This document shows positions 1 through 34,369 of a stretch of DNA of 34,369 nt, piece after piece (the stretch's first letter is position 1; every line of letters begins with the position of its first letter). The notes beneath the pieces are model-generated. The model was given only the letters and a program-made list of their open reading frames with translations, was not told the DNA's origin and searched no databases. The stretch is taken from positions 1 to 34,369 of the forward strand of contig DASRSD010000057.1 of the NCBI GenBank assembly GCA_035656635.1. The letters run 5' to 3'. The stretch comes from Pirellulales bacterium. GTDB lineage: Bacteria > Planctomycetota > Planctomycetia > Pirellulales > JADZDJ01. The position numbers were made by a program, and so were the translations under genes.

Positions 1-176
1 GGCCCAGCGGCACGTAGTGCAACAATTGCAGACTTGGAAAGCTCTTGGTTGTTTGAGACCACCAAACCGGCCTGTTGCTGCAGGGTAAATCCGTATCCCT
101 GGGTACTATCCATCGCAAGACTTACAACAATTGATAACAAGCCCGTCATCAGTGCCGTGCGCACTTTGCATCGCAT
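1..176 (-). CDS. Partial exported protein, N-terminus only
   Basis: Reading the minus strand from an ATG at 174-176 gives an open frame of 58 codons that runs off the left edge of the window. An AAGGAG ribosome binding site lies just upstream (about 184-189), which supports this start. The first residues are basic (MRCKVRTALMTG), followed by a hydrophobic stretch (LLSIVVSLAM) and a polar region, as in a Sec signal peptide; the visible mature part is FTLQQQAGLVVSNNQEL and onward. No domain can be named from so little sequence. It is transcribed in the same direction as the ThuA-type gene upstream of it, with a gap of about 160 bp, so it could share that transcript or use its own promoter. Confidence 0.6.
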   Translation of the reverse strand, partial: MRCKVRTALMTGLLSIVVSLAMDSTQGYGFTLQQQAGLVVSNNQELSKSAIVALRAAG

Positions 177-336
177 GGCTACACTCCTTGATCTGAGTAT
201 ACGGGTCACCGAGTGGAAGAATTCTCCACGACCGCGGCAACCACTGCTACAGATAGTAACCGCTACAGATCGACGATAGTGTAAAGAGTTTGTAACGAGC
301 CGCTTAGGCTACACCAGCAGGCAAATTTGCCGCCTT

Positions 337-1362
337 TTATTTTTCATTTTGCTTTTTGTCGGCGGCTTCTTTGACAGCCGCTTCTTGCGCTGCAAATTCC
401 TCCAATTTGGCGGCGACGTCGCTATTCCCTTTTTCAATTAAAGCAGCAGTGACGTTCGGATTTGGTGTGGCAGTGCCGGAAATTTCACCCCGTGCCCACT
501 TAATGGCGGCAAGAAGGCAATCCCGGTAACGAGGGTCGGCCCAAACGCTCTCGTTGTGTCCGAGGCTGATGTAGAACACTCGGCCATCGCCAAACTCCTT
601 GCACCAGGCGATAGGAACGTGATAGGGCTGCGTGATTTTATTTTTTACGTCCTTGTTAAACACCGAGTGGCCGATGTCCAAACTCATCAGCTCATGAACT
701 TTTTCCGGTTGCCAATTTTTAATTTGATAGATCTCATCCGTAATCGTGAATTCCTTGCCCCAGGGCTTACAAATGGGATGTTCGGGATCGTCGACGATCA
801 CGGCCACTTTGCTTTTGCTCGTCCACGGATGTTGGTTGAACGACCCGCCAATCATTTCCCAATAGGGCTGGTAGTCTTCTAAAGTATCCGTCGCGGAGTG
901 CACGCCGATAAATGCATGTCCTTTTTGTTTCGCCCAGTCTTTACAAAGGTAGTCCAAAATTGCATCATCGACCGGCCACTGTTTTCGAGTGCCGGTGGTG
1001 TAAAACATCACAATGTCATAATTCTGCAAGTTTTCCTTCGTAAGATCTTTCAGAACATCCTGAGTGCAGTCGACCGTGAACAAATTGCTGGATTTGGCCC
1101 AATCGGTCACGGCCTGTTCCGCGGGAGCAAGCTGACCACCTTTACGAGTAACTGCCGAATGTTTGAATCCGAAGCTTTGCGTGACAAACAGAATGCGCGC
1201 CGGCTTGCTTGCAGATGAATTCGAAGAGTTTTCTGCCGCGGGCAGATTTTTGAGGACGACAAAGACAACTACGAGAGTTGCGGCCGATAACGCCCAACCC
1301 GCAAATCGAGAATGCAACATGAGGGATGCTCCAAATCGCGAAGATTCGCTTGGTTTACGCAT
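337..1362 (-). CDS. ThuA-domain protein with N-terminal signal/anchor
   Basis: The 341-residue product has a hydrophobic N-terminal segment (roughly residues 22-40, GWALSAATLVVVFVVLKNL), so it is exported or membrane-anchored. From about residue 55 to 290 it matches the ThuA-like, class I glutamine amidotransferase-type fold common in planctomycetes: RILFVTQSFGFKHSAV at the start, IVMFYTTG, GHAFIGVHSATDT, then the histidine-containing FNQHPW and GRVFYISLGHNESVW blocks. Family members are linked to trehalose or other sugar metabolism, but the exact reaction is not established for this branch. The C-terminus (about 310-341) is a charged Ala/Lys/Glu-rich helix. Neither the ATG at 1362 nor the internal ATG at 1320 (which would begin MLHSRFAGW) has a good ribosome binding site, so the start is uncertain. 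It is divergent from the PAP2 gene. Confidence 0.85.
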   Translation of the reverse strand: MRKPSESSRFGASLMLHSRFAGWALSAATLVVVFVVLKNLPAAENSSNSSASKPARILFVTQSFGFKHSAVTRKGGQLAPAEQAVTDWAKSSNLFTVDCTQDVLKDLTKENLQNYDIVMFYTTGTRKQWPVDDAILDYLCKDWAKQKGHAFIGVHSATDTLEDYQPYWEMIGGSFNQHPWTSKSKVAVIVDDPEHPICKPWGKEFTITDEIYQIKNWQPEKVHELMSLDIGHSVFNKDVKNKITQPYHVPIAWCKEFGDGRVFYISLGHNESVWADPRYRDCLLAAIKWARGEISGTATPNPNVTAALIEKGNSDVAAKLEEFAAQEAAVKEAADKKQNEK

Positions 1363-1377
1363 TTAGACTACTTGGAA

Positions 1378-1406
1378 ATCGTAACAGCACCATTCCATAA
1401 GTTCAA
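1378..1406 (-). promoter_or_regulatory. Putative sigma-70 type promoter for the ThuA gene
   Basis: On the minus strand TTGAAC (1401-1406) and TACGAT (1378-1383) are separated by exactly 17 nt. Transcription would start near 1371, only about 9 nt before the ATG at 1362 or about 51 nt before the ATG at 1320, which favours the second start. This is a match by eye to a loose consensus. Confidence 0.3.
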
Positions 1407-1565
1407 CTATGCCAGTCGGTTGAATGGGGCAGTTGTGCCAGAGGCGAATCCGGCCTGCGATAAGTTGGCATTCACGCAATACCAACGGAGTGATATTGTT
1501 CTGTCGCATTCTGTGCTTCGCAGGGATACCATGGTGCGATCAGCGCATTCACAAAGGTTCGCGCA

Positions 1566-2315
1566 ATGAGCGTATTCATTGGAACTAAACGCCTAGCCTC
1601 CAAAAACCGATCTCCTTTGCGCCGAATGGGTGGACAAGCAGCGATTGAAATACGAGAGCGACCGAACGCCTGGCGACTCGTCATTCCCACGGTACTAATT
1701 GCTGTGGGCTGTGCAGCGCTGGCAGTCGACATGCCTTTGGCTCGATGGTTTGACGCACGGAGCCTGCCGGGGTTTTTCAAAAAGAGTTTTGATTTGGCTG
1801 AAGTGTTTGGCCACGGCCAAGGCGTCGCGGCAATTCTATTGACCATTTGGATTTTAAGTCCACAACTGCGAAGTCGGTTGCCGCGTGTCATCTGCTGTGC
1901 ATACCTCAGCGGCCTGGCAGCTGATGTCTTGAAATTATTTTTGGCGCGAAGCCGGCCGAACACAATCGATTTTTCTGCTATGCACAGCGTCTGGAAAACC
2001 TTTGGAACGTGGTTGCCATTTTTCTCCAGCAGCGGGCAACAGAGCTTTATCTCCGCACATACTGCAACGGCCATCGGCTTAGCGCTAGGATTATTCTGGT
2101 TGTTGCCCCGCGGCAAGTGGCTGTTTGGATTCTTTGCGTTGTTGGTTGCGCTTCAACGGATCGCAGGGCCGTATCATTTCGCTAGCGATACGTTTTGGGG
2201 CGCCGCGATCGGTTGGCTGGTTGCCAGCGCCTTCTTGCCCGGTGGATGGCTCGCGTCTCGATTCGATCAGGTGGAAAGCAAATTAGCGCTACGAGGAACC
2301 GACGGTTCGCTCTGA
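1566..2315 (+). CDS. PAP2-family phosphatase (membrane)
   Basis: This 249-residue membrane protein has the three phosphatase motifs of the PAP2 / phosphatidic acid phosphatase type 2 family: motif 1 K123-x6-RP131 (KLFLARSRP), motif 2 with catalytic H165 in SFISAHTAT, and motif 3 R198-x5-H204-x3-D208 (RIAGPYHFASD). Hydrophobic segments lie around residues 38-55, 85-98, 108-125, 168-182, 186-198 and 212-226, as expected for a multi-pass enzyme with its active site outside the cytoplasm. Likely substrates are lipid phosphates such as undecaprenyl pyrophosphate or phosphatidic acid; the sequence does not decide which. Motif 2 normally reads PSGH and is ISAH here, while the histidine is kept. An AAAGG stretch lies upstream of the ATG at 1566; Met21 is an alternative start. 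A frame on the opposite strand (1472-2116) is a shadow. Confidence 0.88.
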   Translation: MSVFIGTKRLASKNRSPLRRMGGQAAIEIRERPNAWRLVIPTVLIAVGCAALAVDMPLARWFDARSLPGFFKKSFDLAEVFGHGQGVAAILLTIWILSPQLRSRLPRVICCAYLSGLAADVLKLFLARSRPNTIDFSAMHSVWKTFGTWLPFFSSSGQQSFISAHTATAIGLALGLFWLLPRGKWLFGFFALLVALQRIAGPYHFASDTFWGAAIGWLVASAFLPGGWLASRFDQVESKLALRGTDGSL

Positions 2316-2362
2316 CGCCGATCGACATTCAAAATACGCATAAACCCTCCAAGGGCGCATCA

Positions 2363-2383
2363 CAGGCTGGTGTGATCAGCCTG
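2363..2383. terminator. Hairpin downstream of PAP2 gene (no U-tract)
   Basis: CAGGCTG (2363-2369) and CAGCCTG (2377-2383) form a perfect 7-bp stem with a 7-nt loop, 47 nt after the PAP2 stop codon. No run of T follows on either strand, so this is not a standard intrinsic terminator; it may be a weak or factor-assisted one, or a protein-binding site. Confidence 0.35.
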
Positions 2384-2670
2384 CAGAGTCTGTCGGCGTT
2401 ATCTATAAGCCCATTGATAAGCTGCGTAAATCGCTTTGGGTTTATCAGTTCCATGAACTTTGCTGACTGTTTGCAAGCCTTGGAATGCCAAGGACTTAGC
2501 GTTCTTGGCCAGCTCTAGGAATTAACGCGGAAAATTCGACAATTCCGCCGTTTCTAGGCCGATAATCAATGATGAGTGTAGCGGACTTTCAGAAGTTGCC
2601 GGTTGAACCCGCCTCGATACGGCAACCATCGCCGCTTTGCCAATACAAGACTATGGCGCACGGTTATCTC

Positions 2671-2678
2671 AAGGAGAG
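2671..2678 (+). promoter_or_regulatory. Ribosome binding site fixing the start at 2686
   Basis: AAGGAGAG at 2671-2678 lies 7 nt before the ATG at 2686. It selects this start over the in-frame ATGs at 2569 and 2572. Confidence 0.75.
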
Positions 2679-2685
2679 AGAAAAC

Positions 2686-3963
2686 ATGGCACGGAAGCCT
2701 TTCCATTGGATGTTGCGAACGGCACTGGGCTTAGCTCTGCCGATCGTTTCGACCGCACTTGCGGATGAAAAGCCGATTTCGATCCGTCCGCAAACCACTA
2801 ACGATTCGGCCGTAATGCATGCCGTTGACAAGGAGGCAAGCCCTCCGAGCGCCAGCGCTCCGACCGAAGCCGCTCCGCTCAATGCAACCGAAAATGCAGA
2901 AACCACGGAAATGGAAAATGGAGTAGAAGTGATTCGGGAGCGGTTTTCCAATTCTGCCGTGAAGGTCGAGCGGCACGTGACCCAAGATTCTGAAGGAAAC
3001 TACTACAATCACGGCTTATGGACTGAATGGGACGAGAAAGGCCGCTTGGTCGGTAGCGGAGAATATCGCTATGGTAAACGGCAGGGCCGGTGGCTGCGTT
3101 GGTATGGCCAATCCGATTCGCCAATGTTTAATGGCCCGTTATACAAGGACTTTCAATCACCATTCATCGGCGAAGCCAATTTTGAAGATGGTGTTTTAAA
3201 CGGCACTTGGAAAATCTTCGATTCAAAAAATCGCAAGGTAAGCGAGTGGGAATTCGATCACGGTGAACGGACTGGCAAGAGCGTTTGGTATTACCCCAGC
3301 GGACAAAAACATCGTGAAGTGGATTATCGCGCAGGCCAAATCGACGGCGAAGTAGTGGAGTGGGGACCAGATTACAAGGTCACCTCGCGCGAAAAATACA
3401 TTGATGGTCGCCATTTGGCCGAGCAGGACGATTTTTACTCCCCAGGCCAGAAACGGGCCGAAGGATGGATTTTGTTCGCCAAAGAAGTTACCAAATCGAA
3501 TTACGATTTTTGGAACGGAATTGCTTCGACGCAAGTCGTTAGCACGGAAGGCGTCAACCAGCGTCATGGCTTGTGGACCTGGTGGCACAAAAATGGACAG
3601 AAACAAATGGAAGGTCGCTACGAAGCCGACCAACCGGTGGGAAAATTCTCGTGGTGGTACCCCAGCGGTCAAAAACAACTGGAAGGCGAGTATTTGGCTG
3701 GCAAGCAACAAGGCAAATTCATCTGGTGGCATCCCAACGGCCAAAAGCAGCTAGAAGGCGCTTACATCGCTGGCGTGCTCACTGGAAAGTGGACTCGCTG
3801 GAACTCCGAAGGGCACGTGGTGGAAGTGGGCGATTACACCGCCGACGGCAAGCAGCAACTGGTTCAGGAACCTCACCAATTGCCTAACGCCGAAGAAGCC
3901 ACTCCGAATTTGGAAGCCGTGCAACCTGTCGGACCGGGTGGCTCTTCACGGCTCAAACGTTAA
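2686..3963 (+). CDS. Exported YwqK/MORN-type repeat protein
   Basis: From the ATG at 2686 the 425-residue product opens with a typical signal peptide (MARKPFHWMLRTALGLALP, cleavage likely after STALA). A Pro/Ala/Ser/Thr-rich spacer follows to about residue 75. The rest is a ladder of repeats of the type G-x-W-x-x-W-x-x-x-G-(Q/K)-x-x-x-E-G-x-Y, as in MORN and YwqK-family (toxin_YwqK) proteins. At least seven repeats can be seen; the last four (residues 295 to about 390) are regular 24-residue units such as GKFSWWYPSGQKQLEGEY. YwqK has been described as an antitoxin in Bacillus, but in planctomycetes such secreted repeat proteins usually have no toxin partner, and none is visible here. Likely a beta-hairpin surface or periplasmic scaffold; the function is unknown. 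The C-terminal 40 residues are Pro/Glu/Gln-rich and disordered. Confidence 0.82.
   Translation: MARKPFHWMLRTALGLALPIVSTALADEKPISIRPQTTNDSAVMHAVDKEASPPSASAPTEAAPLNATENAETTEMENGVEVIRERFSNSAVKVERHVTQDSEGNYYNHGLWTEWDEKGRLVGSGEYRYGKRQGRWLRWYGQSDSPMFNGPLYKDFQSPFIGEANFEDGVLNGTWKIFDSKNRKVSEWEFDHGERTGKSVWYYPSGQKHREVDYRAGQIDGEVVEWGPDYKVTSREKYIDGRHLAEQDDFYSPGQKRAEGWILFAKEVTKSNYDFWNGIASTQVVSTEGVNQRHGLWTWWHKNGQKQMEGRYEADQPVGKFSWWYPSGQKQLEGEYLAGKQQGKFIWWHPNGQKQLEGAYIAGVLTGKWTRWNSEGHVVEVGDYTADGKQQLVQEPHQLPNAEEATPNLEAVQPVGPGGSSRLKR
3568..3855 (+). repeat. Four tandem 72-nt coding repeats
   Basis: Units begin at 3568, 3640, 3712 and 3784, each encoding 24 residues starting with Gly-(Leu/Lys)-(Trp/Phe). Units two and three are the most alike (GGxCAAAA(A/G)CA(A/G)CT(G/A)GAAGGCG core). 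They are within the YwqK-type gene and show recent internal duplication with divergence. Confidence 0.7.
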
Positions 3964-4039
3964 ACACTCACGCTTGATAAAAGTGTCGGCTTTCGCAGCG
4001 CATGGATTGCCATGCATTTCAGAAAAAATCAAGCAAGCA

Positions 4040-4070
4040 AAAAGCCCAGGGCCACAATCCCTGGGCTTTT
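4040..4070. terminator. Bidirectional intrinsic terminator
   Basis: AAAAGCCCAGGG (4040-4051) and CCCTGGGCTTTT (4059-4070) pair perfectly over 12 bp around a 7-nt loop. The A-run on one side and T-run on the other make it a terminator in both directions. It lies between the convergent repeat-protein gene (ends 3963) and PEP-CTERM gene (ends 4126). Confidence 0.9.
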
Positions 4071-4125
4071 TGTATTGCAATCAGAATGATAAGTCAGGTT
4101 CGCGAAAATGAAACAACTGCCGGTG

Positions 4126-7100
4126 CTAAGACGCGCGAACCCTGCGGCGTCGGGCCGCGCTCCAAACGAGGGGCAGAGCCAAACCCAATAACACGAGCGA
4201 GCTCGGTTCCGGCACCGGGGCATTGCTGCCTTGGCCGTTGAGCAAGTTGTTAATCAAATACTGCACGTCCATGTTATTAATCAGCCCGTCGTGATTCTGA
4301 TCGAGCACCGCGTCCATTTCGTCGGGATTCAAGGTGATGCCATACGGATTGGTCGTCTGATACCCGGTCAAATTAACCAGCGCCGCTTCCTCGGCAATAA
4401 TGTCTCGGGCGTCGTAATGACCGTCGTTATTTACATCGCCGGGCAGCGTGAACGTAACCGCTGGAGCATTGACGGGCTCGATTTCTCCATTGCCGCCCGA
4501 CTTAAACATAGCGCCAGTTCCAAAGCCGGAAAAATTAATTTGAGCAAGCTGACTGCCATCAAGCGTGCTACCATCATCGACGGACCCTACAAAAACATGA
4601 TCGAGGCCGGGCGTCCAATTGTTGATTGTTAACGTAGCAGTAGAATCCCAGGTAATGGCCTGATTGGTCGTGCTACTGGCGGCAAATTGAACAGTCCCGC
4701 TGTTGGGACGTCCGCCCAATCCCAAATCAATAGTAGAATTCGTTGGAATAGGAACGCTGTTGACATCCACACCGTTATCTTTCAGTGTCATCGTTCCTTC
4801 ACCGATATTATGACCATGCGTGGCTAATGTGCCTCCCTGGAAGGTGAACGGCACATCAGTGACCGTCGGCCAGTCTGCGGTAGCATTGAGCACTCCTCCC
4901 AATAACTGCACTCGCACCTCTTGAGCCGTGTCGCCTGGTGTACCACGGGAAAATCCTCCGGCGCCGACATTGAGCGCACCCCCGGAAACCAATACTGCCC
5001 CGACGCCGCCAATACCGCCGGCCGTTCCACCGAATTGGATTTTCTGCACGTTGGCAACGCCTGTGCCGCGAACGAGCATCGCTGAGAAGCCAGCCACACT
5101 GGTTTGACCAATTTGAACACCGGTAGTGGTTTCCGTGGAGGTATACGTTCCACCATTAACATCGAGCACGGTCCATCGCGGAGCTGTTGCAACCCCGGTA
5201 TTGCTGACACCAATAGTGGTTATTCCGGCAACATTCAGACTGCCGTTATCAACGCGAACCTGAGTCGTTGAATTAGCGGCCCCTGAATTAAGACCATCAT
5301 TCAACGCGCCGGTCACGGTGACGTTGCCGCCGTTTACGTATAAGCCGACAGTAGTCAGGGTGGTGGCTGTGGGAGTGGTGGGGTTGGACCCAGCCGGAGG
5401 AATTGGCGTAGTAACTGCGGATGCACTATTTACGCGATTCATGCTAATGCTTCCTGCAGTCAAAGTGCCGCCGGTCACATTGACCAGGTAAGCAGCGTCG
5501 CGGCCAGTACCCTGATCTCCTAAATTCAGAGTTGCAAAATTAGCCGCACCCGTGGTGACATTGAGTGTGGGATTCGAGTTGTTATTAGTCAACAAAGCAG
5601 TGCCGCTGGTGGTAATCGACCCGCCGTTAACGGTTAATATGGAGGCTCCGCTCATGTTCAGCGTCGTGAGATGGTCGAGCTTGCCACTGGCATCCAGTGT
5701 CAACGTGCCGCCGTTGACTGTCACCGCGCCTGACATCGTGTTGTTGGCAGTCAAATCTAAATTGCCTGCGCCGCCTTTAACTAAGGCCAATGTCCCGCCG
5801 GTACCATTATTTAAATGACCCCCATAGGTGGTATTCGCCGCCAAATTCATCGTGATGGTGCCGGTTCCCACGTTGCTGGTAATGAGCGTGGTGGTATCGC
5901 CCGAAAGTGAGCCAATGGTGCCAGGATTTCCATTCAAATCCAATATTGTATTCGCCGCCATCACAAGGTTGACACCTGTGGGAAGCGCAGTGCTGTTGTT
6001 CAATTGCAAAGTTCCGGCATTAAGATTAATTCCGCCACCGGTGGCGGTGCCGAAAGTATTTCCCGTAGCAGGCTGGAGCGACAGGATGCCACTGTTGTTC
6101 TTATTGAGCGTGCCCGTGGCGCCGCTAATATCATTAAAAATCGTTGTGTCACCGGAATGGTTGACATTCAAAACGGTATTCGCACCTAAGCTGACGCTGC
6201 CCGATCCGAATGAACCGGTCGTGGTGTTGTTGCCAAGTTGAATCGTGCCGTTGTTGACCGTTGTTGTGCCGGTGTACGAATTGTTGGCAGTCAGAATTAA
6301 TGTTCCCGCGCCATTTTTCGCTATGGACCCGCCGCTGTTGCTGGGCGCATCGCTGATCTGGCCAGTTAACGTCAAATTGTTTCCGTTAGTGTCAATTGTG
6401 GCCGTAGTATCAGTATCTACATTGATGGCGTTGTTCACCGAAAGATTCGCTGCGTTGGAGCGTATGGTGGGCGATGTTAACTGCCCGCCCATGAACTCGA
6501 TCGAGTTGGCGCCAAAGGCTTGGCTACTGCTAATGACAACAACGCCATCAGTAATCGATGAAGCGCCACTGAAATTGTTTCCAGCGCCCGACAATACCAG
6601 CGTGCCGGGGCCGAGTTTGTTGATTCCGCCCGCGCCCGCAACATTCCCGGACAAAGTAAGCGTACTGGCGGCCAAAGACACATTTACATCCGTGGTCGAC
6701 GTAAGGCTCATGAGGGCATTAATTGTATGGGAACCTTGCGTTACCGTAATCGATGCATTGCCATTTCCACTGTTGTCCATGAAAACGGTATTCGCGCTAT
6801 TGCCTATCGTGTAAGAAGTGGTCGCATTGCTGAATGTAATAGCGCCAATTGTCTTTGAACCGCCATCTACAGTCACCGTCAAAGTTGGAACATTAACGGT
6901 CGTTGTAGCTCCCGTACCAAAAGTGACTGAAGCGCCGACGCCGTTTGGCACCGTATTCGATGACCAATTCGCGGCAGTATTCCAATTTCCGTCCGTGTTA
7001 AGGTTCCAGCTTGCTGGCGGCGTGCCGCCAATAACCAATTCCAGTTCGTTTCCAACTTCTGCGAATTGATAAGTCAAACCGGGCAATCGATTAAGAACAT

Positions 7101-9096
7101 GGGGATTGCTTCCGCTGGCCGTTATCCATGTGCTATCAAGTGAATTGCCCTGATCGGTTCCGGTAAAAGCAATCAGGTTATATGTTCCCGGCGTCGTCCA
7201 CGCTGAGGTGCCGCCTGCGGTAAAAAGATGGAAGGCCGCATTGCTTAGACCATCCAACGAAAATGCATTGTTGCCGGTCACAATGGTTTGATCATAGGAT
7301 GACGTGCTGGCGAACTCATAATTCAACAAATTGTCGGCGCCAATTGTCAAGCCGCCTATGTGTAGCACTCCCACGCCGCCCGAGCCTGGTGCTAAAATCC
7401 CTCCACTGCCTGCGTTTCCATTGCCAGTCGCCAAGGAAACTGTTCCGCCAATTGTCCCTGTGCCTCCGATGGTCGCGCTCGCCGCAACAGAGACGCTGCC
7501 AGTTCCGGTCGCCGAACCCGTTGCATTATTGGCCAGTAATGTGCCAGCACTGAGTGTTGTGCCTCCGGTATAACTACTGTTTCCGGACAGAGTAAGTGTT
7601 CCGACACCGGTTTTCGTTAATGCCAAATTGCCGCCGCCGGTTCCATCGCGCAAGACCCCGCCATAGCTGCTGGGCGAAGAGACCGTGGTATTGATTGTTA
7701 AAACTGCGTTACCGCTGCCGCCGTTTTGTACAACCGGACTGCCGACAGTGGCATTCGAGTTTAACCCGGCCAAAGTAATGCTGTTATTATTGAGTTGCAA
7801 CGTAGCGGTACTGCCAGCCCCAAAGGCTACCTTAGTAGTATTGGCACCCAGCCCATTCGCGGAATTAAGCAAAGTCGTTCCAGCATCCAAGGACCAAGTC
7901 CCTGCATAGTTGCTATCTGCAATTAGCGATACAGTCCCGGGACCTGCTACGTGAAGCACAGTTGAAGCAGCGCCACCGGTAAGATCATTTGCGCTATTGC
8001 CAACCGTGAAAACATCCGTGCTCTGGACCGTCGAAATCGTCACACTGGAGGCGGTTGCGCCAACATTAATTCGTCCATTCGTTGCTTCGCTGCCATTGGA
8101 TTGTATAGTCCCGCCGTCGTTCAGGTTCAGCGAAATGCCGTCATTGATAGTGATTGCCCCGGAGATGGTATTATTTGCCAGTTGTAGGATGGCCCCGCTA
8201 TTAATAGCGACCTGATTTGCATTAAGCGTTGCACTCTGACCAAGAGCATTACTATTCTCCGCAATCAGCATGCCTCCTGTGATGCGGATGCCATTAGCGA
8301 CATTCGTGGCACCGCTTCCAGTAAAGTTATTGTTTCCTGCCAAAATCCAGGTGCCGGTACCAGTCTTATCGATAATGTCTACGCCCTGAACCCCGCTTAC
8401 ATCTTGCATATCGGAAGCAATGATGTTATTGCCGGTGTTCGTACCGGTAAGGGTTAAGGTATCAGGACGGCCGTTGGCGTTGGTAAGCACAAACCCGCCG
8501 AAAAAGGAGTTGTTGTTCGCTATTGTTGGTGTGCCCGGATTGGTAAAGGACAGCGTGGCCGTGGTTGGTACAGCATTATTGATAAATGAAAATGTACCGT
8601 TGGTGCTGGAAGGGGCTCGGACCTGAATTGGACCTGAAATGACTTCGGCACTTGTTACCGTACTCGTCATTTGGATGTTGCCGCCATTACTGACATACAG
8701 CTGGGCTGTCCCATTAGCCTGGGTGCCCGAAGAATTTGCGACCCCGATGTAGTACGCCCCAACGTTGGCCGTGTCAAATACAATTCCAGAAATAACGCGT
8801 CCCACATCAATTTGAATTGGATCTGTCGCTCCACCCAGTGTGCCAACACCCTGGGTGCCATCAGCCAGTGGTGTATTGAAGGTTGCAATATTAGCGTTTT
8901 GCGAGTTGTTGGACCCACCATTTGTTGCCCCTGGGGGTCCACCGGTTCCCCAATTTGCAACGTTGGCCCAGGTGTCGTCCGTTGGAGTGGCCAACCACGT
9001 TGCGCTAGCCGCTTGGACAGAACCCACGGCCGTCAGCATGGTCAGCGCGATGAAGCCAATCAGAACAAACAACTTCCTGAGTACCAGCGTATTCAT
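4126..9096 (-). CDS. Giant PEP-CTERM protein with autotransporter-type beta-strand repeats and dockerin-like region
   Basis: From the ATG at 9096 this is a 1656-residue surface protein. Residues 1-29 are a signal peptide (MNTLVLRKLFVLIGF to SVQAAS). The body is Thr/Gly/Asn/Ser-rich with autotransporter-associated beta-strand repeats of the type KxGxGTLxLxGxNxYTGxTxVxxGTL; clear copies are near residues 240, 494, 825, 925 and 1110. An entry module with G-x-W-x-x-x-ANW appears near residue 40 and again near 694. Around residues 1550-1615 there is a dockerin-like pair of calcium loops (DVNNDGHYDARD and DQNHDGLINNMD). The C-terminus is a PEP-CTERM sorting signal: VPEPSSLVLLG, a hydrophobic helix, then ARRRRVR. 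The expected fate is export, exosortase processing and surface or matrix attachment. The frame runs 33 codons further upstream, but the GGAG site and the signal peptide favour 9096. Confidence 0.88.
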   Translation of the reverse strand: MNTLVLRKLFVLIGFIALTMLTAVGSVQAASATWLATPTDDTWANVANWGTGGPPGATNGGSNNSQNANIATFNTPLADGTQGVGTLGGATDPIQIDVGRVISGIVFDTANVGAYYIGVANSSGTQANGTAQLYVSNGGNIQMTSTVTSAEVISGPIQVRAPSSTNGTFSFINNAVPTTATLSFTNPGTPTIANNNSFFGGFVLTNANGRPDTLTLTGTNTGNNIIASDMQDVSGVQGVDIIDKTGTGTWILAGNNNFTGSGATNVANGIRITGGMLIAENSNALGQSATLNANQVAINSGAILQLANNTISGAITINDGISLNLNDGGTIQSNGSEATNGRINVGATASSVTISTVQSTDVFTVGNSANDLTGGAASTVLHVAGPGTVSLIADSNYAGTWSLDAGTTLLNSANGLGANTTKVAFGAGSTATLQLNNNSITLAGLNSNATVGSPVVQNGGSGNAVLTINTTVSSPSSYGGVLRDGTGGGNLALTKTGVGTLTLSGNSSYTGGTTLSAGTLLANNATGSATGTGSVSVAASATIGGTGTIGGTVSLATGNGNAGSGGILAPGSGGVGVLHIGGLTIGADNLLNYEFASTSSYDQTIVTGNNAFSLDGLSNAAFHLFTAGGTSAWTTPGTYNLIAFTGTDQGNSLDSTWITASGSNPHVLNRLPGLTYQFAEVGNELELVIGGTPPASWNLNTDGNWNTAANWSSNTVPNGVGASVTFGTGATTTVNVPTLTVTVDGGSKTIGAITFSNATTSYTIGNSANTVFMDNSGNGNASITVTQGSHTINALMSLTSTTDVNVSLAASTLTLSGNVAGAGGINKLGPGTLVLSGAGNNFSGASSITDGVVVISSSQAFGANSIEFMGGQLTSPTIRSNAANLSVNNAINVDTDTTATIDTNGNNLTLTGQISDAPSNSGGSIAKNGAGTLILTANNSYTGTTTVNNGTIQLGNNTTTGSFGSGSVSLGANTVLNVNHSGDTTIFNDISGATGTLNKNNSGILSLQPATGNTFGTATGGGINLNAGTLQLNNSTALPTGVNLVMAANTILDLNGNPGTIGSLSGDTTTLITSNVGTGTITMNLAANTTYGGHLNNGTGGTLALVKGGAGNLDLTANNTMSGAVTVNGGTLTLDASGKLDHLTTLNMSGASILTVNGGSITTSGTALLTNNNSNPTLNVTTGAANFATLNLGDQGTGRDAAYLVNVTGGTLTAGSISMNRVNSASAVTTPIPPAGSNPTTPTATTLTTVGLYVNGGNVTVTGALNDGLNSGAANSTTQVRVDNGSLNVAGITTIGVSNTGVATAPRWTVLDVNGGTYTSTETTTGVQIGQTSVAGFSAMLVRGTGVANVQKIQFGGTAGGIGGVGAVLVSGGALNVGAGGFSRGTPGDTAQEVRVQLLGGVLNATADWPTVTDVPFTFQGGTLATHGHNIGEGTMTLKDNGVDVNSVPIPTNSTIDLGLGGRPNSGTVQFAASSTTNQAITWDSTATLTINNWTPGLDHVFVGSVDDGSTLDGSQLAQINFSGFGTGAMFKSGGNGEIEPVNAPAVTFTLPGDVNNDGHYDARDIIAEEAALVNLTGYQTTNPYGITLNPDEMDAVLDQNHDGLINNMDVQYLINNLLNGQGSNAPVPEPSSLVLLGLALPLVWSAARRRRVRAS

Positions 9097-9102
9097 AGAT
9101 CG

Positions 9103-9106
9103 CTCC
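9103..9106 (-). promoter_or_regulatory. Ribosome binding site fixing the start at 9096
   Basis: The minus strand reads CTGGAG with GGAG at 9106-9103, 6 nt before the ATG at 9096. This, with the signal peptide that follows, decides against the upstream in-frame start at 9195. Confidence 0.7.
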
Positions 9107-9222
9107 AGATTTGAAAACTGCCTGAATGCTGCGCGGGAATGAATTCCAATGAACGACAAAAAAGACCGACGTTCTCCACGGGCCTGCCTGGACACCGATG
9201 GACTGAACGAGTCGTAATCGAT

Positions 9223-9264
9223 GACCGTAGTTTCTGCGCTGACTGCACGGTCTCCCCCCGGAGA
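9223..9264 (-). promoter_or_regulatory. Two adjacent inverted repeats in a long 5' leader
   Basis: GACCGT/ACGGTC (9223-9228 with 9247-9252) encloses 18 nt, and TCTCC/GGAGA (9251-9255 with 9260-9264) forms a tight 4-nt-loop hairpin next to it. They lie in the predicted leader of the giant PEP-CTERM gene. I do not recognise a known riboswitch class. Confidence 0.35.
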
Positions 9265-9348
9265 TCACGAGAGCGAGTAATACTGTGCGCCTAAACCTGT
9301 TCCCCAAAGACAGATATATTCCCAGAACCCCGAACGCGTTGTGCAGTC

Positions 9349-9377
9349 AATATAATTGGAATCTACAGACTGGTCAA
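9349..9377 (-). promoter_or_regulatory. Sigma-70 type promoter for the giant PEP-CTERM gene
   Basis: On the minus strand TTGACC (9372-9377) and TATATT (9349-9354) are separated by 17 nt, a good match to the housekeeping consensus. Transcription would start near 9342, giving a leader of roughly 245 nt before the ATG at 9096. Confidence 0.5.
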
Positions 9378-9509
9378 TAAAAACGTTAAATTTCCAAAAA
9401 ACATTTGTAAATCTCGCCTACAACCTCCGAACGAGTACTCCATCAATCCTCTGGGGTCCGCTTATTTGCAACCAAGAAGATTAACATGGCAAGTAAATCA
9501 GCTTCTAGG

Positions 9510-11162
9510 TCAAACTTTCCGGGGGTTGCGAATGAAAACTGCTCCTAGACTGAATGCAGCGGCCAGTAACAAGCCCGCAGGAGGCTCTGGCACCACACTG
9601 TAAATGGCGATGTCGTTGCCGCCCGTCAACGAGCTGCCGGCCTGGCTACCAGTCCAATTGGCGAGATAGGTGATTTGACCCGTATATCCATCTCCTAAAC
9701 TAACAGTTCCCCCTTCTGTCGTCCCAGAGAAAAGAGTGGAAAATGAGCCAGCGTCAGCCCGGCTGAGAATGTAATAAATATCCGACGGGCTGGGCGTAAA
9801 TGCGTTGGCCAGTGACAAGCTCAGCGTAGAAGCACTGTTTAAAGAGACCGCTCCAGCAGCATTGGTGAAATTCAGTTGATCGTAATTTCCGGGCGTGGCG
9901 CCGCCAATTTCGGTCAGCAGACTGCCGGTCGTGCCAAACGTGGCACCGGTTGCCGCGCTGACGGTTAATACACCCGGAGCACTGGCTCCAGGAGCCACGT
10001 TTCCGTTGGCGGTAAACGCCCCGGTCAATGTGGCAGTGCCTGTGCCGCCGATTGTTGCGTTTGCGGCTGTGGTGGAACTAGCGGCAGACAGAGCGCCGTT
10101 TTCTAACAGGGTACCAACATTTACAGACAGCGCGCCCGCCACACTTTGCGTTGCTCCCGACAACGTTTGCACGCCGCTGCCTGTTTTGGTCAGACCAGAA
10201 CTGCCACCGGTTAACGAAATACTGCCTGAATAATTAACACCAGTGGCGTTATTGTTTCCGATGGTAAGTGTGTGGCTGTTGCTGCCTGCTTTGGTGATGG
10301 TTCCTGAGCCCGACAAACCGTTAATGTTCAAATCCACATTGTTAATATTCAATGTGCCGTTATCGATTACATTTCCCGTTCCACTGCCAAACGGCAACAC
10401 ATTGGCCAACGAAATTCGCAAAAAACCGCCGCTGGAAATGGTGGTGTCGCCGTTGTAGGTCTTCGCATTAGTCCCGAAGATAACGATGGCATTTGCAGCA
10501 CCGCTGCCAGTGATGTTTACACCCCATGTTTGCCCTGCCGATGCCGTGATCCCGCCATTGACAATAAAGCTATTGGTCGTGTTGGTCGAATCATTAAACG
10601 TCGCGGTGAACGATCCGGTAGAACCGTTGCCAAGTTGGATGGGAGCATCGACAACTAGCAAACCACTTGTCGCCGTCAGCGCAACGGTAGCGCCCGAAGT
10701 ATCGGTGGAAGTTAAAATCAAAGTGCCAGCAGGTGATCCCGCCTGAATATCAATTCCCTTGCCACCGGTTCCAGCTGCAACATTGACGCCGCCTACGGTT
10801 TGATTGGTTGCGTCGAGAGTCACTGCATTGCCGGTGCCCACCAAAGTGCTAATGAATGTCGCCTCGTCACCCGCGCCGGGTAGGCTAGGATTACTGCTCC
10901 AATTTGCTGGATTGTTCCAACTTCCCGCGCCCGTCGGAACCCAATTGACTGTCGTTGCCTTTGTCGTTCTGGAGCAAAGGGACGTCGCAACGAAAGCGAT
11001 TAGAAAAAAGATGCCAGAGACAACCATCGGCAATTTTTTGGTGTGGCGGTTGGTTTTGCCGCTTTCCAGATCAGCCGTCAGGAAATGAGCGAAAAACGCA
11101 TTGTGCGGTTGCGTGTTCTCGCCTTGTGCCAGAAAGGCATAGAGCGACGAAGCAGAATTCAT
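9510..11162 (-). CDS. PEP-CTERM protein with autotransporter-type beta-strand repeats
   Basis: This 550-residue protein is a smaller relative of the downstream giant one. Residues 72-104 hold the same entry module (VNWVPTGAGSWNNPANWSS). Residues about 280-400 contain autotransporter-associated beta-strand repeats (LTKTGSGVQTLSGATQ and ITKAGSNSHTLTIGNN). The C-terminus is a PEP-CTERM signal: VPEPPAGLLLAA, a hydrophobic stretch, then RNPRKV. The start at 11162 is supported by a GGAG site 7 nt upstream (11170-11173). However, the hydrophobic export segment (MVVSGIFFLIAFVATSLC) begins only at residue 46, so the protein has an unusually long polar N-region; the internal ATG at 11027 has no ribosome binding site. 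It precedes the giant gene on the same strand but a promoter lies between them, so the two are probably separate transcripts. Confidence 0.85.
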   Translation of the reverse strand: MNSASSLYAFLAQGENTQPHNAFFAHFLTADLESGKTNRHTKKLPMVVSGIFFLIAFVATSLCSRTTKATTVNWVPTGAGSWNNPANWSSNPSLPGAGDEATFISTLVGTGNAVTLDATNQTVGGVNVAAGTGGKGIDIQAGSPAGTLILTSTDTSGATVALTATSGLLVVDAPIQLGNGSTGSFTATFNDSTNTTNSFIVNGGITASAGQTWGVNITGSGAANAIVIFGTNAKTYNGDTTISSGGFLRISLANVLPFGSGTGNVIDNGTLNINNVDLNINGLSGSGTITKAGSNSHTLTIGNNNATGVNYSGSISLTGGSSGLTKTGSGVQTLSGATQSVAGALSVNVGTLLENGALSAASSTTAANATIGGTGTATLTGAFTANGNVAPGASAPGVLTVSAATGATFGTTGSLLTEIGGATPGNYDQLNFTNAAGAVSLNSASTLSLSLANAFTPSPSDIYYILSRADAGSFSTLFSGTTEGGTVSLGDGYTGQITYLANWTGSQAGSSLTGGNDIAIYSVVPEPPAGLLLAAAFSLGAVFIRNPRKV

Positions 11163-11775
11163 TGGCGTTCTCCAGAGATGCAGTTCACGAGTAGCAGGTC
11201 AATAGCCAAATGGCAAAATAACTCTGCTCTTCTCTGCTCTCCGGTTCGCCTCCGAATGTTCCAAGCGCGGGCAAACTTCACTCGGTTTATCGGCCGGCCA
11301 TGGATGGCCCCACCGGTCAGGCCAATCCAGCGTTCCCCCGAAATTAGCCTTCTCGTCGGTGCAACTATAGTCAAACATTACGGTGGGGTCAATGAAATGG
11401 AAGGGGTTTTCGAGGCCCATAACAAAGATGGCCTAAGGCAGAATGATTACGTCTCTCTGGGAAACTCACAAGCAACGCCGGCTCGACAAAGAGTACTTTC
11501 AAACACTCGATAAGCGGCTGATATTCAAGCTCCCATTGCTCTCCAAGTGCAATTACCGAAGAATGTTATGGAGTTTGGGGGCCAAACCCTGAATTGCCAT
11601 TTCCGGTCGTAACTCTCGCTTGCCAGCGGGGTTAAATGGGTTATCCCAGATTATGTACTGACCATGAGGAACGGAGAATTGAGCAATTGTAAATATACTG
11701 GGGAGATGGGACTTAACTCTCTGGGAAAGAGTTCTTCTCGTTGCGAGTGGTAATTCGTTAACAACACACGGTGGC
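11163..11775. other. Long divergent intergenic region without a convincing gene
   Basis: This 613-bp stretch separates the minus-strand PEP-CTERM gene from the plus-strand secretin-domain gene. Frames across it lack ribosome binding sites and recognisable products. It contains a short tandem duplication CTCTGCTCT (11222-11241), a TATACT box (11694-11699) without a good -35 partner, and a small inverted repeat AACTCT/AGAGTT near 11714-11732. Both flanking genes presumably have promoters here, but I cannot place them with confidence. Confidence 0.5.
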
Positions 11776-14700
11776 GTGATGCGACAAATGCGTATTTTTA
11801 TCTGCGCGGCAATCGGAATTTGCATGCTCCTGTTGGCTCCCGTGCTGCGTGCCGCCGACGCCACGTTTGTCGGCGCGCTGGCTTTGGCGAGTGATGACAC
11901 GGTGGCCAAGCAATTGGGGCTTTCCGAGGACGTGCGATCAGCGCTAGATCGCTTGATTAAGCAGCGTGAAGATGACGCCTTGGAGTTGTCGCAACAAATT
12001 AAAGATCTTCCGAACGACGAACGTGTCGCTAAGCTGACGGCCTTTCGTGAGGCATCGGAACAAATGGGACTGAAACTGCTCACAAGCGATCAACAAAAAA
12101 AGCTGCAACAACTTCGATTAGCGCACGATGGCTTGGCTTCCCTGGCCGATTCAAATATTGCCAAACAGCTGCAACTTACTGCGGACGAGCAAGCCAAAAT
12201 TGCCGAGATTATGAAAGACCGCGAAAAGCAGCTTGCTCGCGCCACCCCGCAACAGCGCAAAGCGGTAACTGCCTATTACGAGCGTGCTCTGGCCGATGTG
12301 ATTACTCCGGAACAGCACACGCAGTGGGAATTGCTGGTGGGAGGCGCTAGCGCGGACATTGGCAAACCAATGGAAAGCGACACAAAGGTAAACGATGGCT
12401 CAGCGAAAGCCGCCGGCGTCGCTGCAACGGAGCCCAAATCGGACACGACCTCAGCAGCTAAATCGGGAAGCGCAGTGGCCGCATCGCCAGCCACCTCCTC
12501 GAATTCCGCTGCACCGGCCAACTCAAGTGCGTCTGCAACCAATGCCAGCAAGCCCTCGGGAAAATCAGCCGGCGGTTTGAAACGGACCGAAAAAGGTGAA
12601 ATCCTCTTCAATTTCCGCTATGCACCGTGGAAAGACGTCCTGGAGCTGTTTGCCGAAAAAGCTGATCTGTCGCTGGTAATGGATCAACCTCCGCCCGGCA
12701 CATTCAACTACCAAGATGACCGCGGGTACAGCATTCAAGATGCAATCGACGTTCTTAACAGCGTTTTGCTTACTCGCGATTTCACGCTGGTCCGCCGCGA
12801 CCGCATGCTGATGGTCGTCAATCTGAAAGACGGCATTCCGCCCAATGTCGTCCCCATGATTACGCCGGACGAATTGCCACAGCGGGGCAAATACGAATTA
12901 GTTTGCGTGGCTTTTCCAATCAATAAGCTCAGCGTGGATGAAGCAACGCAAATCATTAATCCCTTGCGCAGCTCTCAAGGCGCATTTCAGGGAACCATTG
13001 TCCCCTTAACGCAAGCCCACGAATTGTTAGTGACCGATACGGGCGGCAAGCTGCGCACCATGAAACAAATTCTCGATCGCAGCGAAAATCCGGAATTCCT
13101 CAATAGCGACGGGTTGCGGCACTTCGAAACGCATTACGCGACTCCCACGGACGTGCTTACCATCGCCAAGCAGTTGCTGAATATTCCTGCCGACCAAAAC
13201 GCAAACGCTTCCGGCTCCTTGCGGATCATGTTGGAGCCCGGCGGTAAGCGCATTCTTGCCAGCGGCCGGCCGGAAATGATCGATCGTTTTGCCGATATTA
13301 TCAAAATGTTGGATGTTCCTGGAAAAGGAACAGAAGCCTACGCCGACGAGCAATTGCAGTTTGAAGTGTATCCCATTACGTCGATCGATCCCAAGCTGGC
13401 GATGGCGGTCATGCAAACACTTTTGGCCGGTCATCCCGACGTGCGGCTAAGCCAGGTGCCGGACACGGGCACCTTGTTGGTATTAGCGCGCCCCAGCGAA
13501 CACGCCACAATTCGCGCGACGCTCAATCAAATGCAAAATGAGGGGCAGAAAGTCGATGTCATTCAACTTCGAGAGTTGGATCCTGAAAAGGCTGTCGTGG
13601 CCATCAATCGGCTGTTCTCCGGCGGCGACGAAAAATTGGCTGCCAACGCCCCGAAGGTGGAAGCGGAAACAACACTGCGGCGCCTCCTGGTGCGCGGCAC
13701 CGATGCTCAAGTGGCCCAAATCAAAGCGATGGTCGTCAAAATGGAAGGGCCCGAAACAGATATTGGCGGCGCTACGGATCGTGGCAATATTCGTATGCTC
13801 CAGCTTTCCGGCCGCCAGGGCCGCGCAGCATTGGAGCAGTTGCAGCAGCTTTGGCCGGCGACGCATGTAAATTCCATTCACGTCATTACCCCCAGCGGCG
13901 GCTATCCGGAAGTTCGCCCCAGCACTAATAGTGGATCGGGGTTGTCGCCCGGGGGCATTATCGACGAGCGCCGTCCTTCGCAATCGCCGGCGAACGAGGA
14001 ACCGCCCGCTTCATCTTCTTTGAATATTCCCAATCCAAAGGCCAGCGAAGCGGCCTCACAGACACCCATTTCCCCGGTCCGTCCTAGTAGTGTCGCCCCA
14101 TTGAATGGAAGTGAAGGGGATCATCATAAAACCACAAAACCAGATAACTTTGAAAATCAGAAATCGATCATCGTTCCACACGATCGCACCACGCGCATCA
14201 AAACGGCCCATTTGCAATTCGTCGATTACACGGAAGAAGCCAAGCCCACGGGCGATGTAAAGACGCCGCCTACGAGCACATCTGCTCCAGCAGCAGCCCC
14301 CACGACGAAAACTACTCCGGCAACCACACCGCCTGGCTCTTCAACTCCAAAAATGGAAGCCAAAGAAGCGCCCTCAAAAACAACTATTCCTCAGGGAGAA
14401 GAAAACAAAGATCAAACTGGCGCAGGACAAAGCTCCACGCTTAAACTCAAAGACAGCGACAAAGCCAGTGTCCCGGGAGCCCCCATTGTCATTGTGGTGG
14501 GCGCCAGCGGGGTGATGATTGCCTCAGAAGACAAAGACGCTCTGAACGATTTCGAAAAACTGCTCTCCGCGCTTGTCAGCAAACAATTTCAAGGACAGCG
14601 TGAGTACACCGTGTTTTATTTGAAGCACACTCATGCGTCTGTGGCGGCGGAATTGTTGGGACAAATTTTCGGCGGCGGCACCATCTCGGGCGGGAACGCG

Positions 14701-15717
14701 GGCGGAAATTTGGTCGGAGATTTTGCTTCTCGAGCAATTGGCGGCTTTGGCGGCGGATTAATCGGCGGCTTGCTGGGCGGCGATGGAGAGGGCAGCAATC
14801 CCGCGCCGGCTGGAATGGTCAGCGGGGCGCGCGGCACCGGCGGCCCAGTCGATATTGTGCCCGACACGCGGCTCAACGCCTTAATTGTTCAGGCCAGTCC
14901 GACCGATCTCGATACCATCGAGCAACTTCTCCACGTACTCGATCAACCCGATAGTCCGGAAGATGTGTCGCTAGTTACTCGGCCACGGATGATTCAGGTT
15001 TACAACACTTCCGCCGACGCAATTGCCACGAACCTCAAAGAACTTTATGCCGACCGCCTCAACGGAGCCGCTGGGCAGAACAGGCAAATCACTCCGCAAG
15101 ATTTTATTACCGCCATGCGCGGTGGCCGCGGTGGCCGGAACGGCGGCCAGAATGGGCAGCAAGATGAACAATCGAAAATGAGCATTAGCGTTGACCAGCG
15201 CAACAATCGCCTATTGGTAGACGCGCCCGACTCGCTGTACATCGAAGTCGAAAAGCTCGTGAAGGAACTGGATCAACCTTCGGAAGAAGATCGCGAAACC
15301 ACACGCTTAGTTACGCTGAAAGCCACCAACCCGGAATCGATGAAAACAATGCTACTTTCTGTGCTGGGCGATCAAGCACACACCAGTACTTCTTCCACGA
15401 CTTCCAGCACGTCTTCGACCTCGCGCACGGCAAACAACAATAATCCTGCGGCCGGACAAGTCCCCGGCACAAACGGATTTGGAGGACGCCAGCAATTCGG
15501 CGGGCTTGGCGGTTTTCCTGGCGGAGTTGGCGGTTTCGGCGCGCCCGGCGGATTTGGCGGCTTCGGTGGTCAAGGTCAAGGCGGCGGCGGATTCGGTCGT
15601 GGTGGCGGTGGTGGTGGCGGCGGCTTTGGCCGAGGCGGTGGAGGAGGCCAAGGGGGCGGTGGTTTTGGCCGCGGAGGCGGCGGTGGTCAACGAGGGGGCG
15701 GAGGCGGCGCCAATTAG
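11776..15717 (+). CDS. Spy-like/secretin N-domain multidomain protein lacking a secretin barrel
   Basis: The 1313-codon frame opens GTG-ATG-CGA-CAA-ATG, so the true start may be 11776, 11779 or 11788; no strong ribosome binding site decides. Residues 1-26 are a signal peptide (MRIFICAAIGICMLLLAP). Residues about 30-185 are helical and Spy/LTxxQ-like (LTADEQAKIAEIMKDRE). After an Ala/Ser/Pro linker, residues 275-350 look like an STN/N0 domain (ILFNFRYAPWKDVLELFAE), and at least five secretin N1-type domains follow up to about residue 660 and again at 900-1200, with typical NALIVQASPTDLDTIEQLL and NNRLLVDAPDSLYIEVEKL strands. Gly-rich inserts lie near 961-1028 and 1112-1125. It ends in a Gly/Phe-rich tail (about 1231-1313) and never reaches a barrel or the VPxLxxIPxLGxLF signature. 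Probably a periplasmic partner of the secretin; function unproven. Confidence 0.8.
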   Translation: MMRQMRIFICAAIGICMLLLAPVLRAADATFVGALALASDDTVAKQLGLSEDVRSALDRLIKQREDDALELSQQIKDLPNDERVAKLTAFREASEQMGLKLLTSDQQKKLQQLRLAHDGLASLADSNIAKQLQLTADEQAKIAEIMKDREKQLARATPQQRKAVTAYYERALADVITPEQHTQWELLVGGASADIGKPMESDTKVNDGSAKAAGVAATEPKSDTTSAAKSGSAVAASPATSSNSAAPANSSASATNASKPSGKSAGGLKRTEKGEILFNFRYAPWKDVLELFAEKADLSLVMDQPPPGTFNYQDDRGYSIQDAIDVLNSVLLTRDFTLVRRDRMLMVVNLKDGIPPNVVPMITPDELPQRGKYELVCVAFPINKLSVDEATQIINPLRSSQGAFQGTIVPLTQAHELLVTDTGGKLRTMKQILDRSENPEFLNSDGLRHFETHYATPTDVLTIAKQLLNIPADQNANASGSLRIMLEPGGKRILASGRPEMIDRFADIIKMLDVPGKGTEAYADEQLQFEVYPITSIDPKLAMAVMQTLLAGHPDVRLSQVPDTGTLLVLARPSEHATIRATLNQMQNEGQKVDVIQLRELDPEKAVVAINRLFSGGDEKLAANAPKVEAETTLRRLLVRGTDAQVAQIKAMVVKMEGPETDIGGATDRGNIRMLQLSGRQGRAALEQLQQLWPATHVNSIHVITPSGGYPEVRPSTNSGSGLSPGGIIDERRPSQSPANEEPPASSSLNIPNPKASEAASQTPISPVRPSSVAPLNGSEGDHHKTTKPDNFENQKSIIVPHDRTTRIKTAHLQFVDYTEEAKPTGDVKTPPTSTSAPAAAPTTKTTPATTPPGSSTPKMEAKEAPSKTTIPQGEENKDQTGAGQSSTLKLKDSDKASVPGAPIVIVVGASGVMIASEDKDALNDFEKLLSALVSKQFQGQREYTVFYLKHTHASVAAELLGQIFGGGTISGGNAGGNLVGDFASRAIGGFGGGLIGGLLGGDGEGSNPAPAGMVSGARGTGGPVDIVPDTRLNALIVQASPTDLDTIEQLLHVLDQPDSPEDVSLVTRPRMIQVYNTSADAIATNLKELYADRLNGAAGQNRQITPQDFITAMRGGRGGRNGGQNGQQDEQSKMSISVDQRNNRLLVDAPDSLYIEVEKLVKELDQPSEEDRETTRLVTLKATNPESMKTMLLSVLGDQAHTSTSSTTSSTSSTSRTANNNNPAAGQVPGTNGFGGRQQFGGLGGFPGGVGGFGAPGGFGGFGGQGQGGGGFGRGGGGGGGGFGRGGGGGQGGGGFGRGGGGGQRGGGGGAN
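15470..15714 (+). repeat. Gly/Phe-rich low-complexity coding tract
   Basis: The last 80 or so codons of the secretin-domain gene are built from GGFGG, GGGGFGR and GGGQGGGG units made of GGC/GGT/GGA codons. The tract has high local GC and is similar in style to tracts in the EF-hand, GspK, GspD and BON genes of this window. Confidence 0.8.
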
Positions 15718-15811
15718 CCGACTGTGTTACATCGAATGCGCACTCTATCCGCGACGAATACAATCTCGCTTACGCTCAGCCGGTAGAAACCAAATGCGCG
15801 GGCCGGCCGAA

Positions 15812-17326
15812 CTACTTCTTCGGCGGTGATACTTTAAGAACTTCGTCCGGGGTGATTACCCCGTCGCCGTTCAGGTCGTATTTGGCAAATTCGGCCAGCT
15901 TTGCTTCGGTCCAAGTCGAGGCGAATTCGGACATGGTTACTTGTCCGTCTCCCTTGACATCATCGGCCGCAAACCAGTCGGGCAGTCCATCAGGGAGGCG
16001 CTCTTTCGGCGTCAAGAAATGTTTGCCTGTGCCGGAACTGGCGGACCGGCCGCCGGTATCTTGTCGTCTTCCGTACCCGCGACCACCTGGGTTTCCGCCC
16101 CCCGCATCGCTCGGCGCTGCGGCACTTGAACCACGATTGTTCGCCGCGGATGCCGCGGAATTGCTTTCGTCGGGACGATTCCAATTTTTTAATCCGTCAA
16201 CTAATTCATCGAGGGTAATTTTGCCATCGCCGTTTTTATCGTAACGGGCGGGGTTGCCGCTAATCATCGAATTCTGCGACCATTCCTCTTTTTCCAGCAC
16301 GCCGTTGCTGTTTTTATCGTACTGCTTCATCATGCTGGTCGCATAGCCGCGAATTTTGGCGTCTTCCGCTTGTGGATTAGAGCCACTCGACGAACCGGTG
16401 CTGGACGTGCTACTTGCAGTCCCGCTGCTGGTCGCAGAGGCGGCCTTGCCATCGCCGGTAAACGATGCGGTCACCATGGCCAATTCTTCGCCGAATCCGG
16501 GCACCGTGGGCGACGTGTCGCCAGCTGTTTCGCCAAACGGCGGAACCAGCGGGGGTGTTGAATCTTCTTTTTTGCTATCGCGAGAGGTCTCGTCGGAATT
16601 CGCAATGCCGCCGGGATTGCGCCCCTCATCGCCGCCCCGATTGAACCGTCCGCCTCCCCCTTGATTGCGCATTTGTTCGAAGGCTGCCGTTACTTTTTCA
16701 ATGGAAACTGGCGCGTCGGTGCTTAGGCCAGCACGTTGCAGCATGACTCGAGCTCGATCGTTGAGTTCACTCGGTTCGAGGATTCCATTGCCGTTGGCAT
16801 CAAGGCGACGGAGCATATCCGTGACATTATTCATGCCGCCGCCCCCGCCGAATCCACCACCTCCGAAGCCGCCTCCGCCTGGAAAGCCCCCTCCGCCAAA
16901 GCCACCCCCGCCAAAGCCTCCGCCGCCAAATCCTCCACCGCCTGGAAATCCACCCCCGCCTCCACCACGCCGACCAAATCCACCGCCGCCCGTTCCATCT
17001 GCCGGGGCCGCGCCACCAAACCCTCCACCACCAAAACCGCCTCCGCCAAACCCTCCGCCTCCAAACCCACCCCCGCCGAAGCCTCCGCCGTTAAATCCGC
17101 CCCCGCCGCGGCCCCCTCGACGTCCAAAGCCCCCGCCTTGTCCGGTGTCTCCCCCTTCATCGCGTTGGGCAGAACGGCCTCCCCGGCCACCACGATTGTC
17201 CCCGCCGGAATCCCCGGATTCCTGGCAAAAAGCATATCTTGCCGCCCCAACCATGGCAGCGATTACGAAAACTGTTAGTAATTGGTTAGAACGTGTCATC
17301 GTAGTTCGATTGTAACTCCAGAACAT
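15812..17326 (-). CDS. Exported EF-hand protein with long (GGGGF)n tract
   Basis: The 504-residue product has a signal peptide (MTRSNQLLTVFVIAAMVGA, cleaved near AFCQ) starting either at 17326 or at the in-frame ATG 17299. The first start has an AGGTGG site close upstream, so I keep it. Residues about 45-165 are an Arg/Gly then Gly/Phe-rich tract. Five EF-hand type calcium loops follow: DANGNGILEPSE (near 175), DKNSNGVLEKEE (near 337), DKNGDGKITLDE (near 360), DVKGDGQVTMSE (near 456) and DLNGDGVITPDE (near 484). Between them is a Ser/Thr/Ala-rich linker (about 290-330) and another Gly-rich stretch (400-435). EF-hand proteins with secretion signals are abundant in planctomycetes; a calcium-binding periplasmic or surface role is likely. 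It is convergent with the secretin-domain gene and divergent from the Spy-like gene. Confidence 0.83.
   Translation of the reverse strand: MFWSYNRTTMTRSNQLLTVFVIAAMVGAARYAFCQESGDSGGDNRGGRGGRSAQRDEGGDTGQGGGFGRRGGRGGGGFNGGGFGGGGFGGGGFGGGGFGGGGFGGAAPADGTGGGGFGRRGGGGGGFPGGGGFGGGGFGGGGFGGGGFPGGGGFGGGGFGGGGGMNNVTDMLRRLDANGNGILEPSELNDRARVMLQRAGLSTDAPVSIEKVTAAFEQMRNQGGGGRFNRGGDEGRNPGGIANSDETSRDSKKEDSTPPLVPPFGETAGDTSPTVPGFGEELAMVTASFTGDGKAASATSSGTASSTSSTGSSSGSNPQAEDAKIRGYATSMMKQYDKNSNGVLEKEEWSQNSMISGNPARYDKNGDGKITLDELVDGLKNWNRPDESNSAASAANNRGSSAAAPSDAGGGNPGGRGYGRRQDTGGRSASSGTGKHFLTPKERLPDGLPDWFAADDVKGDGQVTMSEFASTWTEAKLAEFAKYDLNGDGVITPDEVLKVSPPKK
16826..17180 (-). repeat. GGGGF tandem tract, 15-nt period
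   Basis: Inside the EF-hand gene, the minus strand encodes repeated GGGGF and GGGGGF units, many with a 15-nt spacing. The repeat is imperfect at the DNA level because glycine codons vary, which suggests selection on the protein rather than only recent slippage. Confidence 0.8.
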
Positions 17327-17327
17327 G

Positions 17328-17346
17328 AAACCACCTAACGGTGTTT
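17328..17346 (-). promoter_or_regulatory. Hairpin sequestering the ribosome binding site of the EF-hand gene
   Basis: AAAC-(C)-ACC (17328-17335) pairs with GGTGTTT (17340-17346) around a TAAC loop, with one bulged base. In the minus-strand transcript this stem covers the AGGTGG site 4 nt before the ATG at 17326. Such a hairpin could lower translation until melted. Confidence 0.35.
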
Positions 17347-17406
17347 TAGGTTCTGGTAAATTGCCCCGAATCAGGGTAAAAATCGTGGCTGGCCCACGGA
17401 ACCTAA
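17346..17406. ncRNA. Predicted three-way-junction RNA element
   Basis: TTAGGTTC (17346-17353) pairs with GAACCTAA (17399-17406) over 8 bp. Inside are two hairpins: TTGCCC/GGGTAA (17361-17366 with 17374-17379, one G-U pair on the plus strand) and CGTGG/CCACG (17384-17388 with 17394-17398), the second directly stacked on the outer stem. It lies upstream of both divergent genes, and on the minus strand just before the RBS hairpin of the EF-hand gene. No known RNA family is recognised and the strand is not decided. Confidence 0.3.
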
Positions 17407-17560
17407 TTAGGCGGTTTGGGGTTTAAGTGGTTGCCCGCCGTGTAGGTGGGCGGCTGGAGATGCGCGCAGCGAAGAGGCACAGAAATCTGGTCGCTGCGGA
17501 GGGACCAGCAATGAACAATCCAGCGGATTAATGTCGCGAGAGGTTTTCCCAATACCCTGT

Positions 17561-17567
17561 GGAGGAG
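17561..17567 (+). promoter_or_regulatory. Ribosome binding site fixing the start at 17576
   Basis: GGAGGAG at 17561-17567, 8 nt before the ATG at 17576, is the strongest Shine-Dalgarno sequence of the window. It decides for this start over the in-frame ATG at 17531. Confidence 0.85.
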
Positions 17568-17575
17568 TTATCGTC

Positions 17576-18334
17576 ATGAGAACTAGCATTCATTTGTTGA
17601 AAGTTTGCGTAGCAGTAGCGGTGTGCGCTACGGTGGCGCAGGCCCTGGCCCAAGGCCAAGGCGGAGGTGGACGTCGCGGAGGTTTTGGCGGCGGCGGGTT
17701 TGGAGTTACCCCCCTCCGCTTGTTGCAAATTGAGCCCGTTCAAAAAGAACTCGCTTCATCTGACGACCAGAAGTCACAGGTTACCAAGTTAGCCGACGAT
17801 GCTCGCCAGGCCCTTGGTGGTGGCGGTGGCGGCGGCAACCGACCCACACAAGAACAAATGCAGCAAACCCGCGACGACCAAGCCAAGAAAGTCGCCGAAA
17901 TTCTGCTGCCCAATCAACAAGAGCGGTTGGATCAAATCTTGTTGCAACTGCAAGGCTCCCAAGCTCTGACCGAAACCAAGGTGGCCGAAAAGCTGCAATT
18001 AACCGACGATCAGAAAAAGCAGTTGACCGATCTGAACACCGAATATCAACAAAAGCGCCGCGATTTGTTCGGCGGTGGCGGCGGCGGTGGACGGCCTGAT
18101 CAAGATGCCATGAACAAATTGCGGACTGAACAAACCGACAAGGCCATGGCAATTTTAACTTCTGACCAAAAAGATCAGTTTACGAAGATGGAAGGCACCA
18201 AATTCGATCTCGATCCGTCGCTCCTCCGCGGTGGCATGGGTGGCGGCAATAATGGTGGCGGTCGCCGTAATCGCAATGGCGGCAACGGAGGTGGTAATAA
18301 TGGCGCCAAAGGCAACGGTCAGCCGGACGCCTGA
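17576..18334 (+). CDS. Small exported Spy-like (LTxxQ-type) Gly-rich protein
   Basis: From the ATG at 17576 the product has 252 residues: a signal peptide (MRTSIHLLKVCVAVAVCATV, cleaved near ALAQ), a short Gly/Arg/Phe segment, then two helical halves. Each half has heptad-like motifs typical of Spy/CpxP-like and planctomycete LTxxQ proteins: SSDDQKSQVTKLADDARQAL, and LQLTDDQKKQLTDLNTEYQQ followed by a final AILTSDQKDQFTKMEG. The C-terminus is a GGNNGGGRRNRNGG tail. The helical motifs resemble residues 30-185 of the secretin-domain protein at 11776, so the two may be paralogous modules. Spy-type proteins are periplasmic chaperones or metal/stress sensors in Escherichia coli; that role here is only inferred. 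Confidence 0.8.
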   Translation: MRTSIHLLKVCVAVAVCATVAQALAQGQGGGGRRGGFGGGGFGVTPLRLLQIEPVQKELASSDDQKSQVTKLADDARQALGGGGGGGNRPTQEQMQQTRDDQAKKVAEILLPNQQERLDQILLQLQGSQALTETKVAEKLQLTDDQKKQLTDLNTEYQQKRRDLFGGGGGGGRPDQDAMNKLRTEQTDKAMAILTSDQKDQFTKMEGTKFDLDPSLLRGGMGGGNNGGGRRNRNGGNGGGNNGAKGNGQPDA

Positions 18335-18419
18335 TACAAGCCGATTTTGCTTTATTTTGTCGGCTGCCAGACGCTGACGAAAGCAAATCCACAGAAACGA
18401 AAAGATAGGACTATCACCT

Positions 18420-18478
18420 CGCCGCCCAAGATGCGAAAATGGTCAAGCCACGCTTGGCTGTTTCGCATCTGGGCGGCG
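18420..18478. repeat. Long inverted repeat with nested hairpin
   Basis: CGCCGCCCAAGATGCGAAA (18420-18438) pairs with TTTCGCATCT-GGGCGGCG (18461-18478), 18 pairs with a single bulged A. Inside is a second hairpin, CAAGC/GCTTG (about 18444-18457). No T-run follows on either strand, so it is not a simple intrinsic terminator. It could end the Spy-like transcript in a factor-dependent way, be an RNA element, or be a short palindromic repeat copy. Confidence 0.7.
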
Positions 18479-18564
18479 CTGGATTTATCTGCCTATTATT
18501 TTCGTCATCGAAACCGCTGATTTTGGCGCTCTGGGTCTTGAAACTGAATCCAAGGCCGACTGGG

Positions 18565-18570
18565 TATAAT
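18565..18570 (+). promoter_or_regulatory. Possible -10 box for the T2SS operon
   Basis: TATAAT at 18565-18570 is a perfect -10 hexamer. The nearest -35-like sequence, TTGAAA at 18538-18543, is 21 nt away, longer than usual. Transcription would start about 80 nt before the gspE ATG at 18660. Confidence 0.35.
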
Positions 18571-18659
18571 AAAAGTTTGGGGGCAGGCAAGTTGCATTGT
18601 GCTGGTCCCTCCTGATTCGTCCCTCCCCTCCCACACACATTTCGGTCACCCGCCCATTC

Positions 18660-20372
18660 ATGGATGCTGCTGATATTCTCGTTCGTCGCGGATTACTTAC
18701 GGATCGCCAACTGGCGGAGGTTCGCGCTGCGCAAAACAATGGCACACAGTTAGAGCAGTTGGCCGTGCAAATGGGCTATTGCACGGAGGAAGCAGTGCTG
18801 AAGGCGCTGGGCGCTGAGGTGGGCTTGGATTATATCGATTTGGCGGAAACGCAAATCGACTTGTCGCTGCTGAAAGATTTCCCTCCCAAGCTGCTTCATC
18901 GCCAGGCGCTGTTTCCGGTGCGCCGCGAGAACGGCAGTCTTGTAGTCGCCACGGCCGATCCCTTCGATTTGTACCCACTGGACGAACTCAGCGCGTCGAC
19001 CGGCTTAACGGTCGTTCCCGTGCTGGCCAGCCGCACCGAGATTGCGAAGCTCATCAAAACACATTTGGGGGTGGGGAGCGAAACCGTCAGCAGCTTGGTT
19101 TCGCAAAGCGACGACAACGTGGAGCTGTTGGGCGAAATTGAAACCGATGGCTCCGAGCTTTCCGAAATGGCGCAGGAGGCCAGCGTCATTCGGCTGGTCA
19201 ACGAAATTCTGCTGGAAGCCATCGAAACCAAAGCCAGCGACGTGCACATTGAACCGCAGGCGCATGGCCTGTGGATTCGTTATCGCATCGACGGCTTGTT
19301 GCATCCGCAGCCGGTGCCGCCGGAAATAACGCGCTTTCAAGCGGCGATTCTTAGCCGCTTGAAGATTATGGCACGGCTGAACATTGCCGAGAAGCGATTG
19401 CCGCAAGATGGTCGCATTAAGCTCCGCGTGCGCGGTCGAGAAATCGACGTCCGCGTTTCCGTGATTCCCATGATTCACGGCGAGGGCATCGTGATGCGTA
19501 TCCTCGACAAAGGCGCCATGGAGTTCAAGCTGCAAAAGTTGGGCATGGAAGATGATTTATACAAAAAATTCCAAGAGTTAATCGCCTTGCCGCATGGAAT
19601 CGTCTTGGTAACCGGTCCGACCGGCTCCGGAAAGACGACCACCCTGTATAGCGCCCTGTTGGAAATCCGCAGCGACGACACAAAAATCATCACCACCGAA
19701 GATCCCGTCGAATATCAGCTCGAGGGCATCAACCAAATTCAGGTGCACACCAAAATTGGGTTAACCTTCGCTGCCTCGCTAAGAAGCATTTTGCGGCATG
19801 ACCCAGATATTGTCCTGGTAGGCGAAATTCGCGACCAGGAAACCGCGGAAAACGCCATTCAAGCATCGCTTACGGGGCACTTGGTATTTAGCACCTTGCA
19901 CACCAACGATGCCGCCGGGGCTTACACCCGTATGATCGACATGGGGGTCGAGCCATTTCTTGTGGCCAGCACCGTCGAAGGAGTGATGGCGCAACGATTG
20001 GTGCGCCGGCTGTGCTCCCAATGCAAGGAGGCGTTTGTGCCCACCGAAACCGATTTGCCTTCTGACTTTCCGCGAGACAAACTGAAAGAAATCGGCGGGA
20101 AGTTATATCGCGCACGCGGCTGCCGGGCCTGCCGAAACTTTGGTTATGCCGGTCGAATGGGTATTTACGAATTGCTGATTACCACTAACAGAATTCGCCA
20201 ATTGGCCCACGATCGTTCCAGCACGTGGGAAATTACCAAAGCCGCGGTGGAGGACGGAATGATTTCGCTACGGCGCGACGGCTGGCGAAAAGTGCTTGCA
20301 GGCCGCACCAGCATTGATGAAGTAGCGACCGCTACGAAGGGAGACATCACGACATTTTCCGCGATGCATTAA
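18660..20372 (+). CDS. gspE: Type II secretion ATPase GspE
   Basis: The 570-residue product is a complete GspE/PilB-family AAA-type ATPase that powers pseudopilus assembly from the cytoplasmic side. Residues 1-150 form an MshEN/GspE N-domain ([20 protein letters not shown] onward). The ATPase core follows: Walker [10 protein letters not shown] at about 319-327, Asp box around ITTEDPVEY, Walker [13 protein letters not shown] at about 381-392, and the His box [16 protein letters not shown]. The tetracysteine zinc motif is intact (C452, C455, C488, C491). I chose the ATG at 18660 because it matches the family N-terminus; an upstream TTG at 18597 is in frame. No Shine-Dalgarno sequence is evident. 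It is the first gene of the T2SS operon. Confidence 0.95.
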
Positions 20373-20451
20373 GTGCTCCGCGGTGTTAAGTCTGTGAGTG
20401 ACATGCAAACTTCCTAAATGATCCTTTCTGATTGCTAACCCGCCAAGTTCA

Positions 20452-21663
20452 ATGCCTGATTTTGCGTACATTGCCCGCGATACCACCGGAAAGAAAGTGA
20501 GCGGTCTGCTCACGGCGCCCAGCCGCCGCGATGTGGTGGCGACGCTTGGCAAACAATCGCTGTTTCCCCTGGAAGTAAAAGACGCACAGGCGGGAGCTGC
20601 AGTTGCACAAGTGCGGCGGGGGCGTAAAGTCAGGCCGCAAGTGATGGCGGTGGTTTACGCACAATTGGCCGATTTGCTTCGCAGCGGGGTGCCGCTGTTG
20701 CGAGCGCTGGAAGTGGTAAAAAATCAGAGTTCGCAAGCGGCCCTGAAGGAAGTGATGGCCGAGGTATATTCCGCCGTCGAAGATGGCACCAACATTGCCG
20801 ACGCCATGCAAGCCAACTCTCGCGCTTTTAGCGAAATGGCCATTAGCATGGTTCGGGCAGGAGCCGAAGGCGGATTTCTGGAAGATGCGTTGGCACGCGT
20901 GGCACAATTTACTGAGCAGCAGCAAGATTTGAAAAGCCGCACCAGCGGCGCGCTGGCCTACCCGGCGTTTTTGGCGGTGGTGGGCGTGGCCGTCGTGTTG
21001 GTGTTAGTGGTGTTCTTCGTCCCTAGATTCGAGACGTTGTTTGCACGCTTGCGCGACCGAGGAGAACTGCCGGCGTTGACGGATATTTTGCTCTGGGTTA
21101 GTCATACTCTGGGGCATTGGGGCTGGTTAGTGCTGATCGTGTTTGTCGGCGTAGGCGCCTTCGTTCGAAAGCGATTGTCGACCGAGGCCGGCCGTATTTG
21201 GAGCGATCGACTGAAATTGCGCTTGCCAGGCATCGGCCGAATTTTCCAAAATTTGGCCGTGGCACGCTTTTGCCGGGTATTGGGTACGTTATTGCACAAT
21301 GGCGTGCCGATTTTGCGGTCGCTGGAAATTTCCAGTGCTGCCGCCGGCAATCGGGTGTTGGAGGCTGCCATCAAGGAAGCTGCCGAGAACATTTCCGCCG
21401 GGCAATCGCTGGCTAAGCCCTTGGGGGCCAGCGGTTATTTTCCGCCAGAAGTCGTGGAAATGATTGCCGTGGCCGAGGAATCGAACACCCTGGAAGGCGT
21501 GTTGACCAATATTTCCGATTCGCTGGAAAAACGCACTTTTCGGCGGTTGGATTTGATCGTCCGGCTGTTAGAGCCTCTCATGCTGTTGGTGATGGCCGGA
21601 ATGGTCTTATTGGTGGTCATCGCGCTGCTGATGCCAGTGCTAAAGATGAGCACCACGATGTAA
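20452..21663 (+). CDS. gspF: Type II secretion inner-membrane platform protein GspF
   Basis: The 403-residue product is a normal-length GspF/PilC-family protein. It opens with the typical MPDFAYIARDTTGKKVSGLL, has two homologous cytoplasmic T2SSF domains (about 65-165 and 270-370; second copy VARFCRVLGTLLHNGVPILR), and three membrane segments near 165-189, 223-238 and 372-398. It would bind GspE and form the rotor-like platform core. It lies 79 bp after gspE; no clear ribosome binding site is seen before the ATG. Confidence 0.94.
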   Translation: MPDFAYIARDTTGKKVSGLLTAPSRRDVVATLGKQSLFPLEVKDAQAGAAVAQVRRGRKVRPQVMAVVYAQLADLLRSGVPLLRALEVVKNQSSQAALKEVMAEVYSAVEDGTNIADAMQANSRAFSEMAISMVRAGAEGGFLEDALARVAQFTEQQQDLKSRTSGALAYPAFLAVVGVAVVLVLVVFFVPRFETLFARLRDRGELPALTDILLWVSHTLGHWGWLVLIVFVGVGAFVRKRLSTEAGRIWSDRLKLRLPGIGRIFQNLAVARFCRVLGTLLHNGVPILRSLEISSAAAGNRVLEAAIKEAAENISAGQSLAKPLGASGYFPPEVVEMIAVAEESNTLEGVLTNISDSLEKRTFRRLDLIVRLLEPLMLLVMAGMVLLVVIALLMPVLKMSTTM

Positions 21664-21820
21664 AATCGAACTGTAAACTCGAACCCGAATTGCCAAACAT
21701 TTTGCCCAAATTCAAGCGCACAGTCCCGGTTTCCGGGGTTTAATGATTAGACGGTTTGGCAAGTTTCACTACCAACAAGTACACCCATCACGGGTTATCC
21801 AATCATCCATCAATTTTCAT

Positions 21821-21825
21821 GGGAG
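21821..21825 (+). promoter_or_regulatory. Ribosome binding site fixing the gspG start at 21834
   Basis: GGGAG at 21821-21825, 8 nt before the ATG at 21834, selects this start. The ATG at 21819 overlaps the site, and upstream in-frame starts lack one. Confidence 0.65.
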
Positions 21826-21833
21826 CTAAGACA

Positions 21834-22256
21834 ATGAGTGCCACGGGCGCACGCCGCCAAGATCGGGCGGCATTTACCTTGATCGAAGTGTTGTTGGTGC
21901 TGGTGATTCTCGTAATCATTGGTTCCATCGCGGTGACTAACATCATCGGAGCAAAAGCAAAGGCCGATCGTAATGCGGCGAAAGTGCAGGTCGATACCAT
22001 TTCCAAGGAGTGCGACCGCTTTGCCCTGGATATGGGCAGCTATCCCAACAGCCTGGAAATGCTGTTCACCAATCCGGGCGGCGCCAAAGCCAGCGAATGG
22101 GCCGGACCGTACTTGGATAAAGAGATTCCGTTGGATCCATGGAACAACCCGTACCAAATTCAATTTCCCGGGGGGCGGCATCCCGACCGAGTTGACATTT
22201 TCTCTTGGGGTCCCGACGGCCAGGCTGGCACGCAAGATGACATTTACAACGACTAA
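21834..22256 (+). CDS. gspG: Major pseudopilin GspG
   Basis: The 140-residue product is the major pseudopilin. It has a short basic leader, the class III prepilin signal FTLIEVLLVLVILVIIGSIA with Glu at +5, the conserved SIAVTNIIGAKAKADRNAAK helix, then the globular part with GSYPNSLEML, the GPYLDKEIPLDPWNNPY block and the calcium-site ending SWGPDGQAGTQDDIYND. The residue before the cleavage site is Ala (RAA^FTLIE) where most prepilins have Gly. It lies 170 bp after gspF, with a short CCCGG/CCGGG hairpin in between (about 21725-21737), so translation or transcript level of gspG could be set separately. Its end overlaps gspH by 20 bp. Confidence 0.94.
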   Translation: MSATGARRQDRAAFTLIEVLLVLVILVIIGSIAVTNIIGAKAKADRNAAKVQVDTISKECDRFALDMGSYPNSLEMLFTNPGGAKASEWAGPYLDKEIPLDPWNNPYQIQFPGGRHPDRVDIFSWGPDGQAGTQDDIYND

Positions 22257-22902
22257 CCCGGCAGTTGGTCGCCGCCGTGGCGGTTTCACACTCATCGAAT
22301 TGATGCTGGTGCTGTCGGTGTTGGTGGCGTTTGTTGCCCTGGCGTGGCCGACGATTACTCGGGCTTACGAAAGCAGCCGGCTAAAAGGCGCCGCGGAACA
22401 AATTCAGGCGGCGTTTGGGCATGCACGAATTCAAGCAATGACGAACGGCGTTGCGCAAGTCTTTCGCTTTGAGCCGCAAACGCCCCAATACACGGTTAGC
22501 GCTTTGCAGGACGGCACGGAAGCTACCGAAAGCGACGACAATTCCGCATCTACATCTTCCGTAACGATAACGCCAGCAGCAGGCGCAGCTTCTGCGACAG
22601 CCACGTCGACAATGTCGTCTAATGACAGCGGCGGGGGTTGTAACTATCAATTGCCCGACGGATATGCATTTATCGAAGGAAATCGTGTACTGGATGCGCG
22701 CGCCGCAGTTTCCGAAAGTGAAATTTCCGGTGACGGCTCCTCCACCACCACGCCGCCAATTCTGTTCTATCCCGACGGAACAACATCCGAAGCGACAGTG
22801 ACCATCGGCAATCAGTATGGAGGCCGAATTTCCGTTTCGCTCCGCGGCCTGACCGGCGTCGCCCGCATGAGCGACGTTTTCAGTGGGGAGCCCGCGCAAT
22901 GA
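22237..22902 (+). CDS. gspH: Minor pseudopilin GspH-like
   Basis: I place the start at the ATG 22237, inside the end of gspG, because it gives a short leader (MTFTTTNPAVGRRRGG) directly before FTLIELMLVLSVLVAFVALA, a prepilin signal with Gly at -1 and Glu at +5. The protein then has 221 residues, with a GspH-type layout (SSRLKGAAEQIQAAFGHARI, ANG-type VAQVFRFEPQT) and a C-terminal strand pattern ILFYPDGTTSEATVTI typical of GspH/FimT proteins. An unusual Ser/Thr/Ala-rich insert lies around residues 100-130. The order after gspG and the signal support the name; the N-terminal overlap implies translational coupling. Confidence 0.85.
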   Translation: MTFTTTNPAVGRRRGGFTLIELMLVLSVLVAFVALAWPTITRAYESSRLKGAAEQIQAAFGHARIQAMTNGVAQVFRFEPQTPQYTVSALQDGTEATESDDNSASTSSVTITPAAGAASATATSTMSSNDSGGGCNYQLPDGYAFIEGNRVLDARAAVSESEISGDGSSTTTPPILFYPDGTTSEATVTIGNQYGGRISVSLRGLTGVARMSDVFSGEPAQ

Positions 22903-23366
22903 AAAGGCCCTCTTCCACCCCCGGCCGCCCGCGCGATGGCTTCACGCTGCTGGAAGTCATTTTGTCGTTGGCAATTTTAGCCGGCGCGGTTGCCACATTG
23001 GGCGAATTAATTCGCAGCGGATTAGCAAATGCCCAATCTGCGCGCGATTTTACCCGGGCCAAAATGCTGTGCGAAGGAATCGAGGAACAAGTGGTGGCCG
23101 GCGCGATTTCTCCCAGCGGCAGTTCCGGCACGTGCGATGACGACCCGCGCTGGCTGTACTCAATTTCCAGCGAATCCGACCAACCTGGTTTGCTGAATCT
23201 GCAAATTACCGTCTCGAAAGATGTTCCGCCCGATCAGCACACCGTGCAATTCACTCTGTGGCGCTGGATGATTGATCCAAACATAGCTTCGGAATCGAAC
23301 GATACGACAGATACCAGCTCTTCCACGGGTACCGGCTCGACCAGCGGCACCGGCACGGGTGGCTAA
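22899..23366 (+). CDS. gspI: Minor pseudopilin GspI-like
   Basis: The 155-residue product starts at an ATGA overlap with gspH. It has a prepilin signal GFTLLEVILSLAILAGAVAT (Gly -1, Glu +5) and the GspI-like helix ELIRSGLANAQSARDFTRAK. The globular part is short (to about residue 127) and ends in a Ser/Thr/Gly tail (STGTGSTSGTGTGG). Its place in the operon between H and J supports GspI, a tip-complex pseudopilin. Confidence 0.83.
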   Translation: MKRPSSTPGRPRDGFTLLEVILSLAILAGAVATLGELIRSGLANAQSARDFTRAKMLCEGIEEQVVAGAISPSGSSGTCDDDPRWLYSISSESDQPGLLNLQITVSKDVPPDQHTVQFTLWRWMIDPNIASESNDTTDTSSSTGTGSTSGTGTGG

Positions 23367-23368
23367 AT

Positions 23369-24529
23369 ATGAAATGCCGCTGCAAATCTCCACGGGTTAG
23401 CCCACGAGCATTCGCTTTTCGCGTGATGCCGAAACGGGCCGGCGGCTTCACGTTACTGGAAGTGCTTCTGGCACTGGGATTGAGCGTGGTGGTCATTGGG
23501 TTAGTAGCAGCAGCGGTCAGAGGAACCCTGCGGTTGGTTGATACCGGCCGAACCAAGACGGAGCGCGATCAATTGGCCCGCGCCATTATGACCAAAATCA
23601 CAAGCGACGTCCGCGCCACGATCCGCTACGAGCCGTTCGATTCCAGTGGAATGATGACTTATCCCAAAACCAACAATTCCACCTCGTCGGGAAGCCAATC
23701 GGATGGCAGCACCACGGGGACTACCAGCACCACAAGCACCACAGGAAATACAGGAAGCAAAGGCAGCACCAGCAGCAAGGGAGGCAGCAGCTCATCCTCC
23801 GGAAACAGCAGCAGCGGAAGTGCCTCAAGCAGTTCGGGAAGCAGCTCCAGCTCCGGCAGCAGCAGTTCAACGACGCAAACCATCGCCGGCCTGGTCGGAG
23901 ATCAATATGGATTAATCGTCGATGTCGGGCGTCTGCCCCGAATTGACGAATACGCGCCCACCGACACTAGCGGCAACGGCAATTCTTCGGTGCCTCCCAG
24001 CGACGTGCGAACGATCACTTATTTTCTGGCTGGTTCCACGGCCCCGGTCTCGCAAGTCATTTCTTCCAGTAACAGTCCGGTGGACGGCTCCGGCTTAGTT
24101 CGCGCAGAAATGGACCATGCCTTTTGGGAATTTGCTAATTTAAACGGGCAATCGACGCTCGAAGGCGCAACCATTGTTGCACCGGAGGTTTTAGCGCTAG
24201 AGTTTTTGTACTTTGACGGCGCCGAGTGGGATACCTCTTGGGATACAACCCAAAACGGCGGACTGCCGCAGGCCATTCGAATTTCGATGATTATCGCCGA
24301 CCCTTCGCATCTTGGACAAGCCGATTACACGCCGCCGCAGTACGCGTCGATTTCCGATGCCGCCGCCCAAGATCCCGACAGCGTGTTCACCACCGTCGTA
24401 CGCCTTCCGGCCTGCGATTCCATTCAATTGCCCGGCAGCGGAGGCCAATCGTCGGGTTCCAGTGGTAGTTCAAGCTCCAGCTCCTCGACCGGCAGTAGTA
24501 CGGGAACAGGCGGCTCGCAAGGGCCGTAA
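23369..24529 (+). CDS. gspJ: Minor pseudopilin GspJ-like with Ser-rich insert
   Basis: The 386-residue product begins 2 nt after the gspI stop. Its prepilin signal is GGFTLLEVLLALGLSVVVIG (Gly -1, Glu +5), about 26 residues in; a start at 23426 (MPKRAGG) would give a more usual leader. Parts of the GspJ globular domain are seen at LARAIMTKITSDVRATIRYE and LEFLYFDGAEWDTSWD. The protein is longer than usual (typically about 200-240 residues) because of a Ser/Thr/Gly tract of about 70 residues (near 98-170) and a Ser/Gly tail (near 355-386). It would sit with I and K at the pseudopilus tip. Confidence 0.85.
   Translation: MKCRCKSPRVSPRAFAFRVMPKRAGGFTLLEVLLALGLSVVVIGLVAAAVRGTLRLVDTGRTKTERDQLARAIMTKITSDVRATIRYEPFDSSGMMTYPKTNNSTSSGSQSDGSTTGTTSTTSTTGNTGSKGSTSSKGGSSSSSGNSSSGSASSSSGSSSSSGSSSSTTQTIAGLVGDQYGLIVDVGRLPRIDEYAPTDTSGNGNSSVPPSDVRTITYFLAGSTAPVSQVISSSNSPVDGSGLVRAEMDHAFWEFANLNGQSTLEGATIVAPEVLALEFLYFDGAEWDTSWDTTQNGGLPQAIRISMIIADPSHLGQADYTPPQYASISDAAAQDPDSVFTTVVRLPACDSIQLPGSGGQSSGSSGSSSSSSSTGSSTGTGGSQGP
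23655..23880 (+). repeat. Ser/Thr/Gly-rich low-complexity tract in gspJ
   Basis: About 75 codons are nearly all Ser, Thr or Gly, mostly AGC, ACC, TCC and GGA codons, with GSSSS-type units. It interrupts the globular domain of the GspJ-like protein. Confidence 0.8.
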
Positions 24530-24544
24530 AGGAGAACCGCTTCC

Positions 24545-26872
24545 ATGAAACGTCCAATCGGAAAATTCACTGCACGCCGCGGGGCAGCGGCACAAGCTGC
24601 ACACCGCAAAGTTCATTCGCAAGTTGCTCTTCATCCAGAACGAAGCGCGCTGGTGTTGGTAATTGTGTTGGTTGTGGTGGCGGTATTGAGCCTGGCAGCA
24701 TACAGCTTTACTGAATTGATGCTCACCGAACATCAGGCCGCGCGGATTGATGGCCGTCAGGCCCAGGCCCGGGCTTTGGTGCAATCGGCAGCCGATTTTT
24801 TGCGCAACTATTTGTCGCAAACTTCCGACACCATCACACAGGCGGGCGGCTGCTACGATAATGCCGCACAATTTCAAAGCGTGCTGGTAATGGACGACGG
24901 CACTTCGCGCGGCCGCGGCCGGTTCAGCATCGTGGCTCCGAAAATCGAAAGCGGAACCGTTACCGGCGTGCGTTACGGTTTGGAAAACGAATCGGCCAAG
25001 CTAAACATCAACGCGCTGGTGCAAATGGATAAGCAGAACCCCGGCGTCGGAAGTCAATTGCTGATGACATTGCCAGGCATGGACGAAAACATTGCCGACG
25101 CAATTTTGGATTGGCTCGATCCGGACGATGACCCGCGCGAAAACGGCGCCGAAAGTGATTATTATGCGGCGCTAAGCCCTCCCTACGCACCGAAAAACGG
25201 CCCGCTCGACACGATCGAAGAGCTGCTGCTAGTTCGAGGCGTTACGCCGCAGTTGCTGTTTGGCGCGGATGCCAATCGCAATGGAATCATTGATGCCAAT
25301 GAACAGGCCAATGCCACATTGGCCGAAGGTTATGGGGCCGATCCGGAAATGAACCGTGGCTGGGCGGCATATCTAACGCTGCACGGCAAAGAGGCCAACG
25401 TTCAGCCCGATGGCACTCCAAAAATCAATTTGAACGACAAGAATTTGCAGGAGTTGCACGACAATTTGACGACTTACTTTGACGATGACTGGGTCAACTT
25501 TATTCTCGCCTACCGGATATACGGCGGTACTCAACCCACCTCCGGTTCCAGCGGATCCGGCGGTGGAAATTCGCCCAGCGGCGGCACCCCGCCCACTGGT
25601 CAAGGACAAACGCCTCCGGCGACGTTAAATCAACGCTCGTCGCCGTTTCAGTTTGTGTTTTTCCAAACTGGGGGAGGCGCAGCGGGCGGTGGCGGAGCGG
25701 CTGGCGGAGGTGGTGGAGCAGCTGGTGGCCGTGGCGCTGGTGGCGGAGGCGCTGGAGGCGCTGGAGGTGGTGGGGGTGGAGGTGGTGGGGGTGCCGCCGG
25801 CGGTGGTGGACGAGGCACTGGTGGCGCGGGCGGTGGAAAAGGTGGTTTTGGCGGCGGTAAAGGCGGGCAAGGGCAGGGCGGCGGCAAAGGAGGCCCTGGC
25901 GGCAAGGGTGGGGGCCGAGGCGGTTTCGGCGGCGGAAAAGGTGGGGGCGGTGGTCAAGGACAGTTCGGCGGAGGAAAGACGGGACGCACTGGTGGAACCG
26001 GCCGGACCGGCCGCGCCGGTGGAACCGGCAGCAATGGACCCGAAGTTTCTCCCAGCGACATTGACCTGGGCGATCTTTCCAAGGCACAACCAAAAGCCAA
26101 CATCAACAGCATACTGGATTTGATCGACGCGAAGGTTCAAGTTCCAAAAACAGGTGGCGGCACAAACAACGCCGCTAGTGCCAACGGGGGAACGACAACC
26201 GTTACTCTAAGCTGCCCGTTTACGGCCGAGCCCTCGGAAGCTGCGGAATACTTGCCCGAATTGGCCGATCACGTAACCACCAGCTCCGCGCAATCGTTCC
26301 CCGGCCGCATCAACATCAACCAAGCGCCGCGGACTTTGCTCTTAGGCATTCCCGGCATGACCAGCGACATGATCGATCAAATCCTGGCGCAGCGTGAACC
26401 CGAAAATACTGGCGATCATCCAGAACAGCGCTCCGAAACGTGGCTATATACCGACGGCATTGTCACGCTTACGGAAATGAAATCGATCATGCCGTACATC
26501 ACCGCCGGCGGAAGCGTTTACAGTGCGCAAATTGTCGGATATTTCGACGAAGGCGGAACCTCCAGCCGCGCTGAAGTCATTATCGACGCCACGCCCAGCA
26601 ACACCAGCCAGGCTGCCAGTGGCTCTTCTTCCAGCTCAACTGCCAGTAGTTCTTCCTCCACAGGAAGCAGTAATTCCAATTCTTCCAGCACCGGTTCGCA
26701 AAGCACAAGTGGAAGCAGCAGCGGGAGTTCGGCCAGCAGCACCGCCAGCAATTCCAGCAGTTCTACCGGTACAGGTACAACCGGCCTTCCCCGCATAGTA
26801 TTCTGGAGAGATATGACCCATTTGGGTCGCGGATTCCCGCTCGACACGCTCGGCGTCGGAGCAACTCAATAA
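24545..26872 (+). CDS. gspK: Minor pseudopilin GspK-like with large Gly-rich insert
   Basis: The 775-residue product starts at an ATG with AAAGGAG 10 nt upstream. The GspK family is usually about 300-330 residues. The N-terminal hydrophobic helix (ALVLVIVLVVVAVLSLAAYS) lacks the Glu +5, as is typical of GspK. Family blocks are seen at VRYGLENESAKLNINALVQ, MDENIADAILDWLDPDDDP and NGPLDTIEELLLVRGVTPQL, and the second helical part at FPGRININQAPRTLLLGIPG. Between them (about residues 355-500) is a Gly-rich tract with GGGRGGFGG and GGKGG units, and the end (about 680-755) is a Ser/Thr tract. A DANRNGIIDANE loop (near 240) resembles a calcium site. The pair of helical Pfam-type GspK domains supports the call. 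Confidence 0.88.
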   Translation: MKRPIGKFTARRGAAAQAAHRKVHSQVALHPERSALVLVIVLVVVAVLSLAAYSFTELMLTEHQAARIDGRQAQARALVQSAADFLRNYLSQTSDTITQAGGCYDNAAQFQSVLVMDDGTSRGRGRFSIVAPKIESGTVTGVRYGLENESAKLNINALVQMDKQNPGVGSQLLMTLPGMDENIADAILDWLDPDDDPRENGAESDYYAALSPPYAPKNGPLDTIEELLLVRGVTPQLLFGADANRNGIIDANEQANATLAEGYGADPEMNRGWAAYLTLHGKEANVQPDGTPKINLNDKNLQELHDNLTTYFDDDWVNFILAYRIYGGTQPTSGSSGSGGGNSPSGGTPPTGQGQTPPATLNQRSSPFQFVFFQTGGGAAGGGGAAGGGGGAAGGRGAGGGGAGGAGGGGGGGGGGAAGGGGRGTGGAGGGKGGFGGGKGGQGQGGGKGGPGGKGGGRGGFGGGKGGGGGQGQFGGGKTGRTGGTGRTGRAGGTGSNGPEVSPSDIDLGDLSKAQPKANINSILDLIDAKVQVPKTGGGTNNAASANGGTTTVTLSCPFTAEPSEAAEYLPELADHVTTSSAQSFPGRININQAPRTLLLGIPGMTSDMIDQILAQREPENTGDHPEQRSETWLYTDGIVTLTEMKSIMPYITAGGSVYSAQIVGYFDEGGTSSRAEVIIDATPSNTSQAASGSSSSSTASSSSSTGSSNSNSSSTGSQSTSGSSSGSSASSTASNSSSSTGTGTTGLPRIVFWRDMTHLGRGFPLDTLGVGATQ
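25670..26035 (+). repeat. Gly-rich low-complexity tract in gspK
   Basis: About 120 codons encode GGGGAAGG, GGKGG and GRTGGTG-type units that insert between the two family blocks of GspK. Local GC is very high and the reverse strand gives a poly-Pro frame, which is an artefact. Confidence 0.8.
26600..26795 (+). repeat. Ser/Thr-rich C-terminal tract in gspK
   Basis: About 65 codons near the 3' end of gspK encode SSSSTASSSS-type and GSSSGSSASS-type units, similar in style to the gspJ tract. Confidence 0.75.
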
Positions 26873-26889
26873 CCCGAAACGTTTTCACC

Positions 26890-28605
26890 ATGGCTCAACT
26901 GCTTGCACTGGAATGGGACGATGCCGAGGCTCGTGTGGCCGTGGCCGAGGTGCGCCGTGGCAGCGTCGTGCTGGAGCAAGCGTTTTCGGTTTCGCTGCCC
27001 GGCATTCTGCGACCGCCGGGAATGCCAGCGCCGGAAACGTCGGGTCCGCTGTCCATGAGTGGCGAGCACGATTTGGGCGCCATCGGGCGTCGCATCAGCG
27101 AGGCCTTGGCCGTGCGCGGCATTCGTCACGGCAAAACCTTGGTGGCGGTGGGCCGGGCAAACATCGAATTGAAAAATCTCACTCTGCCGCCGGCGCCGCC
27201 GGAAGAGCTTCCGGAGTTGGTGCGCTTTCAGGCCGAGCGCGAATTTAACACGCTCACGGACGATTGGCCGCTGGATTTCATCCCGTTGCCAGGTGAATCG
27301 GGCGAAGCGTTGACCGTTTTGGCCGCTGCCATCTCGCCGGAACTGATGGGCGAAATCCATATTACGTGCGAAGCCGCCAATCTGACTCCCACCCGCCTGA
27401 TATTAAGGCCTTGCGCGGCCGCTTCGTTATTATCGCGCGCTCGGCCCGGCCAAGCCGGCAAGCTGCGGTTGCTGGTCGATCTGCTCTCGCAAGAAGCAGA
27501 TTTGACGGTGCTTGTGGGCGATTCCGTAATCTTCATGCGCACGGCGCGATTGCCCGTGGAGGCTTTCCAAGCCGACCCGCTTCGCGCCCTATTGCCGGAA
27601 ATTCGGCGCACCATTGCCGCGGTGCACGCGCGCTTTCACGGCCAACACATTGAAGAAGTGTTTTTGTGCGGCGAAAGTTCTACGCAAGGCGTATTAGCGC
27701 GTGAAATTGGACGCGAGCTGGAATTGCCGACCGAGGTGTTCAATCCGCTGACCTGCTGCACGTTAGACGGTGATTTACGGCGAACCATGCCGGAACACCC
27801 CAGTCGTTTTGCCCCGCTGGTTGGCATGTTGCTGGACGAGGACCAGCCGGGAATCGACACCATCGATTTTCTCAACCCGCGCCGTAGGCCCGAGGAGCCC
27901 AGCCGAAGAAGGGAATGGACCATTGCCGGCGCTGCCGCAGCGGCGGTAGTGCTGCTAGGCGGATTATGGATTTGGCTCAAGCTTAGCGGCATGGACAGCG
28001 ACATTGAGCAGTTGACGGACCAGGCAAATAAGATGAAGACCGACGTCAAGCACGCCGACGAGCTTGTTGCGAAGGCCGGCGAAGTGGAAAAGTGGATGGG
28101 AGGCGATGTGAACTGGCTGGATGAGTTAGCGCGGCTGGCGACGAAGGCTCCGCCGCCTCAGGAATACATGCTCACTTCCATTAACACGCCCAACGACTAC
28201 CAGAAGAATACCAGCAACATGCACTTGGAAGGGCGGGCTCGCGATACAAACGTCGTGGAGCATTTGCCGCAATCCCTACGGGACGACCAGCATGATGTGA
28301 CGCCAAAATTTGAAGACAACGACAATTCGCACAAAGGGTACCCCTGGACCGTCAAGACCGACATCCGCATTAATCCTATGGCCGGCACGCCGGCCAAAGC
28401 TCCGGCCGGAGGGCCCGCGGCGAAAACAACTACCGCGGACAAATCCGCGCCCCCTGCAGACAAACTCGCGCCCGCCGCAGACAAGCCGCCGGCAGAAAAA
28501 GCACCCGCAGAAAAAGCGGCTACCACTGCAGAGAAAGCGACAGAAAAGGCGGCCTCCGCCCCGGCCAGCGAGCCTCCCAAGAATACGGAGGCCGGCAAGC
28601 CATGA
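26890..28605 (+). CDS. gspL: GspL-like platform protein (PilM plus PilN-like)
   Basis: The 571-residue product starts 17 nt after the gspK stop. Residues 1-330 look like an actin-type ATPase-fold cytoplasmic domain as in PilM and the cytoplasmic part of GspL (MAQLLALEWDDAEARVAVAE; KNLTLPPAPPEELPELVRFQ; EVFLCGESSTQ; LPTEVFNPL). One membrane helix follows at about 345-364 (IAGAAAAAVVLLGGLWIWLK), then a periplasmic coiled-coil and ferredoxin-like part like PilN (to about 500). The end (about 500-571) is an Ala/Lys/Pro-rich tail with repeated ADK and AEKA units. It would join GspE to the inner-membrane platform. The family is divergent, so I call it from order and layout more than from identity. 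Confidence 0.8.
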   Translation: MAQLLALEWDDAEARVAVAEVRRGSVVLEQAFSVSLPGILRPPGMPAPETSGPLSMSGEHDLGAIGRRISEALAVRGIRHGKTLVAVGRANIELKNLTLPPAPPEELPELVRFQAEREFNTLTDDWPLDFIPLPGESGEALTVLAAAISPELMGEIHITCEAANLTPTRLILRPCAAASLLSRARPGQAGKLRLLVDLLSQEADLTVLVGDSVIFMRTARLPVEAFQADPLRALLPEIRRTIAAVHARFHGQHIEEVFLCGESSTQGVLAREIGRELELPTEVFNPLTCCTLDGDLRRTMPEHPSRFAPLVGMLLDEDQPGIDTIDFLNPRRRPEEPSRRREWTIAGAAAAAVVLLGGLWIWLKLSGMDSDIEQLTDQANKMKTDVKHADELVAKAGEVEKWMGGDVNWLDELARLATKAPPPQEYMLTSINTPNDYQKNTSNMHLEGRARDTNVVEHLPQSLRDDQHDVTPKFEDNDNSHKGYPWTVKTDIRINPMAGTPAKAPAGGPAAKTTTADKSAPPADKLAPAADKPPAEKAPAEKAATTAEKATEKAASAPASEPPKNTEAGKP

Positions 28606-29561
28606 ACCCGCGCGAAAAAACTTTGGCGATGTGCATCGGAGGGCTGGCAGTCCTGTTCGCGTTGTATTACGTCTACGATACGATCGCCGGCAAATTTAAC
28701 GACCGTGAAATGCAAATCGCCAGATGGAATAAAACGATCGACGATGATCAAACCAAAATTGATGCCGGCAATCGCGCACAACGGAAATTCAAGCAATGGG
28801 AAAAGCGTTCACTCCCTAGCGACGACAAAATTGCTCCGTCGCTGTATGAAGGCTGGCTGCTGAAACTTGTCGACGATGTTCAACTGCAATCGGCCACGGT
28901 GCAGCCACAATCGACGGTCGGCCACAACAACAGCTTTGAGAAATACGCCTTCGAAATCAAAGCCGACGCCGATATTTCGATGAAGGAAGTGGTCGATTTT
29001 CTGTACCGCTTTTATGCCTCGAACCAACTTCACAAAATTCGTCAGCTCTCCATCAAGCCGCACGTTGACGGCAAAGCGCTGGACGTAACTATTAACATCG
29101 AAGCGCTGCTCATGCCCGGAGCTGATCGGAAAGACAGGCTCGCCACGGAAAAGTTGGATCGTTTGGCCCTGGGCGACGCCAAGGCTTATGAAAAGGTGAT
29201 CGATGACCGGAGTTTGTTCTCCGAATATGTTCCGCGGCAGCAGCGCACCGAAGGGCCGCGCCAGCGGACTCCGCCGGCGGTCGATGTTGCCAAGTTCACG
29301 ACCGTAACCGGCGTGACCGAGCAAGACGATCAATCGCTGGTTTGGGTCTTAGTGAAAACGACCGGCCAATTGATGCAGTTGCATGAAGGTCAAGAATTCA
29401 ATGTCGGCGACGTGAAATGCAAGGTAATGAAAATTGGCGTTCGCGATGCGGTATTCGCCATGGACGGCAAGCAGGTGCAAGTCCACTATGGAGATAACCT
29501 CCGCGACGGAACACCGGTCCAATTGGACGATGCCGAACCTTCGGACAAAAACGTGGAATAG
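28602..29561 (+). CDS. gspM: GspM/PilO-like platform protein with C-terminal PilP/GspC-HR-like domain
   Basis: The 319-residue product starts in a 4-bp ATGA overlap with the gspL-like gene. It has a short cytoplasmic start (MNPREKTL), one membrane helix (about 9-26), a coiled coil (about 30-70) and a PilO/GspM-type alpha-beta domain (about 75-175, with VDFLYRFYASNQLHKIRQLS). It then has a linker with PRQQRTEGPRQRTPPAVDV. The end (about 225-310) has the strand pattern VWVLVKTTGQLMQLHEGQEF and CKVMKIGVRDAVFAMDGKQV, which resembles the homology region of GspC or PilP. No separate GspC gene is seen in the operon, so this domain may do that job. It is the last gene of the run; the C-terminal assignment is inference. 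Confidence 0.75.
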   Translation: MNPREKTLAMCIGGLAVLFALYYVYDTIAGKFNDREMQIARWNKTIDDDQTKIDAGNRAQRKFKQWEKRSLPSDDKIAPSLYEGWLLKLVDDVQLQSATVQPQSTVGHNNSFEKYAFEIKADADISMKEVVDFLYRFYASNQLHKIRQLSIKPHVDGKALDVTINIEALLMPGADRKDRLATEKLDRLALGDAKAYEKVIDDRSLFSEYVPRQQRTEGPRQRTPPAVDVAKFTTVTGVTEQDDQSLVWVLVKTTGQLMQLHEGQEFNVGDVKCKVMKIGVRDAVFAMDGKQVQVHYGDNLRDGTPVQLDDAEPSDKNVE

Positions 29562-29668
29562 TGGAATAAAAGGCCCGGGCTCTTATAAACCTGCGCCGCA
29601 ATCCGGCGAGCTAAAGCCTACAATTGTGCCGAATACGGAGAATATGGCGCATAAATTGCTTGTTCCTC

Positions 29669-29675
29669 GGTGGAG
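29669..29675 (+). promoter_or_regulatory. Ribosome binding site for the start at 29682
   Basis: GGTGGAG at 29669-29675 lies 6 nt before the ATG at 29682, in frame with the BON-like gene. It supports a long form with about 40 residues before the signal peptide. Confidence 0.5.
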
Positions 29676-29681
29676 TTTTAC

Positions 29682-30668
29682 ATGAATGCTCAGAAAATGG
29701 CGTCGGGCTTCATTCGCAAAGAATGCATTGGGCGACCTTTTACGAACGCCGAATGCAAGCACCATTGTGAAGCGCCACAGAAACGATATATAATTCTTGT
29801 GATGAACAAACTTGCTCACCAATTCGGATTGCTGGCCATCGTCAGCTGCATGCTGACCGGCGGCACTGTGTATGCCCAATACGGTGGCGGAATGGGTGGG
29901 GCCTCAATGGGTGGCGGTTTTGGAGGCAGCACGGGCGGCATGGGGGGCGGTATGGGTGGCACCGGTTCCAGTGGCGCATTCGGACAACGAACCCTGGGCG
30001 GGGGAGCAGGCTTAATGGGTGGCTCCAACGGCTTTGGAGGACCAACCGGAGGAAGTTCCGGCATTGGGTCCGGGCAGGGTATGGGTTTTAACAATTTGAC
30101 CAATGTAGGAACAGGCGCCGGTCGGCTAAGAACCCAATCGTTCGTTGGCAACGATCCCACTCAGCTCGGCAGCTTTGTTGGTGCGCTGCAACAAACCATG
30201 ACCGGACAAAATGGTCAGTACGGTGGTCTGGGAGGCGGCATGAATGGCGGGATGGGCCAATACGGAATGCAAAACAACCGTAACCGCACGAATCAGAATA
30301 TGGGGGGGGGCGGAAATAATCAGCGCGGCGGTGCGACGCTGCAAGTGCCCATGAATTACACCGTCGGGTTTAACTACCCCGCTCCCGCCAATTCGCAACT
30401 CGGTCAGAAGCTTACTACCGAGCTTACAAAATCGCGCGGCATTACTGCACAGGGGCCGATTGCGGTGCAGATGGAAGGTTCGACTGCGGTTCTCCGCGGG
30501 ACTGTAGCAACTGAGCACGATCGGGATCTAGCCGCGCAATTGGCGCTCCTAGAACCCGGGGTCTATCAAATCCGAAACGATCTGCGTTTGCCATCGGAAG
30601 TCCGCTCGCAGCCGGCAAGCCATTCGTCGGCGCCGAGCTCGGCGCTCCCGGCACTCCCCGCGCCGTAA
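29682..30668 (+). CDS. Exported Gly-rich BON-like protein
   Basis: Two starts are possible. The ATG at 29682 has a good ribosome binding site but leaves 40 polar residues before the signal peptide. The ATG at 29802 begins exactly at the signal peptide (MNKLAHQFGLLAIVSCMLTG, cleaved near VYAQ) and sits just after a TATAAT box, so it could be a leaderless start. After the signal, about 185 residues are Gly/Met/Asn/Gln-rich (GGGMGG, GGTGSSGAFG units). The C-terminal part (VGFNYPAPANSQLGQKLTTE; GSTAVLRGTVATEHDRDLAA; GVYQIRNDLRLP) matches a BON domain, which binds membranes or secretin-type partners. The last 227 bp overlap the lipoprotein gene on the other strand. It is downstream of the T2SS operon with a 120-bp gap, so its link to secretion is only by position. 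Confidence 0.78.
   Translation: MNAQKMASGFIRKECIGRPFTNAECKHHCEAPQKRYIILVMNKLAHQFGLLAIVSCMLTGGTVYAQYGGGMGGASMGGGFGGSTGGMGGGMGGTGSSGAFGQRTLGGGAGLMGGSNGFGGPTGGSSGIGSGQGMGFNNLTNVGTGAGRLRTQSFVGNDPTQLGSFVGALQQTMTGQNGQYGGLGGGMNGGMGQYGMQNNRNRTNQNMGGGGNNQRGGATLQVPMNYTVGFNYPAPANSQLGQKLTTELTKSRGITAQGPIAVQMEGSTAVLRGTVATEHDRDLAAQLALLEPGVYQIRNDLRLPSEVRSQPASHSSAPSSALPALPAP
29765..29794 (+). promoter_or_regulatory. Sigma-70 type promoter just before ATG 29802
   Basis: TTGTGA (29765-29770) and TATAAT (29789-29794) are 18 nt apart. Transcription would start at about 29801-29802, that is at the ATG of the signal-peptide start, which would make a leaderless mRNA. The box lies inside the long-form reading frame. 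Confidence 0.5.
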
Positions 30669-31767
30669 TGCTTGCGGCATTGTTCGGCATAATTCCATTC
30701 TGGAAGGGGGGCGCAAACCTTTGCCCTTGATTGTACCCGGGAAATTGCATTGTCGATTGCATCGGCACGGCGCCTTGGTTCTGCACCGGGATCCGGTAGG
30801 GCACTGGAACCTGATTGGGTACAGCCATTTGAGGTTGCACCCCGGCGTTGTAGCCGCCGGCGCCGTAGGGGACGCTGGCTGAGGGGCTGGAAAAACCTTG
30901 AGCCGTCGAATGCGGGCGCGGCACGGTCGGCACAGTGATGGTTGTGGTCTTCATGCCCGGTTCCGGCGACGCTACTGAAACATCTATCGGCGCGGTCTGA
31001 CTGGCAATTCCCGACATCGCATTTTGCGAAGCCGATGCGCCCGTCGAAGTTTGCATGACGCTGAACGTTTGCGGCTGGCTGCTGCCAACCGGTTGTTGGT
31101 AACTGACCTGTTGCACGCCCGATTGAACCGGCGCGGCCGCTCCCAAGGGAATTTGCGGCACCGGCTGCAGGGCAACCACCTGGTTCGCAATGGTGACGGC
31201 ATTTTTATCGGCGGTATTCGTGGGTTTGTCAGGCACTTCACCCGGTAAAATCTGGTGCGCCTCATCGCTGGTAATCATTTCGCCTTTCTCGCCAGTGAAT
31301 CGCACCACCAGGCTGACTTGTTTTTGCATTCCGCCAACTTCATCCCAGGGGAGCCAAATGCTATAGGAATCGCCCAGGGAGCTTTTACTGTATTTCTTTT
31401 GGAATTGGTCCGGCGTGAACACGTATTTTTTATCGGGAATGACATTCTTGGGGTCCCGATTGGTTTCGTCGAATGCATAGACCACCAACGTGCCCTTCAC
31501 TTTCACCGGTTTGTTGGGATCTTTGCCGTAGAAGTACAATCGGCCGCCGAAGCCGCGGACTCCCTTGGGTTTTTCAGCGGGCGTTTGCACGCCGTCGGAC
31601 CAGAAGGCGACTACCTGCATGGGCGTTTCGAATTTGCCTTCTTTTCCAACTTCCCATGGAATGCCCTTGCTCAAATCAAATTCCGTGGCGCAGCCGGGCA
31701 ATACCGCCGCCGCCAGCGGAATCATCCACAGAGCGATGTTCCCAATTAATTCGCGATGCTTCCTCAT
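30442..31767 (-). CDS. Lipoprotein next to GspD; function unknown
   Basis: The 441-residue product has a lipoprotein signal with lipobox LPGC (Cys26) after a hydrophobic helix (IALWMIPLAAAV) and a GAGGGT site before the ATG. Residues about 27-175 form a compact domain with GFGGRLYFYGKDPNKPVKVK, TLVVYAFDE and SLGDSYSIWLPWDEVGGMQK, which I cannot match to a named family by eye; I have the impression it occurs in planctomycete genomes beside secretins. The rest is Gln/Pro/Ala-rich. It starts 43 bp after the gspD stop, so the two are likely one transcript. Being an outer-membrane lipoprotein beside a secretin, it may serve as a pilotin or secretin-associated protein; this is inference from position. 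Its last 75 codons lie antisense to the BON-like gene and may be a read-through extension. Confidence 0.72.
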   Translation of the reverse strand: MRKHRELIGNIALWMIPLAAAVLPGCATEFDLSKGIPWEVGKEGKFETPMQVVAFWSDGVQTPAEKPKGVRGFGGRLYFYGKDPNKPVKVKGTLVVYAFDETNRDPKNVIPDKKYVFTPDQFQKKYSKSSLGDSYSIWLPWDEVGGMQKQVSLVVRFTGEKGEMITSDEAHQILPGEVPDKPTNTADKNAVTIANQVVALQPVPQIPLGAAAPVQSGVQQVSYQQPVGSSQPQTFSVMQTSTGASASQNAMSGIASQTAPIDVSVASPEPGMKTTTITVPTVPRPHSTAQGFSSPSASVPYGAGGYNAGVQPQMAVPNQVPVPYRIPVQNQGAVPMQSTMQFPGYNQGQRFAPPFQNGIMPNNAASITARGVPGAPSSAPTNGLPAASGLPMANADRFGFDRPRVLGAPIARLDPDRAQLLQSRGEPQSNLPSAPQSAPVQ

Positions 31768-31776
31768 ATCACCCTC
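31768..31776 (-). promoter_or_regulatory. Ribosome binding site of the lipoprotein gene
   Basis: The minus strand reads GAGGGTGAT directly before the ATG at 31767, giving GAGG with 5 nt spacing. It supports this start, which also gives a clean lipoprotein signal. Confidence 0.6.
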
Positions 31777-31810
31777 AAACGTTGATTGCCCGGGTTTTGC
31801 ACGCTAACGG

Positions 31811-34369
31811 TTAGCTGGATTGATCCGGCGGATTTTTGGCCGGCGTTGGTTGCGGCGGCGTTTTCGGCTTGATCGGGTTCAGCGACGGCGCCGGCAACTC
31901 TTCATTGCCGTTTTTAGGTAGTTCCGCGCCCATCGGAGTGCCATCCGGATGCAGCGTCGGGTAAATCACGGTGGTTTCGCTATCGCTGAATTCATCCTTG
32001 CGAGTTCGCAGGCCGGAGGGGCCATTCATCTTGATCACGTCGCCCAAGCACCAGCTCATGCGGGCGGCTTCCGCCTGCTTGATGCGGTCCGCATCGTCTT
32101 CGTTGCGCACCACGTGTGGCGTAAGGACAATCAGCAATTCGGTGCGCTGTTGCGCCACCAGGTCGTAACGGAACAAGTTGCCCAAAATCGGAATGTTCGA
32201 CAGGTAGGGTACCCGGCGATGGTCTTGGCTTTTGCTGCTGGTGATCAGCCCCGCCAGCACAATCGTTTGTCCTTCGACTGCCTGCACTGTGGTTTGCGCG
32301 AGCGTCGTGTTGTAAAACGGCGAACGAATCACTTGCCCGTTCGTGTTAATCGAAATGGGTATGCCTTGATCTTCTGGACCCAATTCTGATTTTTCGGCAT
32401 CGATCGACATCACAATCAAATTGTCCGGACTCACGCGTGGCTGCACTTGGAGGATGATGCCCACGTTATCCAAAGTCACTGTATTGATTGTGCCGGTGGC
32501 CGTAACCGAGGAGTTGGTCACGCGCGGAACCTGTTGCCCCACCTGCAGGAAAGCGGGTTGATTGTCGAGCGTCATAATCTGCGGACGGCTGAGCACGTCG
32601 GTCCGTCGGCATTCCGAAAGGGCTCGGAGCAACGCGCTCACGCTGTCGCTACTGGCGGATAGCACCAGTCCGCCATAACCCAACTGGTTATTGACGCGAC
32701 CCACACCTAAATTTGAGATGCCTTGGCTGCCAACCGCTCCCGGATTGGCCAAAGCAGCATCGCTGGCACTGTTTCCCAGAGCATTGGTATTATTGAAATT
32801 GAAACCAGGATTATTATCCGCACCAACAACCACGTCGGTTGTTGTCTGAGTGCCATTGGGGAGCGTTGTGGTAATGCTGCGCGTAATAAAGTTCGTCGCT
32901 CCCACTAAGCTACGATCAAAGAGCACCGAATCCTGCAACCCCAGTTCCACGCCAAATTCGTCGGTGTTGTTGAGCGTGACTTCGGCGATCAGCACTTGAA
33001 TCATGACCATCGGCGGGCGCTTATCGATTTGCTCGACGACCTTCATAATTTCGTCGTAGTACCGCGGCGTGGCGCTGATAATGAGGCTGTTGCTGGTCGG
33101 TTCGGCCACCACAATCACTTCCTGATCGATCTCCGAAAACGGATTGGTGGCGCCTTGCTGCTGGAACTCCTGGTTTAAAGTTCGCTGCTGCGTTAAAAAC
33201 TGCTGGATCGAAGTTGCCACGTTTCCGGCGTACACGTTTTTCAGCCGGTAAATGGTTGTTTTGCGGAGCCGCACGTCGCTTTCGTCTAATCGCAACAGAA
33301 TCGCTTCCACCACGGCCAAATCGCTCGCCGAACCCGAGGCAATAATGCTGTTGGTCCGCTCGTCCGCGGAAAACCTCACAGGAATCAGAATGTTTTCCAC
33401 CTCGACCGCGCCGCCTTGGTTCGCGCCGCCAGCGCCGCCGCCGGCCGTGCTGGTTGTGGTTCGCACGGTTTGGCCGAATAGCGTTTCCAGCATTTGAATC
33501 AAGTTCACGGCATCGCCATTTTTGATTTCAAATACCTTAATCTGCGATTCCGACGAAGGCATTTGATCCAACTGCCGAATCAGGGCGGCAATCAGTTCCA
33601 TGCTTTCCGCCGGAGCCGATACAAGCAGCGTATTAGCCCGAGAATCCGCTGTAATGTGCACGTCGCTCAAAATTCCGGAATTAAATATCTGCCGACCCTG
33701 GGCGTCGATGGTCTCAAAGTGCAATACCGTGGAATGCGCTTGGTTTGCCTGCTGGTTTTGTTGCTGGTTTTGGCCCCCTTGTGCGCCGGCAGCATTCGCG
33801 CCGCCAGCGCCGCCGCCGGGAGCATTCGCTCCTCCAAAACCGCCCGCTCCGCCGAATCCACCAGCGCCGCCAGCGCCAAAACCGCCCGCGCCAGCGCCAC
33901 CGAAACCGCCGCCAGCGCCTCCTTGAGCAGCGCCGGGAAATCCTTGCTGGGCGCCATTCTGTTGGCCGCGGTTGCCCGCGCCTTGAGTCTGTGGACCAGC
34001 AATTGCCGTTTCCAACACCTGCGCCAATTCTTCGGCCACCGAATTCTTCAATGGGAAAATGCGCAACTCGTTCACTGCCGGACTGCTGTTGGTGTCCAGC
34101 TTCTTGAGCAACGCTTCCACTTCTTGCAAATCGCGCGGACTAGCTTGCACAATGAGCGAATTCGTTCGGTAATCGGCCACGACCGAGGCCTGGCCGCCTA
34201 ATCCACCCCGCAAAGCAAAAAACGAACTAACGGTTTGCTGCGCCGCGGTTGCCGAGGCGTGCTTGAGCGGAAACACCTGGAATAGCGCCGCCGGATTAAC
34301 CGGTTGATCGAGCCGTTTGATCAGCTCGATTACACTTACCACCGCCTCGTCTCGGCCAATCAACAACAG
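31811..34369 (-). CDS. gspD: Type II secretion secretin GspD (5' end outside window)
   Basis: The frame is open to the right edge; the first visible residues (LLLIGRDEAVVSVIELIKRL) are inside an N-domain, so no start is present. The visible 852 residues hold N1/N2-type domains (VVADYRTNSLIVQASPRDLQ; ADSRANTLLVSAPAESMELI; SADERTNSIIASGSASDLAV; VAEPTSNSLIISATPRYYDE), with a Gly-rich insert near 145-215. The secretin barrel runs from about 453 (RPPMVMIQVLIAEVTLNNTD) through LSRPQIMTLDNQPAFLQVG to the signature VPYLSNIPILGNLFRYD near 721-737 and LLIVLTPHVVR. The C-terminal 100 residues are charged then Pro/Lys-rich. It forms the outer-membrane pore of the T2SS. It is transcribed away from the window edge, separate from the plus-strand operon, with the lipoprotein gene downstream. 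Confidence 0.95.
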   Translation of the reverse strand: MLLIGRDEAVVSVIELIKRLDQPVNPAALFQVFPLKHASATAAQQTVSSFFALRGGLGGQASVVADYRTNSLIVQASPRDLQEVEALLKKLDTNSSPAVNELRIFPLKNSVAEELAQVLETAIAGPQTQGAGNRGQQNGAQQGFPGAAQGGAGGGFGGAGAGGFGAGGAGGFGGAGGFGGANAPGGGAGGANAAGAQGGQNQQQNQQANQAHSTVLHFETIDAQGRQIFNSGILSDVHITADSRANTLLVSAPAESMELIAALIRQLDQMPSSESQIKVFEIKNGDAVNLIQMLETLFGQTVRTTTSTAGGGAGGANQGGAVEVENILIPVRFSADERTNSIIASGSASDLAVVEAILLRLDESDVRLRKTTIYRLKNVYAGNVATSIQQFLTQQRTLNQEFQQQGATNPFSEIDQEVIVVAEPTSNSLIISATPRYYDEIMKVVEQIDKRPPMVMIQVLIAEVTLNNTDEFGVELGLQDSVLFDRSLVGATNFITRSITTTLPNGTQTTTDVVVGADNNPGFNFNNTNALGNSASDAALANPGAVGSQGISNLGVGRVNNQLGYGGLVLSASSDSVSALLRALSECRRTDVLSRPQIMTLDNQPAFLQVGQQVPRVTNSSVTATGTINTVTLDNVGIILQVQPRVSPDNLIVMSIDAEKSELGPEDQGIPISINTNGQVIRSPFYNTTLAQTTVQAVEGQTIVLAGLITSSKSQDHRRVPYLSNIPILGNLFRYDLVAQQRTELLIVLTPHVVRNEDDADRIKQAEAARMSWCLGDVIKMNGPSGLRTRKDEFSDSETTVIYPTLHPDGTPMGAELPKNGNEELPAPSLNPIKPKTPPQPTPAKNPPDQSS
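33770..33965 (-). repeat. Gly/Ala/Phe-rich low-complexity tract in gspD
   Basis: About 65 codons encode GGAGGFGG, GAGGFG and GGANAPGG-type units between two secretin N-domains. It resembles the inserts of the EF-hand, secretin-domain and GspK genes. Confidence 0.8.

What the first reader, a model, noticed from the sequence alone, without database searches (positions are those of the whole stretch)
11776..15717. Barrel-less multi-N-domain secretin-like protein fused to a Spy-like helical domain
The frame has a signal peptide, a Spy/LTxxQ-like helical domain, an STN/N0-like domain and six or more secretin N-type domains in two blocks, then a Gly/Phe-rich tail, and no secretin barrel or signature. 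Secretin N-domains normally form periplasmic rings attached to a barrel. A soluble string of them could be a separate periplasmic ring, an adaptor that docks on the true GspD in this window, or a substrate selector. The Spy-like domain suggests chaperone activity at the ring entrance. This architecture does not match a standard T2SS or T4P component that I know.
Basis: partly seen in the sequence, partly recalled or inferred. Interest (0 to 1): 0.72.

Follow-up and report, generated by a model that had tools for sequence, protein, structure and literature searches.

The report
Barrel-less half of a bacterial secretin
Planctomycete bacteria carry, beside their protein-secretion machine, a conserved protein made of the same ring-building domains as the machine's outer-membrane pore but without the pore itself, which suggests that the long channel across the periplasm may be built from two proteins instead of one.

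Summary
AlphaFold2 and profile searches give LTXXQ/Spy-like helices, one GspD-type N0 domain, seven N1-type domains and a terminal half-domain. There is no secretin barrel (0 of 37 family members by Pfam; none in any frame of the window except the true GspD). The "two blocks" are best read as one array with a ~190-residue disordered insert in the fifth N1-type domain. The gene lies upstream of gspE in a type II secretion (T2SS) cluster, and directly before it in several relatives. Of 57 related genomes, 37 of 38 with the T2SS marker GspK have a match at E<1e-30 and 0 of 19 without it do. N0 is its most conserved part. GspD of this order keeps the barrel but lacks N0 (0 of 23 examined); in another order of the class GspD still has N0 in 18 of 21, beside the barrel-less protein. 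My reading is a bipartite secretin: the barrel-less protein supplies the inner-membrane-facing N0 ring and further rings, GspD the outer rings and pore. Co-inheritance, linkage, fold and N0 absence are shown; ring formation and docking are inferred. No description was found in the papers searched.

The parts
11776..15717 (+). Barrel-less secretin-like protein, 1313 aa (called SECN in the report)
   Evidence: same-genus orthologue under purifying selection, dN/dS about 0.12 with synonymous sites near saturation
11776..11856 (+). Signal peptide-like N-terminus
   Evidence: read by eye; no signal-peptide program was run
11863..12342 (+). Helical LTXXQ/Spy-like domain (residues 30-189)
   Evidence: mostly pLDDT above 90; PDB profile top hits are E. 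coli Spy, E 4.6e-4; LTXXQ in 26 of 41 relatives at E<=0.1, not in the window copy
12601..12828 (+). N0 domain (residues 276-351)
   Evidence: 4jtm_A Z 11.1; the four best PDB profile hits are GspD N0, E 0.64 alone; collinear N0-N1-N2 match
12889..13092 (+). N1-type domain 1 (372-439)
13105..13320 (+). N1-type domain 2 (444-515)
   Evidence: Pfam
13345..13545 (+). N1-type domain 3 (524-590)
   Evidence: Pfam
13546..13752 (+). N1-type domain 4 (591-659)
   Evidence: Pfam
13780..14595 (+). N1-type domain 5, halves 669-707 and 899-940, with a disordered insert (about 708-895) in its alpha1-beta2 loop
   Evidence: order of elements; boundaries; packing of the two halves not inspected
14596..14952 (+). 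N1-type domain 6 with Gly-rich hydrophobic loop (941-1059)
   Evidence: Pfam
14977..15276 (+). N1-type domain 7 with Gly-rich loop (1068-1167)
15277..15396 (+). Conserved terminal half-domain (about 1168-1207)
15403..15714 (+). Gly/Phe-rich tail
15812..17326 (-). Gly-rich EF-hand protein between SECN and the T2SS genes
17531..18334 (+). LTXXQ (Spy-like) protein SPY2, related to the helical domain of SECN
18597..20372 (+). GspE ATPase
20452..21663 (+). GspF
21756..24529 (+). pseudopilins GspG, H, I, J
   Evidence: H, I, J; GspG by position and by eye only, and by conserved synteny
24545..26872 (+). GspK
   Evidence: PF21687, E 1.4e-21
26890..29561 (+). GspL-like protein (PilM_2, below cut-off) and GspM-position protein (no Pfam hit)
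29670..31767 (.). BON-domain protein (+) and a conserved protein without Pfam hit (-), both recurring beside GspD
31811..34369 (-). GspD secretin with barrel, cut at the contig end; its 5' part probably ends contig C50
   Evidence: C50 frame matches residues 1-397 of the same-genus GspD at 66%

Best explanation
SECN is a dedicated component of the T2SS of these planctomycetes: the N-module of a secretin made as a separate, probably exported protein. It most likely assembles, as N-domains do in GspD, into stacked periplasmic rings coaxial with GspD. Its N0 ring would face the inner-membrane platform, and its far end meet the N-terminal rings of GspD. In the window's order GspD keeps the barrel and many N1-type domains but has no N0, so the N0 contact with the platform would rest on SECN alone. 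Together the two would form an unusually long channel for substrate and pseudopilus across a wide periplasm. Shown here: fold of the single chain, absence of a barrel, gene linkage, co-inheritance with T2SS, strongest conservation in N0, absence of N0 from GspD. Inferred: export, ring formation, coaxial stacking, orientation, docking partner. The helical LTXXQ domain is a lineage-variable addition of unknown role.
For: Fold: N0 plus seven N1-type domains. Barrel: 0 of 37 family members by Pfam, the window protein included; best E 0.52 among the SECN ORFs of the 80 named loci. Co-inheritance: E<1e-30 in 37 of 38 GspK+ genomes and 0 of 19 GspK- (Fisher p 3e-14). In a 195-genome phylum sample E<=1e-15 in 45 of 100 GspK+ genomes and 0 of 95 GspK- (p 2e-16); 18 of the 45 lie outside the class, and most of those examined were N0-bearing GspD itself. 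Linkage: SECN-GspE-F-G-H-I-J-K-L-M-GspD in one run in another order (L249, L250, L253-L256; GspH not recognised in L250 and L256); SECN within 10 kb of GspK in 15 of 20 genomes there, all of one family (my reading); GspE in 16 of 80 named loci, GspE or GspD in 19 of 80. N0: same-genus identity 93%, other domains 78-86%, linkers 39-49%; dN/dS 0.034; mean column identity 68% (24 rows) against 57% (24) and 50% (20). N0 on GspD: 0 of 23 in this order, 18 of 21 in the other order.
Against: No complex was modelled and no experiment exists; ring formation is inferred from homology. 61 of 80 named loci show neither GspE nor GspD in the flank, though many contigs are short (of 31 with 5 kb on both sides, 11 do), and in 5 of 20 genomes of the other order SECN is far from GspK. 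That order has SECN although most of its GspD keep N0, so SECN is not simply a lost half of GspD, and the tree does not settle its origin. In at least four genomes (G006, G011, G016, G055) the best match is only 28-32% identical and may be a paralogue. The N0-only profile reaches only E 0.64 in the PDB, Pfam STN / gspD_N0 do not match SECN, and the N0/STN fold is shared with other proteins such as TonB receptors and VirB7-like proteins (Z 7-9). pTM of the whole model is 0.35, so relative placement of domains is unknown. No GspC passed its cut-off in 57 genomes, so the partner of N0 is unknown.
Confidence: 0.55

Rival explanations
1. SECN is a T2SS-associated soluble adaptor that loads or chaperones substrates: the LTXXQ domain holds exoproteins and the N-domains bind the GspD vestibule, without forming a full ring.
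For: LTXXQ/Spy-like domain in SECN and a second LTXXQ protein in the cluster; long disordered linkers.
Against: The helical domain is not detected in 31 of 80 relatives, some truncated, whereas N0 is the most conserved part. Foldseek does not recover Spy. An array with N0 first is what a ring-former would need.
Confidence: 0.2
2. SECN takes the place of GspC: a bridge between platform and secretin rather than a channel wall.
For: In relatives SECN stands directly before gspE (L171-L173, L181), where gspC-gspD stand in classical operons (classical order recalled); no T2SSC match above cut-off in 57 genomes, one below it (G012).
Against: N0 is the secretin side of the GspC-GspD contact (PMC3169554, abstract; PMC6882859, passages), and the secondary structure of the model shows no all-beta HR-like domain. 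A Pfam miss does not exclude a diverged GspC.
Confidence: 0.12
3. SECN is a periplasmic multi-domain scaffold, related by descent to secretins but working outside the channel (for example at the cell wall or with surface proteins).
For: Barrel-less paralogues lie away from recognised T2SS genes, including one apparently split over contigs C84/C17 of this genome and a 588-aa protein on C150.
Against: Co-inheritance with GspK and recurring position in the T2SS cluster.
Confidence: 0.1
4. SECN is a decaying duplicate of gspD.
For: Lack of the barrel; the terminal half-domain looks like a secretin cut in an N-domain loop.
Against: Open frames in relatives from two orders, dN/dS about 0.12 over the whole and 0.034 in N0, recurring cluster position.
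Confidence: 0.02

Closest known systems
T2SS secretin GspD (PulD, XcpQ, ETEC GspD), N0-N1-N2-N3 module
   Same: N0 fold (4jtm_A Z 11.1), collinear N0-N1-N2, T2SS gene context
   Different: No C-terminal barrel; seven N1-type domains instead of three; LTXXQ domain in front; long insert in domain five
Planctomycete GspD of this order (window 31811-34369; L213, L106 and others)
   Same: Same N1-type domain family, same cluster
   Different: Has the barrel (23 of 23) but no N0 (0 of 23)
Deinococcus PilQ-type secretin (8co1)
   Same: Profile and Foldseek matches of N1-type domains; more than three periplasmic N-rings (recalled)
   Different: Single polypeptide with barrel
E. coli Spy / LTXXQ family (PF07813)
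   Same: LTXXQ-type helical sequence profile
   Different: Monomer model has no Foldseek match to Spy

Membership tests
Secretin (PF00263) | C-terminal secretin barrel domain | tested here: not met
Secretin | N1-type (Secretin_N, KH-like) domains in tandem | tested here: met
Secretin | N0 domain at the start of the array | tested here: met
   Pfam STN/gspD_N0 not matched
Secretin | 12- to 15-fold ring assembly | not testable with these tools
   no complex prediction or experiment
T2SS component | Encoded with and co-inherited with T2SS core genes | tested here: met
T2SS component | Needed for secretion | not testable with these tools
   experiment required
GspC (PF11356) | T2SSC domain | tested here: not met
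   no PF11356 match in the protein (E<=1) and none in its genome
Spy / LTXXQ | LTXXQ-family sequence profile | tested here: met
   met for the family; the window copy alone does not match PF07813 and matches NCBI's Spy model only at E 0.013
Spy / LTXXQ | Spy cradle fold and chaperone activity | tested here: inconclusive
   one search found no match; activity not testable

The most novel reading that the evidence does not exclude
Pirellulales-type planctomycetes build a bipartite secretin: the periplasmic tube is made of two coaxial proteins, a soluble N0-bearing stack (8 domains) and a barrel-bearing stack that has lost N0 (7 N1-type domains by Pfam, about 9 by eye), roughly 15-17 rings in all. 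Other planctomycete lineages lengthen the same tube in one giant GspD with at least 42 N-domains. Extending the N-ring array would be the phylum's way to span its wide periplasm.
Probability: 0.42. Interest if true: 0.82.

Novelty: new variant of a known kind. Interest (0 to 1): 0.66.

Why it matters
Known secretins carry N-rings and barrel on one polypeptide. A conserved, T2SS-linked protein with the complete N-module but no barrel, beside a GspD without N0, would show that the two modules can be separate gene products. It gives a natural system for asking how an N0 ring couples to the inner-membrane platform. It also bears on how T2SS works in Planctomycetes, for which an extremely enlarged periplasm is reported in one species and many secreted polysaccharide-degrading enzymes are predicted (PMC11131199, passages seen). 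A knock-out in a cultivable planctomycete would test it directly.

Tried and rejected
Frameshifted barrel downstream: rejected. 'Two separate blocks of N-domains': replaced by one array with an insert in domain five. Simple fission of GspD: not supported, because another order of the class has N0 on both proteins, and the tree of N0-N1-N2 leaves the origin open, with long branches (72 of 164 sequences used: the window protein, 45 sampled barrel-less ones and all 26 with both N0 and barrel; one 'barrel-less' row, L264_3_1907, is a GspD cut by the locus end, and genes fetched twice were not removed). My first count of N0 on GspD of that order (13 of 13) was biased, because those loci were picked by their N0 match; I repeated it on GspD found by sequence in all 20 genomes and use 18 of 21. 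The three without N0 (G163, one of two in G228, G232) are also the three closest to the window's GspD (50-54% identity). The loci were likewise picked by an N0-N1-N2 match. G217 (L239) seemed to show a naturally split GspD; relatives L269 and L270 have both parts in one frame, so frameshift and recent split cannot be told apart and I do not use it. Pfam STN and gspD_N0 do not detect the N0 of SECN. Foldseek with the helical domain alone found nothing at E<=0.001. The first genome-contig scan with a single protein found no relative; the alignment did. Literature searches showed no title or abstract on barrel-less secretin-like proteins in Planctomycetes or on giant secretins; the library lacks most subscription papers. 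In one search mainly model residues 242-560 were tested; other domains rest and on profiles. No GspD structure was predicted: both AlphaFold jobs went to SECN.
Full report
Observation. The frame at 11776-15717 is intact, 1313 aa. Pfam gives five Secretin_N stretches and nothing else at E<=1. The secretin barrel is absent from it and from the rest of the contig except GspD: a six-frame search of the whole genome finds the barrel on this contig only at 32105-32623(-), and a barrel HMM built from 23 GspD agrees. The window is the whole contig C57, so GspD at 31811-34369 is cut by the contig end; its first ~400 residues are probably at the end of contig C50 (66% identity to residues 1-397 of the same-genus GspD).

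Anatomy. AlphaFold2 on residues 30-1229 with 51 sequences (mean pLDDT 71, pTM 0.35) gives well-folded domains joined by disordered linkers: a helical domain (30-189); N0 (276-351); N1-type domains at 372-439, 444-515, 524-590 and 591-659; one domain whose first half is 669-707 and second half 899-940; two more with Gly-rich loops (941-1059, 1068-1167); a conserved terminal half-domain; and a Gly-rich tail (boundaries). The 'gap between two blocks' thus sits in the alpha1-beta2 loop of the fifth N1-type domain, the same loop that is Gly-rich in domains six and seven. This is read from the order of elements; I did not inspect the packing of the two halves. N0 superposes on solved GspD N0 (4jtm_A, Z 11.1, rmsd 2.1 over 79 residues) and N0-N3 on PulD (6hcg_A, Z 13.9, with a large rmsd of 18.8, so the relative placement of domains differs); weaker matches of N0 to TonB receptors, VirB7-like and phage proteins (Z 7-9) show that this fold class is not unique to secretins. 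Profile searches give the collinear N0-N1-N2 of XcpQ/GspD; with N0 alone the four best chains of 177,635 distinct sequences are GspD N0, though at E 0.64 only.

Helical domain. Its profile finds E. coli Spy first in the PDB (E 4.6e-4, over about 49 residues). LTXXQ matches 26 of 41 relatives at E<=0.1 but not the window copy, and only 1 of 37 whole proteins at E<=0.001. It matches the LTXXQ protein SPY2 of the same cluster (E 1.2e-15; SPY2 is over the Pfam cut-off). The monomer model has no PDB match at E<=0.001. The domain is found in 49 of 80 relatives, some of the rest being truncated. 'Spy-like' is therefore fair as a sequence statement; chaperone activity is not shown.

Relatives. The 24-sequence alignment finds 177 relatives in one genome per species; the 80 kept have planctomycete titles, apart from one titled only 'bacterium'. 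Of 37 family members (window protein included, a few cut by contig ends, some paralogues) 37 have Secretin_N and 0 the barrel. Among the SECN ORFs of the 80 named loci the best barrel score is E 0.52; over 135 SECN-labelled ORFs, some the same gene fetched twice, it is E 0.5. Lengths reach 3259 aa in this order (L093). The same-genus orthologue gives dN/dS about 0.12 overall, 0.034 in N0 and 0.21-0.23 in the linkers, with synonymous sites near saturation.

Context. The window holds GspE, F, G, H, I, J, K, a GspL-like and a GspM-position protein, a BON protein, a conserved unknown and GspD. An EF-hand protein and SPY2 lie between SECN and gspE. GspE-containing T2SS genes flank SECN in 10 of the 40 loci fetched from relatives (L063, L068, L072, L085, L087, L089-L093). 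Among the 80 named loci 16 have GspE and 3 GspD in the flank, 19 either; of the 31 with at least 5 kb on both sides, 11. In another order of the class the run is SECN-GspE-F-G-H-I-J-K-L-M-GspD (L249, L250, L253-L256, with GspH not recognised in L250 and L256), and SECN lies within 10 kb of GspK in 15 of 20 genomes, all of one family (my reading).

Co-inheritance. In 57 related genomes, GspK (PF21687) is found in 38. A SECN match at E<1e-30 is found in 37 of these 38, the exception being G024 (88% complete, 6% contaminated), and in 0 of the 19 without GspK, whose best is E 1.4e-8 (Fisher p 3e-14). In at least four of the 37 (G006, G011, G016, G055) the match is only 28-32% identical and may be a paralogue. 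In 195 genomes of the phylum, 45 of 100 GspK+ genomes match at E<=1e-15 and 0 of 95 GspK- do, whose best is E 8.8e-13 (p 2e-16). 27 of the 45 are of the window's order and class; of the other 18, those I examined are mostly N0-bearing GspD itself.

Division of labour. In 23 GspD of this order (21 from the 57 genomes and two named records; others were not examined) the barrel is present in 23 and N0 in none (best E 0.5 with filters off). In the other order, 21 GspD found by sequence similarity in 20 genomes have N0 in 18; 20 have the barrel in the same ORF and one, G205, is cut by a contig end. The three without N0 (G163, one of two in G228, G232) are the three most similar to the window's GspD (50-54%). 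In other classes 13 of 15 GspD-labelled ORFs have both N0 and barrel, but those loci had been chosen by an N0-N1-N2 match. So SECN exists beside an N0-bearing GspD in one order, and in the window's order GspD lacks N0 while SECN keeps it as its most conserved part. That GspD lost N0, rather than never had it, is inferred from this distribution. No GspC family member passes the cut-off in 57 genomes; one is below it.

Mechanism. In known T2SS the N0 ring at the base of GspD is the contact for the inner-membrane platform through GspC (PMC3169554, abstract; PMC6882859, passages seen, which also give about 20 nm reach into the periplasm for the PulD complex). By homology SECN should provide such a base, with seven further rings, and GspD the rest plus the pore. 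This is inference. Shown are fold, linkage, co-inheritance, constraint and absence of N0 from GspD. Not shown are export, ring formation, stacking, orientation and need for secretion. An extreme enlargement of the periplasm is reported for Planctopirus limnophila (PMC11131199, passage, citing others), which would give a reason for long arrays; this too is inference.

Novelty. Nine full-text searches returned nothing whose listing describes barrel-less secretin-like T2SS proteins or giant secretins in Planctomycetes. Beyond the listings I saw one abstract and passages of three papers. SECN is not a secretin by membership, because the barrel was tested and is missing, but it probably works like the N-module of one. 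I file it as a new variant of a known kind. The recount described above (18 of 21 in place of a biased 13 of 13; 45 in place of 46) did not change my odds.

Noticed in passing
L241 (4999 aa), L238 (4213 aa), L240 (5073 aa), L247 (4830 aa), L246 (3575 aa): Giant GspD secretins in other classes of the phylum: N0 near the start and the barrel at the end of one frame, with 42 Secretin_N stretches each in L241 and L238 (the other three not counted). A paper search showed no such case.
   Followed up: partly
L239:2632-5543: GspD apparently split in the loop of an N-domain into two overlapping ORFs (N0 part, then barrel part that starts with a signal-peptide-like stretch, by eye). Relatives L269 and L270 are fused, so a frameshift is possible.
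   Followed up: partly
L274, L252 (both from G228): One genome seems to have two T2SS sets: two SECN, two GspK and two GspD, one GspD with N0 and one without.
   Followed up: no
L102 (contig C84), L026 (contig C17), L025:2458-4224 (contig C150): Further barrel-less Secretin_N proteins in the window's own genome: a SECN paralogue probably split over C84/C17 (one frame in the same genus at L097) and a 588-aa protein next to a kinase-like ORF (by eye).
   Followed up: no
window:15812-17326: Gly-rich EF-hand protein on the opposite strand; 13 of 80 named loci have a similar ORF near SECN. It may be a T2SS substrate or a calcium-dependent part.
   Followed up: no
window:4126-11162: Two autotransporter-repeat (PATR) proteins, one 1689 aa with weak dockerin and PEP-CTERM matches, next to the T2SS cluster; possible secreted or sorted surface proteins.
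   Followed up: no
window:14749-14781: Glycine-zipper-like hydrophobic loop (GGGLIGGLLGG) in N1-type domain six; a similar Gly-rich loop is seen in most of the 20 aligned relatives, not in L082. It could form a constriction in a ring.
   Followed up: no
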